A stretch of 51,699 bases of DNA from an uncultured Fusobacteriaceae bacterium (GTDB lineage: Bacteria; Fusobacteriota; Fusobacteriia; Fusobacteriales; Fusobacteriaceae), in assembly GCA_947038515.1 (NCBI GenBank), contig CAMQWJ010000011.1, forward strand, positions 1 to 51,699, in the 5' to 3' direction. This document shows, one piece after another, positions 1 to 51,699 of this stretch (the stretch's first letter is position 1; each line of letters opens with the position of its first letter). The position numbers were made by a program, and so were the translations under genes. The notes under the pieces were generated by a model. It made no database searches, was not told the origin of the DNA, and saw only the letters and a list, made by a program, of their open reading frames with translations.

Positions 1-55
1 GTAATGATAAAAGCTAATAATATTGTAAATGGTATCTTATGAAATTTAAAGAGTT
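1..55. repeat. Terminal 55-bp direct repeat (circular overlap)
   Basis: Bases 1-55 are identical to 51645-51699, and an exact third copy lies near 50.9 kb. The next base is g after the first copy and a after the 50.9-kb copy, so the overlap ends exactly where two repeat copies diverge. This is how a de Bruijn assembler cuts a circular contig (k = 55). I infer a circle of 51,644 bp. The alternative is a linear contig that stopped inside a repeat. Confidence 0.85.
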
Positions 56-890
56 GGAAGAGTTAATAGTTGAAGAAGCTTTTTATAAAAAAGAAAAAAG
101 TACAGAATTGAACTATACATTTATAAGTGGACAAACTGGTTCTGGAAAGAGTACTTATATAAAAAACAATATAGAAAAAAATACAATAACAATAACTCCA
201 GACGAATATTTACAAAAGATACCAATAAAATTAGGTAGTATGGAAGAAAAACTTGAATTTATAACTAATATATCAAATAAAATAGAGAAAATAGCATTAG
301 AAAATAAACATAATATCATAGTTGAAAGTACTATTTTCCACCCAGAATATTATTTTAAAGAAATAGAAAATATAAAGAAAAATGGATATGAAGTAAATTT
401 TTTAATGATAGGAACAAATAAAGAGGTATCTAGCTCTCAAATGTTAAATAGAAATGAAGAGCATTATCATGAGGCTTTAGAAAATAATGTTCAACCTAGA
501 ATTGGAAGTTTAGAAATGCACGACCAGTTGTCTTATTTTCTAAAAAATTTAATAAGAGAATTAGAAGAATCTAGTAAATTTGATAGTATAAAAATTATTA
601 GATCAGCAAATGAAAAAGAATTATACAATAGTAATAACAATACTCAAAATACTACTGGAGAGGAAGTCTTTGAAAAAGAATTAAACAGACCTTTAAAAAT
701 ACAGGAAATAGAAAAAATTAAACTTTTAGAAAAAAATATACTGTCCTCAATGGAACAAAGAAACGATCCCAAACTAGAAATGATTAAGAATTTTTTTGAA
801 ATAAATAAAAAAACAAGAAAAATTTCAAGTACAACAAAATTGATTAGAAATATAACTAAAAATAAAAACTTAAAAGGCAATGAAAGATAG
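39..890 (+). CDS. Zeta-toxin family kinase (zeta-1) with extended C-terminus
   Basis: A 283-aa P-loop kinase of the zeta/PezT toxin type; family members phosphorylate UDP-N-acetylhexosamine precursors of peptidoglycan. Walker A GQTGSGKST lies near residues 31-39, followed by a PDEY segment matching the catalytic-acid region and VESTIF, equivalent to EGTLRT in the zeta protein at 13643. The C-terminal third aligns with that protein (both carry RNDPK followed by a basic helix) and ends LKGNER, a diverged form of the shared tail. The first 14 residues are identical to those of the unrelated 157-aa protein at 50942, so the 5' end is a recombinant graft and normal zeta N-terminal sequence may be missing. 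On the circle the start overlaps the stop of the 87-aa gene at 51423 (ATGA), the usual antitoxin-toxin coupling. Confidence 0.8.
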   Translation: MKFKELEELIVEEAFYKKEKSTELNYTFISGQTGSGKSTYIKNNIEKNTITITPDEYLQKIPIKLGSMEEKLEFITNISNKIEKIALENKHNIIVESTIFHPEYYFKEIENIKKNGYEVNFLMIGTNKEVSSSQMLNRNEEHYHEALENNVQPRIGSLEMHDQLSYFLKNLIRELEESSKFDSIKIIRSANEKELYNSNNNTQNTTGEEVFEKELNRPLKIQEIEKIKLLEKNILSSMEQRNDPKLEMIKNFFEINKKTRKISSTTKLIRNITKNKNLKGNER

Positions 891-961
891 ATAAAAAAAT
901 CAATTGTCAAAACTTATAAAAATATATATAATAGGTTATACAAATTAAATAAGTAGATCGT

Positions 962-997
962 GCTTGGTAATCCTACGGGGTCCAAGCCCTTTTTTTA
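962..997 (+). terminator. Rho-independent terminator after zeta-1
   Basis: GCTTGG (962-967) pairs with CCAAGC (982-987) and an eight-T run follows. It sits 70 bp beyond the zeta-1 stop codon. Confidence 0.7.
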
Positions 998-1299
998 TTA
1001 TAACTAGTTTTATATCATTAAAAGCTTTCAGAGAGCTCTTACAGACCATCTATTTTAATTCACATTTCTTTTTTTTATGTTCAAAAAAGGTCGATAAGAA
1101 CTTTTAAGCTATATTGTAATATAAATATAAATCTTTTTTACTGTAAGTTGCTAGGATAGATACCTTTGAAGCAACTTAAAAACATTTCTTTGATACTATT
1201 TTCGGCATTTCTGAATAAAAGTATTGTAAAAAAGTTGTTTTTGATATAAACTATATCTATTAATTAAGATTAAATAAAGAATAATATATATTAAGTGAG

Positions 1300-1397
1300 C
1301 AAAAGTTGTTTTTTCATGAGTAAAAGTTGTAAAGGAGTGAAGTAAAGTTGCTTTTCAATGAGCAAAAGTTGTTTCTTTATGAGTAAAAGTTGTTTTT
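1300..1397 (+). repeat. Iteron array of origin 1 (oriV1)
   Basis: Five copies of a (c/t)AAAAGTTG core start at 1300, 1321, 1342, 1363 and 1384, an exact 21-bp period that keeps all copies on one face of the helix; the third copy has lost one A. Looser copies lie near 1227 and 1503. The array sits just upstream of a Rep_3 gene, the standard arrangement for an iteron-controlled theta origin where Rep binds to start and limit replication. The rest of the gene-free stretch 911-1543 holds the terminator at 962, a small inverted repeat around 1022-1040 and AT-rich DNA suitable for unwinding. Confidence 0.85.
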
Positions 1398-1543
1398 AAC
1401 CTCATTTTGGCTTTAGTTTGCAAAGGATAAATGAAAGGAAAACTATAAAACTATTAAAACTAAGAATACAAACAGGTAAGGTTATTTTTTAGTTTATGTT
1501 TAAAAGTTGCTTTTATATTTGCTTTATAAAAAGGAGAATAATT

Positions 1544-3082
1544 ATGGAAGAAAAAAAAATCCTTAATCAACATTCAGCATTAATCACCCATAATATAAAA
1601 AAAGGTAAATATTATAAATTAAATGTAGAAAAAAGTATTTTCACACTATTATTAAGAACTCAACAAGATCTTAAACACAAATTTAAAGAGCTCTATAATC
1701 AAGAAACTAAAGATATTATTAAAAAAAATATTTCACAAAATTTTTTAGATAATATTTTTACAGGAAAAGAATTAGAGATAGAAAATAATGAAGTGAACAA
1801 TGAACAATTAATAAAAAAAATAGAAGAAATCAACATAAAAAAAATAGAAAGAATTGATAAAATAACTCCAGATTTATTAGAAAGAGAAAAATTAAAAAAA
1901 GAAATAGCAAAAACTAAAGATTTAACATTAACAAATATTAACAAGATGTTTTTTGAAATAAAAGATTTCTGTAAAGAAGAAGCAATAAAAGAACAATTAG
2001 ACACTAAAATAATAAATTTCACCACTCTAGCTAACGCAATAAATTGTCATAGTACTTCATTAAAAAAAGATATGATAGCTGGAATGGATACGGTACTAGA
2101 ATATAACTATATTAATAAAAAAAAATTAAATGTAGATGTAGTAACTAGTTTACTTGCTTCAGTTAAATTTACTCAATCAAAGCAAACAACATGGTTAGAG
2201 TATCAAATACCTAAAGAGATATTAGAACTATTACTAATGCCAGATGTTTACGTACCTTTAGAGGGAGTAGTAGTAGGAAAGCTTAGTGGTACTTATACTA
2301 TAAGAATGTATTCATTATTAAAAGATCATTTAAAAAGGGGTGAAATAGAATTAACTAAAGAAGAAATATTTAATTTTTTCTCTTTACCTACTTCATATTC
2401 AAATAAAACAAATTTTCTTTTAAAATTCCTAAAGCCAACTTTAGAAGAAGTAGAAAATGCTTCTGGAATAAGAACAGAATATGAATTTATACCTGCACAT
2501 AATTATCAATCAATAAAGTTTTTTCCTAAAAAAATTAAAAATTTTATAAATAATACAATTCCAGTAATAGAAAAAAATGATAATATAATATTAATAGAAA
2601 GTGATGAAATCCAAAAATATACATTAAGAGCAAAACAAAACTTTTATGTCAATAAGACTTGGAATAAAAATGTAGAAAACAAATTAAAAAAAATTCATTT
2701 AGAAAATGGAGAAGAAGTTTTAATATATATATTAAAGGCTTTATATACTGATTTAAAAACTGATATAAAAGTATCTTTAACCAAATATATAGAAGGGATT
2801 TTAAAAAAATATTATTCAAATAATATAGAAATAGAAAAGAAAAAAAGTATAATCGAATATGGGAAAGAACAAAAAAAAGATATAGATTCTCTTATTAATT
2901 CTATTACACAAGATAATTTGAAAATAGAACAAGGAAAAACTATTGTTAATTTTAAAGTCTATAATGAAAAAATTAAAGAATTAATTTCTAATGGATTAAC
3001 TAAAAAAGCAGCAGAAAAATTTTTAAGTATAAGATATATTGTAGAGGAGGACGAAGTTGAAAAAGATAGTAATTGCAAATAA
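1544..3082 (+). CDS. Replication initiator, Rep_3 (RepB/RepA) family
   Basis: A 512-aa initiator that would bind the 21-bp iterons upstream and open the origin. The ATG at 1544 is chosen because AAGGAG lies seven bases before it; an upstream in-frame start at 1496 has no such site. The segment around residues 225-350 (LEYQIPKEIL, then YTIRMYSLLKDHL, then FLKPTLEEVENASG) has the winged-helix pattern of Rep_3 proteins. The N-terminal ~160 residues and the C-terminal ~120 are Lys/Glu-rich and longer than in small Rep_3 proteins. The 3' end overlaps parA by 26 bases, indicating one rep-par transcript. Confidence 0.85.
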   Translation: MEEKKILNQHSALITHNIKKGKYYKLNVEKSIFTLLLRTQQDLKHKFKELYNQETKDIIKKNISQNFLDNIFTGKELEIENNEVNNEQLIKKIEEINIKKIERIDKITPDLLEREKLKKEIAKTKDLTLTNINKMFFEIKDFCKEEAIKEQLDTKIINFTTLANAINCHSTSLKKDMIAGMDTVLEYNYINKKKLNVDVVTSLLASVKFTQSKQTTWLEYQIPKEILELLLMPDVYVPLEGVVVGKLSGTYTIRMYSLLKDHLKRGEIELTKEEIFNFFSLPTSYSNKTNFLLKFLKPTLEEVENASGIRTEYEFIPAHNYQSIKFFPKKIKNFINNTIPVIEKNDNIILIESDEIQKYTLRAKQNFYVNKTWNKNVENKLKKIHLENGEEVLIYILKALYTDLKTDIKVSLTKYIEGILKKYYSNNIEIEKKKSIIEYGKEQKKDIDSLINSITQDNLKIEQGKTIVNFKVYNEKIKELISNGLTKKAAEKFLSIRYIVEEDEVEKDSNCK

Positions 3083-3824
3083 TAAAGGTGGAGTAGCAAA
3101 AACTACTTCAGTTATGAATTTAATAGGATATTTTTCTAAAAAAAAGTATAAAGTATTAGCTATTGATCTAGATCCACAGGGAAACTTAACAGATTCTTTT
3201 GGGATAGATTTACAAAAATTATCAGATACAGTTTATGATGCCTTAAAAGAAAAAAATGTAAAGCCATACTTAATTGAAGTAAATTCTCAAATAGATTTAC
3301 TACCAAGTAACTTAGATTTAGAAAGAGCAAATTTAGATTTTGTCTCTACTTTAGGTAGAGAATCTTTGTTAAAAAAAGCATTAGCAAAAGTAGAAAATGA
3401 ATATGATATCTGTATAATTGATACTTCTCCTAGTTTATCGACATTAACATTAAATGCTTTAACTTGTGCAGATTTAGTTTATATTCCTCTTAGAAGTGGT
3501 TATTTTGAAATGAGAGGTGCTTCTGTTTTACTAGAGGTGATAGAGGCTATAAAAGAAGATCTTAATCCTAAATTGAAGATAGGAGGGGTATTCTTAACAC
3601 AATATAACGGAAGAGTAAATATGACTTCTGAAATAATGGAACAGTTGGAAAGTTATTTTGGAGAAACATTAATGAAAACTAAAATAAGAAATAATATATC
3701 TCTTGTAGAAGCTCCAGCATTAATGAAAAATATTTTTGAATATAAACCTAATTCCAATGGTGCAAAAGATTATGAAGAATTAGCAAAAGAAATAATAAAA
3801 AGAGAAGAAATAATAAAAAGTTGA
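3057..3824 (+). CDS. parA: ParA-family partition ATPase (1)
   Basis: A 255-aa Walker-type ParA/Soj ATPase that positions plasmid copies before division. The deviant Walker A is NNKGGVAKTT near residues 8-17, Walker A' is DLDPQGNLTDS, and Walker B is CIIDTSPS. There is no N-terminal DNA-binding domain, so it is the short (type Ib-like) form. The start is TTG at 3057, supported by GGAGG six bases before it inside the end of rep. The gene is followed by a palindrome at 3824 and a ParB-like gene, completing a partition cassette. Confidence 0.9.
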   Translation: MKKIVIANNKGGVAKTTSVMNLIGYFSKKKYKVLAIDLDPQGNLTDSFGIDLQKLSDTVYDALKEKNVKPYLIEVNSQIDLLPSNLDLERANLDFVSTLGRESLLKKALAKVENEYDICIIDTSPSLSTLTLNALTCADLVYIPLRSGYFEMRGASVLLEVIEAIKEDLNPKLKIGGVFLTQYNGRVNMTSEIMEQLESYFGETLMKTKIRNNISLVEAPALMKNIFEYKPNSNGAKDYEELAKEIIKREEIIKS

Positions 3825-3844
3825 AAGTGACAACTTGTCACTTT
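3824..3844. promoter_or_regulatory. Palindromic operator / candidate parS (site 1)
   Basis: A perfect inverted repeat with half-site AAAGTGACAA around one central C, placed between parA and the ParB-like gene. The same half-sites form a longer palindrome at 7790-7822 between the second parA and parB-like genes, and one intact half-site lies at 7012-7021. The recurrence marks it as the binding site of one of the plasmid's DNA-binding partition proteins. Confidence 0.75.
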
Positions 3845-3862
3845 TGAAAATAGGAGGGTAGA

Positions 3863-4456
3863 ATGCCAAAATTTTTAGACAAACGAGAACCTTTTGAGAA
3901 AAAAATAGTAAAAGAGGAATATAAACCATTAATGGACTATTCAATTTTAAAAGTGGAACTAGAAGAAGAAAAAAAATTAATTGAGTGTGAAAAAATATTG
4001 TCTTTCCACACAGAGAAAACAACAGAGCATCTAGTTTCTATTTCAGAAACACTAGTAAATGCTCAAAAAGTACTTTCTAATCATTCTGGTGGAACATTTA
4101 AAAAGTGGTTTGAAGGATTAGGATTGAAAAAAGATTTTGTTTATACTTGTATAAAAAAGCATGAATTATATCTTCGATATAAGAAAGAAAATATAATGAA
4201 TTTACCAGAAAGAGTAATAAGAGAAATAACAAAAAAAGAACAAGAGTATAACGAACTGAATATTCTTGAGATAATAGATTCAGAGAAGCCTACTCAAAAA
4301 TTAAAAGAAATAAAAAAAGAGTTGTCGGACTGTACGACAACTGAAGACATTAAAAAAACTAAAGAAGAAAAAACAGAAAAAATAGATTTAGAAATTAGTA
4401 AGCTAGAAGAAAAAATAAAAAAATTATTGGAAGAAAAAGAAAAATTGAAAAAATAG
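3863..4456 (+). CDS. ParB-like / DUF3102-like DNA-binding protein (1)
   Basis: A 197-aa protein just downstream of parA and the palindrome, with AGGAGG before its ATG. Residues ~55-105 (SISETLVNAQKVLSN, then FKKWFEGLGL, then FVYTCIKKHELY) look like the DUF3102-type helix-turn-helix that replaces classical ParB on many Gram-positive and fusobacterial plasmids. The last 50 residues form a Lys/Glu coiled coil. By position it is the centromere-binding partner of the parA at 3057. A short inverted repeat (GTTGTCG / CGACAAC, 4321-4341) inside the gene echoes the operator core and may be chance. Confidence 0.65.
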   Translation: MPKFLDKREPFEKKIVKEEYKPLMDYSILKVELEEEKKLIECEKILSFHTEKTTEHLVSISETLVNAQKVLSNHSGGTFKKWFEGLGLKKDFVYTCIKKHELYLRYKKENIMNLPERVIREITKKEQEYNELNILEIIDSEKPTQKLKEIKKELSDCTTTEDIKKTKEEKTEKIDLEISKLEEKIKKLLEEKEKLKK

Positions 4457-4553
4457 CAGATATAAAATTTGTAGTTATTAATAAAAATTTTATTTAATTA
4501 AAAGATACAGCATAATTAAACCTAAGTATAGAAAGAACTAGGAGTGTTAATTA

Positions 4554-4715
4554 ATGGAAAAATTGGACTCGAAAAAAATAATAAGTAAAATTAAGATAAC
4601 AATGAGTATAGAAGGTTTCTCAATGGAAAAAAAACAGCTTGAAATTTTGAGGAATATAATTGAACAAAAGAGTGATTCTCAATTTATAATTGAAGAACGA
4701 AAAAAATGTTGTTAA
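4554..4715 (+). CDS. Orphan VbhA-like Fic antitoxin (53 aa)
   Basis: A small gene with an AGGAG site nine bases before its ATG. Around residue 16 it carries TMSIEGF, which fits the inhibitory motif (S/T)xxxE(G/N) of class I Fic antitoxins, and the helices around it follow the order of VbhA from Bartonella. In that family the Glu blocks the ATP site of a separate Fic toxin. No class I fic gene follows; instead 4716-4826 reads on in the same frame through several stop codons, which may be the ruin of a longer protein. It could protect against a Fic toxin made elsewhere or arriving by conjugation. Family assignment rests on one motif plus length. Confidence 0.55.
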   Translation: MEKLDSKKIISKIKITMSIEGFSMEKKQLEILRNIIEQKSDSQFIIEERKKCC

Positions 4716-4832
4716 ATAGAAGCCAAATGAATAGCTGAAAAATTGGTAGAAGAAAAATATTAGCCAGAATATACTTTGTTAGAGCATTAGAAAGAAGAGA
4801 AAAGATCTTTAATCTGAAAGGAGTGGTTTAAG

Positions 4833-5075
4833 ATGAAATATAATTATAGGAGATTAGTGGATTTTTTAGAATCTCAAAAAAATGGAGAAATAAAAATAGA
4901 GTATAAAAAATTAGAAGAATTACTTGAAAAAGAACTTCCAAACTCGGCATTTAAGCATAGAGCATATTTTTCAAATGATAAAAGTCATCCAATTTCAAAA
5001 GTATGGTTAGAATCAAATTGGGAACAAATAGAACTAGTATTAGGAGAGTATTTAATTCTAAAAAGAATTAAATAA
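4833..5075 (+). CDS. DUF7662-like small protein
   Basis: An 80-aa protein with GGAG before its ATG. The pattern YRRLVDFLESQ, then EELLEKELPNSAFKHRAYFSND, then a Trp-rich SKVWLESNW matches the small DUF7662 family often found beside mobile and restriction-linked genes. Its role is unknown. It is followed 16 bp later by the TPR protein gene and probably shares its transcript. Confidence 0.5.
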   Translation: MKYNYRRLVDFLESQKNGEIKIEYKKLEELLEKELPNSAFKHRAYFSNDKSHPISKVWLESNWEQIELVLGEYLILKRIK

Positions 5076-5091
5076 TGTTTAAAGGAGTTAT

Positions 5092-6240
5092 ATGATGAAG
5101 AAAAAGGTGTTCACTTTATTTTTTATGATTGTTATTATTTGTTTTAAAAGTTTTGGAGATATTGAAAAAATAGAAAAAACTGATATTAATAATGGAACAA
5201 ATATCACAAGAGAAAAGCCTATAAAAGAAGAGGTATTATTAGAAAAAAAAATTGTAAATAACTATAATTATAATGAAGAAATATATATAAAAGCATTAGA
5301 AATAAATGAACAGAGTATAAATAATGTAGAAAGAATAATAAATATATTTATAGGATTTTGTTCACTTATAGGAATAGGTTTTACTATTAAATGGTTTGTA
5401 GATTTTAAAAAAATAGATAAAATATCAGAAAGAATGAATGAAGAATTAAAAAAAATAAAAGAAAAAACAGATGAAGAATTAAGAATTCTAAAAGAAAAAA
5501 TAAAGAAAGATAGAGAAGAGTTAGAAAAACTTATAGAAATAGAAAAGTATAATAAAGAATTACAGAGACTTAAACAAGAAACAGAAGTAGATGGACAACT
5601 TATTATGGCATTGGAAGAAAGAGAAAAAAAAATAGATATAGAAATAGAAAAAGAAATAGAAAAAGAAATAGAAGGGAAAAATATAAATAGTACAAACAAG
5701 GCTAAAAAGAAAGATTTACTTTATTTAAAAATAGATACTTTGAAAAAAGAAGGGAAAACAGGCCATAAAAAAATAATTGAAGAATATGAAAAAATATTAG
5801 AAGTATGTATTAGTCAACAAGATAAAAGTGAGATATATATGAAAATTGGTAATCAATGTTGCTATAAGAAGAAGTATGTTGAGGCAATTTCAAAATATGA
5901 GATTGCAAGAGAATTAAATCCAGAAAATAAAACAGCAGTTTATAATATAGGTTTGTGTTATCTTAAGAAAGGTCAAATTGAAAAGAATATAGAATATTTA
6001 GATGTAGCTATTGAAAAATTAGAAGAATCAATAAAAAAAGGATTTGAAAATGCTAATGTATACAAATTAAAAACACTTATAACAAAATATGAAATAACTA
6101 AAAATAGTGAATTATTATTGGAAATAAGAAGATTAAGTGACTATAATAAAATGGAAAATATCAGAATAAAAATGGAATACAAAAAAAGACTGGAGGATTT
6201 TAATAAAAAATGTGAGATAAGAAAAAGAGATTCAAAATAG
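5092..6240 (+). CDS. Membrane-anchored coiled-coil/TPR protein
   Basis: A 382-aa protein with AAAGGAG before the start. A signal peptide covers residues ~1-22, one transmembrane helix lies near residues 84-104 (IINIFIGFCSLIGIGFT), residues ~110-210 form a long Lys/Glu coiled coil, and TPR-like repeats follow (EIYMKIGNQCCYKKKYVEAI, then AVYNIGLCYLKKGQI). The TPR region would face a partner protein, but which one is unknown. A terminator follows at 6295. I do not recognise a specific family. Confidence 0.6.
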   Translation: MMKKKVFTLFFMIVIICFKSFGDIEKIEKTDINNGTNITREKPIKEEVLLEKKIVNNYNYNEEIYIKALEINEQSINNVERIINIFIGFCSLIGIGFTIKWFVDFKKIDKISERMNEELKKIKEKTDEELRILKEKIKKDREELEKLIEIEKYNKELQRLKQETEVDGQLIMALEEREKKIDIEIEKEIEKEIEGKNINSTNKAKKKDLLYLKIDTLKKEGKTGHKKIIEEYEKILEVCISQQDKSEIYMKIGNQCCYKKKYVEAISKYEIARELNPENKTAVYNIGLCYLKKGQIEKNIEYLDVAIEKLEESIKKGFENANVYKLKTLITKYEITKNSELLLEIRRLSDYNKMENIRIKMEYKKRLEDFNKKCEIRKRDSK

Positions 6241-6294
6241 GTTCATCTTCACAATGCTAGGAAAAAAAGAATTAGGAAAAATATGAAAAACTTG

Positions 6295-6330
6295 AAAAAA
6301 GGTTGTTAGCTTAGCTAAAGCCTTTTTTTT
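6295..6330 (+). terminator. Terminator after the TPR gene
   Basis: AAAAAAGG pairs with CCTTTTTT around an inner TTAGC/GCTAA stem, and the T run extends to 6330. Confidence 0.75.
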
Positions 6331-6365
6331 ATTTTAAAAAATATAAATCATTTAAATGATTAGGC

Positions 6366-6394
6366 TTGACAAAATAAAAATAATGAAGTATTAT
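6366..6394 (+). promoter_or_regulatory. Sigma-70-type promoter of the second par operon
   Basis: TTGACA (6366-6371), a 17-bp spacer, then TATTAT (6389-6394); an overlapping TATAAT lies at 6392. It is the strongest promoter match in this region and points into the structured leader and the parA-2 genes. Confidence 0.7.
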
Positions 6395-6411
6395 AATGAT
6401 AGAAATAAATA

Positions 6412-6477
6412 AAAGAGGACAATATGATATTGCCCCCTAATCTGGTAAATTAGATTATATCATAATGTCCTTCTAAA
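6412..6477 (+). ncRNA. Structured leader RNA upstream of parA-2
   Basis: A long stem with one internal mismatch: GGACA and TATGATAT on the left pair with ATATCATA and TGTCC on the right. It encloses a small TAATCT/AGATTA hairpin and a CCCCC run. It starts about 15 bases after the promoter and has no T tract, so it is better read as a structured 5' leader or small RNA than as a terminator. Function unknown. Confidence 0.5.
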
Positions 6478-6501
6478 AACAATATAAACGGAGGAATAAA
6501 A

Positions 6502-6624
6502 ATGAAAATGACTAAAAAAGAAAATGGATATGAAGTAACATTATCAATTAAAGGTGTAAAAGTTAATTTTTTTGCAAATAGTGAAAAAGAAGCTTTTGAG
6601 CTAGTAAATAAAATTATGAATTAA
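6502..6624 (+). CDS. Small 40-aa protein before parA-2
   Basis: ATG at 6502 with GGAGG seven bases before it. The protein starts MKMTKKENGYEV and has an alternating strand-helix pattern (YEVTLSIKGVKVNFFA, then EKEAFELVNKIM), suggesting a tiny beta-beta-alpha fold. It lies between the structured leader and parA-2, 20 bp before the latter, in the same operon. I do not recognise it. Confidence 0.55.
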   Translation: MKMTKKENGYEVTLSIKGVKVNFFANSEKEAFELVNKIMN

Positions 6625-6644
6625 TATTAAAAGGATGTGAATAT

Positions 6645-7796
6645 ATGGAAAAAAAATTATCTTTTGCTTATCAAAAAGATGGAAGATTGAGTAGTTGTAA
6701 GCTTATTGTTCAAAAAGATTACGTTGAATTTTTAGAAGTTACAAAAGAAGAACCAGAAATCAAATTTACTTATTCAGAAAAGAAAATAACTATAGAAAAA
6801 GGGACAACAGAAAAAGAGAACACAGAAAAAGAAAATGGTAAAATTATAAAACTTATTAAAAATCATAAAATTCTTTATGAGAAAGTAGGAAAATATTTTT
6901 CAACGAAGTTGTCTTTTCCACTTCCTATATTATCAGAAATGGGGATAACAGAGGAAGAGAAAACAGTTACAATAAAAAAAGGAAAGAAGCAAATAATTAT
7001 AGAAAAATCTAAAAGTGACAAGTTGTCGTTTGTAAAAAAGGAGGAAACTCACATGGAAGGTAAAATAATTACTATAAAAGTAAATAAGGGTGGTGTAGGT
7101 AAAACATTTGTTTCACTACAACTAGGAGCTTATTTAAGCTTATTAGGAAAAAAAGTATTGTTACTTACAAGTGACTCCCAAAATAATATATTAGATTATA
7201 GCTTTGGAAGAAAAAAAATTACATTTGATACAGGTTTAAAAGAATTTGTAGCTGGAAGAGAAGGTGAAATAATAAAATTAAGAGAAAATCTTAATTTTAT
7301 TCCATTAGAGAGTTCTACTTTTGGAAGTCAATTTTTAATGAAATTACCTAATTTTCTAGAAAAAATGAGGTTAGAGTATGATTTTATTTTAATAGATAGT
7401 ATACCAACAATGAAAATTGATTCTACATTTGTAAAATGTTCAGATAAAATTATAATTCCTGTTTTTTGTGATGAAGTGACAGTAAATGGAGCTATAAACG
7501 TTATAAAAGAAGCAGGAGTCAGTAAAGTTTTGGCAGTTGTAATAAATAAGTATAGTAATAAGAAAATACAAAATTTATTATTGAAACAAATAAAAGATTC
7601 TATTGAAGGAACAGATATTATATTTCCAGAACCGATAAAATCAATATCAGATATTGAAGAATTACTATATAAAGGCAAAACTATATGGGAAAGTAATAGT
7701 AAAAATATAGAGGGAGTAAAAAACTCTATTAAAGTTATAGGAGATAAACTACTAGAAAAAGAAGAAACTAAAAATGAGTTTAATTTTGATTTCTAA
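6645..7796 (+). CDS. parA: ParA-family ATPase (2) with an AbrB-like N-terminal region
   Basis: A 383-aa protein. Residues ~1-135 resemble two swapped-hairpin AbrB/SpoVT-type DNA-binding units; the second reads GKYFSTKLSFPLPILSEMGI followed by a basic beta strand. From residue ~137 it is a ParA ATPase with KVNKGGVGKTF (Walker A) and FILIDSIPT (Walker B). A GGAGG site with ATG at 7053 sits at the domain boundary, so a ~247-aa ParA alone could also be made. The half-site AAAGTGACAA at 7012-7021 lies just before that internal start. I infer an autoregulatory partition ATPase that combines repressor and motor. The AbrB-like assignment is by pattern only. Confidence 0.75.
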   Translation: MEKKLSFAYQKDGRLSSCKLIVQKDYVEFLEVTKEEPEIKFTYSEKKITIEKGTTEKENTEKENGKIIKLIKNHKILYEKVGKYFSTKLSFPLPILSEMGITEEEKTVTIKKGKKQIIIEKSKSDKLSFVKKEETHMEGKIITIKVNKGGVGKTFVSLQLGAYLSLLGKKVLLLTSDSQNNILDYSFGRKKITFDTGLKEFVAGREGEIIKLRENLNFIPLESSTFGSQFLMKLPNFLEKMRLEYDFILIDSIPTMKIDSTFVKCSDKIIIPVFCDEVTVNGAINVIKEAGVSKVLAVVINKYSNKKIQNLLLKQIKDSIEGTDIIFPEPIKSISDIEELLYKGKTIWESNSKNIEGVKNSIKVIGDKLLEKEETKNEFNFDF

Positions 7797-7822
7797 AAGT
7801 GACAACTTGTCACTTTTAGAAA
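7790..7822. promoter_or_regulatory. Palindromic operator / candidate parS (site 2)
   Basis: A 33-bp perfect inverted repeat around a central C, containing the same AAAGTGACAA half-sites as 3824-3844 and extended by five bases on each side. It overlaps the parA-2 stop codon and lies ahead of the second ParB-like gene. Confidence 0.8.
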
Positions 7823-7848
7823 AACAGAATTAAAAAGGAGAAAAATGA

Positions 7849-8472
7849 ATGAATGAACTAAAAGAAATACTAAAAGAAAGAAAGCAACATGGATTAATAT
7901 CAGATCATCAATTAGATTTTTCAGATGAAATATTTAATAGTGAAGATTTAATTGTGAATAATTTTTTAAAAGAAAAAACTTTAGAAACACAAAATATAAG
8001 TGCTAAAGGTAGCTTAGCACTTGGAAAGGTTTTTTCAGAAGTGTTTGAAAAGTTACAAGGGAGTAAAACATATGAAAAATTTATACAACTAAATGGTTTT
8101 AATAGAAGAACAGCTTTAAGACATAGAAAAAGATTTGAAATATTTAAAATTGTTCCAGAAGAAAGGAAACCAATGATTGCTATGCTCCCTATGGAGCTTA
8201 TTGAGAAGATAAGTAATAATGAGGAAGAATTGTTACCTTATATAGAAAACGGGATTTCTAGAGAGGAATTAGAAACTTTAATACAAGGCTTGGAGATAGA
8301 TAATACTGATAATATGAAAATAAAATTTTCTGAAACTGAAAAAAGTGTAGAAGAAAAAATTGTAGCATTAGGAAATTTAAGTATTGAAAGAATAAATTCT
8401 TTGGAAGAGGGAAAAAAATATAAAATTAATAATCTTTTAAAGAAAATAGAGAAAATATTGGGAGAGTATTAA
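7849..8472 (+). CDS. ParB-like DNA-binding protein (2)
   Basis: A 207-aa protein directly after parA-2 and its palindrome, with AAGGAG before the ATG. Residues ~55-105 (LALGKVFSEVFEKLQG, then YEKFIQLNGFNRRTALRHRKRFEIF) form a plausible helix-turn-helix with a basic recognition helix. The end of the protein is helical and Lys/Glu-rich. It is not clearly homologous to the ParB-like protein at 3863, although both lie next to the same palindrome. Its role as centromere-binding partner is inferred from position. Confidence 0.6.
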   Translation: MNELKEILKERKQHGLISDHQLDFSDEIFNSEDLIVNNFLKEKTLETQNISAKGSLALGKVFSEVFEKLQGSKTYEKFIQLNGFNRRTALRHRKRFEIFKIVPEERKPMIAMLPMELIEKISNNEEELLPYIENGISREELETLIQGLEIDNTDNMKIKFSETEKSVEEKIVALGNLSIERINSLEEGKKYKINNLLKKIEKILGEY

Positions 8473-8570
8473 GAAAGATAGCATCTTTTACTATTAGTTT
8501 TAAGATAGAGCATATAAAGAATAAAAATTCTAGCTCTAGAAGAACTTAAAAAATATTGATAGGAGAAAAA

Positions 8571-9470
8571 ATGTCTAAAAAAGTGTTAGGAATTGAGGAA
8601 CAAATAGGAAGGTTAAAGTCTAAAAAAATTACTTTTAAAAATTTATTGCAAGAAGAACAATGTGAAGATTTTTTACTAAAATATAATTATCTAAATGTTG
8701 CTTCTTTAAAATATCTTTTTGCAACAGGTAAAGGAAAAATAAATCATGTTTATATGTTTGAAACTCCCTATAGTACTTTAAAAAAGAATTATAAAAAAAT
8801 TCTTAAATTAGAAAACAAATTAACAGAAGCTATTTTACTTTATGAAACTGAATTCAAAGTTCATTTAACATTATTTTTTTTAAGCTTTTTAGAAAATGAA
8901 AAAATAGATTTTGAAACACTTCTCTCAAAATTAGAAGGTCATAATCGAAAAACGAACAAATTAACCTCTGGAACTGATAGCTTTTATATCTCATTTGAAA
9001 AAATATGGAAAGAGGGAATAAAAAATTTTTCAGGTCATACAGAATTTTTAAATGACTATCATTTGCTAATAAAAATTCTGTCTCTTGGCACAATATCATT
9101 ATTGTTAGATTATAATTATATGGATAGTGATGGAAAAAAAGAAATACTATTTTCTAAATTTACTAATTATAATAAAAAATTTAAATTTGTAAAAACAATA
9201 GAAGAATTAAAAACTATTGTAATATTAAGAAATTCATTATGTCACAAAGAAAGTATAGTAACTTTTTTAGATAAAGCATGGAGATTAAATTATAAACAAG
9301 GTCAAAAAAGAAAGAGGGATTATGTAAAAGAAAGGCAAGAGACTATAAAATTTATTTATGAATATGGTTGTAAAAAAAAAATTAATTTAAATTCAGTTAT
9401 CTTAAATTTTAACCAATACAGATTAAAAAACAAGGGGATAAAAAACTTTAAAGAAATAGTGATAGAATAA
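8571..9470 (+). CDS. Abi_2/AbiD/AbiF-family abortive infection protein
   Basis: A 299-aa protein with AGGAG five bases before the ATG at 8571. The middle and C-terminal parts have the Abi_2 arrangement of helices, with the HEPN RNase motif RNSLCH (R-x4-H) in LRNSLCHKES near residue 225. Proteins of this group arrest growth after phage infection, probably by RNA cleavage, and relatives are considered ancestral to Cas13 nucleases. A structured RNA follows 7 bases after the stop codon, as reported for abiF loci. The gene stands alone between the second par operon and a region of decayed genes. Confidence 0.75.
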   Translation: MSKKVLGIEEQIGRLKSKKITFKNLLQEEQCEDFLLKYNYLNVASLKYLFATGKGKINHVYMFETPYSTLKKNYKKILKLENKLTEAILLYETEFKVHLTLFFLSFLENEKIDFETLLSKLEGHNRKTNKLTSGTDSFYISFEKIWKEGIKNFSGHTEFLNDYHLLIKILSLGTISLLLDYNYMDSDGKKEILFSKFTNYNKKFKFVKTIEELKTIVILRNSLCHKESIVTFLDKAWRLNYKQGQKRKRDYVKERQETIKFIYEYGCKKKINLNSVILNFNQYRLKNKGIKNFKEIVIE

Positions 9471-9476
9471 AAAAAT

Positions 9477-9518
9477 AGTAGGACTGTGTAATTTCCTAGA
9501 AAATTACCGAGTCCTACT
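9477..9518 (+). ncRNA. Structured RNA element associated with the Abi gene
   Basis: A nested hairpin: AGTAGGACT (9477-9485) pairs with AGTCCTACT (9510-9518), and inside it GTAATTT pairs with AAATTAC around a six-base loop. No T tract follows (ctggctttcat), so it is a poor terminator. Its place right behind an Abi_2/AbiF gene suggests the abiF-type RNA known from comparative genomics, but I cannot confirm the Rfam match. Confidence 0.5.
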
Positions 9519-9592
9519 GGCTTTCATTAATATAATTCTAACATAATATAAGAGTGAGTGTCAAGAAAAATATTTTTAACTGAATTAAAAAA

Positions 9593-9845
9593 GATAGAAA
9601 AATAGCTTCAAGAATACTGAGTGAATTAGTTGAAATAAATATTTTAAAAGAAGTTAAAGTAGGACGAGAAAAATATTTTATAAATACTAAATTGTATAAT
9701 CTTTTGAAAAATTGAGTAAGGGATTTCTATAAATAGTAATCTAGTGAGAATTAATATAAAAAAATTACTTGTAATAAGGAGAATTTCTCCAGATGATAAA
9801 AAGAGAAATAAGATATATAGATTTTATGATTTGTTGGATATTTAA
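9593..9845 (+). pseudogene. Fragments of Fic-protein C-terminal winged-helix ends
   Basis: 9593-9715 reads KIASRILSELVEINILKEV, then VGREKYFINTKLYNLL, ending in a stop. This is the typical C-terminal winged helix of stand-alone Fic proteins. About 50 bases later, up to 9845, another frame gives KKRNKIYRFYDLLDI and a stop, like the last strand of such domains. No start codon, Fic core or HPFx(D/E)GNGR motif is present, so these are relics of one or two lost fic genes. Confidence 0.6.
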
Positions 9846-9918
9846 AAAAATAATAAATTAAAGAGAATGAAGTGAAGTAGTAAAAATTTTTTAGTTTTGA
9901 GTTTTTAATATTGTTTTG

Positions 9919-9950
9919 AAGCTCTCACACTGCTTGTGAGAGCTTTTTTA
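9919..9950 (+). terminator. Strong terminator
   Basis: AAGCTCTCAC (9919-9928) pairs perfectly with GTGAGAGCTT (9936-9945), followed by T residues. It closes the relic region. From 9951 to 10234 there is only AT-rich DNA with the promoter region of the following AAA gene; I see no other gene. Confidence 0.85.
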
Positions 9951-10234
9951 GAAGGATATATAAATTTAATCTGGTTTAAAATTACTTAGATGATTTGAAA
10001 ACTACTTTATTTATTTTAAAATTAAAAGATCAAAATTTGTATTAAGAGAATTTTCAAATATTACTTACTTTGGAATTTGAAAATTTTCCTCCTTTTTTAT
10101 ATGTGAAAAGGTATTAAAAAAATAATTAGAAGAAGTTAAAAAATATCATTATTTGAATTTAAAATGTAAAAAAGTGTTTTTAAATTGATTATTAATAGAA
10201 TTTATGATATAATTTTGCTAAGGAGATGATAAGA

Positions 10235-11560
10235 ATGATTTTATTTGCGAGGGTTGAAAATTATCGTTCTATAGGAAAAAAGCAAACACTTAGTTTTCTA
10301 GCAAACACCGATAAATCTCATAAAGATATATTGATTGAGGAGCAAGATTATAAAATACTACCAGTAATACCTATTTATGGTGGTAATGCAACGGGAAAAA
10401 CTAATGTTTTAAAATTTTTAAAAGTATTAGTTGAAATTGTAACAGGGAAAATTGAGATAGAAGAGGCATATGATCCTTGTAAATTTAGTAAAGAGAAAAA
10501 AGAAACAATCTTTGAAATAGTTTTTATAGAAAATGAAATAAAGTATTACTATAAAATAAGTTATACAGATGAGCTTATAGTAGAAGAAGGATTATATTAT
10601 TATCCAAAAGGAAAACTAAAAAAAATTTTTCATAGAAAAAAAAATGAATTTAGTTTTGGTGAATCGTTTGAAACAGCTTTATTAAAATATTCAGAAAATT
10701 TATCTGAGAAAGCATGTTTTCTAAATACAATATCTAATTTTTTAGGAGAATCAACAAGAAACTTAAATGATGTTAATAAATTTTTTAAAGAAAACTTTGT
10801 TTTTATAAATTTTGATACAACAACCTACAATACAGAGAAAGCAAAAGAAATATTTTCAAAATCTAATGAAAATAATGAAAAAATTAAAGAATTTATAACT
10901 TATTTTTATACTCATATGAATATAGGAGTGTCAAAGATAGTGTCGACTTATACACTAAGTAAAGAAGAAGGAAAGCTTATATCACAATTTATAGAGTCTG
11001 AGAAAACTAAAAAGAATTTAAAGAAAGACCAACTAGAGGAATTAAGAATAAAATTTGGAGAAGAAAACTTAATTAATATATTAGCATCTGGTGAAAGAAA
11101 AATGTCTTTAGTTTATAAAACAGAAAATGGAGAGGTTGAGATTCCTATAGATGAAGAGTCAGAAGGAATTAAAAAACTTTTTACTTTAGGAATTCCTCTA
11201 GCAGATGCACTTTGTCATAATAAAATTGTGATTTTTGATGAATTAGAAATAGGATTTCACCCATTTTTGTCAAAAAAGGTGATAGAGTTATTTTTAACAG
11301 CTAAAAATAAAGCTCAACTCCTATTCACGACACATAATACAAATTTACTGGATTTAGAAATATTTCGAAGAGAACAAATATATTTTGCAAGTAGAACTAA
11401 AGAAACAGGGTTTCAAACGGAAATAAAATCTCTAGGTGAAATTGTAGGAGTGAGGAAATCTGCTGATATAGAAAAAGCATATTTAGAAGGAAAATATTGT
11501 TCTACACCAAATTATAAAGAGTTTAATAGTGATAAAATAGGTGAGATTTTATGCCTGTAA
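10235..11560 (+). CDS. AAA_15/AAA_21 ATP-binding defence protein
   Basis: A 441-aa ABC/SMC-like ATPase. The ATG at 10235 is preferred over one at 10226 because AGGAG (10221-10225) needs spacing. Walker A is YGGNATGKTNV (residues ~47-57), Walker B is KIVIFDELEIGFHP (~330) and the H-loop is LFTTHNTN (~360). These features match the OLD-like AAA_15/21 proteins of abortive infection systems. The gene overlaps the next by 10 bases and the partner carries a HEPN RNase motif, so the two look like an ATPase sensor with a toxic RNase effector. It is not recognisably RloC, PrrC or AriA. Confidence 0.75.
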   Translation: MILFARVENYRSIGKKQTLSFLANTDKSHKDILIEEQDYKILPVIPIYGGNATGKTNVLKFLKVLVEIVTGKIEIEEAYDPCKFSKEKKETIFEIVFIENEIKYYYKISYTDELIVEEGLYYYPKGKLKKIFHRKKNEFSFGESFETALLKYSENLSEKACFLNTISNFLGESTRNLNDVNKFFKENFVFINFDTTTYNTEKAKEIFSKSNENNEKIKEFITYFYTHMNIGVSKIVSTYTLSKEEGKLISQFIESEKTKKNLKKDQLEELRIKFGEENLINILASGERKMSLVYKTENGEVEIPIDEESEGIKKLFTLGIPLADALCHNKIVIFDELEIGFHPFLSKKVIELFLTAKNKAQLLFTTHNTNLLDLEIFRREQIYFASRTKETGFQTEIKSLGEIVGVRKSADIEKAYLEGKYCSTPNYKEFNSDKIGEILCL

Positions 11561-12258
11561 AAAGAGATGAAATAGAAGATGTAAGTGAATGTGATTTAGG
11601 AATAGATAATTTTATTGCTGTAGAGGATAGGAGAACGAGCACTGAAGAATTAGAAAGAATAAAAAACTACTCAGATGAAAATTTAAGAATAATCTTTCTC
11701 CAAATAGAAACAACTAATGATGAAGAAAAACGGAATATAATTGTGAATCTTGTCTCAACTGTTGACTATTATATTCATGAAATTGTTATATGGGGTTTAG
11801 TACAAATAACAATGAATAACTTTCCAAAAGGGAAATGTTATTCGAAAGTAAAAATTCCAATAAACTATTTAAAGGAAGCAATTGAACAAAAGGATATTTT
11901 TAAGAATCCTGTTCTAAAAACTGAAATAATTGAAGATATTAGGAAGAATACGTATCAAAACTGGGTTAAAATTAAAGAGGGATTAGAAATAGTACTTCCA
12001 AAGAACACTTATGAAAAAATTGGAATGTTAACTTCTGGAAAAGATAAAAAAGCTAAATTTCAAACAAGTGATTTTGATGAGATTGCTGTGAAAAGACATA
12101 GAATAGTTCATCACTTTGATAGAGAATATGTTAATGAATCACAGAGAAATGAAATTGAGATAAACTGTATAAAAAGTTATGAGCTAATAAATACTATAAT
12201 TGAATCTATACATAATGTGATTAAAGAATATGATGAAGGGCAACCAGAAGAAAATTAA
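11551..12258 (+). CDS. HEPN-family ribonuclease partner of the AAA ATPase
   Basis: A 235-aa protein whose ATG lies inside the end of the ATPase gene, so it is translationally coupled. Residues ~180-200 read AVKRHRIVHHFDRE, the R-x4-H catalytic core of RiboL-PSP/MAE-type HEPN nucleases, which cut RNA as effectors in many defence systems. A long helical region precedes it. The likely role is RNA cleavage released or activated by the ATPase after phage sensing; the target RNA is unknown. Confidence 0.7.
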   Translation: MPVKRDEIEDVSECDLGIDNFIAVEDRRTSTEELERIKNYSDENLRIIFLQIETTNDEEKRNIIVNLVSTVDYYIHEIVIWGLVQITMNNFPKGKCYSKVKIPINYLKEAIEQKDIFKNPVLKTEIIEDIRKNTYQNWVKIKEGLEIVLPKNTYEKIGMLTSGKDKKAKFQTSDFDEIAVKRHRIVHHFDREYVNESQRNEIEINCIKSYELINTIIESIHNVIKEYDEGQPEEN

Positions 12259-12323
12259 AGAGTTGATTTCCAGAAAAATCAAATAGTTATGAATACTAAA
12301 GTGAAAAAAGAAGGGGCTATTTT

Positions 12324-13022
12324 ATGGATAAGATGGATATAATACTTATTGTATTAGGTGTAATTCTGTTAGGTTTTATTATTAAAGTTATTGATTTAAA
12401 GAATGTACTCAAACGGGATGAATTTACTCGTAACTATCGAGATAAATTTATAATATTAGTAGATAGTATTTTGAAAGATAAAAATTTTAATAAACTATTA
12501 TACTATGAACTTACATTAGATGTTAAAGCCATGCAATCAGAACTTGGAAATGACGGTGTATATTTTCATATGACAGATAACTTAAAAGGCTATTCTGGAA
12601 ATAACTATCAACTACTTATAAATTTTTTGCCAGAGTTAAAAAATTCAGTTTATGAAATGGAAAACGAAATATTTCGTAATAGATTGATTCAGTCTATTGG
12701 GGATAGTGATGACATGTTTATTAGACATTTTGGCACATTAAATGAGTTAAAAAAAAGTATTTTTAAGGAGTTAAAGAATCCATTTTCATGCTTTTCAGAA
12801 GGAATGAAAACTATAAATGCACTTCCCATATTTATATTGAATTGGTTTGGTTTCCTATCAGATAATAATACTATGAAATTAAGAAATAGTTGGATTATAA
12901 AAGGAATAAACTTGATATTAATAATAATCAGTTTAATTAGTGCCATAATAACTATTGTTTTAGGATGGGATGAGTTTCAGCAAATAATAACTAATATTTT
13001 TGATCTATTACAAAGAAAATAA
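12324..13022 (+). CDS. Membrane protein, possible third gene of the AAA-HEPN cassette
   Basis: A 232-aa protein with one N-terminal transmembrane helix (residues ~5-22) and another near the C-terminus (~196-218), and a soluble middle part. It starts 65 bp after the HEPN gene on the same strand and ends before the palindromic terminator at 13223, so it is probably co-transcribed. I do not recognise the family. It could be a membrane effector or sensor of the cassette, or an unrelated passenger. Confidence 0.5.
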   Translation: MDKMDIILIVLGVILLGFIIKVIDLKNVLKRDEFTRNYRDKFIILVDSILKDKNFNKLLYYELTLDVKAMQSELGNDGVYFHMTDNLKGYSGNNYQLLINFLPELKNSVYEMENEIFRNRLIQSIGDSDDMFIRHFGTLNELKKSIFKELKNPFSCFSEGMKTINALPIFILNWFGFLSDNNTMKLRNSWIIKGINLILIIISLISAIITIVLGWDEFQQIITNIFDLLQRK

Positions 13023-13222
13023 ATTATTTAGCTTATGAAATTGTTGAGTTTATTTAATATGTTGTACTTATCTCTATAGCCTCTATTAATTCTCACCTAA
13101 TGGTAAGAGTACATCAATTTCTAATTCTTATTGTTATGTAATACTATAACTGAAAGAAATAAAAATGTCAAAAACTTCATAAAAAAAATCCAACATATAA
13201 GATTTGGTTAAGGAACTGCAAT

Positions 13223-13262
13223 ATAGAAGGTATCAAAAACTATAGTTTTTGATACCTTCTAT
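13223..13262. terminator. 40-bp perfect palindrome, bidirectional terminator
   Basis: Perfect self-complementary arms centred at 13242/13243, with AAAAA/TTTTT inside the stem. It closes the defence cassette. The rest of the gene-free interval 13023-13389 is AT-rich with no further gene visible. Confidence 0.7.
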
Positions 13263-13389
13263 TATTTACTCTTTTTAGCTAAGAAATACACTCAAAAACA
13301 GTACCAAAATAAGAAGATTAAAATTAGACTTTTTGGAACTAAAATGGTATAATAATATTAGGAATAAAAAAATAATTAAGGAGGATTTT

Positions 13390-13650
13390 ATGGCTACTTA
13401 TGAAGTAACTTTGAAAATGGAAGTTTTGGGAGAGTTTTGTGCAGGGATAATATCTGATATAGATAATTACATGGAAAAAAAGAATATTAGAGAGGACAGT
13501 AAAAATCCTGTTGTATTATTATTAGATGATGTTTTAGAAATAAAAAGAAATATATTATATCAAAATACAATGGAAGATATGTTAAAAATGCAAGGTAGTT
13601 TAATTTTTGCAAATAAATATATTAAAAAACTAGAGAAAATAAATGGATAG
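13390..13650 (+). CDS. Probable antitoxin of zeta-2 (86 aa)
   Basis: ATG at 13390 follows GGAGG at a normal distance; an in-frame upstream start at 13333 has none. The protein has a beta-like start (YEVTLKMEVLGEF) followed by helices, and its stop codon overlaps the start of the zeta kinase gene by 8 bases. Size, position and coupling are those of an epsilon-type or PezA-type antitoxin, though I see no sequence match to either family. It is not clearly similar to the 87-aa protein preceding zeta-1. Confidence 0.6.
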   Translation: MATYEVTLKMEVLGEFCAGIISDIDNYMEKKNIREDSKNPVVLLLDDVLEIKRNILYQNTMEDMLKMQGSLIFANKYIKKLEKING

Positions 13651-14530
13651 ATATAATGAGAAAGAATTTATAGAAAAATATAATAAAACTATAAAAAGAC
13701 TAGTAGATTTTAAAGAGAGTTCAAAAAATCCTAAAGTATTTATTTTAGGTGGACAACCAGGTTCTGGAAAAACAAAATTAACAAATTTATTAATAGAGAA
13801 ATCTGATGAAGATATTATAGTTTTAAATGGGGATGAATTTAAAAAAACACACCCAAGACATAAAGAATTACAAAAAGAATTTGGCGATGAGGCAGTTACA
13901 AAAACACAAGAATTTTCTGGTAAAATGACAGAAAGGTTAATAGAGGAGCTTAGCAACAAAAAATATAATTTGATAATTGAAGGAACATTAAGAACGGATA
14001 CAATCCCTTTAAATACAGAAAAAAAACTAAAAGATAAAGATTATATAACAGAATTATCTGTTATTGCAGTTAAACCAGAGCTTTCTTATGTTGGAACATT
14101 AAAAAGATATGAAGAAATGCTAGATATAGGAACTATACCAAGAACAACTTTAAAAGAACATCATGATATGGTAGTTAAAGGAATTTTAACAAATTTAGAA
14201 AAAATTTATGAGCAGAATAAATTTAATAATATTACTATTTATAATAGAGAGGGAGAAAATTTATATGACATGAAAAAAGTATCAATTAATCCTAAAGAAG
14301 TTCTTGAGAAAGAATTTGCAAGAAAAATGACAAAAACAGAAGAAAATAAATACTTAAACGACTTAAAAACAGTTTTTGAAAAAATGGAAAAAAGAAACGA
14401 TCCAAAGCAAATTGAAGTTTTTGAACTTATAGAAAAAGTAAAAAAAACAATAACCAAAATAAATTCTAATCCACTTTTAAAAACATTAAAGAAACAAAAA
14501 GAATTAGAGTCTAAAGGACAGGGAAGGTAG
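13643..14530 (+). CDS. Zeta-toxin family kinase (zeta-2) with shared C-terminal tail
   Basis: A 295-aa zeta/PezT-type kinase. Walker A is GGQPGSGKTKL (residues ~35-45), the catalytic-acid region is LNGDEFKKTHPRH (~63-75), followed by IIEGTLRTDT and LKRYEEM. After the ~210-residue kinase comes an extension shared with zeta-1 (EKRNDPK, then a basic helix). It ends in NPLLKTLKKQKELESKGQGR, the tail found on four other proteins of this plasmid. It is coupled to the small gene upstream and followed after four bases by the resolvase. I infer plasmid-stabilising toxicity and, from the tail, possible delivery into recipients. Confidence 0.85.
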   Translation: MDRYNEKEFIEKYNKTIKRLVDFKESSKNPKVFILGGQPGSGKTKLTNLLIEKSDEDIIVLNGDEFKKTHPRHKELQKEFGDEAVTKTQEFSGKMTERLIEELSNKKYNLIIEGTLRTDTIPLNTEKKLKDKDYITELSVIAVKPELSYVGTLKRYEEMLDIGTIPRTTLKEHHDMVVKGILTNLEKIYEQNKFNNITIYNREGENLYDMKKVSINPKEVLEKEFARKMTKTEENKYLNDLKTVFEKMEKRNDPKQIEVFELIEKVKKTITKINSNPLLKTLKKQKELESKGQGR

Positions 14531-14534
14531 ATAT

Positions 14535-15158
14535 ATGAAATATGGTTATATTCGTATATCAACAAAGGAACAAGATACTACAAGACAAATGACAGCCTTA
14601 AAAAGAGAAAGAATATTAGAAGAAAATATCTTTATAGATAAAATATCTGGAAGAGAATTTTCTAAAAGAGAAGGGTGGCAATTATTACTATCAAAATTAA
14701 TAATAGGGGATATAATTGTTATTAAAGAACTTGACCGTTTAGGTCGTAATATGAAAGAAGTATCAGAACAATGGGACTTAATCAGCAAAAAAGGTGTTGA
14801 TATAGAAATATTAGAGCAGCCTATGTTAAATACCACAAATAAAAGTAAAATAGAAAAAGAATTAATTAATCCAATCATATTTCATATTCTTACTTATATT
14901 GGAGAAAAAACAAGAGAGAATATTTTAAAACTTCAAAAAGAAGGGTACGAAAATTTAAAAATAGATGCTAAAGGTAGAAAAATTAGTACTAAAAAAAATA
15001 AAGTTGTGGGTAGACCAAACTTGCAAGAAAATTTAACAGTTGAGCAGAAAAGATTTATAAAAGCCTGGATTGAGAAAAGTATTAAATTAGTAGATTGTAT
15101 AAAGGCTACTAATTTAAGTAAAACTACATTATATAGAATAAAAAAGGGGCTATTATAG
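14535..15158 (+). CDS. Serine recombinase (resolvase/invertase family)
   Basis: A 207-aa small serine recombinase. The nucleophile is Ser9 in YIRISTKEQ, and the arginines of the catalytic core appear in ELDRLGRNMKE. The C-terminal part ends in a helix-turn-helix (DCIKATNLSKTTLYRIKKG). It would resolve plasmid dimers or invert DNA between res-type sites. The start lies 4 bp after the zeta-2 stop. The 5' end is duplicated as a relic at 36679-36738 and the 3' end at 20508-20549, so this locus has been a recombination hot spot. Confidence 0.9.
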   Translation: MKYGYIRISTKEQDTTRQMTALKRERILEENIFIDKISGREFSKREGWQLLLSKLIIGDIIVIKELDRLGRNMKEVSEQWDLISKKGVDIEILEQPMLNTTNKSKIEKELINPIIFHILTYIGEKTRENILKLQKEGYENLKIDAKGRKISTKKNKVVGRPNLQENLTVEQKRFIKAWIEKSIKLVDCIKATNLSKTTLYRIKKGLL

Positions 15159-15168
15159 CCCCTTTTTT
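15128..15168 (+). terminator. Resolvase terminator, left copy of a 41-bp direct repeat
   Basis: AAAAAAGGGGCTA pairs with TAGCCCCTTTTTT around a short loop and overlaps the resolvase stop codon. A copy with about four mismatches lies at 20508-20549, and the DNA between them carries three defence-type genes. Confidence 0.85.
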
Positions 15169-15208
15169 GTAGAATTTTATTGTTAATTATATATATTGAG
15201 GTTCAATT

Positions 15209-15559
15209 TTACTTTAAACATATAATAAGTTCTTTTAAACTTTTTTTTAATTTATCAATATCTTCATCATCTAATGAAAATATTAATTTTTTTTTAATAA
15301 TTCTATTTTTATCTATTTCACGAAGTTTTCGTACTTTTGCAAAAGAAGAAAGACAGCTAGGTTCTTTTTGATATTTAGTATTATCTATTGTAAATCCACC
15401 TCGATATTTTATACCTTTTTTTTTACTTGTTAAGGGAACAACTAACATAGTCTCATCTTTTTTTGATTTTTCAGATATAATAATTCCATAATGTTGACCA
15501 TTGAATTCTTTACCTACATTTGTTCCAAAATTTATTAAATAAACTCCATGAATTTCCAT
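15209..15559 (-). CDS. MazF/PemK-fold or ToxN-like toxin (116 aa)
   Basis: Start ATG at 15559 is supported by GGAGG. The N-terminal pattern HGVYLINFGTNVGKEFNGQH followed by GIIIS and MLVVPLTSKK matches the MazF/PemK fold, an SH3-like barrel endoribonuclease, which is also the fold of ToxN/CptN type III toxins. No protein antitoxin gene precedes it. Instead the order is promoter, ~110-nt structured RNA, terminator hairpin, ribosome-binding site and toxin, which is the layout of type III systems in which the RNA neutralises the toxin. Confidence 0.7.
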   Translation of the reverse strand: MEIHGVYLINFGTNVGKEFNGQHYGIIISEKSKKDETMLVVPLTSKKKGIKYRGGFTIDNTKYQKEPSCLSSFAKVRKLREIDKNRIIKKKLIFSLDDEDIDKLKKSLKELIICLK

Positions 15560-15570
15560 TATATCCTCCG

Positions 15571-15683
15571 TAAAAAAAATAGGTATACTTTTAAAAGTAT
15601 ACCTATACTGTCCTTTAATCAAAGAATAAAGGCTTTTTATATTACACAACATTTCCCCCTTGACGAACAAGGTTCTTGAAACT
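15571..15683 (-). ncRNA. Putative RNA antitoxin/attenuator upstream of the MazF-like gene
   Basis: On the minus strand a promoter (15690-15718) would start a short RNA near 15683. It holds hairpin CCTTG/CAAGG (15658-15672), hairpin CCTTTA/TAAAGG (15612-15632) and a 28-bp perfect palindrome at 15579-15606 followed by eight T, a strong terminator placed just before the toxin ribosome-binding site. The two hairpin units are about 45 nt apart and may be degenerate repeats. Most transcripts would end before the toxin, as in type III toxin-antitoxin loci. Attenuation of an ordinary gene is the alternative. Confidence 0.5.
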
Positions 15684-15689
15684 TAATAT

Positions 15690-15718
15690 ATTATATAACT
15701 AATTTTATAAAAAGACAA
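15690..15718 (-). promoter_or_regulatory. Promoter of the RNA-toxin unit
   Basis: On the minus strand: TTGTCT, a 17-base spacer, then TATAAT. Confidence 0.65.
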
Positions 15719-15737
15719 GTATTTTTAAATATGATTT

Positions 15738-18700
15738 TTATATACTCTTTATATTAAGAGATAAAAGTTGAAGTATAAAATCATTATATTCATCATCTTT
15801 ATAACTATTACCATTAATGACATTAGTACATAAATCATAAGTAATCTGAAAAACTTCTTTTTCTATATTATGTTCATATAATTTTAATCTGTTAAACAGC
15901 TTATCTTTATAGTTTATAAGTAATTGTTCTTTATATTTCAAGTCGTTTTTTGCAGTAAGAGTTTCTCTACACTTGGAGTATGCCCATAATAGCTCAGCAA
16001 TTAGTTGAAAACCTTCATAATTATTAAATTCTGGTTTCTTTATTTCAAAAGCTGTAGTAAAACAATCCAAAAACTTTTTTGAGATTATCTCTGGAAAAAA
16101 TAGAAAAGATTTTTCAAAGGATTCCATATTCATGTTTTCAAAGGCGTTTTTTAGTTTCAACAAGTCATTTTTAGAAATTTTAAATCCAGTTTCTAAAATC
16201 ATTTCATTTTCATTTTTTAAAGCAACTATGAGATAATCAAAATTATTTTCAGAAAAAGGGATACATTTTAAATAAAGATTAGAAACCATCGTAGCATCAT
16301 TGTAATCTAAATCACTAATAATAATGGGATATTTTGATAAACTATTATTATAAAAAAATTTTTGTGGATAAATAATATTATGATGAGTTTTTAAGTCATT
16401 AAGACTTTTTTCAGTTTTTTTCATATTATTTAAATAATTTTGATTATACCAAATTTTGACATTATCTTTTTTAAAAAATTCAGTGGATAAATGATTTAAA
16501 TAATAGAGACAAGTCATCTCTATAGTAGATAATACTTTTTCTTCTTCAAAAGATAATCGCTTATGTTCATCGTGTAAAATTAGGTCTTTTTCAGTTAAAT
16601 CAAAAAAATATTCTTGCATTTTTTCTAAAATTTCTAATCCTTTATTAAGATTCATAATTGCTAAATGAGCTTCTTTTTCTTTTTTTTCAATAACAACAAG
16701 GATTTGATCTGAAAAATTTTTAATACTTGTAAAATATTCTGAGATATCGTCAAAATTATTTGGAGGTAATATTTTTTCTTCTGAAAAAGGTTTATTTTGT
16801 TGAGGATATCCATTGTGTCTGCCTAAATTTTTAGATATGGTGAATCGTAAAGTATTAAATTCACTGGTTAGGTGAGATATATTTTTACCTTCTAACAACT
16901 TGAGTATAACATTAATACTCTTTTGGGAGAATAAAATAATATCTTTTCTTACTGTAAACCAAAACTCTAACCACTCTTTATTACTATCAAATACATAATT
17001 ACTTATGATGGTATCACTCCACAATGAAGCAAATTCTTGATGAAACATTATGAAAATATTTCTTAGGGATATTTTTTTATGTCCATCATTAGGAAGATTG
17101 TATTCTGATAATAGATTTATTTTAGGTGTTATGGAATCGGCACAATAGAAATCAAATATTGGAAGTGTTTTGCAAATATTCTTTATTCTATTAACACTTT
17201 CTTCGTTAGAATTTTTGATATTACTAGGGAGTAAAATATATTTAACATGAATTTCCAACATGTTTTCTGAAATATATAACTCTAATGAGTTTGTATTTTT
17301 TTTTAAATAAGTTAATATCATAGGTAAATTTTGATTTGTATATTTTAAAAAGACTTCTTTATTTCCACAAAAATAGAGATACATAATTTTTGAAATAGTT
17401 TCTAAATGATAGCTTTCAGCATTATCCCATATTTCATTAAGTGTGAATTTTTTAGTTAGGTTAAAATTCACATCTATATTTAGTAACCACTCTGCAACAA
17501 TAGTATATAAATTTAGTTCTGTAATAAATTTGCTTGTATCATATTTATTCATTAGTTCAAATATTGTTTTACTAAAAATGTAAATATCTGTTTCAAATAA
17601 AATTAATTTAGACATTGAGTCTCTTATACTACATAAATAATTTATATTTGGGGTAGGAAATCTTTTTTTCAATTTAGATAATGTTTCTAATTTATAATCA
17701 AATTCTTTAAAATAAGTAAAAGGGCAAGAGTCAGCGACAACAAGATAAAGACCAGAATGGTTATCAGCATCATCAAAATAGGATTTGTTTTCATGATAAT
17801 ACTTCATTACAGTCCCTGAAAATACACCTTGAAGAGATAAAATTAAAGAATCTAATCCACTTTTAAATAGTAGTTTAACTGCTTCTGAATAAAAATTTTT
17901 TTTGTTTTTTATCAAGTGAGGAAAATTAGAAAAGAGCTTAGCTAAGTAGTTTTTATCTGAAATTTTTATTACACTAATGACAGTATCATTAATTTCCATA
18001 AATTCGTGTAATCGATTAGAAATATGCTGTGAACGTACGGGATGTAAACCTTCAATATATATTTCTGAGTCATCTTTTTTTATTAGGAATTCTGACTCCA
18101 TACTTTTTAGAATTTCACCAAAATCATACTGTGATACTTCTACAAGTTGTGTAAGAAGATTTTTGATAGATAATTTTACACCACAAATGTCAGCAATCGA
18201 AAGTATACGTAAAATTTCACATTTAATTTTTCCAACTTCAGTTTTATTGATTTGAATAATTTGTTCAGAAATTCTATCAGAGAGCATTACACCATGAGTT
18301 AATAAATAAACATATTCAATAAGTAGTTCTTTCTCTTTAACTTTAGACCAGGATTTCTCCCAAGTTGAAATACTTTTATGCAATTTTTTGTTATGCTTTA
18401 ATTTTAAAAAAATTTCTTTTGCATCTTCTTTAGATAAAAATATTTTGATCACATTTAACATTTTCAAATTACTAATATCACCTGCATAGTTATACCAATC
18501 TAACTCTCTTACAGTTATTAAAATTTTATAATGATATGAAATTTGTTCTTGCATTTTTTGACTTAGGCGATTCCAACCAGAAAGTTGAAAATCTAAATTA
18601 TCAATTAATATAAGTAGTTTTTCTCCTAATTTAATTCTTGATTCAAAATACATTATAATATTATTAAGCTCTTTTTCATCATTACACCAAGAAAGCTGAT

Positions 18701-19673
18701 AAGTACTATATTCTTCTTTTAAATTAAAAGCAGTTTGTAATGCTAATGTTGTTTTACCTTGTCCACTTGAAGATTTAATTACGGTTACTTTATTATCAAA
18801 TATTGATTTTTTGACTTGTTCTTCTAATTTTTTTCGTCTGATGGGCAATTCATTTGAAATATCCTGTGATGTAGGTTTTTTACCTTCATAATAGCTAGTA
18901 TCATTACTCATATCATGTTTAAAATTAATGCGTTGAATCCAATTATGAGCAGGATTTTGAATTCCTTTAGAAATATCATCTTTAATATCATGAATTAAAT
19001 AATCTAGTTGTAATTGATTGATTTCTTCACGATTTGACATCTTCTTCCAACAATATATTTTAAGACCATTAAGATATAAGGGAATGTTATTTGTTGTAAT
19101 CTTGTATTTTTTTATTAAATTCTTCTCTATTTCAAGTTCTAGGGAATTTGTTCCAATTTTCTCAAATGAAATGACTTTTATAAAATTTTCAAAATTAAAA
19201 TTAAGCCAAGTCCAATGATTATTTTCATTTTTTATATCTAAAATAAGTGCTCTCCAGTATTCAAGAGCTTTTTCATCTAAAGAAGTTGAAAATAATTTAC
19301 TCATGTTACCTTTTGCAACAGAAAAATCATATATTAATCTAAATTTAGAACTATTATCACATAAATAAACTTCTAAAAAATTTTTCAAGATAGGCTTCAT
19401 AAAACTTGCATCTTGCTTTGTTTTTGAGTATTTTATTTGAGTATATGTTTTTATTTGAGTATTATCTTGGGAATATATTTTATCTATATCTTCAATACCT
19501 TCTAATATAAATTGTGTTTCTGAATTAAGCTCAGTTAAAATCAAATAGCAAGAAGATAACATTTGATATGAAAATCCACTCAGTGCTACTTGTCCACCTA
19601 TTCTTGAATTATAGATATCTTTATTCGTTTTTTCTGAAAAAAATTCTTTAGTTTTTTTATTATTTTCTGACAT
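15738..19673 (-). CDS. Cap4-like nuclease / STAND NTPase anti-phage protein (Avs-like)
   Basis: A 1311-aa protein. The N-terminal ~230 residues resemble the DUF4297/Cap4 dsDNA endonuclease: GGQVALSGFSYQ, then EGIEDIDKIY and YTQIKYS, giving the acidic residues and the QxK of the PD-(D/E)xK fold. The NTPase follows, with Walker A SSSGQGKTTLA (~residue 306) and Walker B LLILIDNLD (~353). The remaining ~850 residues are helical repeats suited to ligand sensing. This order (nuclease, STAND ATPase, sensor) is that of Avs and related proteins, which bind a phage protein, oligomerise and degrade DNA. Exact subfamily not determined. Confidence 0.7.
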   Translation of the reverse strand: MSENNKKTKEFFSEKTNKDIYNSRIGGQVALSGFSYQMLSSCYLILTELNSETQFILEGIEDIDKIYSQDNTQIKTYTQIKYSKTKQDASFMKPILKNFLEVYLCDNSSKFRLIYDFSVAKGNMSKLFSTSLDEKALEYWRALILDIKNENNHWTWLNFNFENFIKVISFEKIGTNSLELEIEKNLIKKYKITTNNIPLYLNGLKIYCWKKMSNREEINQLQLDYLIHDIKDDISKGIQNPAHNWIQRINFKHDMSNDTSYYEGKKPTSQDISNELPIRRKKLEEQVKKSIFDNKVTVIKSSSGQGKTTLALQTAFNLKEEYSTYQLSWCNDEKELNNIIMYFESRIKLGEKLLILIDNLDFQLSGWNRLSQKMQEQISYHYKILITVRELDWYNYAGDISNLKMLNVIKIFLSKEDAKEIFLKLKHNKKLHKSISTWEKSWSKVKEKELLIEYVYLLTHGVMLSDRISEQIIQINKTEVGKIKCEILRILSIADICGVKLSIKNLLTQLVEVSQYDFGEILKSMESEFLIKKDDSEIYIEGLHPVRSQHISNRLHEFMEINDTVISVIKISDKNYLAKLFSNFPHLIKNKKNFYSEAVKLLFKSGLDSLILSLQGVFSGTVMKYYHENKSYFDDADNHSGLYLVVADSCPFTYFKEFDYKLETLSKLKKRFPTPNINYLCSIRDSMSKLILFETDIYIFSKTIFELMNKYDTSKFITELNLYTIVAEWLLNIDVNFNLTKKFTLNEIWDNAESYHLETISKIMYLYFCGNKEVFLKYTNQNLPMILTYLKKNTNSLELYISENMLEIHVKYILLPSNIKNSNEESVNRIKNICKTLPIFDFYCADSITPKINLLSEYNLPNDGHKKISLRNIFIMFHQEFASLWSDTIISNYVFDSNKEWLEFWFTVRKDIILFSQKSINVILKLLEGKNISHLTSEFNTLRFTISKNLGRHNGYPQQNKPFSEEKILPPNNFDDISEYFTSIKNFSDQILVVIEKKEKEAHLAIMNLNKGLEILEKMQEYFFDLTEKDLILHDEHKRLSFEEEKVLSTIEMTCLYYLNHLSTEFFKKDNVKIWYNQNYLNNMKKTEKSLNDLKTHHNIIYPQKFFYNNSLSKYPIIISDLDYNDATMVSNLYLKCIPFSENNFDYLIVALKNENEMILETGFKISKNDLLKLKNAFENMNMESFEKSFLFFPEIISKKFLDCFTTAFEIKKPEFNNYEGFQLIAELLWAYSKCRETLTAKNDLKYKEQLLINYKDKLFNRLKLYEHNIEKEVFQITYDLCTNVINGNSYKDDEYNDFILQLLSLNIKSI

Positions 19674-19843
19674 ATCTGATAACTTCCTTTTTTATATGTT
19701 GTACTAAACTTTATTTTGATCATTCATCAAATTTATTATTATTTTTTATATCTTTTCAAATTAATAGGAGTTATAATGTATAATTAATTATAACATAATA
19801 AATAAGAAAGACACTAAAATTATAAAAGATAAAGGAGAAAAAA

Positions 19844-20506
19844 GTGATTGATTTACTTAAAAATAATAAAGAAGTAATATCATTGTTACTGACTATAATA
19901 GCAATAATAACATCTTTGTGGAGTCTTTATCGTAGTATTAAAATACAAAAAGAGATAGCAAAAAGAGACATGACACTTACTTTGTTAGATAAACGAATGG
20001 AAATTTATAATGTATATTGTGAAAGTGTAGAAACTTTAAATTTTAAAAAATATGAAACCTTAGGTTTATTAGGTTTAAATCATGAAATAGTTGAAGAAAT
20101 TAAAAATATATTTAAAGTTAGAATCCTTTTGTGTTCAAAATATAATCAAGCACAATTCCATTTTAGAGGTGATGAACCTCTTATTGGAGTTTTATCGGAT
20201 ATAAGAAAAGAGTACTTATGTATTAGTGATTTATACATGATTGCTTTATCTAAAAATTTAGCTAATTTAAATTTAGCATGGGAAGAAATAAATAAAAAAT
20301 TTCCGCTGATAAAAATAGGAGATATGCAAGCACTTCTAAATATACCTAAAGCAAAAGATTCTTTTAATTCATTTTTAAAAACTCCTGAGACTGAAATTTT
20401 AGATGCTAAAATTTCAGAATATATAGAAAGTTTTGATTATGATAAATTTGATAAATATTTCGAAAATTATTTTTGTCTACAGAAAAAATCAGAATTCTTT
20501 AAATAG
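19844..20506 (+). CDS. Membrane-anchored protein of unknown function (220 aa)
   Basis: GTG start at 19844 with AAAGGAG seven bases before it. One transmembrane helix (residues ~13-31, SLLLTIIAIITSLWSLY) is followed by a cytosolic helical domain of ~185 residues. It is divergently oriented from the STAND gene and shares its intergenic region, so it may be a partner or a separate defence component. The stop codon lies directly before the right copy of the resolvase 3'-end repeat. Family not recognised. Confidence 0.5.
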   Translation: MIDLLKNNKEVISLLLTIIAIITSLWSLYRSIKIQKEIAKRDMTLTLLDKRMEIYNVYCESVETLNFKKYETLGLLGLNHEIVEEIKNIFKVRILLCSKYNQAQFHFRGDEPLIGVLSDIRKEYLCISDLYMIALSKNLANLNLAWEEINKKFPLIKIGDMQALLNIPKAKDSFNSFLKTPETEILDAKISEYIESFDYDKFDKYFENYFCLQKKSEFFK

Positions 20507-20507
20507 A

Positions 20508-20549
20508 ATTATATAGGATAAAAAAGGGACTATAATACCCCCTTTTTTC
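20508..20549 (+). repeat. Relic of the resolvase 3' end, right copy
   Basis: About 90% identical to 15128-15168. In frame it still encodes LYRIKKGL and a stop, the last residues of the resolvase at 14535, followed by the degraded terminator stem. Together with the left copy it brackets the toxin/STAND/membrane-protein cargo, suggesting that this block was inserted at the resolvase terminator with target duplication or by homologous recombination. Confidence 0.75.
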
Positions 20550-20687
20550 TTATCTCCAGTTATTAATATTAAATTCATTTCTCCAAAGACCAACTCTATC
20601 TATCCTAGCTTGATTTTTTCTTAAGAAATAGCCAAATTTATAAGGTGCATATTTCTCATAATATTTAGTATGACCAGTTGTTATCAT
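20550..20687 (-). pseudogene. C-terminal relic of a thermonuclease (SNase) family protein
   Basis: 45 codons reading TGHTKYYEKYAPYKFG, then LRKNQARIDRVGLWRN. The closing ...A-x4-GLW pattern is typical of the end of staphylococcal-nuclease-like proteins, but the catalytic part is absent. It abuts the resolvase relic and was probably the resolvase's old downstream neighbour. Confidence 0.55.
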
Positions 20688-20753
20688 TTCGAAGTTAATA
20701 TCTTTAGATTAAAAAAAGTAATATTAATTTCATTTTATTTTATCCTTATATCT

Positions 20754-21266
20754 TTAAATTTTAGTGATAAATTTTAATTTTTTTTCTAAAGAATCTTTTT
20801 GTAATTTGAAATATCTTTCTAAGTCTTTAAGAATTATTTTATATATTTCAACATATATTTCGTTATATTTATTATCTCCTTGTATTTCTTTTTTTAATTC
20901 GATATGACAATTTTTTAGTAAATTATTATATAAGTAGTATATATCAATTTTTAAAACTTCTTTATATTTCATATTTCTAAAATTTGATAAATTATACTCT
21001 TTATATTGAGTTATTAAATTATGAATTTTCCCTATTTGTTTAATTTCATTATACTGATACTCCTTTAAATCTGAGGTGAAATTAAAATGTTCAATTAAAA
21101 TAGTAGAGAAATCTTTACAAGATATAGATGATGAATTATCTAAGAATTCTTCCATTAATAGGATTTTTCCTATTGTTTTTACTATTTCTTCAATAGATAA
21201 ATTTTCTGTTTCTAAAATAAAGTATATCCTATTGATATTTTTTTTGTGTGTTAAAGCTATTTTCAT
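20754..21266 (-). CDS. Hypothetical protein (170 aa)
   Basis: Start ATG at 21266 with AAGGAGAG before it. All-helical, Lys/Ile/Tyr-rich, with no signal peptide or membrane segment and no motif I recognise. It is transcribed away from the gene at 21352, so the 85-bp gap probably holds divergent promoters. Confidence 0.5.
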   Translation of the reverse strand: MKIALTHKKNINRIYFILETENLSIEEIVKTIGKILLMEEFLDNSSSISCKDFSTILIEHFNFTSDLKEYQYNEIKQIGKIHNLITQYKEYNLSNFRNMKYKEVLKIDIYYLYNNLLKNCHIELKKEIQGDNKYNEIYVEIYKIILKDLERYFKLQKDSLEKKLKFITKI

Positions 21267-21351
21267 TATTCTCTCCTTATTCTAAATTTTTATAGAATTA
21301 TTAACCCAAATATTATATACTTAAATGATCATATGATTTAGGAGGTGCTTT

Positions 21352-22062
21352 TTGTCTAGTCATGCTTATTCCGATAAAAAAAGGACACAAATTATAACTG
21401 CTACTAAAGAAAAAAATGTTAAGAGTGTTAATGAATTATTTTATTGTTTGAATCCAGAATGTAATGCAAAACTTCAATTAAAAGCCAGTTCTTCTAATAT
21501 AATAAGAAAACCTTACTTTTCTGCATTACCTTCGAAACCACATATTCAAAATTGTTGGGTAACAAACCTTAATGAAGGATTTAATGAAACAAACTATAAT
21601 CCTGATCTTTTTGTATTAGATGAAGTAGTCAATGAATATATGACTGGCAATTTTATTAAGAATACAAAAAGATTATCAACAATTTCTGGTATTTATCATA
21701 TGTGTAAAACAAAATCAATAAATACAATATATGGCGACTCTAAAGTTTTTAAAATTTTATGTGATAATCGTTCCAATCAGATTTACTCTAAAAATATTCA
21801 AGGATCACACTTGATTGAGTGTAAATATTTTTCCTATGATTCTAAAAGTAAACATATCACTTTTAAATATCCTTTAGATACTACTTTGAAAAATATATAT
21901 ACACTAAAAGTATTTATTCCAGATGAAAAACTTTTTAATGAAATCAGGAATTCAGTATATAATAAGAGTGACTACTCTATAATTGTTGTAGGGTATTGGA
22001 AAAAAGAAGCCTCAATTTTTAAAACTACAATAACTAATAAATTTCAAATTTACTTCCCTTAA
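21352..22062 (+). CDS. Hypothetical protein with zinc-binding treble-clef-like motif (236 aa)
   Basis: TTG start at 21352, six bases after an AGGAGGTG-type ribosome-binding site. Near the N-terminus CLNPECNAKL and a downstream H-x4-C (KPHIQNCW) form a possible four-ligand zinc site, as in CoiA-like and other nuclease-associated proteins. The rest is beta-rich. I do not recognise the family. A long inverted repeat at 22155 separates it from the convergent topB gene. Confidence 0.5.
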   Translation: MSSHAYSDKKRTQIITATKEKNVKSVNELFYCLNPECNAKLQLKASSSNIIRKPYFSALPSKPHIQNCWVTNLNEGFNETNYNPDLFVLDEVVNEYMTGNFIKNTKRLSTISGIYHMCKTKSINTIYGDSKVFKILCDNRSNQIYSKNIQGSHLIECKYFSYDSKSKHITFKYPLDTTLKNIYTLKVFIPDEKLFNEIRNSVYNKSDYSIIVVGYWKKEASIFKTTITNKFQIYFP

Positions 22063-22154
22063 ATTACTATCTTTTTATTCGTGAAAAATTAGAAAAATAC
22101 TCGTACTAATTCCGAGTAATCTATACAATGGGGATTGCCCCCTTGACCCCCTAT

Positions 22155-22203
22155 AATCAAGGAAAAAAATTAATACTATTAGTATTTCTTTTTTTCCTTG
22201 ATT
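22155..22203. terminator. Bidirectional terminator between convergent genes
   Basis: 15-bp perfect arms (22155-22169 with 22189-22203) starting AATCAAGG and ending in seven A/T pairs. It lies between the 236-aa gene and topB. A small hairpin (ACTCG/CGAGT) and C runs lie just upstream at 22107-22150. Confidence 0.75.
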
Positions 22204-22215
22204 TAATTTTTCTAA

Positions 22216-24540
22216 CTACTTTTTTACAGTTTTTTCAAAACTATCAAATTTAAGAGAATTACTTTCTACATCATAAACAAAAAAGGCATTATATTTTTTC
22301 CCTTCCTTATTTGTAAAGTTTTTAAATAAAGTTGGTTTTTTTCCAACTAAAGATAAAAAATCTTTTGTGTTAATTTTTTTTTCAACTCCAAAAAGTTTTT
22401 TTACCTTCCAAATTGCAAAATTGCATTTTGGATCATCTTTATATCCTTCGCAATAAAAACTTTTTTCATTCTCATAGATATTCTTTCCACATTTCGGACA
22501 AATAGAAATTATGACCCTCTCAGTTCGATTTTGAGCCACTACATCATACTTTCTCGATATAATAGTTGACACACTTTCAACAACCTCTCTAATCAGTTTT
22601 ATAGGTTCTGCCTCTCCTTTTTTGATTTCTTCTTGGATTAAGAACCATTTAGCTGTTAAATCGGCTGTTTGAAGTTCTACTGGTAAACTATTAAAAAATT
22701 CTTTCCCTAAATCAGTACAAATAATATTTTTTCCTTTTTTTTCTATGTACTTAGAATTAAATAATCCTTCAATAATATTTGCTCTTGTGGCTGGAGTTCC
22801 AATTCCTCCATTTTCTCCTTTTTTGTCTTTATCTTTTTCTTTTAATATTTTTTTTATTTCGGGATCAGTTGCATATTTTGAAATACTACTCATATCTTGA
22901 AGGAGTGTTCCTTCTGTATATGGTTTTTTAGGTTTTGTTTCAAAAGTATCTATTTTTGATTCTGAATATTCTATTTGATAATTTCCTGGATAGTAATTAG
23001 AGAGAATATTTTCTTTTATTTCGTGATCCTCTTCTAATTTTTCATTTAAAAAATTCTTATAACCAAAATCTAATATTTTAGTTGAATTGTTTTTAAAATA
23101 GCAATCATCAGCTATTTCAATTAATCCTTCTGTTTTTTCTTTTATAATTGGTGGTAAAAATTGAATTACATAAAAATTGGTAATAGCTAAGTAAACATTT
23201 TTTTCTTTCTCAGATAACTTATTTATATCAAGGGTAATATTAGTTGGTATTATTCCGTGATGTGCTGTTACTTTACTACTGTCAAAACATTTGGGTGGTA
23301 GTATATTTTCTATGTTTAGTCCTGGTATAAATACACCAAGATTTTTTTCAATACTCTTTAGGAGTTCTGGAGCTTCTTTTAAATGCTCCTCGGTCAAATA
23401 CTGACAATCTGATCTATTATAAGTAATTGCTTTAAAGTTTTCTCTTAATTTCTGGGTAATATTAAGAGTTTCTTGTGCTGAATATCCCCACTTAGTATCA
23501 GCATATACTTGAAGTTTTAATAAATTGAATGGTAATGGTGCTAATTCCTTTTCAATTTTTTTATTGACCTTCAGTACTTGTTTTTTATTTTCTGTAATAA
23601 AATTTATTGTGTTGTCTAAAGATTCTTTATCCTCAAATTGTCCTTTAGGCACTTCTTTATAGAAGTATTTAAAATCTAAAGATTCTATTTTAGCTATTTC
23701 TTCAAATTGTTGTGATATATTCAATAGAAGTTTTTCTCTTTTTTCTTCATTTACAAATTCATTATTATATAATATTTTTAATTTTTCTAATTCAGTATCA
23801 CTTTTATTAGTTAATTTATCAACTGTAAAAGCTGATTTTAACTCATAATAATTTTCTTTTTTATGTTCTTTTATCGCAAGATCACGATTAAAAACTAATC
23901 CAAGAGTTGGAGTCTGTACTCTTCCAACTCTAAGAAAACTATTATTTATAATACTGAAAAATCTTGTACAATTAATACCTAAAGTTATATCTGCCATTGC
24001 TCGTGCATTTGCTGATATTCCATCTTTTATATATTTATCATTATCTTCGATGTTAAGGAGTGCTTTTTTGACAGCCTCTAAAGAGTTGTCATTTATTATG
24101 AGTCTTTTTACTTTTGTTTTAACACCTGCAAAGTCTATTAATTCATCAACTAAAAGTTGCCCTTCGTCGTCGGGATCTCCAGCATTAATAATTTCATCTG
24201 CTTCTTTTATAAATTTTAAGATTAGATCTAATTGATAATCTAATCCTTTTTGCATAAGTTCCCTCTTTTCTTTTTGATCCTTACTTTCATTTTTTAGAAC
24301 TTTAATTGTTTTTCTTTTCTTTTCCCAATTAGGAAAACTTATAGGTAAATGGTCTAAATTCCAATTTTTATACTTTTCGTCGTAATCTTCTGGGTCTTTT
24401 AATTGGAGCATATGTCCAAAACACCACACGACGGTTGTATCTCCAACTATGATATGTCCTTTTTTCTTTTCTTTAACTCCATCTATTCCATCTGCTATTG
24501 CTTCTCCAAGAGATGGTTTTTCTGCTATTATTAATATCAT
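22216..24540 (-). CDS. topB: DNA topoisomerase III (type IA)
   Basis: A 775-aa type IA topoisomerase. The start MILIIAEKPSLGEAIADG (ATG at 24540) begins the TOPRIM domain, whose acidic motif is NAGDPDDEGQLLVDE. The conserved LRVGRVQTPTLG lies near residue 195, and the active-site tyrosine is in AITYNRSDCQYL near 390. A C-terminal zinc-finger-like CPKCGK...C region is present. Topoisomerase III is common on conjugative plasmids, where it resolves DNA during transfer and replication. It is the last gene of the leftward transfer block, after a terminator-like hairpin at 24574. Confidence 0.95.
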   Translation of the reverse strand: MILIIAEKPSLGEAIADGIDGVKEKKKGHIIVGDTTVVWCFGHMLQLKDPEDYDEKYKNWNLDHLPISFPNWEKKRKTIKVLKNESKDQKEKRELMQKGLDYQLDLILKFIKEADEIINAGDPDDEGQLLVDELIDFAGVKTKVKRLIINDNSLEAVKKALLNIEDNDKYIKDGISANARAMADITLGINCTRFFSIINNSFLRVGRVQTPTLGLVFNRDLAIKEHKKENYYELKSAFTVDKLTNKSDTELEKLKILYNNEFVNEEKREKLLLNISQQFEEIAKIESLDFKYFYKEVPKGQFEDKESLDNTINFITENKKQVLKVNKKIEKELAPLPFNLLKLQVYADTKWGYSAQETLNITQKLRENFKAITYNRSDCQYLTEEHLKEAPELLKSIEKNLGVFIPGLNIENILPPKCFDSSKVTAHHGIIPTNITLDINKLSEKEKNVYLAITNFYVIQFLPPIIKEKTEGLIEIADDCYFKNNSTKILDFGYKNFLNEKLEEDHEIKENILSNYYPGNYQIEYSESKIDTFETKPKKPYTEGTLLQDMSSISKYATDPEIKKILKEKDKDKKGENGGIGTPATRANIIEGLFNSKYIEKKGKNIICTDLGKEFFNSLPVELQTADLTAKWFLIQEEIKKGEAEPIKLIREVVESVSTIISRKYDVVAQNRTERVIISICPKCGKNIYENEKSFYCEGYKDDPKCNFAIWKVKKLFGVEKKINTKDFLSLVGKKPTLFKNFTNKEGKKYNAFFVYDVESNSLKFDSFEKTVKK

Positions 24541-24573
24541 TATTAATTGCCTCCTTCTATTAAATTTATTATA

Positions 24574-24614
24574 AAAAAAAAGACCTATTAAAATTTTCAA
24601 CAGGTCTTTTTTTT
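24574..24614. terminator. Bidirectional terminator between fic and topB
   Basis: A run of As and GACCT pair with AGGTC and a run of Ts. On the minus strand it would stop transcription from fic before topB, or act as an attenuator. Confidence 0.7.
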
Positions 24615-24637
24615 ATGTTAATATAGTTTTTATGGGT

Positions 24638-25399
24638 TTATCTTTCTTTTCCATTATTCTTTAATTCTTTTTGTTTCTTTAGTGTTTTTAAAAGTGGATT
24701 TACTTTTTTTCCTGGAGTATGATCTAATATTTTATTTTTAAAACATTCCATTCTATATAGTTCGTTTTTTTGAAGTTCTATTCCCCATTTTGCAAATTCC
24801 TTACTGTTTTCAGTAGCTAAAAGAGTAATATATTTGTTTTTTTCTTCTTTAGGGATAACTATAGGAATTAAGTTTTCTTTTAGGCAATTATCTATTATAA
24901 TCATTCTACCTGTCCTACCATTCCCATCACTAAAGGGATGAATTTTTTCAAATTTAATATGTTGCTCCAGTATAATTTCTATTTTTTCTTCATTAGTTTT
25001 TGCATTTTTTATTCTAAAATTATAATTATCAGACCATTCTTGCAATAGAATAGGAACTTGATAAGGCTTAGCAGTTTCAAAATTTGAACCAACTATTAAA
25101 TTTCCAATTTTTTTAAATTCTCCATTATTATCATCTAAATTCTCCATAATTAGTTTATGATAATTTTTCATGAGTTTCGGCGATAGTTCTTCACTATTAC
25201 TTAAAAGAAAAGCTACTGTTTTTTTATAGTTTTTAACTTCAAAATATTCTCTTTCACTCATAAGTTTTGGTATGAAATTATGCAGTAGAATAGATACTGT
25301 ATCTGGTTGTGTTAAAGTGTTGCCTTCAATAGCAGTCGAATTGTGTGCCATTCTTACTAAAAGATCATCTAAATATTCTTCTGTAAATTTATTTTTCAT
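24638..25399 (-). CDS. Fic-family AMP-transferase with shared C-terminal tail
   Basis: A 253-aa Fic protein. The catalytic motif HPFSDGNGRTGR (~residue 156) matches HPFx(D/E)GNGRxxR completely, so AMP transfer to Ser/Thr/Tyr is expected. NSTAIEGN near residue 20 fits the inhibitory (S/T)xxxE(G/N) in the same chain, making it a class II, self-inhibited Fic. It ends VNPLLKTLKKQKELKNNGKER, nearly the same tail as zeta-2 and ArdC. It is the only tailed toxin without a separate antitoxin beside it. It sits within the transfer region, so I infer a protein delivered to recipients, comparable in logic to VbhT. Confidence 0.9.
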   Translation of the reverse strand: MKNKFTEEYLDDLLVRMAHNSTAIEGNTLTQPDTVSILLHNFIPKLMSEREYFEVKNYKKTVAFLLSNSEELSPKLMKNYHKLIMENLDDNNGEFKKIGNLIVGSNFETAKPYQVPILLQEWSDNYNFRIKNAKTNEEKIEIILEQHIKFEKIHPFSDGNGRTGRMIIIDNCLKENLIPIVIPKEEKNKYITLLATENSKEFAKWGIELQKNELYRMECFKNKILDHTPGKKVNPLLKTLKKQKELKNNGKER

Positions 25400-25561
25400 A
25401 TTATATACTCCTTAAGATATAGTTTATTTATAGTATATCAAATTATATATATAATTACTTTATTTTTTTATACCTATTTTTTATTTAATTTTCAATGTCC
25501 TATATTTCTTTTTCTTCTATTCTATTTTTTTAACTCACTTATTTTCTCACTGCTATAGATA

Positions 25562-26137
25562 TTATAAAAAATATTTTTTTAATTCTTTTGTTTGTATTTT
25601 TTCTTCTAATTCTGTACTTATTTTTTTATAATTATCTTCTATTTCTTTTTTTGACAATTCTAAATCTTGATTATTTTCAAGTTTATTTTTATAATTTTTG
25701 TAATTATTTCTTTTTATATAATTTAAAACAAAATTATATATTTCTTTTAATTTGTATATCTGAACATTCTAAAAGAAGAAATTCAGCGATATCAATAGAA
25801 TATAGTAGCTCTTTTTCTTTTTTTTGAGGTACTACCTTTGGATCATTAGTTACAGGATAGTTAAAATATTCAACATCTTTAATAGTATATTTTTTTCGAG
25901 TTCTTTTTCTGATAATCCTTTTTTATTAATTTTATATTCAAAAAAATTCCCTAAAATATTTAATATTTTTTGTAGATCATTATTAATATTAAAACTATTA
26001 TAAATAGACTTAATATTAATAATAAGATTCTGAATATCTTCTATTTCTTGAAGTTCAGTTTTTTCTTTTCCTACAGTTTTTTTTAATACATAGTTATTCT
26101 TTTTGTCAAAAAAAATGTATTTTAATACTATATTCAT
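25562..26137 (-). pseudogene. Broken gene of unknown function (two frameshifts)
   Basis: ATG at 26137 with AAGGAGAT before it opens a frame running to LSEKELEK. The reading then continues in a second frame (YTIKDVEYFNYPVTNDP to LLECSDIQIK) and a third (KEIYNFVLNYIKRNN to ELKKYFL, stop at 25564). The first slip lies in a seven-A run. Joined, the product would be about 195 aa, helical and Lys-rich. It follows the XRE-type gene at 26151 with 13 bp between. Real inactivation, phase variation or sequencing error are possible. Confidence 0.6.
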
Positions 26138-26150
26138 TCTTTATCTCCTT

Positions 26151-26414
26151 CTATCTAGTTTTATTTTCTAATTTTGAAATTTTTTCTTTTACACGATCTG
26201 ATAATTTTTCATCATCATAAAGAGAGTAAATTTCTTCTGTTTCTTTAGAATTAAATTTTAAAGCAACGATTATTTTTTTTAAAATTTCTTCTGTAGGAAG
26301 CCTACCTTTTTCTATAAGTAAGATATATGTTCCAGAAACTTCAATTAGTTCTCCCAAACCGATAGAACTAATTAAAAGAGCTTTTCTTTTTTTCTTGATA
26401 ATTTTTCCTAACAC
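26151..26414 (-). CDS. XRE-type helix-turn-helix regulator (87 aa)
   Basis: GTG start at 26414 with AAAGGAGAA before it. LISSIGLGELIEVSGTYILLIEKGRLP followed by EEILKKIIVAL is an XRE/Cro helix-turn-helix pattern. It could repress the surrounding block, or be an antitoxin for the broken gene that follows. It lies in a leftward series with the outer-membrane protein upstream. Confidence 0.65.
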   Translation of the reverse strand: MLGKIIKKKRKALLISSIGLGELIEVSGTYILLIEKGRLPTEEILKKIIVALKFNSKETEEIYSLYDDEKLSDRVKEKISKLENKTR

Positions 26415-26432
26415 AATAAATTCTCCTTTATT

Positions 26433-27281
26433 TTAATATAAAATACTAAAACCGACCGAAACTCTATTTCCAGTATCTTTTCCATTTTTAAACACTTCAT
26501 ATGAAGTATTTATTGTTATATTTGTGCTAACAATATATTCAACTCCAACCATTGCAGTTAAATGATGGTTTTCTTCTACTTCAAAAGCATTTTCATAATA
26601 TTTTTTATCACTGTAGATATAATTATATCCAACTCCTGTGATAAAATTAAAATTTCTTAATTTTAATTTATAATCTATTCCAACACCTATAATAGCCCCT
26701 AGAACATCTTTTTCTTTAATTTTAGTGTTATTACCCTCATAATCTTCTACCATTGTGTATGAGCCTATCATCCTTATATAAGGCAGAAAGAAAGAATTAT
26801 CTGAAAATTCTTTGATTAATCCGTATTCTCCACCTATGAATACTCCGTACTCTTGGTTTTTATATTCTAAAATTTTGTTATTTTTCAATTTTATTCCACC
26901 AAAACTATATAAGTAATTATCTTCATTTTCGTATTTATAAAAATTTAATTTCATAAATACTTCTTTAGATTTTTTTTCTCCAGCTAAATTTTTTTTAGAA
27001 ATTTCACTAGCCTGTATCCCTATTCCTAATCCATTTTCTTCAATTTCCATCGAAGCCTTTATGGATTTAATTTTAGTTTCTATTATGTTATTATCTGATG
27101 ACAGAGAGCTGCCTTTTACTGTTGCTGCTCTCTCGTTTTCCATAAGATAATTTTTTGTATCTGTAGATTTCAAATAATCTACAGTTTTAAATTTATAATC
27201 TTCTTTAGCAAATTCTATTAAATTAGAATTTGCTAAAGCCAGTGTGGATAATATTATATTTAAAAATAGTATTTTTTTCAT
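26433..27281 (-). CDS. Outer-membrane beta-barrel protein
   Basis: A 282-aa protein with a signal peptide ending after LALA (residue ~17). The last ~170 residues are alternating strands with aromatic girdles, finishing with an aromatic residue (GFSILY), as in autotransporter-like or OmpA-like barrels that use the Bam machinery. It may alter surface contact or exclusion during mating. It lies between the 145-aa tailed protein and the regulator, 9 bp from the former. Confidence 0.65.
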   Translation of the reverse strand: MKKILFLNIILSTLALANSNLIEFAKEDYKFKTVDYLKSTDTKNYLMENERAATVKGSSLSSDNNIIETKIKSIKASMEIEENGLGIGIQASEISKKNLAGEKKSKEVFMKLNFYKYENEDNYLYSFGGIKLKNNKILEYKNQEYGVFIGGEYGLIKEFSDNSFFLPYIRMIGSYTMVEDYEGNNTKIKEKDVLGAIIGVGIDYKLKLRNFNFITGVGYNYIYSDKKYYENAFEVEENHHLTAMVGVEYIVSTNITINTSYEVFKNGKDTGNRVSVGFSILY

Positions 27282-27290
27282 ATCTCCCCC

Positions 27291-27728
27291 TTATCTTCCT
27301 TGTTCTTTTTCAGATACTTTTTGCTTGTTTAGTATTTTTAAAAGTGGATTAGTTTTTATTTTTTCAATTATTTCTTTAGTTTTTGTTACTTTTTCTATTA
27401 AATTTTCAACTCCATTTTTTTCATTTTGAGCTGAATTTTCTTGAATTGTTTTTTCATTAATTAATGAAAAAATTTCTTTATCATCAATTTTTATATCTCC
27501 ATTTTTTTCTGATTTTCCGAGAAGGGAAAGTCCATTTTCAAATTCTATTATGACTTTATTATCTTTATAAAAATCTTTATCTATTTTTGATTTTTTCAAA
27601 AGCTCTTCTTGGTTCTCTTTTCGAATTTCTCCCCATTTTTTATTTTCTAAATTTTTATATGAATTATATTCTTTTTCTATTGCTTCCATTTCTTTCATAC
27701 TTTCTAAATTTTTTTCTTCCAATGTCAT
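27291..27728 (-). CDS. Unknown protein with the shared C-terminal tail (145 aa)
   Basis: Soluble, Lys/Glu-rich and without a signal peptide. Residues 1-110 match no family I know; a small beta segment (KVIIEFENGLSLLGK) resembles a strand-rich insertion. The end, KTNPLLKILNKQKVSEKEQGR, is the tail found on zeta-2, Fic and ArdC. Because the tail is the only shared part, this is a candidate for a transferred effector of unknown activity. It follows traF by about 50 bp. Confidence 0.65.
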   Translation of the reverse strand: MTLEEKNLESMKEMEAIEKEYNSYKNLENKKWGEIRKENQEELLKKSKIDKDFYKDNKVIIEFENGLSLLGKSEKNGDIKIDDKEIFSLINEKTIQENSAQNEKNGVENLIEKVTKTKEIIEKIKTNPLLKILNKQKVSEKEQGR

Positions 27729-27777
27729 TTTTTTCTCCTTTAGCTAATTTTTTTAATTTCTAATTTTTAGATCACAT

Positions 27778-28392
27778 TTAAAATTTAATTTTTAAAATTG
27801 CTTTAGATTTAAACAAACTTTTATTAACAGCACCAAAATATGTGCTATCAAATGATTTTTCATCATCTCCTAAAAGAAAATATTCATTTTCTTTTATTGT
27901 ATAATTATTTATAATAGGTAATGGTCTACCTAATCTGTCTAATTTACTAATTTTTTTTATAAATTTATCATTTATATATAAACCATCTTCTTTTTTTTCT
28001 ATTTTATCAACATTAGTTCCAGCAACTCTTTTTAAAAAGGTGTTTACACGAGGAATAACATATCCTCTCGTGTAAACTAATTTTTTAATATTTTCTGGGA
28101 TTTTTGTAATTATAATATCTCCTTTTTTAATTTCTCCCTTAATTGGGATCATTTTATAAATTCCAACTTGCATTGAAGAAGAATTATTAATAATATAGTT
28201 ATTATTAAAAGTTGAAATTGATATATATAATAACATTACTAACAATATTATTATTTTTATCTCTAACGATTCGTTTATCGTTTTTATAGTAAAGTTATAA
28301 ATTTTACTATTTTTCAACTTTTCTTTTAGATCACTAAATATTTTTGTGAATTTTCCATTCTTTATTGAAAAGTTTTGTTTTTTCTTTTTCAC
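27778..28392 (-). CDS. traF: TraF-type S26 signal peptidase
   Basis: A 204-aa membrane protein with GTG start at 28392 and AAAAGGAG before it; it overlaps the end of trbE by 59 bases in another frame. An N-terminal transmembrane helix is followed by the Ser motif NNSSSMQVGIY, the Lys motif FLKRVAG and the GDDEKSFDSTYFG box. TraF peptidases mature and cyclise the TrbC pilin, and a TrbC gene lies at 42170. Confidence 0.85.
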   Translation of the reverse strand: MKKKKQNFSIKNGKFTKIFSDLKEKLKNSKIYNFTIKTINESLEIKIIILLVMLLYISISTFNNNYIINNSSSMQVGIYKMIPIKGEIKKGDIIITKIPENIKKLVYTRGYVIPRVNTFLKRVAGTNVDKIEKKEDGLYINDKFIKKISKLDRLGRPLPIINNYTIKENEYFLLGDDEKSFDSTYFGAVNKSLFKSKAILKIKF

Positions 28393-30793
28393 TAATATTT
28401 TCTCCTTTTAGACTTTCTAAAATTTCAATACATTTCTGTTGATCTTCAGAACCAGCCGAACCAACATATGCTAATTCTAATTTACTTAAGCCTAGCTGAA
28501 AAACTCTACTACCTAAACTACTTTTATAGAGATAATCCAGTTTTGGTCTACCCATTCTTAAAGATTCAATCTCACGATCGTTTAATCCAAAATCAAGATA
28601 TGCTTCTTCATTTTGAGAAGACATTTCTTTATTTGGTAAATATATTTTTGTTAAACAACTTTCCATAATGGGATTTTTTATAATTGAATTTGCTACATCA
28701 GAAAGTTGTTGTGTCGCAAGAACTAAAGCTACATTCTTTTTTCTTAAGATTTTCATCCATTCTTTTATTTTTTCTGCAAACCTCTTATTGTCAAGCATTA
28801 ACCAGCACTCGTCAAGAAGAAGTAATGTTGGTTTTTCATGAGCAAACATTTCTTTTTCTAATTTATGGAATAAATATTCCAGCATTAGAACTAAAACTGT
28901 TTTATTATTAAATAATTCTTCCATTTCAAACACTTGGAATGAATTTTCTATTGAAAAGTCATCATGGTCGTTATCGAAATACTTTCCATAGACACCTTTT
29001 ACTGGGTCTTTTGTGTATCTGTAAAGAGTTTCTTGGATATCTTTATTTTGTTCAAGTAAACAATAAGTACTTATTGTTCTTTGTTCCAATGGCATAGTAG
29101 CCATTATTTTTAATGTTTCTATTAAAGATTTTTTTGTGTCAGAAGTAATCTCTAATTTTTCCTCTTCCAAGATAGAAATTAGCCAACTGTAAGCAAATTC
29201 TAGTTCACTATTTTCATGGATATTTCTAAGAGGTTGAAAAGCTATATTATCAACTCCAAGATTGAAGAATTTTCCACCAATTCCAGCAGTGAGAACTCTA
29301 CTAGAGCCACCTTTATCAAATATTAAGATTTGATTATCTTTATATTTTCTAAAATTTAAAGCTAATATTCCTAACAGAACTGATTTTCCACCACCAGTCC
29401 TTCCCATAATTAGAGTATGTGCTACATCATCTACATGTAAATTTAATTTAAATGGTGTAGAAGTATTACTTTCACAAATTATTAATGCCTCTCCGTTGAG
29501 GTGTTTATTTTTACTGTATCCACTAAAATTAGTTGAAATAGGTAACATATCTATATAATTCATAGAGTGAATTAAGGGTTGTCTTATACCATGATGAACA
29601 TCTCCTGGAATAGTACCTAAGAAAGTATCCACTGTTAAGATATTTTCAACTTTTGCTATGTAGCCAAGTTTATTTATTTTTCCTAAAATTTCTGTGCAAT
29701 TGTTTTCTAGTTTCTCTTCATCTTTTCCTTCTAAAACAATTGTAAAATTATAATATCCACCTTTTATATTTTGTTCTGAAATGGCTTCCCTCATTTGATC
29801 TGTTTCTTCTGCTCGATTAAGAGCTTCTTCATTTACAATAATATTCCCAGATGGAAAAAGTTTTGCCATAAGTCCTTTTCTTTTTGAAAAATATTTATAT
29901 TTTTTTGCTTCTGATATTTTTTTAACTTCTTCATCAGGAATATAAATAAATCTATTGACCCATCTGTATTCTATATCTAATTCATTTAATGCTGAAAACA
30001 TATTTGGGGTGGTTTCTGTCGGATAAGAGAGAATCACAATTGTTTTTATGATATTATCTCCTTTTTTTATTGTTATTCCTGTACTTATTGAGGTGTCAGC
30101 CAGGTAATCCAGATGTGTCCCATCTGGTAATGGGTTTATTTCATGATCTGGGTGGTCTGATATACAATTATGAAAATATTCTAGCGTTTCTTTTGTATTT
30201 AATGTTTTTATTGAAATAAACTGATCCTTGACTTCTTCTAAAAACAGTTTTATTAAATTTTTGAAATTTTTTATTTCATCATGAGCTTTTTTATACTCAT
30301 CATAATTTTTTTCTTTTTTTACTAGCGTATCTTTTACTTTTGAAGTATTATCAGTTTCTGGATAATAAGAAATTGTTAAAAAATAATCAGTTTCATAGTA
30401 GTTTCCACTATTATATTTTTCTTTTCTAATATTATCTATTTCTTCTAATATCTCTTCATCAAAAAAATTTGATGGATAGACTGCACTTTTTCTTCTTCTT
30501 GCCTCAAAGTTTATAACTGTATCTTCTGGAAGTTTCTTTAAAGTTCTATTTAAAGAAGCCCTTATATTTAACAGCCTTTCTTCGGTCATACTATCTAAAT
30601 CTTGTCCAACTAAGATGAAAGTCTGTGAAAAACTACCGTTTTTCATCGCAATTATTCCTTCTTCCAGCACATATGCAAATGGTAGTAAATCACTTACTGT
30701 ATCCATTTTTTTTATATCAAATTCTCTTTCTGTTTTAAAAAGAATTATTATTATAGTAAAAATTAAAACTAAAACTAACATATCAAAACTCAT
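28334..30793 (-). CDS. trbE: TrbE/VirB4 conjugation ATPase
   Basis: An 819-aa protein with one N-terminal membrane segment, then the VirB4 N-terminal domain and the C-terminal RecA-like domain. Walker A is MGRTGGGKSVLLG (~residue 465), Walker B is LLLLDECWLML (~675), followed by VLATQQLSD. It powers assembly of the type IV pilus-like channel at the inner membrane. It sits between trbD and traF. Confidence 0.95.
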   Translation of the reverse strand: MSFDMLVLVLIFTIIIILFKTEREFDIKKMDTVSDLLPFAYVLEEGIIAMKNGSFSQTFILVGQDLDSMTEERLLNIRASLNRTLKKLPEDTVINFEARRRKSAVYPSNFFDEEILEEIDNIRKEKYNSGNYYETDYFLTISYYPETDNTSKVKDTLVKKEKNYDEYKKAHDEIKNFKNLIKLFLEEVKDQFISIKTLNTKETLEYFHNCISDHPDHEINPLPDGTHLDYLADTSISTGITIKKGDNIIKTIVILSYPTETTPNMFSALNELDIEYRWVNRFIYIPDEEVKKISEAKKYKYFSKRKGLMAKLFPSGNIIVNEEALNRAEETDQMREAISEQNIKGGYYNFTIVLEGKDEEKLENNCTEILGKINKLGYIAKVENILTVDTFLGTIPGDVHHGIRQPLIHSMNYIDMLPISTNFSGYSKNKHLNGEALIICESNTSTPFKLNLHVDDVAHTLIMGRTGGGKSVLLGILALNFRKYKDNQILIFDKGGSSRVLTAGIGGKFFNLGVDNIAFQPLRNIHENSELEFAYSWLISILEEEKLEITSDTKKSLIETLKIMATMPLEQRTISTYCLLEQNKDIQETLYRYTKDPVKGVYGKYFDNDHDDFSIENSFQVFEMEELFNNKTVLVLMLEYLFHKLEKEMFAHEKPTLLLLDECWLMLDNKRFAEKIKEWMKILRKKNVALVLATQQLSDVANSIIKNPIMESCLTKIYLPNKEMSSQNEEAYLDFGLNDREIESLRMGRPKLDYLYKSSLGSRVFQLGLSKLELAYVGSAGSEDQQKCIEILESLKGENISEKEKTKLFNKEWKIHKNI

Positions 30794-30801
30794 ATTCCCC
30801 C

Positions 30802-31035
30802 CTAAAGATAAAATCTTTTGATTGGAGTTTTCCCAATCGCTTCCAATAACTGTGGATCGTCTTTTGTTATAAACTTAAACAGAAAATGAAAAAATATTCC
30901 TATAAATAAAAATGAATATATTCCAAATTCAACAACCGTTAAGACGGTTATTCCTATATTTAGATAAAATAAATTCGTGGGAACACCTTGTGTTCTTTCT
31001 TGTAAAGTAAAAACTTTTAGTAATGGTACTTCCAT
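30802..31035 (-). CDS. trbD: TrbD/VirB3 inner-membrane protein
   Basis: 77 aa with one long hydrophobic stretch (residues ~25-52). The order TrbB-TrbD-TrbE and the conserved-looking LLEAIGKTPIKRFYL end support VirB3/TrbD. Confidence 0.8.
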   Translation of the reverse strand: MEVPLLKVFTLQERTQGVPTNLFYLNIGITVLTVVEFGIYSFLFIGIFFHFLFKFITKDDPQLLEAIGKTPIKRFYL

Positions 31036-31036
31036 C

Positions 31037-31993
31037 TTAATCCCCCTTGTAAAATTCTTTTAAAATGTATTTATTATCTTCATAACCAAGACATTCAGCT
31101 ATTTCAGATAAATATCTTATTTTTTTGCCATCAATTTTCTTTATTTTTATTGTTATTATAATATCAATAGTTTTTGCTATAAAAAAACTAAATTTATCAT
31201 TTTGTGCCATCTGTAGGTAAAGCTCAAATTTGCTTAGCCCACTATAACAATCATCGGCATGTATCGTTGTTATTCCACCAGGATGACCACTATTAAGCCC
31301 CATTAGAAGATCAAATGCTTCTACTCCTCTAACTTCCCCAAATATGATTCTATCTGGTTCTAGCCTCATACAGCTTTTCAAAGCTTGGGTTGGGGTAAAT
31401 ATCCCTGGTATGGGTTTTAAATTTATTTTATTTTTATTTTTGCACTGCAATTCCTCTATTTCCTCAATAAGAATGACTCTTTCTTTAGAGTCAAACAAAC
31501 CTAATAACGCATTAGTAAAGGTGGTTTTACCAGTATTGGTACCACCAACAATTAAAATGTTTTTTTTATTGGTTACACTTTTTTCTAAATAATTATAAAT
31601 TTTTTCATCAATAAAGTTATCATTTAGATAATCTTTCATCTCTTTCACGACAGGAATTTTCTTTCTTATTGAAAATGATGGATTTTCTACAATTGGGGGA
31701 ATTAATCCCTCAAATCGGCTTTTCATAAAAGGTACTGTACCTGTGAGATAAGGCGATTTATCTGTTACACTATCATCTGATAATGTAGCCAGGATTTTCA
31801 TTATTACCATCGTAACATTTGGATCGGCAATAAGTCCTGTATCAGTTTCTTCCTCTGATAAGTTCCCAGCAATATAAATAGTCTTATTTGAATTGACCAT
31901 AATACCTGTAACTTTATCATTTTCCATGAATTGCCATATCCCCATTTTGATAAAACAATCTTTTAAAACTAAGTGTTCTTTTTCATTATTCAT
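31037..31993 (-). CDS. trbB: TrbB/VirB11 conjugation ATPase
   Basis: A 318-aa hexameric secretion ATPase. Walker A is VGGTNTGKTTFTN (~residue 148), the Asp box is VILIEEIEELQ, and RIIFGEVRGVEAFDLLMGLNSGHPGG with TTIHAD form the Walker B and His boxes. It acts at the cytoplasmic base of the secretion channel. Its ATG overlaps the stop of the upstream gene (ATGA). Confidence 0.95.
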   Translation of the reverse strand: MNNEKEHLVLKDCFIKMGIWQFMENDKVTGIMVNSNKTIYIAGNLSEEETDTGLIADPNVTMVIMKILATLSDDSVTDKSPYLTGTVPFMKSRFEGLIPPIVENPSFSIRKKIPVVKEMKDYLNDNFIDEKIYNYLEKSVTNKKNILIVGGTNTGKTTFTNALLGLFDSKERVILIEEIEELQCKNKNKINLKPIPGIFTPTQALKSCMRLEPDRIIFGEVRGVEAFDLLMGLNSGHPGGITTIHADDCYSGLSKFELYLQMAQNDKFSFFIAKTIDIIITIKIKKIDGKKIRYLSEIAECLGYEDNKYILKEFYKGD

Positions 31994-32337
31994 ATTTCTT
32001 CTGCTTGTTTATTCATTATTTTTATGAAATTATTTTTAGAAGTAAATTCAAATTCTTCTTTTCCTAATTTAATATATTTTTCTTTATTTGTTCCTTTATT
32101 ATTTTTAAGTTCTTCTTTAAATATTCCTATCGCAAAAAAAATTATTTCATTTTCAGAAAATTCTATTTGAAAACCTTTAGAGGTTTCTATTATTCCTTTT
32201 CCTATATGATTTTTAATTTTATTATCATTTTTTTTATCTAAGTTTCTTATTTCAAGTTCTATAGCTCTAAGAATTTCTTTTTCTTTTTCCTTTCTTATTT
32301 CTAATTTTTCTTTGATCGTGAGTCTTTTTTCTTCCAT
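31990..32337 (-). CDS. Hypothetical protein between traG and trbB (115 aa)
   Basis: A charged, helical N-terminal half and a strand-rich C-terminal half (GFQIEFSENEIIFFAIGIFKEEL). It is coupled to trbB by an ATGA overlap and lies 5 bp after traG, so it belongs to the transfer operon. I do not recognise the family. Confidence 0.6.
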   Translation of the reverse strand: MEEKRLTIKEKLEIRKEKEKEILRAIELEIRNLDKKNDNKIKNHIGKGIIETSKGFQIEFSENEIIFFAIGIFKEELKNNKGTNKEKYIKLGKEEFEFTSKNNFIKIMNKQAEEI

Positions 32338-32342
32338 TTAAA

Positions 32343-34643
32343 TTACTCCTTTTTTATTTCTTCGGATATTAATTTTTCTATTTCTTCTAAAGAAAAACCA
32401 TCATCATCTTCTTTTGGATCAACAAGAGTTTCTTCAACTTTTGGAATAACAAAAGTTTCTTCTTCCTCTATTTCTTCTTCTACAATTTGATTTGAACTAA
32501 TTTCTTCGTTTTTACCTTTAAAATAATCAGTAATTTTCCGTTTTAATTCAAAAAATTCTTCTTCGTTTAAAGGTTTTTTAATGCTATTATTTTCAAAATA
32601 AATTTTTAATTCTTTTATTGTAAAATTATTGCTTAATTTTGTTACTTGTAATTCTGTTATTATTTCTTCTTCTACAATTTGATTTGATCCATCATCAAAG
32701 TAAAAATTAATATCTTTCATGATTTCTTTTATTTCATTTCTTTTTGTATTTATTTCTTTTTTACTAATTTCTTCAGTAGGTTGCTCTTCTGTTATTCCTG
32801 TATGTATTTCATCTGAAACAGTTGGTACAGCAAAATATGGTTTATACATAAATTCTTTTTCTTTAAAATAAAAGATTTTATTTCCATATATTGGCGACAT
32901 TCCAGCGACAAAAATTATTAGTTTTTCATAAGGAAGGACTCTTACTTCTCCTGGAGTCATGAGTGCCCTTCCTGTAAACGATGTTGATACTGTTTTTTCA
33001 GAAAACAGCCCATTTTTTCTGGATACACTCTTTTGCTCGATAGTCTTTTGACCAAGCATTTTCGAGATCATATCTGGCGTTTGTACATCGTTTGGAGTTA
33101 AATAAATTTGAACATGGCAATTATCTAATACAGAATTTTCTTTGCCATATATTTTTTTTAACTGATTATCCGATTGGGTTATAAGTAAACACTTAAGCCC
33201 ATAACCAGCACAATACGCCATTGCTTGTTCAAATATTTCTAATTTTCCAAGCGACGGAAATTCATCTATTAAAAAAAGAATTTTATTTTTTTCTTTTTTA
33301 GGTGGTGCTTTATAAAAAAGTTTTATTACTGGAGTTATAATTTTTTGAAGTTTAATTTGCCAAATTTCTAAGGTTTTGTTTCCAGAACGCATAGATTCTT
33401 TAGATAGCCTAGCCATTACTTGGGTAAAGATTAATCTTAGTAATGGTCTAGTTTGCGGTATTGAACTTGGTGGAGATACTAAATAGAGTGAAATTTTTTC
33501 ATTCATTAAATCTTCTATTTTAAAACTTGATCTAGCAGAATTTTTAGATATTATAGGGTCTTTAAATATCTGCAATTTAGCTAAACAAGAACTAAGGATT
33601 GAACCTCGCTCTTTGTCTGGGGTAGTTATAAATGTAGAAAATATTGATCCCACCTCTGGGTGTTGTGTTGTATGACTAGAGTCCAAATATATTTTTTTGA
33701 ATAAATCAGGAGTTTCTTGAGCATGATCATATTTTTCTCCTTCAAACTGTTCTCCATCGTCATTTGTGAATATTCCTAAAACTTCACAAGCTGAATCAAA
33801 AAAAGGCTTGTTTGGGTCTGTCATAAACTTCACAACATCCGTCATATTTGCACCCTCTTTAGCGTACTTCACATGTAATACAACACCTATAAGAAGATTA
33901 ATAGCACTACTTGTCCAGTGGTCATCCTCGCCTTTACCTGTAGTGTCTAATAATGTTGTACAAATTTCTCGAACTTCACTTAATTCTTTTGAAGTTTTAA
34001 GTAATATATAATCCAGTGGATTATACATACAGGTAATTCCTGTATCATCAAGGGGTGCAAACATCAAAACTTTTTGTCCTAATACGCGTTTTCGGTAACC
34101 TGCTGTTAAATCCCAGCACTCACCTTTTATATCATTTACTATAATACTGTTTTTCCAGGTGTAAAGAGTTGTTAAAACAGTATTTACTCCCTTCCCCATT
34201 CTAGTTGGAGCCATCATTATTAAATGTTCTGGTCCATTGTGTGTAAGCAGATTTCCTTTTTCATCTCTTCCAAGAACTACACCATTCTCTTTAGAGTATA
34301 ATTCTCTTTTTGTGATCTCCTCTAAATCAGCCCATTTTGCTGTTCCGTGAGAATCAAGAACTTTCTTTTTATAAACGAGTATAAAAGCAGAAGATATTAA
34401 AAAAGTAATTTGTAAAAAATCTTTATTTCTATTTATTGGATTTTTTTTATTTTTAGATTTGAATTTTTTATTCCAAAAATAAAAATTATGGGGAGAATAT
34501 AACCTATACTCACTAATAGTTATGTAATATTTTCCAAGTAATCTTTTGTTTCTTATTTTACTAGCAAAATTATTAGTAAAGTAAGTTGTTAAAATTAAAA
34601 AACTTAGAAATATTAATATTAATTTATTCTTTGATATCTTCAT
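32343..34643 (-). CDS. traG: VirD4/TraG type IV coupling protein
   Basis: A 766-aa protein with two N-terminal transmembrane helices. Walker A is MMAPTRMGKGVNTVL (~residue 142) and Walker B is ILFLIDEFPSLGKL (~455). A Glu/Ser-rich C-terminal region (~170 residues) with the repeated SNQIVEEE motif extends beyond the usual core. Coupling proteins dock the relaxosome and recognise C-terminal signals of secreted proteins, so this is the expected receptor for the shared tail. The acidic C-terminal extension could bind the basic tails. Confidence 0.93.
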   Translation of the reverse strand: MKISKNKLILIFLSFLILTTYFTNNFASKIRNKRLLGKYYITISEYRLYSPHNFYFWNKKFKSKNKKNPINRNKDFLQITFLISSAFILVYKKKVLDSHGTAKWADLEEITKRELYSKENGVVLGRDEKGNLLTHNGPEHLIMMAPTRMGKGVNTVLTTLYTWKNSIIVNDIKGECWDLTAGYRKRVLGQKVLMFAPLDDTGITCMYNPLDYILLKTSKELSEVREICTTLLDTTGKGEDDHWTSSAINLLIGVVLHVKYAKEGANMTDVVKFMTDPNKPFFDSACEVLGIFTNDDGEQFEGEKYDHAQETPDLFKKIYLDSSHTTQHPEVGSIFSTFITTPDKERGSILSSCLAKLQIFKDPIISKNSARSSFKIEDLMNEKISLYLVSPPSSIPQTRPLLRLIFTQVMARLSKESMRSGNKTLEIWQIKLQKIITPVIKLFYKAPPKKEKNKILFLIDEFPSLGKLEIFEQAMAYCAGYGLKCLLITQSDNQLKKIYGKENSVLDNCHVQIYLTPNDVQTPDMISKMLGQKTIEQKSVSRKNGLFSEKTVSTSFTGRALMTPGEVRVLPYEKLIIFVAGMSPIYGNKIFYFKEKEFMYKPYFAVPTVSDEIHTGITEEQPTEEISKKEINTKRNEIKEIMKDINFYFDDGSNQIVEEEIITELQVTKLSNNFTIKELKIYFENNSIKKPLNEEEFFELKRKITDYFKGKNEEISSNQIVEEEIEEEETFVIPKVEETLVDPKEDDDGFSLEEIEKLISEEIKKE

Positions 34644-34923
34644 TTTTATCCAAAAGATTTAGAAGAAAACAACTTAAAGCTCCTGATAAAAAAATACCCA
34701 CAAGACCTTGTGTTAGAAGTGGGAGTATTTCAATATATTTATTAATAACTGGGTAGAATCCTGGTTCTGGTATATTTATTAGCACCAGTATTGATACCAA
34801 TACAAAAATATTGCAGTACCAAGCTATTAAAGTTCTTAGTTTGTGTGAAGTTGACATTATAATTCCAGTAAATACTAATATTGCCAATATTATTAAAAAT
34901 ATAATTACTATTCCTTTTATCAT
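34624..34923 (-). CDS. Small membrane protein before traG (99 aa)
   Basis: Three predicted transmembrane helices (residues ~4-24, ~33-52 and ~65-90). It has an AAAAGGAG site and overlaps the start of traG by 20 bases. Probably a transfer-complex accessory; family not recognised. Confidence 0.6.
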   Translation of the reverse strand: MIKGIVIIFLIILAILVFTGIIMSTSHKLRTLIAWYCNIFVLVSILVLINIPEPGFYPVINKYIEILPLLTQGLVGIFLSGALSCFLLNLLDKNEDIKE

Positions 34924-34937
34924 TTTAGTTCTCCTTT

Positions 34938-36569
34938 TTACCTTTCTTGTCCTTTAGATTTTAATTCTTTTTGGTTTTTTAAATTTTTTAAAAGTGGGTT
35001 TACTTTGGTTTCTATAATATACTCCCCATTTTTATAGTTATTTGTTTCCCATAATTGTCCTTCTCTGTCATATTTTTTTTCAGTACCATGTCTTTTACCA
35101 TTTTTAAACTCTGTTTTATTTGCTATAGTTCCATTCTCATAATATGAGATTGCTTCTCCTTCTTTCTTTTCCTTTTCAAAACTTGTAATAGACTCTATAG
35201 CTCCATTTTCATAGTATATTGATTGTTCTTTTTTTAATCCATTTACTATTTTAATTCTTGAATACATTTTATTTGACATATAATTTTCTTCTTCTATTAA
35301 ATCCTTGTTTTCATTATATTTTTTTAATGTACCCTCAATTTCTCCTTTAAAAAAAGGTGTTTCTATATATCCCTTTTCATGATATACCGTTTCTATACCA
35401 TGTTTTTCCCCATTTCTATACTCTGTTTCTATTTCTTTTTTATTTTTTTCATATTTTGTAACTTTTTGTATTTCTCCAAGTTTATTATATTCAATATATT
35501 CTTTATCTCTTTTTCCATTTGTTAAAGTTTCTTGACTTCTAATATTTCCATTTTCATAAAAAGTTTTTCTTTTTCCATCAACAGGATTATTTCCAAATAT
35601 TTCTTTTAAAACTGCTGTTTTTAAAGCTCCATTTTCATGATATATTTTTTTATATCCATCTAAACTTTTATCAACTGATTTTTCTAATATAGATTCGTAA
35701 TTTTTCATCATTCTATCTGAAATTTTTTCTGCCTCTGCAACAACTCTATAAATAGTATCTGGATCATCTTTTAATAAACTGATCCAACCATTAATGTAAC
35801 TTTGATGACTCTCAAAGTGTTTCGCATTTGTTTCTACGCCAAGTTCTTTTCCTGTGTAGATAGAGGCTAATTCTACTCTTAATTCTTCCTCTGCATACTC
35901 TGTTTTATTTTCTAAATTTGAAAATCTATTTAATCTTGTTTCATGTCCTGTGGAATGTCCCATTTCATGAGTTAAAGTACTTATTAACCACTCTTCACTT
36001 ATAAAAGCTTCCTTTTCTGGAAGAACTATTATATCTTTCATAGGGGAATAGTAAGCACGATCTTGAGGTTCATATAAAATTTTTACTTCTGATGATTTTT
36101 CTAAATTTTCTATAATATCTGAATATTTTCTTATCTCTAAAGGTTTCGGTGGTATATATGGTTCTAGCCCCTCGATTTGTTCCCCATTGAAGAGGGTAAA
36201 AGTATTTATATATGGAGATTTTAGTTGAATTTCTTTTTCAACTTCCTTACCGTTTACAATTTCTTTTATTTTTTTACTAAATATCCATTTTTCACACATT
36301 ACACCTTTAGAACCTTTTTTTACAGTCAGTCCTTTAGCTTGTGCCTGTTTAAAGGTTAGCCATCTAGGGTCTTTGTAATCACTGTATAAGGCTGTTATTT
36401 CTAGGTTTAATTTATTTCCACCCTTATATTTTGTATTTTCATTTAATCCATTTCTTGGCGTTTGATTATCATTCCACCGTTTAATGAATTTTAAACCTTC
36501 TTTGTTTAAACCATCTATAATTTGATTAGTGATTTTTTCTCTATTCTCTTTTATTTTTTCACTAATCAT
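34938..36569 (-). CDS. ArdC-like antirestriction protein fused to MORN-2 repeats, with shared tail
   Basis: A 543-aa protein starting at ATG 36569, inside the stop of the small gene upstream. Residues 1-110 match the ArdC ssDNA-binding domain (WLTFKQAQAKGLTVKKGSKG). A metalloprotease-like HEMGH follows (TLTHEMGHSTGHE). From ~310 to 520 come about eight MORN-2/YwqK repeats (YENGxI...xNGKR), then KVNPLLKNLKNQKELKSKGQER. ArdC proteins shield incoming single-stranded DNA from restriction, and ArdC of pSa is reported to travel with the DNA. The MORN array and tail are additions I have not seen described for ArdC. Confidence 0.85.
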   Translation of the reverse strand: MISEKIKENREKITNQIIDGLNKEGLKFIKRWNDNQTPRNGLNENTKYKGGNKLNLEITALYSDYKDPRWLTFKQAQAKGLTVKKGSKGVMCEKWIFSKKIKEIVNGKEVEKEIQLKSPYINTFTLFNGEQIEGLEPYIPPKPLEIRKYSDIIENLEKSSEVKILYEPQDRAYYSPMKDIIVLPEKEAFISEEWLISTLTHEMGHSTGHETRLNRFSNLENKTEYAEEELRVELASIYTGKELGVETNAKHFESHQSYINGWISLLKDDPDTIYRVVAEAEKISDRMMKNYESILEKSVDKSLDGYKKIYHENGALKTAVLKEIFGNNPVDGKRKTFYENGNIRSQETLTNGKRDKEYIEYNKLGEIQKVTKYEKNKKEIETEYRNGEKHGIETVYHEKGYIETPFFKGEIEGTLKKYNENKDLIEEENYMSNKMYSRIKIVNGLKKEQSIYYENGAIESITSFEKEKKEGEAISYYENGTIANKTEFKNGKRHGTEKKYDREGQLWETNNYKNGEYIIETKVNPLLKNLKNQKELKSKGQER

Positions 36570-36678
36570 TTTTGTACTCTTCAAACTCTTTATTATCTAA
36601 ATCCTCTTCTTTAATTCCATCTTCATAAGTAACTATTCCTTTAGCTTTTTTAAAATCTTCTATTTCTTTAAGTGTCAT
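36562..36678 (-). CDS. Small acidic protein upstream of the ArdC gene (38 aa)
   Basis: ATG at 36678 with AAGGAG before it; reads MTLKEIEDFKKAKG, then an acidic stretch, and stops inside the ArdC start. The coupling and acidity suggest a leader or small partner of the ArdC-like protein. No family recognised. Confidence 0.45.
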   Translation of the reverse strand: MTLKEIEDFKKAKGIVTYEDGIKEEDLDNKEFEEYKND

Positions 36679-36738
36679 CTAAAATCTCCTTATCTTCCTT
36701 AGTTCTTTGTTAGAAATACGAATGTAACCATATTTCAT
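36679..36738 (-). pseudogene. Relic of the resolvase 5' end
   Basis: Translates MKYGYIRISNKEL and soon stops. The first nine residues equal those of the serine recombinase at 14535, and the four-base spacing to the tail gene upstream is the same as at 14530/14535. The block 36679-36802 is therefore a copy of the zeta-2/resolvase junction. Confidence 0.8.
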
Positions 36739-36742
36739 ATAT

Positions 36743-36901
36743 CTACCTTCCCTTCCCTTTAGAGTCTAATTCTTTTTGTTTCTTTAATGATTTTAAAAGT
36801 GGGTTTTCCACTTTTGAATTAGTTGTTTGTTCATTTTTTAATTCTTTCCAAACTTTTTCCACTTCTTCTTTTATTTTTTCAGATTTCATTTGTTCTTTCA
36901 A
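36743..36901 (-). CDS. 52-aa protein consisting mainly of the shared tail
   Basis: TTG start at 36901 with AAAGGAG six bases before it; an in-frame ATG follows at 36889. About 28 charged residues precede VENPLLKSLKKQKELDSKG, ending KGR. It is either a remnant of a larger tailed protein whose catalytic part was lost, or a small secreted protein. Its end is joined to a resolvase 5' relic, showing the tail was copied from a zeta-2-like locus. Confidence 0.6.
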   Translation of the reverse strand: MKEQMKSEKIKEEVEKVWKELKNEQTTNSKVENPLLKSLKKQKELDSKGKGR

Positions 36902-36913
36902 TTCTTTCTCCTT

Positions 36914-37309
36914 TTAGTTATTTACAATTTCATATAATTCTTTTTCTTTTAATTTGTTATAAATTTCATCTAATTCGATTATATTTTTATCCTTTAATTT
37001 TTTTTCTATTTCTGGTTTTAAAAATAAAATTTCTGATTTTTTTTCTTCTATCTTTAATCGAATTAGAATTATTTCAATTTTTGAAATTTTAAACTTTTTT
37101 AAAGTATTTTTATCTTTTGAAGAATCTAAAACTAAAATTTCTCTTATTTTTTCATTTTTAAAATTAATTTTTTCAATTAACATATTTAATAAAGAAAATA
37201 AAGTATAAATTAATAATATTAGTAGAATTACTAATAATAATAAGGCAATAATATATGTAGAACCATATATTATTTTGTCCATTATTTCTTGATACATTTT
37301 CTTCCCCAC
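36914..37309 (-). CDS. Membrane protein of the transfer region (131 aa)
   Basis: One N-terminal transmembrane helix (residues ~14-38, very Leu/Ile-rich) followed by a Lys/Glu helical cytosolic part. It lies between trbL and the tail gene in the leftward series. No family recognised. Confidence 0.55.
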   Translation of the reverse strand: MGKKMYQEIMDKIIYGSTYIIALLLLVILLILLIYTLFSLLNMLIEKINFKNEKIREILVLDSSKDKNTLKKFKISKIEIILIRLKIEEKKSEILFLKPEIEKKLKDKNIIELDEIYNKLKEKELYEIVNN

Positions 37310-37321
37310 CTTTTAAACATA

Positions 37322-37357
37322 AACTTACTAATCAAAAGTTTTTTTGATTAGTAAGTT
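37322..37357. terminator. Hairpin after trbL and AAAAT pentamer run
   Basis: 16-bp perfect arms (37322-37337 with 37342-37357) around a four-base loop. Directly beside it, at about 37357-37390, lies a run of the pentamer attttattttatttt that includes the trbL stop codon; such runs are length-variable. Confidence 0.7.
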
Positions 37358-37383
37358 ATTATTTTATTTTATTTTATTTTATT

Positions 37384-38310
37384 TTATTTTTTTCCTTTTG
37401 AGGCATTTTTCATTTTTTCCCCTCCATCGCCTCCACTTTTCATCTCTCCAATAACTTTTCCGACATCTTGTTTTACTTGTTGAGCCATACTAGAAGCTTT
37501 ACTACCTGCTGCACCTAAAACAGCCAGTCCTACTACATCATTATCACTAGCAGAACCACTAGTGAAAGAATTAGCCATACTAGAAGCTTTTGTTAAAAGG
37601 AACATCATACCAGCTAAAACAGCTACATAACTAATAGCATTTGTTGGTGTAACTTCTTTTGCTCCATTTATCAAGATACCTGTCCCCACCAATGGTTTAG
37701 TCATTGTTTGTAATACAAATTTTCCTATCAATGTTACTATCATTATTTTTATATTTTGAGAAATAATTAAGTTAAAAACTTTATCCCCCATAAAACTAGT
37801 AAATTTAAGCATTTTAAATGGAATTAAAATAATTGCTAAATTTACTAGCAAATAATATTCTAAATAGGCTAAAAATATCATTAAAGCCATAAATACCAAA
37901 ACAATTGCCCCAAATGCCCATATTATTATATTGAGATATGTTTTTGGAGAGAACCCCTTTACTAAATCCCATATTTTTTGTAATTGTGATAATCCATCCT
38001 CTATTATCGCACTCGGACCAACAGCCTGTACTGTCCCACCTAAAGCAATATCTACAAATTGTAAAAATGTATCGTTTATTTGTTTTGTTATTTCTTGATA
38101 ATTTTGGATTGCAAAAAACAACCAAAAGTAAGTAACTAATTTCCAAAAAACAATATTCATTGGTTCATCTTCTGGTTTTCTTTTAACTAATGACCATAAT
38201 ATTTCTATTGTTAACAAAGATACCAATAATATTAATGCAGTTGGTCTTAAGTTTTTGCTTATTGCTATAAAATTCAATTCTAGTTCACTCATTACTGTTG
38301 TTAAATCCAT
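37384..38310 (-). CDS. trbL: TrbL/VirB6 inner-membrane channel protein
   Basis: A 308-aa polytopic protein with five to six hydrophobic segments between residues ~20 and 240. LVNLAIILIPFKMLKFTSFMGDKV and the Gly/Ser/Ala-rich hydrophilic C-terminus (SSMANSFTSGSASDN) are typical of TrbL/VirB6. It forms part of the inner-membrane pore. A terminator-like hairpin precedes it at 38332. Confidence 0.88.
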   Translation of the reverse strand: MDLTTVMSELELNFIAISKNLRPTALILLVSLLTIEILWSLVKRKPEDEPMNIVFWKLVTYFWLFFAIQNYQEITKQINDTFLQFVDIALGGTVQAVGPSAIIEDGLSQLQKIWDLVKGFSPKTYLNIIIWAFGAIVLVFMALMIFLAYLEYYLLVNLAIILIPFKMLKFTSFMGDKVFNLIISQNIKIMIVTLIGKFVLQTMTKPLVGTGILINGAKEVTPTNAISYVAVLAGMMFLLTKASSMANSFTSGSASDNDVVGLAVLGAAGSKASSMAQQVKQDVGKVIGEMKSGGDGGEKMKNASKGKK

Positions 38311-38331
38311 ATTTCTCCTTTTTTAGTAAAT

Positions 38332-38365
38332 AAAAAAACCTTAGAAATTAATCTAAGGTTTTTTT
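38332..38365. terminator. Terminator/attenuator between the lipoprotein gene and trbL
   Basis: AAAAAAACCTTAGA pairs with TCTAAGGTTTTTTT around a six-base loop; functional in both directions. It could reduce expression of the downstream half of the transfer operon. Confidence 0.75.
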
Positions 38366-38416
38366 ATTTCAAGTATTTTTTCCAAATATTATTTGGATTG
38401 TTAATAATACAAAGAC

Positions 38417-38716
38417 TTAATAATTTCTTCTTGGAATTGTTCTTGGAGTATTGGTTTTTTTAACCCTCATTCTTAACGAACTATAAATCTCATCCCATTC
38501 ATAATGTTCTTTTTTTGCCTCAACATTTCCTTTTTTCATAGCTAACTCTAATTTAGCTTGTGTTTCTTCATACTCTTTTCTTGCTTTTTCATCATTTTTA
38601 TCAACCATTTTAAGAAGAACTTCTCTTTTATAGTCATAAGTTGTTAGCTCTACTTTTGGTGTTCCACAACCTACTAAAAATCCAAACGACAATAATAGCA
38701 ACACATTTTTTTTCAT
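38417..38716 (-). CDS. Lipoprotein of the transfer region (99 aa)
   Basis: ATG at 38716 with GGGGG before it. Signal peptide with lipobox LVGC (Cys at ~17), then a charged helical domain. In Trb operons the small lipoprotein after TrbJ is TrbK (entry exclusion) or TrbH; either fits by position, not by sequence. Its last ten residues TPRTIPRRNY are identical to the end of TrbJ because of a 50-bp direct repeat. Confidence 0.65.
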   Translation of the reverse strand: MKKNVLLLLSFGFLVGCGTPKVELTTYDYKREVLLKMVDKNDEKARKEYEETQAKLELAMKKGNVEAKKEHYEWDEIYSSLRMRVKKTNTPRTIPRRNY

Positions 38717-38760
38717 AAAATACCCCCTCTGTCTTTTTTTATATTGTACTACAAAAATGA

Positions 38761-38810
38761 TAATAATACAAAGACTTAATAATTTCTTCTTGGAATTGTT
38801 CTTGGAGTAT
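38761..38810. repeat. 50-bp direct repeat at two gene ends
   Basis: 38402-38451 and 38761-38810 are identical. Each covers the last ~33 coding bases and the stop codon of trbJ or of the lipoprotein gene. Recombination between them would delete the lipoprotein gene. Confidence 0.9.
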
Positions 38811-39507
38811 CTGTTTTTTCTGTTTTTATCCAATTTTTAAAGTCTTCATTATCTATTTCTTCCTGTGTTATTTTAGCTTGTTGTGTTAAAGCTAAAACTC
38901 TTAGATTTTCAGCAGTCAAGTTTTCTATTCTTGCCAACTTGTTATTTTGCATTTCTGCAATTTTTTTATTAGCAATGGCTATTTGTAAATTTCCTTTCGC
39001 CCCATCTGTTTTCCCCATGAAAGCTAATGATTTTGTTTCACTAGCAATATTTCCAGCAGTTTTTGAAGCCAATTTTAAAGAATCTTTGATGGTTGTATTT
39101 ACCTGCCCAGACATATTTTCTACTTCTCTCAAAAGTTGCATATTATCCATGTTTTTGTAATTTTCAAAGTTTTGGAAAGTACGGTCAAAATTCTGTTCAA
39201 ATTTTGCCGAATCACGAATTATGGATTTCGAGCCATCATGGATAGCTTGTAAATCCTTTAGAGTTTTTGCTAATTGTGCATTTTCTTCCCCAAGTAACAT
39301 TCCACCCCAATTTTCGAGATTGGTTAAATCATTTTGTAATTGCAAGGCTTGTGTAATTCTCATTTGAGTGGTTTCAACGGCATTTTTTGCTGTGTTAATC
39401 AAATTGGCATGAGAATTATACAACGCTTTTCCACTTTCATAAACTGCCATTGCTGGAAAAGTCGTAGCTCCCAAAAATAAAAATAATAAAACTATATTTT
39501 TTTTCAT
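38776..39507 (-). CDS. trbJ: TrbJ/VirB5 pilus-tip/assembly protein
   Basis: A 243-aa protein with a signal peptide ending PAMA (residue ~21), then long helices. NLENWGGMLLGEEN and AQLAKTLKDLQAI are typical of P-type TrbJ. It is exported to the periplasm and found at the pilus tip. The last ten residues and 15 bases beyond match the lipoprotein gene downstream. Confidence 0.85.
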   Translation of the reverse strand: MKKNIVLLFLFLGATTFPAMAVYESGKALYNSHANLINTAKNAVETTQMRITQALQLQNDLTNLENWGGMLLGEENAQLAKTLKDLQAIHDGSKSIIRDSAKFEQNFDRTFQNFENYKNMDNMQLLREVENMSGQVNTTIKDSLKLASKTAGNIASETKSLAFMGKTDGAKGNLQIAIANKKIAEMQNNKLARIENLTAENLRVLALTQQAKITQEEIDNEDFKNWIKTEKTDTPRTIPRRNY

Positions 39508-39572
39508 ATCACTACTCCTTAATAATTTTTTTTTACCTTAGATTATTCTATTTTCAATGTCCTAATTCCTAT

Positions 39573-40712
39573 TTATTTTTGATATGGCTCTAAAATTAAA
39601 TCTTTGTCTATCATTACACCAACCCCAAATCCAGGTCTAACAGTTAATGTCGGTTGTACATTTAAAATTTTATCCGTATATCTTATACCTACTGCCATCG
39701 CTTGTTCTCCTGCTCCTGCTCCTGCTTCTGATTGCCAACTATTGTCGTCGTCATCATTGCCGGTAAGAGCACTTCCAGCCCCTAGAACTGCTGATATTAG
39801 TACACTACCAATCACTTTATCCATGTGGTTATCTACTTTATCGTAGATACCACTTTGTCCAATGTCATCAACTGCTAACATTGTTCCTAAATTAATAGAT
39901 TTTTGGTTTGGAAATGTTATTCTATTAAATACAGCTTGTATTCTTTCTTGTCCGAAACTAATATTTGAATTATATTTTCCAAGTATTTTACTACCGCCTG
40001 GAATTAATAAAATTCTTCCAGTCTTAGAGTCGTAAACATCTTCTTTTATGAAGCCTGTTATCATACCAGGATTGTCAGAATTTACCCCTGTTTGCAAAGT
40101 AATTGGAATTACTGTTCCAGCTTTTACTTCATAAATACTTAAAGCATTTATTAGTGGATTTAAAAGTATAAAGTTATCTGTAGAAGCACTTTTTAAAAAT
40201 TCTGCTTTCTTTTTTTGTAAGTTCGGATCATCTTCCATGCCTGGAGGAATTAAATTTGAATATAGTTCGCTATTTTGATTTGCTACCTGTATTTGTTGTT
40301 TTTGTTCAAAATTAAATAAATTACTGGTATTGGGTTGAAGAAGAGCATTAGCTCTAATGATTTGTCTTCTTTCTTCATCGCTTAATTCAGCTTGTTTTGG
40401 TTCAAAACTTTCATAGTTTTGTTGATATTGTATTTCTGCTAAAACAGATTCTTCCTCTTGTTTTAATCTTTCTATTTCTTGTTTTACAATATTTTCTTCT
40501 GAAATTGCTATTAATTCTTTATGTTTTTGAGAAGTCGACATTACACTATCTATTTTCTCTTTAGATTTTTCTTTTTCTTTTTTTTCCCCACTAGAGAAAA
40601 TAAAAGGTATTGAAATTATAAGAAAGATAACCCCTAAGATAATTCCAATGTTTTTGTAATTAAAACTTCCATTGTTTGGCAGAATATCTTTTATTTTTTG
40701 GTTTACACTCAT
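39573..40712 (-). CDS. trbI: TrbI/VirB10 scaffold protein
   Basis: A 379-aa protein with one transmembrane helix near residues 23-40, a charged/Gln-rich periplasmic linker, and a C-terminal VirB10 beta domain (EVKAGTVIPITLQTGVNSDN, then SVLISAVLGAGSAL). It spans both membranes and links the ATPases to the outer core. The stop codon of trbG is adjacent. Confidence 0.93.
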   Translation of the reverse strand: MSVNQKIKDILPNNGSFNYKNIGIILGVIFLIISIPFIFSSGEKKEKEKSKEKIDSVMSTSQKHKELIAISEENIVKQEIERLKQEEESVLAEIQYQQNYESFEPKQAELSDEERRQIIRANALLQPNTSNLFNFEQKQQIQVANQNSELYSNLIPPGMEDDPNLQKKKAEFLKSASTDNFILLNPLINALSIYEVKAGTVIPITLQTGVNSDNPGMITGFIKEDVYDSKTGRILLIPGGSKILGKYNSNISFGQERIQAVFNRITFPNQKSINLGTMLAVDDIGQSGIYDKVDNHMDKVIGSVLISAVLGAGSALTGNDDDDNSWQSEAGAGAGEQAMAVGIRYTDKILNVQPTLTVRPGFGVGVMIDKDLILEPYQK

Positions 40713-40713
40713 A

Positions 40714-41466
40714 TTATCGTTTCCAATTTTTGTTAAATATCATTATTTGTTTTTTTCCCATAGCGAGTACTCCTTCTTTGAATACTCGATCAACTACTAT
40801 GACTTTTCTACCATTTTTTTTCATTTTAGTTCTTGTCATAACGAGAACTAATTTACCTTCTTTTTTTAAATAAAAAGAAGGTATATCTTTATCTTTTTCA
40901 GATAATTCTATTATCGTTTTGTCCCCATCGTCAAAAATGTTAGAAGGCGACCAAGAATAACTTTTTCGCCATTTGTATTTGAAGTTAAGTTCTTCTATGT
41001 TAGAGCTGTTTAATGATACTTCTTCATCTAATATTCTTTTTTGCTCTAACTGTAATGTTACTTCATCTTCTGGATAGATAAATTCTAAAACAGAGTTGTA
41101 ATATTTTTCATTTGATTTGGGAGCTACTAAAGTAAAAAAGTAATCTCTTATATTCGTAGTAATGAATAAAGAAGTTTTCAAATCATCTTCTTTAGGTTTA
41201 ATTATAAGTTGATTTCCAATCATTTTCGTTTCCCAAAACGGTTGATCTGCCACTGTAACTGACATTAATGATTCAGCTTTTCCAAAAATTATCGCTGTCC
41301 CATTTAAGGGTTTTGAATATATTTGATATATCTTATCAGGAAGATATACCTGTTTTTTATATTCTTTCGTTTTTGCTTCTTTTATTAAATCTATTTTTGT
41401 ATTTTTTCCAAAAGATAGACTTGAAATAATTAGCATAAATATTATTCCTGTTTTTTTTAAGTTCAT
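40714..41466 (-). CDS. trbG: TrbG/VirB9 outer-core protein
   Basis: A 250-aa protein with a signal peptide (residues ~1-20), the N-terminal IYSKPLNGTAIIFGKAESLMSV region and a C-terminal YKWRKSYSWSPSNIFDDGDKT beta domain as in VirB9. It forms the outer-membrane ring with TrbI. Confidence 0.92.
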   Translation of the reverse strand: MNLKKTGIIFMLIISSLSFGKNTKIDLIKEAKTKEYKKQVYLPDKIYQIYSKPLNGTAIIFGKAESLMSVTVADQPFWETKMIGNQLIIKPKEDDLKTSLFITTNIRDYFFTLVAPKSNEKYYNSVLEFIYPEDEVTLQLEQKRILDEEVSLNSSNIEELNFKYKWRKSYSWSPSNIFDDGDKTIIELSEKDKDIPSFYLKKEGKLVLVMTRTKMKKNGRKVIVVDRVFKEGVLAMGKKQIMIFNKNWKR

Positions 41467-41486
41467 TCTAATTTTTCTCCTTTTAT

Positions 41487-42170
41487 TTATAGCTTTTCTT
41501 TTATTTGAGTAAAATCTACTATTAACATTCCAAGAGGATTGAATAATAAGTGATTTTTTTCTTTGATTTCTACAAATTTAATTGTAAAAATCCCCATATA
41601 ATTTTCTTCTAATATAATTTTTCCATTTTTATCAGATGTTCTCTCAATCCATCTTATTTGATAAGAGTTATTTTCTAGTTTGATTCCTGTATTTTGGATT
41701 ACTTCTACTGTTTCTTTCAACTTTATTTTTTCTTTATATCCAGATTCAATTAAGTATCTGTCTATTTTAGCTGACGAACTTTGTGTTAAGAAACTCAAAA
41801 TTTCTTCAGTATTTTTTGAATATAGTTCAAGATTTGGGGTTAAGAACCTAGTTTTATTTATAAAGTTAAAAAGAAAATATACAATTTCTTCATCAGTAAC
41901 ATTTTTTCTTATATCTGTTCCAAGATTATTAGCTGTCCCTAAAACATTATAATTGTTTCCTTCTTTCTCTATAATATAAGTTTGAACTTTGTTGTTTGAG
42001 CTTATATTAATAATTCCAAAAACTAAAAAACAACTTATCAAGCATGAAGAAAAAGCTACTTTTCTCCAATTGTTTGAATTTATTTGCATATCAAGGAATT
42101 TATCTCTAGGTAATTTTTCTTTATTTGTTTGTAAAGCAATTTTATTTTTAATTTTCCAATTAAAAATCAT
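41487..42170 (-). CDS. trbF: TrbF/VirB8 inner-membrane protein
   Basis: 227 aa: a cytosolic tail, a transmembrane helix (residues ~38-57) and a periplasmic VirB8 domain (YQIRWIERTSDKNGK, then YMGIFTIKF). Its start overlaps the trbC stop by one base. Confidence 0.9.
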   Translation of the reverse strand: MIFNWKIKNKIALQTNKEKLPRDKFLDMQINSNNWRKVAFSSCLISCFLVFGIINISSNNKVQTYIIEKEGNNYNVLGTANNLGTDIRKNVTDEEIVYFLFNFINKTRFLTPNLELYSKNTEEILSFLTQSSSAKIDRYLIESGYKEKIKLKETVEVIQNTGIKLENNSYQIRWIERTSDKNGKIILEENYMGIFTIKFVEIKEKNHLLFNPLGMLIVDFTQIKEKL

Positions 42171-42478
42171 TAGAACATTACTCCACTAGTTAACCCTAAC
42201 CAGTCTGTAATTATTTCAGCTTTAAATATAACAAAAGACCCTATTACTGAATATAATCCTATCTTTAAAGAACCTTCTGGTCCTCTTCCAGTTATACCAA
42301 CTAAAATCATAGATACTAAACTTAAAATGAAACCGTATCTACCGATTTCTTTTGCAACATCAACAACTTTATCAAAAGTTGTTGCTATTCCCAGTCCCCC
42401 ATCTGATCCAAATGCACCTAAACTTAAAACCAAAAATGATAGTACCATCATTTTTTTCCTTCCATTTTTTCTTTCCAT
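42170..42478 (-). CDS. trbC: TrbC/VirB2 major pilin
   Basis: 102-aa prepilin with GGGAGGAG before its ATG. A signal peptide is followed by two hydrophobic helices split by GRGPEG, the pilin pattern. It would be processed by TraF (27778). It is the first gene of the leftward transfer operon; the promoter must lie at 42479-42600, next to the 41-bp recombination-site-like repeat. Confidence 0.88.
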   Translation of the reverse strand: MERKNGRKKMMVLSFLVLSLGAFGSDGGLGIATTFDKVVDVAKEIGRYGFILSLVSMILVGITGRGPEGSLKIGLYSVIGSFVIFKAEIITDWLGLTSGVMF

Positions 42479-42499
42479 TTAATTCTCCTCCCATAAATT

Positions 42500-42540
42500 T
42501 TTTTTAATGGTACTACTTTTAAAAATGTAGTTACCATTTA
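42500..42540. repeat. 41-bp inverted-repeat copy A (candidate recombinase site)
   Basis: Exactly the reverse complement of 47415-47455. Internally it has imperfect arms, GGTACTAC and GTAGTTACC, around a ~10-bp AT spacer, the look of a tyrosine-recombinase core site. It lies between trbC and a tyrosine recombinase gene. Confidence 0.85.
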
Positions 42541-42605
42541 ATTTCAATTTTATATAGATATATGTTAATATTTTTTAACAGAATACTAATACTGGAGGTT
42601 TGATT

Positions 42606-43195
42606 GTGAAAAAAAAAAAGAAGTTTATTTTTTACAAAAAAAAGATATTAAAAAAATAAGAGAATATCTCTTAAAAAAAGATTTAATTGTTATGTTATGT
42701 TTTATTAACATTGGCTTAAATACAGGTTTACGAGTTAGTGATTTATTAGAATTAAAATTTGAAGATTTGAATGATAATAGAATTTTGAGAATAATTGAAA
42801 TAAAAACGCAAAAAATTAAGCTGATAAAATTTAATACGATTTGTGTTAATAGTTTTGAAATACTAAAAAAATATTACATGAAAAAAGGGATTCCAGCAGA
42901 AGAATTTTTGTTCAAATCTTTAAATAGAGAATTTATAAAAAAAAGAATTTTCAAAAAAATAAGCTATTCTGGTATAAAAAAATATTTTACACTTTTAAAA
43001 AATGAACTTAAATTAGAGTATCCAATTGGGACACACTCTTTGAGAAAAACATTTGGAAAAAGAATTTATGAAAATGAAAGTGATCTAGGATTAGTTATGA
43101 AATTATTAAATCATAGTTCAGAAGGAGTTACTCTACGATATATTGGGATTGATGACGAGTTAATTATTAAATGCTATGATAATCTTATAATATAA
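42606..43195 (+). pseudogene. Tyrosine recombinase with out-of-frame start at an A11 tract
   Basis: GTG at 42606 has GGAGG seven bases before it but is followed by eleven A and then stops early. The recombinase frame begins right after the tract (EVYFLQKKDIKKIREYLL) and runs to 43195. The catalytic residues are visible: Arg in TGLRVSDLL, H-x-x-R in GTHSLRKT, His in LLNHSSEG and Tyr in RYIGI. One A more, or two fewer, would restore a ~197-aa XerC/Cre-like enzyme. A shorter in-frame ATG exists at 42692, without a ribosome-binding site. This could be phase variation, transcriptional slippage, inactivation or sequencing error. Confidence 0.75.
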
Positions 43196-43197
43196 AC

Positions 43198-43241
43198 AAA
43201 AAAAGAAAGATACTTTCAGAATGAAGGTATCTTTCTTTTTG
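43198..43241. terminator. Bidirectional terminator between convergent genes
   Basis: An A-rich arm with GAAAGATAC pairs with GTATCTTTC and a T run. It separates the recombinase from the traD-like gene. A small palindrome TTGACA/TGTCAA lies at 43249-43264. Confidence 0.8.
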
Positions 43242-43269
43242 CGTTAGATTGACAGAAATGTCAATTTCT

Positions 43270-43728
43270 TTAATTTTTAGAAATATTTTTTAACACCAAG
43301 TATTCCTCAAAAGTTAGATTTTCTAAAGAATTTTTATTAAATTCTTTTTTTATTATAACCATTAGGTCTAAATTTTTTTGGTTATAAATTTTTAATAGTT
43401 CCATTATCTGTTCTTTAGAGATTTCTATAATTTTTTTTCTTTTTTCAAAGAAAATTTTACCCTTATTTTTTAAAATTTCTTTTTGATCTAATGTTAATTT
43501 TTTAAAATTTATTAAGAAACCTATTAAAGTATCTTTTTCTTCATCTTCTAAATTTAACATTTCAAAAAGAACCCCTAACTGTATCAATTTATGAACTCTC
43601 TTTTTTCTTTCTTGATTTTTTGTATAATTTTCTTCTTTTTTATTAATTTTATTGATTTTATTATTTAAAATTTTAAACTTATTTTTTTTTTCTTCCAATT
43701 CTTTTAAAAGATTTTCTTTATCTTTCAT
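43270..43728 (-). CDS. TraD-family (PF06412-like) conjugation accessory protein
   Basis: 152 aa with a coiled-coil N-terminus and the segment RKKRVHKLIQLGVLFEML, which matches the conserved RxxRxxxLIQLGxL signature of small TraD/TraC relaxosome proteins in Ti-type and other mobilisation regions. It overlaps the 3' end of the relaxase gene by 11 bases. Likely role: accessory DNA-binding in the relaxosome. Confidence 0.7.
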   Translation of the reverse strand: MKDKENLLKELEEKKNKFKILNNKINKINKKEENYTKNQERKKRVHKLIQLGVLFEMLNLEDEEKDTLIGFLINFKKLTLDQKEILKNKGKIFFEKRKKIIEISKEQIMELLKIYNQKNLDLMVIIKKEFNKNSLENLTFEEYLVLKNISKN

Positions 43729-46012
43729 TATCTTCTTCTTCTCCTTTATATCCCATTGATTTTATCTGTTTTCCTGTGTGAAGTTTTTTCAAATTCACAC
43801 TATTATTTGAATTTTTAAATTTAGACTGTAAAAAATCTACTTTTAAAACTTTTAATTTTTTTATTATGTTCATTTTATCTGAAAGTTGTAGAATTTTATT
43901 TTCTACAACTTTCAAGGAGTCATTAGTTTCAGTTAGCAGCTCCTTTAATTTCACTATTTCTTCTAATTTTATTTCTTTCTTTTCTTTAATTTCATCTTTA
44001 GGTTTTAGTTCTCTATTTTTTATATTTTCTTCTTTTACTATTTTCATTTTTTGTAAATTTTCAATAATATTTAATTCTAACAATTTGTAAGAATTATTAT
44101 TATTTAGTAATAGTTTTTTAAAGTATTCTATTTCTTTAGGTTCTGTAGCCTCTTTTAGTTTTTCTTTCAATTCTTTTTCTATTATTTGAATTTGAACTTT
44201 ATCTTCTTTTCCTTTTTCTATTGTTGCAAAAAGATTTTTTAATATTTCTTTATTTTTTTCTAATTTATTAGAAAGATCAAAAGATAGTATTTTATTTTGT
44301 AGCTCTTTTCTTATAATATCTACAATTGGTTTTAGCTCATCTTTTTTCTCTTTTTGATTCTTTATCTCATTAAATAAACTATCTAAATAATCTTTCTTTT
44401 CATCTTTTGAGAGTTCTAATTTAAAAATATTATTTTCAATAGTTCCAATGTCAATTAGTTCTATCTTCCCCCATCGCTCATTCAGAATATTAAGAGATTT
44501 ATCATAAGATTTTCTTAAAACATCCTCTTTAGCTACTATTTTTCCTAAAAATTTATCTGAATTAAATTCTTCAAGTTCCCTATTTAATTCAGATATCTTT
44601 ATTTTTTCAATATCTGTCATAAAACTCTTTTTAGTAATATTTTCTAATTCTTTTTCTATCTTAGAAATTCTACCATTTGATACAGTGTCAGAAGCAATTT
44701 TTCTAATGTTTTCTTCTAACATATTGTTTTTTATATATTTAATTTTAGTTATTGTTTTATCAACAATAACTAAATTATTTACAAGTAAATCTAAGAGTTC
44801 AATTTTCTTAGGTTGAACACTTTGATTTTCTTCTTTTATTATTTTTATTTTTTGTATATTTTCAATAATGTTCAGTTCTGAAATTCTGTAAGAATTATTA
44901 TTATTTTGTAATAGTTTTTTAAAGTATTCTATTTCTTTAGGCTCTGTAGCCTCTTTTAGTTTTTCTTTCAGCTCTTTTTCTATTATTTGAATTTGAACTT
45001 TATCTTCTTTTCCTTTTTCTATTGTTGCAAAAAGATTTTTTAATATTTCTTTATTTTTTTCTAATTTATTAGAAAAATCAAAAGGTAATATTCTCTCTAT
45101 TTCCTCTGTATGTTCTCTTCTTATTTCTCTAATAATATTATACTTTTCTTCATTTCCTATTAGTGAATTAAACAGTTCTTTTTTTGCGATTAGATTTTCT
45201 TCTGTAAAGTTTTTCATTTTAAAAGAATAAACTTCATCTTTTAATTTTTTTATTTCTTTTGATATTTTAAAAAGCTCTAGCTTTTCAAGTTCAACTAAAG
45301 TTTTTGTATTATCATTACTATATAGTAAATAGCCTTCAATATTAATTGGTACTCTATCTAGTTTTTCAGCTAATATAAAATCCCCTTTTTTTATTGCTTC
45401 TTTTCTTTGATCCTTCAAGCTATCAGAATTAACTCTTTCACTTATATTGTTTTTTTCTAATGATTTATTTATTATATTTTCAAACTGTTTTCTAATTATG
45501 ATTAATTTTTCTTTTTTATTCCAGGTATCATCTTTCTGTGTTCCACCAAGTTCCTTTTTATTTGCATTATATCTCTTAAAAAAATCTTGATAGTTTCTAT
45601 TTATTCCATCTTGTTTTCTTGTTGAAAACAGTATATGGGCATGAATATTTCCTACTCCATCTTCATTAAAACTTTTATGAAGAGAGTAAGAGCATGGGAA
45701 GTCATTACCTATTATTTCATTTATAAATTCTTGTGTTATTTTTATATTTTCTTCATCATTTAATTCGTTCGGAAGTGTTAAAGTCATTTGTCTTGCTTTT
45801 CTTCTATTAGCACCTTCAAATTCATCAGCACATTTCCAAAAAAATCTTGGGTTATTCTCTGCAAATTTAGGAATATTTAAAGCTTCTTTGTGAATTAATT
45901 CTTCACTTTTTTTACCATTTTTATATTTTCCTTCTCGAAAATCATACAAAAATTTACCTTCAACATTTCTGTCTGCTTTTACATTATCCATTTCTAATCT
46001 GAAAAAAGCCAT
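43718..46012 (-). CDS. mobA: MobA/MobL-family (MOBQ) relaxase
   Basis: 764 aa; ATG at 46012 follows TAAGGAGG. The N-terminal ~230 residues are a MobA/MobL domain: FRLEMDNVKADRN, then GANRRKARQMTLTLPNEL and GNIHAHILFSTRK with the metal-binding His-x-His. It nicks at oriT, stays bound to the 5' end and is led through the channel. The C-terminal ~500 residues are coiled coil and contain an ~85-residue segment present twice (267 codons apart). The last 35 residues are basic and end EEDNER, compatible with a secretion signal. Confidence 0.88.
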   Translation of the reverse strand: MAFFRLEMDNVKADRNVEGKFLYDFREGKYKNGKKSEELIHKEALNIPKFAENNPRFFWKCADEFEGANRRKARQMTLTLPNELNDEENIKITQEFINEIIGNDFPCSYSLHKSFNEDGVGNIHAHILFSTRKQDGINRNYQDFFKRYNANKKELGGTQKDDTWNKKEKLIIIRKQFENIINKSLEKNNISERVNSDSLKDQRKEAIKKGDFILAEKLDRVPINIEGYLLYSNDNTKTLVELEKLELFKISKEIKKLKDEVYSFKMKNFTEENLIAKKELFNSLIGNEEKYNIIREIRREHTEEIERILPFDFSNKLEKNKEILKNLFATIEKGKEDKVQIQIIEKELKEKLKEATEPKEIEYFKKLLQNNNNSYRISELNIIENIQKIKIIKEENQSVQPKKIELLDLLVNNLVIVDKTITKIKYIKNNMLEENIRKIASDTVSNGRISKIEKELENITKKSFMTDIEKIKISELNRELEEFNSDKFLGKIVAKEDVLRKSYDKSLNILNERWGKIELIDIGTIENNIFKLELSKDEKKDYLDSLFNEIKNQKEKKDELKPIVDIIRKELQNKILSFDLSNKLEKNKEILKNLFATIEKGKEDKVQIQIIEKELKEKLKEATEPKEIEYFKKLLLNNNNSYKLLELNIIENLQKMKIVKEENIKNRELKPKDEIKEKKEIKLEEIVKLKELLTETNDSLKVVENKILQLSDKMNIIKKLKVLKVDFLQSKFKNSNNSVNLKKLHTGKQIKSMGYKGEEEDNER
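44041..45093. repeat. Two copies of a ~245-bp repeat inside the relaxase gene
   Basis: About 44041-44285 and 44849-45093 are nearly identical with an offset of 801 bp (267 codons), both encoding NKLEKNKEILKNLFATIEKG onward. Recombination between them would remove 267 codons in frame. Confidence 0.85.
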
Positions 46013-46039
46013 CTTTAACACCTCCTTATTTTCTGTCTT

Positions 46040-46258
46040 TACACAAATTCCCAAGTGTGGGAAGTCCAAGTTTTAATATAATTAAAATTTGGTTGTGAAG
46101 GGTTGTTGTTTTCGTCCTTAGGACACACCTTAGTGTCCCCCTTTTTACGAGTAAAAAGCACGGAGTATCTAAAGTTTAATGAAATTAAAATTTAGATACT
46201 TGTAACCGTGCCTTCCTTAACACAGTAATTTTTGCTATTCGCAAAAATATTGGTTGAG
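46040..46258. other. oriT: Putative origin of transfer (oriT)
   Basis: Directly upstream of the relaxase start lies a chain of inverted repeats: TTCCCA/TGGGAA (~46047), GGACAC/GTGTCC (~46120-46137), CTTTTTAC/GTAAAAAG (~46140-46157), a long cruciform opening GCACGG and closing CCGTGC (~46158-46210) with TATCTAAA/TTTAGATA inside, and ATTTTTGC/GCAAAAAT (~46229-46250). No gene fits here. The nic site cannot be named from sequence alone. Confidence 0.65.
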
Positions 46259-46261
46259 GCT

Positions 46262-46688
46262 GGTTTTTAATTCTTTTTTATTTACTTCATACTATAATAA
46301 TCTATTCTACTTGTCAATATTAATTATTCTTAAATTCAATTTATATTAAAATTGAATTTAAGATATCTTTCTACCCATTATTACTGGTAGAAACAAATGG
46401 GTTTGATTTTTTTTAATAGATCTTTTTTTATTTGATTACTTATTTTATAGCTCATATAAATATAATTTTTATTTTTTCATCAAAAGTAATAATAGTGTTT
46501 TAAGGCTCTTAAACTCATTGTAAAAATTTTTGTTTTTTATTTAATTATTTTATTGTTGAACTATGTAAGAGTGCCTTATAATTGATATAAGAAATTTTTA
46601 GGTGTGTTTTTTAGTTGTAATAGATGTATTTTTTTAGTTGTTTGAATCTTTTTAAAATTAACTATAAATATGATATTAAATAAAAAAA
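46262..46688. other. Gene-free AT-rich interval
   Basis: No coding frame stands out. It holds an inverted repeat with 14-bp arms (CTTAAATTCAATTT and complement, 46329-46362) and a CCCATT/AATGGG pair followed by T residues near 46374-46415, possibly terminators or accessory transfer signals. Confidence 0.5.
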
Positions 46689-46735
46689 TTAAATTTTAGT
46701 TTTTAGTTTCCCATTTTTATAATTTCCTTCAAATT

Positions 46736-47131
46736 CTAATTGACCATTGTCTCTAATTCTAATTGACCATTGTCAGAATACTGTTTATATATTCCCCATA
46801 TTTTACCATTTTTATAATTTAATTCTATCTTTAACTTACCATTTTTATTATAAAATTTAACTACTCCTTCTCGTATACCATTTTTATAATTTATTTCCAT
46901 CTTTGGCTTACCACTCTCATCATAGGCTTTAGCTACCCCTTCTAGTTTACCGTATTTATAATTTTCTTCGGTTTTTAATTGACCATTCTCATAATAACTT
47001 TTATATATTCCATTATAAGGTGTTGTACTGTCTATTTCAAACTTTACTCCATTTCGTTCCACTAAATTATCTACTTTTTTTCCACAACCTATTAACAATA
47101 GCAAGCATAATAATGCTATTAACTTTTTCAT
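46736..47131 (-). CDS. MORN-2 (YwqK-like) lipoprotein, truncated by a 23-bp duplication
   Basis: A 131-aa protein with a signal peptide and lipobox LIGC (Cys at 16), followed by four to five MORN-2 repeats (YYENGQLKTEENYKYGKLEG and so on). The 23-bp segment acaatggtcaattagaatta+gag is duplicated in tandem at the 3' end, shifting the frame into an early stop. Without it the frame would run on through LEFEGNYKNGKLKTKI to a stop at 46689. It resembles the MORN array of the ArdC-like protein; surface or entry-exclusion roles are speculative. Confidence 0.75.
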   Translation of the reverse strand: MKKLIALLCLLLLIGCGKKVDNLVERNGVKFEIDSTTPYNGIYKSYYENGQLKTEENYKYGKLEGVAKAYDESGKPKMEINYKNGIREGVVKFYNKNGKLKIELNYKNGKIWGIYKQYSDNGQLELETMVN

Positions 47132-47414
47132 TTATAACTCCTTTATCTTTTTATATAATTTTTTAGATTTGTTTTTATTTTTCAATCTTTTTTATTTTTT
47201 GTTAATTTATAATAAAAACAAAAAATATTATATACTGTTATTTAATATCCCAAAACTATTATTAGTATAATAAATAATACAGGTATTTGTCAATGAATAT
47301 TACTTAAATAGTTAAATTTTAATTTTATTCAAATAATTATTTAATATTTAATAAAAAAAGAATAAAAACAATTTTGTTTGTTTTTTCTTTGTTTTTATGA
47401 TATTATTCTTGGTA

Positions 47415-47455
47415 TAAATGGTAACTACATTTTTAAAAGTAGTACCATTAAAAAA
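47415..47455. repeat. 41-bp inverted-repeat copy B (candidate recombinase site)
   Basis: The exact reverse complement of 42500-42540. The 4.9-kb segment between the two carries the tyrosine recombinase, traD-like gene, relaxase, oriT and MORN lipoprotein. The flanks 47132-47414 are AT-rich and I see no gene in them. Confidence 0.85.
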
Positions 47456-48065
47456 TAACTCTAAATTAATTATAATATAAATTGTGTCTAATTCCTTTTT
47501 TAAGGCAACTCTTGTAACAACTTAAACATATAGTCCAGTTAAGTATGGAAAATGATTTCTAGGACTATGTAGGAGCTTTAAAACGTTGTTTCAAGTGTTG
47601 ATTTATATTGTGGTTTTAATATTATAGCTGAAAGAACTTAATTTAGGTTCTTTTTTTTATTTAGGCAAATAAAGCTCTTATTTCGGTTTTAAGGCAGATG
47701 TTCCTGTTCGCTCGAACTTGTTTAGGCTAGTGTGCGGAAAATGATTTTTAGGGCTATATAAGGAGTTAAAAACATTGTTTCAAGTGTGTTGTTATGTTGC
47801 GGTTTTAATATGGTCTTTAAAATCACCTTTATTTGCGAAATTTTTTATAAGGGGATTAGAGAGAATTTTTTAATAATTAAAAAAATTAGTTCTACTGTAA
47901 ACAAACTTAATTCTTTAGTAGATGATTTAATGGACACAAAAAAATATGAAATTGTGAAAATTGAAAAATTAGCTCAACAAATTTATACTGAAAAATTAAA
48001 TGATTGGGTTTAAGGAAAATATGTTATATAATGATTTATAAACTAAAATGTGTTACATTTCTATC

Positions 48066-48094
48066 GGACAGATTCGCTATCTGTCCCTTTTTTT
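48066..48094 (+). terminator. Rho-independent terminator
   Basis: GGACAGAT (48066-48073) pairs perfectly with ATCTGTCC (48079-48086), with a seven-T run after it. It may end a transcript from the repeat region. Confidence 0.85.
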
Positions 48095-48394
48095 ACTCAA
48101 AATTAATAAAAAGCTCTAGTTTTGATTTTAAAGAGCTTTTTATTTATAGGTCGTCTATTACGTTAAGAAAATCGTTAAAATGATTTTTAGAACTATATAA
48201 GAGCTTTTAAATGATATTTTAAATGTGATCTTATAATCTATTTTATAGAATCAGAAAAAACAAACCATTTAGTTCTTTTTTCTTTAATTTTAAAATTTTA
48301 AAAAATATAATCTTTCTTTTCTCTTTAATTCTTTTCTCTTTAAAGATTGGGAATTCAAAATTACATTGGTAACATTGGGAAAATTTGACACTAC

Positions 48395-48450
48395 AGGGTA
48401 CTAGTTGGGACTTATTAGGGTACTAGTTGGGACTCGTTAGGGTACTACAT
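48395..48450 (+). repeat. Iterons of a third, defunct origin
   Basis: AGGGTACTAGTTGGGACT begins at 48395 and 48417 with a 22-bp period, with a partial third unit at 48439. It is followed by a promoter whose spacer contains the inverse AGTACCCC. The layout is the same as at origin 2 but with a different iteron sequence, so this belonged to another replicon. Confidence 0.75.
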
Positions 48451-48454
48451 AGAT

Positions 48455-48483
48455 TTGACAAGTACCCCTTAGTGCGGGATTAT
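48455..48483 (+). promoter_or_regulatory. Promoter of the fossil third rep gene
   Basis: TTGACA, 17 bases, GATTAT. The first spacer bases, agtacccc, are the inverse of the iteron core, suggesting Rep autoregulation, as with TTGACAAGTAGCC at 49409. Confidence 0.6.
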
Positions 48484-48513
48484 CATTTTATTAATATATA
48501 TAAGGGGGTATTG

Positions 48514-48678
48514 ATGGATATTGTTAAATATAATAATAAAAAGAATGAAGTAAATTTTAATGGATATACTGAAAAAGAAATATTAGGATATATAGTTTTA
48601 GAAAAAGGTTTTTCACTTAGATATAGAAATACATGTGCAGGATTAAAACCATATTTTGTGTTGGATATTAAGGAGTGA
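48514..48678 (+). pseudogene. Chimera: rep N-terminus fused to the end of the 157-aa gene
   Basis: 54 codons. The first ~22 residues (MDIVKYNNKKNEVNF) resemble the start of the Rep at 49474 (MSTEIVKYHNDMNKVNL). From LGYIVLEKGFSLRYRN onward it equals the C-terminus of the protein at 50942. A deletion has joined a third rep gene to a copy of the antitoxin-cluster gene; unlikely to work as an initiator. Confidence 0.8.
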
Positions 48679-48685
48679 TGAAAAA

Positions 48686-48760
48686 ATGAAAAAAGATATT
48701 AGAATAATTGAAAGAATTGCGATTGATAGTGAATATTTAAGTATGGAAAATGATTTCTAG
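48686..48760 (+). pseudogene. Truncated third copy of the 87-aa antitoxin-like gene
   Basis: MKKDIRIIERIAIDSEY is identical to the start of the gene at 51423. The reading then runs into a copy of the ggaaaatgatttctag repeat and stops after 24 codons. Confidence 0.8.
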
Positions 48761-48986
48761 GACTATGTAGAAGCTTTAAAACGTTGTTTCAATTATTGAT
48801 TTATATTGTGGTTTTAATATGGTCTTTAAAATTACCTTTATTTGCTAATTTTTTTATAAGGGGATTAGAGAGAATTTTTTTAATAATTAAAAAAATAGTT
48901 CTTCTCTTTAATTCTTTAATTCTTTAATTCTTTAAAGATTGCAATGTTTTTTTTCCATTGCAAACATTAGAGAAAGAGGACTTACG

Positions 48987-49060
48987 AGGCTACCAAATGA
49001 AGAAGATAAGGCTACCAAATGAAGAAGATAAGGCTACCAAATGAAGAAGATAAGGCTACC
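48987..49060 (+). repeat. Iteron array of origin 2 (oriV2)
   Basis: AGGCTACC begins at 48987, 49009, 49031 and 49053, an exact 22-bp period with the spacer aaatgaagaagata. Single AAGGCTACC-like copies follow near 49142, 49246 and 49371, and an inverted GTAGCCT overlaps the rep promoter at 49417. The interval 48761-49473 has no gene and is AT-rich between the iterons. Confidence 0.9.
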
Positions 49061-49408
49061 ATTTTTATTGTTGTAACCTTATAAAAAAAAGCAACCTTAA
49101 ACCTAATAATTACAATGATTATTTGAGTTTAAAAAAATGATAAGGCTACCAAAAAAATTGAAGTTACTTAATAAAAAAATAAAAAGTTAATTTTTTTTAT
49201 ACTATATTCATTTTTACCTTGTAAATATTAATGAAAAAAAATGATAAGGCTACTAGTTTTACAAGAGGTTACTTATAGTAAAATAGAACAAAAAGGTTCT
49301 AATTGTTGAGTTTAAATTTAAAATGTATTTTTTGTTGAAAACATTGGAGTTTTTATTTTTTGTTTTTTATAAGGCTACCATTTGTAATTTTATAGAGCTA
49401 CTTCATTG

Positions 49409-49437
49409 TTGACAAGTAGCCTATAGTATCGTATTAT
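49409..49437 (+). promoter_or_regulatory. Promoter of rep-2 with inverse iteron
   Basis: TTGACA (49409-49414), 17 bases, TATTAT (49432-49437). The spacer begins agtagcct, the inverted iteron core, so Rep could repress its own gene. Confidence 0.75.
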
Positions 49438-49473
49438 ATATATAGTAAATATAATTTTAGTTTGGAGGAAAAA

Positions 49474-50679
49474 ATGTCAACAGAAATTGTAAAGTATCAT
49501 AATGATATGAATAAAGTGAATTTAGGGAATTTTTTAGTAAAAGAACTAGATTTATTTTTTTCACTTTGTTTTAAATTGAAGGAAAGTGGAGAAAATGAAA
49601 TAAAAATTTCTTTTGCTGATATTCAAAACTTGATAGGAGAGGGGAAAAACTTTCCTAGAATAAAATTATATGTCGATAATTTGAATAAAAAATTGGCACA
49701 ATTAAATTATCAGATAGAAATAAGCCCAAAAATTTTTGAAAGATTTGTGCTTTTTACTAACTTTACTAGTAACTATAATGATAATACATTAACAATTAAG
49801 GTTAATGATAAGTTTAATTATATTTTAAACAATGTAATTGGAAATTTTACAAAATTTGATTTGATAGAATTTGTGAGTTTAAAAAGCACTTATTCTAAAA
49901 ATATGTTTAAAATATTAAAACAATGGGAGTTCCTACCTGCTAAACAAAAGATTTTCACAATAGAAGAATTTAGGGAAATGCTATTAGTTCCACAAACATA
50001 CAGAATGTCGATTATAGATATAAAGGTTTTAAGTCCTATTAAAGAAGAAGTTTCAAAATATTTCAAAGATTTAAAAATAGAAAAAATTAAAACTGGAAAA
50101 AGGATTACTTCAATAAAATTTAGTTGGGGAAGAAAAAAAGAAGATATAATTGAAGGAAAAACAATTGAGATAGTCTTATCTGAAAAATTAAATAAAGTAA
50201 TTGTAAAAGCTAAAAAAAATCTTTATATTAATAAATTTTTAAAAGATGAGCATATTAAAGAATTATTAGAAATATTTGAAGAAAAACAATTGATTCTTGG
50301 TTTAGAATATGCTTATAATAATATTAATGAAGATTTTAAAAAAATAATATATTTGGAAAATTCAATTAAAAAAGGAATAGATAATCAAAAAATAAAAATA
50401 ACATCAACTAAAAGTGTAGAAATAGAAAAAAAAGAAATTATTCAAACCTGTATAATTACTAAAGTAAGCCCAGAAGAGTATAATCAAATGTATTTTGAGT
50501 ATTTACAAAAAAATGAGTTAAAAGATAATAAAGTATCAAAAATAACTTTCCAAAAAATGAACGAAAATAAATTTGAAATAATCAATGAGGTTAGCCAAGA
50601 AGAACAAGAAAAAAAGAAAAGAAAAAAAGAAATTGAGATACAAATGGAAATGATGAAAAAAGAATTAGAAGGGTTATAA
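49474..50679 (+). CDS. Replication initiator 2, Rep_3 family
   Basis: 401 aa; ATG at 49474 with GGAGG five bases before it. The start EIVKYHNDMNKVN, then LNKKLAQLNYQIEI, FKILKQWEF and FTIEEFREMLLVPQTYRMSIIDIKVLSPIKEEV, is the standard two-winged-helix Rep_3 arrangement. Last ~130 residues are charged. It would bind the AGGCTACC iterons upstream. It is not closely similar to the initiator at 1544, so the plasmid has two independent origins, suggesting a past plasmid fusion. Confidence 0.9.
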   Translation: MSTEIVKYHNDMNKVNLGNFLVKELDLFFSLCFKLKESGENEIKISFADIQNLIGEGKNFPRIKLYVDNLNKKLAQLNYQIEISPKIFERFVLFTNFTSNYNDNTLTIKVNDKFNYILNNVIGNFTKFDLIEFVSLKSTYSKNMFKILKQWEFLPAKQKIFTIEEFREMLLVPQTYRMSIIDIKVLSPIKEEVSKYFKDLKIEKIKTGKRITSIKFSWGRKKEDIIEGKTIEIVLSEKLNKVIVKAKKNLYINKFLKDEHIKELLEIFEEKQLILGLEYAYNNINEDFKKIIYLENSIKKGIDNQKIKITSTKSVEIEKKEIIQTCIITKVSPEEYNQMYFEYLQKNELKDNKVSKITFQKMNENKFEIINEVSQEEQEKKKRKKEIEIQMEMMKKELEGL

Positions 50680-50732
50680 GGGTAGATATTGTCTGTTATT
50701 AAAAATTATAGAAAATAAGGAGTGATGAAAAA

Positions 50733-50945
50733 ATGAAAAAAGATACTAGAATAATTGAAAGAATTGCGATTGATAGTGAACTGGAAGAAGAAACTAAGAA
50801 AAGATTAAGAACAACAAAACTTAGATTAAGAGAAATATATAATTTACTTCCTGAAATGACAGTATGGGAAGAATACCAAAAATTAATAAAAGAATGTAAT
50901 GATGTAATGATAAAAGCTAATAATATTGTAAATGGTATCTTATGA
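50733..50945 (+). CDS. Antitoxin-like protein, copy A with 17-residue deletion (70 aa)
   Basis: AAGGAG before the ATG. It matches the 87-aa protein at 51423 except for a deletion of 17 residues after IAIDSE. The second half is helical (RLREIYNLLPEMTVWEEYQKL). The stop overlaps the start of the 157-aa gene (ATGA), the same coupling as between copy B and zeta-1. Confidence 0.65.
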   Translation: MKKDTRIIERIAIDSELEEETKKRLRTTKLRLREIYNLLPEMTVWEEYQKLIKECNDVMIKANNIVNGIL

Positions 50946-51415
50946 AATTTAAAGAGTTAGAAGAATTAATAGTTGAAGAAGCTTTGGAAAAAATTTATAA
51001 GATAAAAAGAACTGGAATTAAAGGAGAAGGTATTTCTTTTAAAATTAATGATATTTTATGTTATGGAAACGATGGATTTTTTGGATATTTATTTTTAAAA
51101 AATGGTAAAACTTTTAAAATTATATACGACTGGCATTTTAAAGATATTGGAGATTATGATGGACTTATGAAGTTATCAGCAGATGCTCGAAAAGAAGAAC
51201 TTGGAGTTTATTATAAAACTTTAGATAATAGAGAAAATATAATGGAAGAAGTTATAAAAAAAATGGTAGCAAATAAAAATTTTACAGAAATATTTTTTAA
51301 TGATGGTGGTATGGAAACATTAGGATATGTAGTTTTAGAAAAAGGTTTTTCACTTAAATATAGAAATACATGTGCAGGATTAAAACCATATTTTGTGTTG
51401 GATATTAAGGAGTGA
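50942..51415 (+). CDS. Unknown protein in the antitoxin-zeta cluster (157 aa)
   Basis: The first 14 residues (MKFKELEELIVEEA) are identical to the start of zeta-1, but the rest is unrelated: a strand-rich central part (GISFKINDILCYG, then GKTFKIIYDWHF) and a C-terminus duplicated in the chimera at 48514. It occupies the toxin position behind copy A, so it may be a second toxin, an immunity factor or a passenger. No family recognised. AAGGAG at its end serves copy B. Confidence 0.6.
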   Translation: MKFKELEELIVEEALEKIYKIKRTGIKGEGISFKINDILCYGNDGFFGYLFLKNGKTFKIIYDWHFKDIGDYDGLMKLSADARKEELGVYYKTLDNRENIMEEVIKKMVANKNFTEIFFNDGGMETLGYVVLEKGFSLKYRNTCAGLKPYFVLDIKE

Positions 51416-51422
51416 TGAAAAA

Positions 51423-51686
51423 ATGAAAAAAGATATTAGAATAATTGAAAGAATTGCTATTGATAGTGAATATATTTGTGTTAAAGAAGGAAAAATAATA
51501 TTTATGATTGTTGATGGTAATTTAGGAGAAGAAACTAAGAAAAGATTAAGAACAACAAAACTTAGATTAAGAGAAATATATAATTTACTTCCTGAAATGA
51601 CAGTATGGGAAGAATACCAAAAATTAATAAAAGAATGTAATGATGTAATGATAAAAGCTAATAATATTGTAAATGGTATCTTATGA
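51423..51686 (+). CDS. Probable antitoxin of zeta-1, copy B (87 aa)
   Basis: Full-length version: a beta-rich start (RIIERIAIDSEYICVKEGKI) and a helical second half. On the closed circle its stop codon overlaps the ATG of zeta-1 at position 39 (ATGA), giving the antitoxin-zeta order. Not recognisably epsilon or PezA by sequence. Confidence 0.65.
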   Translation: MKKDIRIIERIAIDSEYICVKEGKIIFMIVDGNLGEETKKRLRTTKLRLREIYNLLPEMTVWEEYQKLIKECNDVMIKANNIVNGIL

Positions 51687-51699
51687 AATTTAAAGAGTT

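What the first reader, a model, noticed from the sequence alone, without database searches (positions are those of the whole stretch)
42500..47455. 4.9-kb segment with relaxase and oriT flanked by 41-bp inverted recombination-like sites
42500-42540 and 47415-47455 are perfect inverted copies with tyrosine-recombinase-like arms, and a tyrosine recombinase gene starts 66 bp inside one of them. Inversion would flip oriT, relaxase, traD-like and MORN lipoprotein genes relative to the transfer operon, possibly switching transfer polarity or the promoters near trbC.
Basis: partly seen in the sequence, partly recalled or inferred. Interest (0 to 1): 0.85.

Follow-up and report, generated by a model that had tools for sequence, protein, structure and literature searches.

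The report
Flip-switch promoter controlling plasmid conjugation genes
A 4.9-kb piece of this Fusobacteriaceae plasmid, carrying its transfer origin and relaxase, is bounded by inverted recombination sites and probably flips to connect or disconnect a promoter to the conjugation-machine genes; related plasmids carry the same layout in both ON-like and OFF-like states.

Summary
In detail: 42500-42540 and 47415-47455 are a perfect 41-bp inverted pair, the only two copies in the genome, on a circular Rep3 conjugative plasmid. The segment holds a small tyrosine recombinase, a traD-like gene, a MOBQ relaxase, a conserved oriT-like hairpin and a MORN lipoprotein.

Each 41-mer contains a 33-bp site (13-7-13) of the kind found beside related recombinases. 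Inverted pairs of such sites recur on other Fusobacteriaceae plasmids, mostly around the relaxase module, always with one copy 17-76 bp upstream of trbC, the first T4SS gene. Close chromosomal homologues lie in a ~785-bp cassette that is inverted between species at exactly these sites, so the family inverts DNA in nature.

In each segment one end carries an outward promoter at a near-fixed distance from the site. It faces trbC in F. polymorphum and F. hwasookii, and faces away in the others and in the window.

Best reading: a phase-variable promoter switch for conjugation, here OFF, with the mobilisation module as invertible DNA. Inversion of this plasmid itself is not shown. The recombinase start codon is out of frame by one base in an A11 tract.

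The parts
42170..42478 (-). trbC/virB2-like pilin gene, first gene of the T4SS operon that runs leftwards (virB8, virB9, virB10, and on)
   Evidence: PF04956 E=1.6e-4, below the curated cut-off but followed by VirB8, CagX/VirB9 and TrbI; starts 22 bp from the left site
28334..42478 (-). T4SS operon that the switch is proposed to control
   Evidence: VirB2/8/9/10, TrbL/VirB6, VirD4, VirB11 and VirB4 matches on one strand
42500..42540 (-). Left recombination site, 41 bp; 33-bp core 42506-42538
   Evidence: Perfect inverted copy of 47415-47455
47415..47455 (+). Right recombination site, 41 bp; 33-bp core 47417-47449
   Evidence: Perfect inverted copy of 42500-42540
42606..43195 (+). Small tyrosine recombinase, about 195 aa; GTG start out of frame by one base
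   Evidence: PF00589 1.2e-24; catalytic R38, K62/K65, H139, R142, H165, Y174 present; open frame 42620-43195
42609..42619 (+). A11 tract directly after the GTG start; A12 would restore the frame
   Evidence: Sequence; no ATG/GTG/TTG start in frame upstream of 42692
43270..43728 (-). traD-like gene
   Evidence: PF06412 2.4e-6
43718..46069 (-). MOBQ (MobA/MobL) relaxase
   Evidence: PF03389 5.7e-21; NF041496 MobQ 1.6e-20, below its cut-off
46158..46211 (-). oriT-like hairpin GCACGGTTAC-stem-loop-CCGTGC
   Evidence: Same motif GCACGCTTAC plus hairpin upstream of related relaxases
46736..47131 (-). MORN-repeat lipoprotein
   Evidence: PF07661 1.2e-22
47378..47406 (+). Outward promoter candidate TTGTTT-17-TATTAT with extended TG, pointing out of the segment at the end away from trbC
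   Evidence: Same position relative to the site as in relatives; positional shuffle p = 0.016, not remarkable by score alone (p = 0.61)

Best explanation
A site-specific inversion switch controls the conjugation machinery of this plasmid. The recombinase would recombine the two inverted 33-bp sites and flip the 4.9-kb segment. An outward promoter at the MORN/oriT end (47378-47406) lies just inside the right site. In the sequenced orientation it points away from the T4SS operon (OFF). After inversion it would sit directly upstream of trbC and read across the site into the operon (ON). The switch DNA is the mobilisation module itself (oriT, relaxase, traD). Shown: perfect inverted sites, the same layout on several plasmids, a site always just upstream of trbC, an outward promoter at one end of each segment, and opposite orientations of a homologous cassette between chromosomes of related species. 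Inferred: that this plasmid inverts, that this recombinase allele does it despite the A11 frame problem, and that the promoter drives the trb operon.
For: Perfect and unique inverted pair. Recombinase with the full catalytic set. 33-bp site family next to related recombinases. Inverted site pairs around the relaxase module on F. polymorphum pKKCOM1330A, G019, G004 and F. varium pFV113-g1-2 (and its sister pFV113-g1-1), around the recombinase alone on an F. hwasookii plasmid, and degenerate pairs in G022 and G051; one site 17-76 bp upstream of trbC each time. A recombinase cassette inverted between G028 and G027/G030 with collinear flanks. An outward promoter at one end of each segment, with 17-bp spacer, -10 end 42-44 bp from the site edge in five plasmids including the window and in three chromosomal cassettes, 27-33 bp in three more plasmids; facing trbC in two, away in six. 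No promoter detected at the trbC end of the window.
Against: Only one orientation of this plasmid is known. The window promoter is weak by score. The recombinase frame is broken in the assembly. The promoter model is a generic sigma-70 matrix of mine, not trained on Fusobacteriaceae, and the 42-45 bp interval was chosen after seeing the relatives. Some pairs (G022, G051) are degenerate, and Fn12230, G008 and a Cetobacterium plasmid show no clear pair.
Confidence: 0.68

Rival explanations
1. Inversion is real, but its purpose is to flip oriT relative to the T4SS and replication genes and so change the order in which genes enter the recipient; the promoter is incidental.
For: oriT and relaxase lie inside the segment in most plasmid cases.
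Against: The F. hwasookii plasmid cassette and the chromosomal cassettes contain only the recombinase and no oriT, yet keep the promoter and the position upstream of trbC or of an adhesin operon. One site is always next to trbC.
Confidence: 0.12
2. The sites serve plasmid multimer resolution (a cer/rfsF-like system); the inverted second copy is an accident with little function.
For: Related small recombinases are common on plasmids of many bacteria. A Cetobacterium plasmid and G008 show only one clear site.
Against: A resolution system needs one site per monomer; inverted pairs recur on several plasmids with the second copy placed upstream of trbC. Homologues lie in chromosomes with inverted cassettes.
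Confidence: 0.08
3. A relic: a formerly active switch, now locked in OFF because the recombinase frame is broken at the A11 tract.
For: No in-frame ATG/GTG/TTG upstream; the next is ATG 42692, which removes the conserved N-terminus.
Against: The rest of the gene is intact with all catalytic residues, and the two sites are identical over 41 bp. A one-base change in an A11 run is easily reversible or could be an assembly error. Long A runs are known to cause polymerase slippage (general knowledge, not tested here).
Confidence: 0.1

Closest known systems
fim switch of E. coli (FimB/FimE and the fimS invertible promoter; PMC5763102 and general knowledge)
   Same: Small tyrosine recombinase of about 200 aa, inverted sites, a promoter in the invertible DNA, ON/OFF control of a surface-structure operon.
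   Different: fimS is 314 bp and carries no genes; here the invertible DNA is a 4.9-kb mobilisation module and the target is a conjugation T4SS. The NCBIfam invertase model matches only weakly (E=0.0024, 17.4 bits against a cut-off of 222).
Bacteroidales invertible promoters on ICEs (PMC8748976) and C. difficile RecV switches (PMC7446863)
   Same: Tyrosine-recombinase inversion of promoters; in Bacteroidales also located on conjugative elements.
   Different: There the target genes are resistance or glycan genes, flagella and toxins; in the passages returned by my term search of PMC8748976 no control of transfer genes is described.
PilV shufflon of IncI plasmids such as R64 and TP114 (PMC9045228)
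   Same: Inversion by a tyrosine recombinase on a conjugative plasmid, affecting conjugation.
   Different: The shufflon swaps C-termini of a pilus adhesin; here a promoter and the oriT/relaxase module are flipped.
Inverton group 145 near hsdS and relaxase/MobC genes in gut bacteria (PMC11892184)
   Same: Invertons and a tyrosine recombinase found near mobilisation genes.
   Different: Linked there to restriction specificity subunits and read as a sign of horizontal spread, not as control of transfer.

Membership tests
Invertible-promoter switch (inverton) | Inverted recombination sites with identical asymmetric cores | tested here: met
   41/41 bp identical, inverted
Invertible-promoter switch (inverton) | Cognate recombinase with complete catalytic residues | tested here: inconclusive
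   All residues present, but the start is out of frame by one base
Invertible-promoter switch (inverton) | Promoter inside the segment, directed outward at one end | tested here: inconclusive
   Positional p = 0.016 in the window; clear in most relatives
Invertible-promoter switch (inverton) | Both orientations occur | tested here: inconclusive
   Yes for a homologous chromosomal cassette between species; no second orientation of this plasmid found
Fim-type tyrosine DNA invertases (NF007371) | Score above the curated family cut-off | tested here: not met
   17.4 bits against 222
MOBQ conjugative plasmid with VirB/Trb-type T4SS | MOBQ relaxase, coupling protein, T4SS ATPases and replication gene | tested here: met
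   MobA_MobL, T4SS-DNA_transf, VirB4/VirB11-like, VirB6/8/9/10, Rep3; MobQ equivalog model below its cut-off
MOBQ conjugative plasmid with VirB/Trb-type T4SS | Self-transfer | not testable with these tools
   Needs mating assays

The most novel reading that the evidence does not exclude
Conjugative plasmids of Fusobacteriaceae make conjugation phase-variable by using their own mobilisation module (oriT-relaxase-traD) as the invertible promoter cassette, so that one inversion sets T4SS transcription and oriT orientation together. In layouts with the recombinase outside the segment, the OFF orientation points the same promoter at the recombinase. In this plasmid an A11 tract at the recombinase start could add a second, slippage-based gate.
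Probability: 0.3. Interest if true: 0.85.

Novelty: new variant of a known kind. Interest (0 to 1): 0.78.

Why it matters
Conjugation is costly and exposes donors to pilus-targeting phages (general knowledge). A reversible DNA switch in front of the transfer operon would split a plasmid population into a few transmitters and many silent carriers. Eight text searches of the open library turned up no paper on inversion control of a conjugation T4SS or on a relaxase/oriT module as invertible DNA; a library without most subscription journals cannot prove it is unreported. Because the same site-promoter-recombinase unit precedes a FadA adhesin operon in Fusobacterium chromosomes, the case also points to a general phase-variation unit in Fusobacteriaceae. 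If true, cultures of such plasmids could be mostly OFF, which is directly testable.

Tried and rejected
Searching PLSDB for near-identical plasmids in the other orientation: none, and KCOM1330 also has no near-full relative other than itself. The first related-loci scans with the single protein found nothing; with the alignment they returned mainly distant recombinases (31-43% identity), not useful for this switch beyond naming two Fusobacteriaceae MAGs. Homologues at E <= 1e-18 were absent from the other families of the order searched. Rfam scan of 42300-51699: nothing. An early site pattern based on the window arms alone found no sites in relatives; it worked only after aligning sites by the 33-bp 13-7-13 layout. 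A simple consensus promoter scan gave no excess over shuffles; position-aware scoring at the segment ends did. Arm-swap analysis of KCOM1330 hints at a past inversion but is too weak to rely on. Mobile-element excision was considered and rejected: inverted sites give inversion, not excision.

Full report
OBSERVATION. Their core is found nowhere else in the whole 1.78-Mb genome, even with three mismatches allowed. The window is contig C11 in full, with a 55-bp overlap of its two ends, a Rep3 replication protein, ParA-type proteins and a VirB/Trb-type T4SS, so it is most likely a circular conjugative plasmid. Relatives place it in Fusobacteriaceae. The segment contains a tyrosine recombinase, a TraD-like protein, a MOBQ relaxase, an oriT-like hairpin conserved in relatives (46158-46211) and a MORN lipoprotein.

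RECOMBINASE. The open frame 42620-43195 gives a 191-aa catalytic-domain protein with the complete catalytic set; R38, K62/K65, H139, R142 and H165 are invariant and Y174 nearly so among 15 relatives. The plausible start, GTG 42606 with a GGAGG, is followed by A11, which leaves it out of frame by one base (sequence). Several relatives start with similar lysine-rich stretches and are in frame. This may be a slippage gate, a recent frameshift, or an assembly error; it cannot be decided here.

SITES. Near related recombinases lie 33-bp imperfect palindromes with 13-bp arms and a 7-bp asymmetric core: window AATGGTAACTACA-TTTTTAA-AAGTAGTACCATT; G008 AATACTACATATTAGTATAAAATATGTAGTATT; Cetobacterium AATGGTAGATATTATCAYARAATATGTAGCATT; KCOM1330 GCTACTACATATTATGCTATTATATGTAGTATC; chromosomal AATGGTTAATATAAGATATTTATATTAACCATT. 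The shared length and the AATGGTA/CTACAT arms were recognised by eye from these calls.

RECURRENT ARCHITECTURE. A scan for inverted pairs of palindromic sites (a single shuffle of each locus gave none in inverted orientation) and a directed search upstream of trbC found: F. polymorphum pKKCOM1330A (sites 12230/17914 around relaxase and traD, recombinase just outside); G019, a Fusobacterium sp. MAG (10697/14169 around relaxase and traD, recombinase just outside); F. varium pFV113-g1-2 (93/6502 around relaxase and traD, recombinase far away), with the same two sites on its sister pFV113-g1-1; G004 (about 2569/10690, relaxase to recombinase, as in the window); an F. hwasookii plasmid (about 8908/9653 around the recombinase alone); and, more degenerate, G022 (7152/10604, layout as in the window) and G051 (2138/9855). 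The scan also lists other inverted palindromic repeats, such as operator-like families in L081 and L129, that are not of this kind. In every listed case one site lies 17-76 bp upstream of the trbC start (trbC identity by Pfam, except G022 and G004, where it is the ORF before virB8). Fn12230 has ambiguous remnants; G008 and the Cetobacterium plasmid p2 show one site only.

NATURAL INVERSION. The closest homologues (49% identity) sit in chromosomes of three Fusobacteriaceae genomes (G030 carries the F. varium Fv113-g1 plasmids), inside a ~785-bp cassette with inverted sites. Flanks of G028 and G027 are collinear at 77-91% identity while the 805-bp recombinase cassette is inverted, with breakpoints at the sites; G030 and G027 share one orientation over 7.1 kb. 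So recombinases of this family do appear to invert DNA between such sites. On plasmids with the recombinase outside, the mobilisation module faces opposite ways in KCOM1330 and in G019/G051.

PROMOTER. Position-aware scoring of both ends of every segment gives one end with an outward promoter with a 17-bp spacer, the -10 ending 42-44 bp from the outer site edge in KCOM1330 (TTGCAA/TATAAT), G019 (TTGATA/TATAAT), G022 (TTGAAA/TATAAT), F. hwasookii (TTGATT/TATTAT), the three chromosomal cassettes (TTGATT/TATCAT or TATTAT) and the window (TTGTTT/TATTAT with extended TG, 47378-47406), and 27-33 bp in G004 (TTGACT/TATAAT), pFV113-g1-2 (TTGATT/TATAAT) and G051 (TTTACA/TATATT). Shuffle p values at 42-45 bp are 0.001-0.006 for the four plasmid relatives, 0.002-0.003 for the cassettes and 0.016 for the window; at 27-46 bp they are below 0.04 for the other three. 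No opposite end reaches p < 0.15. The 42-45 interval was chosen after seeing relatives, and the window promoter is unremarkable by score alone (p = 0.61). The promoter faces trbC in KCOM1330 and F. hwasookii (ON) and away in the window, G019, G022, G004, pFV113-g1-2 and G051 (OFF). In the chromosomes the same unit lies upstream of an operon with FadA adhesins.

MECHANISM. I conclude that this is most likely an invertible-promoter switch for conjugation in which the mobilisation module is the invertible DNA. Inversion of this plasmid, activity of this recombinase allele and transcription are inferred, not shown. Flipping oriT would also reverse the order of gene entry, but the F. hwasookii and chromosomal versions lack oriT in the segment, so the promoter is the common element.

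KNOWN AND NEW. It works like fim-type and Bacteroidales or C. difficile invertible promoters. The recombinase does not reach the cut-off of the curated Fim-type invertase model, so I do not file it there. I found no paper on inversion control of a conjugation T4SS operon or on a relaxase/oriT module as the invertible segment; the library lacks most subscription journals.

Noticed in passing
L060 (G030), L062 (G028), L063 (G027), about 9890-12985: Chromosomal recombinase cassette with inverted 33-bp sites and an outward promoter upstream of an operon that encodes two FadA adhesins, in opposite orientation in different species: a likely adhesin phase-variation switch.
   Followed up: partly
L302 (G007:C7:44818-44840) and L299 (G007:C8:18138-18160): Near-identical recombinase site on another contig of the same genome, about 1.4 kb upstream of a relaxase, away from the contig with the recombinase: possible action of one recombinase on two replicons.
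   Followed up: no
window 47539-48926 and 48987-49061: Four noncoding repeats of 68-180 nt (47539, 47728, 48177, 48737) and 22-bp iteron-like repeats between the right site and the Rep3 gene; no Rfam match. In the present orientation the outward promoter reads towards them.
   Followed up: no
window 10226-12258 and 15738-19673: AbiLi-like ATPase with a partner gene, and a 1311-aa nSTAND NTPase without a PADLOC match: defence-type genes on the plasmid.
   Followed up: no
window 44024-44306 and 44825-45107: A 283-bp direct repeat, 92% identical, inside the relaxase gene: an internal duplication of its C-terminal region.
   Followed up: no
window 39-890 and 13643-14530: Two zeta-toxin-like genes, and a Fic-family gene at 24638-25399.
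   Followed up: no

What the first reader, a model, noticed from the sequence alone, without database searches (positions are those of the whole stretch)
42606..42692. Recombinase start disrupted at an A11 tract: slippage switch
A GTG with a strong ribosome-binding site is put out of frame by a run of eleven A directly after it; the intact recombinase frame resumes beyond. Length change or RNA-polymerase slippage would turn the enzyme on in a minority of cells, which suits a switch enzyme.
Basis: partly seen in the sequence, partly recalled or inferred. Interest (0 to 1): 0.7.

Follow-up and report, generated by a model that had tools for sequence, protein, structure and literature searches.

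The report
Out-of-frame start of plasmid DNA-flipping enzyme
On a conjugative plasmid of a Fusobacterium relative, the gene for an enzyme that probably flips a 4.9-kb piece of plasmid DNA next to the DNA-transfer genes is put out of frame by a run of eleven A's at its start, so it can only be made through slippage; the flip element is a real family trait, but the A-run is unique to this plasmid.

Summary
GGAGG (42594-42598), GTG (42606-42608) and A11 (42609-42619) are there. The GTG frame stops after 17 codons. The intact tyrosine-recombinase frame (to 43195) has no ATG/GTG/TTG start before 42692, inside the conserved domain. One extra A in the mRNA, or a -1 ribosomal shift at A_AAA_AAG, joins them. 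A homopolymer reading error is unlikely but not excluded: eight other genic A/T runs of 11 or more in this genome are all in frame, and the contig closes with a 55-nt overlap typical of short-read assembly. A programmed switch is not supported: of 94 family members checked, only this one lacks an upstream in-frame start. If real, the A11 most likely lowers dosage in every cell (a C. rodentium A11 gives about 20% +1 slippage), with tract-length mutation as a possible ON/OFF layer. Related Fusobacterium elements carry inverted sites at the same genes, with the relaxase block in either orientation, and a homologous recombinase locus is inverted exactly at its sites between two sister genomes. Inversion on this plasmid and slippage are both inferred.

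The parts
42594..42598 (+). Shine-Dalgarno GGAGG, 7 nt before the GTG
   Evidence: sequence
42606..42608 (+). GTG start codon, only start with a ribosome-binding site; its position relative to the conserved E-V motif is within the range of the homologues' starts
42609..42619 (+). A11 tract that puts GTG out of frame with the recombinase
42614..42620 (+). A_AAA_AAG heptamer in the GTG frame (possible -1 ribosomal slip site)
   Evidence: sequence; the heptamer as slip site: PMC5009743; no significant 3' structure
42606..42659 (+). 17-codon zero-frame peptide MKKKKKFIFYKKKILKK, stop TAA
   Evidence: sequence
42620..43195 (+). Tyrosine recombinase frame after the tract (Phage_integrase PF00589, E 1.3e-24); R42, H143, R146, H169, Y178 (numbered in the 195-aa frame from 42608) invariant in the family alignment
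42692..43195 (+). First ATG-started in-frame ORF (167 aa); lacks the conserved first helix of the catalytic domain and has no SD
42500..42540 (+). Left arm of a perfect 41-bp inverted repeat with an imperfectly palindromic core (TGGTACTAC..GTAGTTACCA); putative recombination site, 21 bp before the virB2 start codon
47415..47455 (-). Right arm of the same inverted repeat; the only other copy in the genome
42541..47414 (.). 4874-bp segment between the arms (recombinase, TraD-like, relaxase, MORN lipoprotein); proposed invertible DNA
   Evidence: inversion itself inferred
43270..43728 (-). TraD-like small transfer protein (PF06412)
43718..46069 (-). MobA/MobL (MobQ-like) relaxase
46736..47131 (-). 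MORN-repeat lipoprotein
42170..42478 (-). TrbC/VirB2-like pilin (weak Pfam match, below cut-off), first gene of the T4SS operon running left, directly outside the left arm
   Evidence: synteny
28334..42170 (-). Rest of the conjugative type IV secretion operon (VirB8, VirB9, VirB10, VirB6/TrbL-like, VirD4, VirB11 and VirB4-like ORFs, by their sequence and by order compared with annotated plasmids)
   Evidence: annotated homologous order

Best explanation
The gene is a catalytic-domain-only tyrosine recombinase (DNA invertase) of a Fusobacteriaceae family, and its probable substrate is the inverted-repeat pair 42500-42540 / 47415-47455, whose recombination would flip a 4.9-kb relaxase/TraD/recombinase block next to the virB2-led conjugation operon. 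In this plasmid the A11 directly after GTG is most likely a real, recent, lineage-specific one-nucleotide length change that takes the enzyme out of frame. Full-length enzyme is then made only from slipped decoding: mainly +1 transcriptional slippage on A11, with a smaller share from -1 ribosomal slippage at A_AAA_AAG. The consequence is a lowered recombinase dose in all cells and hence rare inversion; tract-length mutation during replication can restore or remove full expression heritably. Shown: sequence, frames, family, repeats, uniqueness of the tract, inversion at the sites of homologues. Inferred: inversion on this plasmid, its effect on transfer genes, and slippage.
For: Frames and RBS. 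The recombinase is otherwise intact: PF00589 E 1.3e-24, catalytic residues invariant, and residues 5-28, right after the tract, match the family majority as often (12/24) as the rest (81/162), so no decay beyond the tract. A homopolymer reading error is made less likely by 8 of 8 other genic A/T runs of 11 or more in frame, including what read as UvrC, MnmE, ScpA, DXR and NAD kinase, and by a 55-nt exact end overlap typical of short-read de Bruijn assembly. A run of the same length, A11, in C. rodentium tssM1 gives mRNAs with 10-15 A and about 20% +1 frameshift (PMC4256274). Avoidance of long runs in this DNA (1 vs 6.5 expected) is the pattern read as selection against slippage and hypermutability in PMC1088944. 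Inversion switch: perfect 41-bp inverted repeat; inverted sites beside the recombinase at 26 or more of 29 in 8 of 20 loci, versus 5 of 60 control positions; L040 versus L042: an 806-bp recombinase segment inverted exactly between its sites with flanks collinear at 88-91% identity; relaxase block toward virB2 in the window and L049, away in L036.
Against: No reads or RNA were available, so neither A11 nor slippage is measured. No close relative of this gene exists in the searched collections, so the ancestral tract is unknown. The slippage rate is taken from enterobacterial RNA polymerase. In-frame A11-A12 runs in genes that read as housekeeping genes suggest slippage here is tolerable, hence perhaps modest. 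Promoter scores do not show that orientation controls virB2 in this window.
Confidence: 0.5

Rival explanations
1. Simple loss of function: a recent slipped-strand indel inactivated the recombinase, locking the segment in the assembled orientation; residual slippage is biologically irrelevant.
For: Unique among 94 family members; no conserved stimulatory elements; A11 is hypermutable; a degraded family copy exists elsewhere (G058:C1:1140666, several stops).
Against: No other damage in 195 codons; an A11 elsewhere gives about 20% frame restoration (PMC4256274), so complete inactivation is not expected.
Confidence: 0.22
2. Sequencing or assembly error: the true majority tract is an in-frame length and the gene is ordinary.
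For: Homopolymers are the commonest indel errors; the gene is otherwise intact; every homologue has an in-frame start.
Against: 8 of 8 other genic runs of 11 or more are in frame and the assembly looks short-read, where such errors in the consensus are rare (own knowledge).
Confidence: 0.15
3. DNA-level contingency locus: the tract length itself phase-varies between ON and OFF alleles under selection, giving two nested stochastic switches (tract length gates the invertase, the invertase gates transfer genes).
For: A11 at the very 5' end of the gene, where length change is cleanly ON/OFF; a switch enzyme; long runs otherwise avoided; another plasmid recombinase of the family carries A8 and A9 at its start, in frame (L054).
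Against: No allele variation seen because no second isolate exists; not conserved in the family.
Confidence: 0.08
4. Programmed -1 ribosomal frameshifting at A_AAA_AAG, as in dnaX and IS elements, sets the enzyme level.
For: The canonical heptamer is in the right frame and the SD lies 15 nt upstream; 5' SDs stimulate -1 shifting (PMC5009743).
Against: No significant 3' structure (z -0.6); site not conserved in homologues; the SD is already explained as the initiator.
Confidence: 0.05

Closest known systems
Citrobacter rodentium tssM1 (PMC4256274)
   Same: A run of exactly eleven A puts the downstream part out of frame; +1 product in about 20%, mRNAs with 10-15 A
   Different: There the tract is near the 3' end and both products are needed for function; here it is at the start codon and the zero-frame product is a 17-residue peptide; slippage here is not measured
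Slippage-rescued poly(A) genes and IS elements (PMC1088944)
   Same: Disrupted ORF with a long A run at which transcriptional slippage restores the frame; mobile-element recombination gene
   Different: IS cases rest on recurrence or conservation among elements; this one is a single case
FimB/FimE-type and other small tyrosine invertases (phase variation by promoter inversion, e.g. PMC6083910)
   Same: About 200-aa catalytic-only tyrosine recombinase beside inverted repeats
   Different: Segment is 4.9 kb and carries the recombinase and conjugation genes; no inversion observed on this plasmid
R64-type shufflon (inversions on conjugative plasmids)
   Same: Site-specific inversion on a conjugative plasmid affecting transfer functions
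   Different: The shufflon swaps pilin C-termini between multiple sites (own knowledge); here one pair of sites separates relaxase block and T4SS operon
F. polymorphum pKKCOM1330A (NZ_CP084160) and Fusobacterium sp. S17M_Sa_57 contig
   Same: Recombinase, inverted-site pair around relaxase block, virB2 operon directly outside one site
   Different: Recombinase lies outside the segment and starts in frame; site sequences differ

Membership tests
Tyrosine recombinase superfamily (PF00589) | Conserved catalytic R...HxxR...H/W...Y | tested here: met
   R42, H143, R146, H169, Y178 invariant in A1; PF00589 87 bits vs cut-off 27.1
DNA invertase / phase-variation recombinase | Inverted recombination sites flanking a segment next to the gene | tested here: met
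   41-bp perfect inverted repeat, only two copies in the genome; adjacent sites in 8 of 20 loci vs 5 of 60 controls
DNA invertase / phase-variation recombinase | Both orientations exist | tested here: inconclusive
   Seen for a 48-49% identical homologue (L040 vs L042) and suggested by opposite relaxase orientation in L036 vs L049 and the window; not for this plasmid itself
Invertible promoter switch | Promoter inside the segment drives the flanking operon in one orientation only | tested here: inconclusive
   Good TTGCAA-17-TATAAT toward virB2 in L036 (1.5% of shuffles reach it); none above chance in the window. Only 21 bp lie between the arm and virB2, so a promoter next to virB2 must lie in or beyond the arm
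Transcriptional-slippage gene | Run of at least 9 A/T at which +1 or -1 restores a long ORF | tested here: met
   A11, +1 restores 195 codons
Transcriptional-slippage gene | Heterogeneous mRNA and full-length product | not testable with these tools
   needs RNA or protein
Programmed (conserved) slippage | Tract and frame arrangement conserved among homologues | tested here: not met
   only 1 of 94 lacks an upstream in-frame start
Programmed -1 ribosomal frameshifting (dnaX type) | A_AAA_AAG, 5' SD and 3' stem-loop | tested here: not met
   heptamer and SD present, 3' structure not above shuffles (z -0.6)
Homopolymer contingency locus | Tract-length variation among cells or isolates | not testable with these tools
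   no second isolate, no reads; no close relative found

The most novel reading that the evidence does not exclude
A nested stochastic switch on a conjugative plasmid: slippage or length change at A11 gates the invertase, which in turn flips the relaxase block against the T4SS operon and so decides whether cells can transfer the plasmid.
Probability: 0.12. Interest if true: 0.75.

Novelty: new variant of a known kind. Interest (0 to 1): 0.42.

Why it matters
If inversion next to virB2 sets expression of the transfer operon, conjugation in Fusobacterium relatives would be phase-variable by DNA inversion, which my searches of the held library did not find reported. The A11 would then be a natural dosage limiter on the enzyme and a handle to test how slippage sets switching rates. 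Practically, it also warns against annotating such recombinases as pseudogenes or truncating them to the internal ATG.

Tried and rejected
No nucleotide-level relative of the recombinase in plasmids, and no protein relative by single-sequence scan of genome or viral contigs, so the ancestral tract length could not be read. No Rfam family or tRNA in the window. Internal start at ATG 42692: rejected as the main start because it removes the conserved first helix of the domain (PF00589 match begins at residue 8; residues 5-28 conserved) and has no SD. Start codon upstream in the recombinase frame: none between TAA 42587 and the tract. Promoter comparison between the two orientations of the window: no significant difference, so no ON/OFF label is claimed for the assembled orientation. 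Inverted copies of the F. polymorphum region in other plasmids: none to compare. Literature searches gave slippage and inversion precedents but no report of this element.

Full report
What is there. GGAGG (42594-42598), a 7-nt spacer, GTG (42606-42608) and eleven A (42609-42619) are followed by GAAGTTTATTTT. From GTG the frame gives 17 codons and stops at 42657-42659. The recombinase frame is open from after the stop at 42587 to 43195, but has no ATG, GTG or TTG before ATG 42692. One extra A, or a -1 ribosomal shift, joins the GTG to it.

Is it an error? It cannot be excluded without reads. Three indirect facts speak against it. The genome (1.78 Mb, 23 contigs) has only 18 distinct A/T runs of 11 or more. 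Eight of the others lie inside genes and all are in frame, including ones that read as UvrC, MnmE, ScpA, DXR and NAD kinase (the names are from the translated sequence, not from a family search). The contig ends share an exact 55-nt overlap, which fits a closed circle from a short-read k=55 assembly; such data seldom misread A11 in the consensus (own knowledge). Long A/T runs are also avoided in this DNA: 1 run of 11 or more in the window against 6.5 +/- 2.2 under a first-order Markov model, and 14 of 9 or more against 34. That is the pattern which Baranov et al. (PMC1088944) attribute to selection against slippage and hypermutability.

What the gene is. The 195-residue product is a catalytic-domain-only tyrosine recombinase (PF00589, E 1.3e-24), 42-48% identical to the 15 relatives aligned in A1, which come from Fusobacteriaceae chromosomes and Fusobacterium plasmids. 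The catalytic residues R42, H143, R146, H169 and Y178 are invariant in the alignment. The codons immediately after the tract are as conserved as the rest (12/24 against 81/162 majority matches), so the gene has not decayed. The internal ATG 42692 would delete the first conserved helix. All homologues start 3 to 13 codons before the conserved E-V motif, which fits the GTG.

Is the slippage programmed? Probably not. Of 94 family members whose starts I could inspect, only this one lacks an in-frame start upstream. The zero frame does hold the heptamer A_AAA_AAG with an SD 15 nt upstream, but no significant 3' structure (z -0.6). The nearest precedent is Citrobacter rodentium tssM1, where a run of exactly eleven A yields mRNAs with 10 to 15 A and about 20% +1 product (PMC4256274). 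By analogy this gene would still be made at a fraction of its rate, in every cell.

What the enzyme probably acts on. A perfect 41-bp inverted repeat lies at 42500-42540 and 47415-47455; no other copy exists in the genome. Its core is an imperfect palindrome of about 29 bp. Between the arms lie the recombinase, a TraD-like gene, a MobA/MobL relaxase and a MORN lipoprotein. The left arm ends 21 bp from the start of the virB2-like gene that heads the conjugative T4SS operon.

Related elements. F. polymorphum pKKCOM1330A has the same parts: virB2, site, relaxase block, site, recombinase. In L049 and the window the relaxase points toward virB2; in pKKCOM1330A it points away. F. hwasookii carries a shorter version in which the sites flank only the recombinase, directly upstream of virB2. 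Inverted matches of 26 or more of 29 beside the recombinase occur in 8 of 20 loci against 5 of 60 control positions. In two sister genomes (L040, L042) an 806-bp segment holding the recombinase is inverted exactly between its sites while the flanks stay collinear at 88-91% identity. That is comparative evidence, not an experiment, that this family inverts DNA.

What is not shown. No inverted orientation of this plasmid has been seen. The promoter test was inconclusive for the window: pKKCOM1330A has a good promoter facing virB2 inside the segment, the window has none above chance in either orientation (region scan: 45 promoter-like sites against 41 +/- 6 expected). So I do not call the assembled orientation ON or OFF.

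Verdict. A confirmed observation, a partly supported interpretation. The tract is most likely a real, recent, plasmid-specific frame disruption of an invertase gene whose expression now depends on slippage. The larger and better supported finding is the invertible relaxase/T4SS junction. In the held library I found inversion on conjugative plasmids and invertible promoters on conjugative elements, but no report of this element.

Noticed in passing
window 1-55 and 51645-51699: Exact 55-nt overlap of the contig ends: the window is probably a complete circular plasmid of about 51,644 bp.
   Followed up: partly
window 48987-49061: 22-nt direct repeats (AGGCTACCAAATGAAGAAGATA) upstream of the Rep3 initiator gene (49462-50679), likely replication iterons.
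   Followed up: no
window 47539-48855: Diverged copies of a 58-119-nt element at 47539, 47728, 48177 and 48737, between the right arm and rep, without an Rfam match.
   Followed up: no
window 44024-44306 and 44825-45107: 283-nt direct repeat, 92% identical, inside the relaxase gene.
   Followed up: no
L040 9078-9890, L042 8973-9781: In two sister Fusobacteriaceae genomes the recombinase gene itself is the inverted segment.
   Followed up: partly
L054 15984-16598 (CP053469): The F. nucleatum plasmid recombinase upstream of its T4SS operon starts with in-frame A8 and A9 runs.
   Followed up: no
G058:C1:1140666-1141201: A degraded copy of the recombinase with several stops.
   Followed up: no
window 14535-15158, 13643-14530, 15209-15670, 24638-25399: By their sequence, a serine-recombinase-like gene, a zeta-toxin-like kinase, a PemK/MazF-like gene and a Fic-like gene; not checked against a family library.
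   Followed up: no
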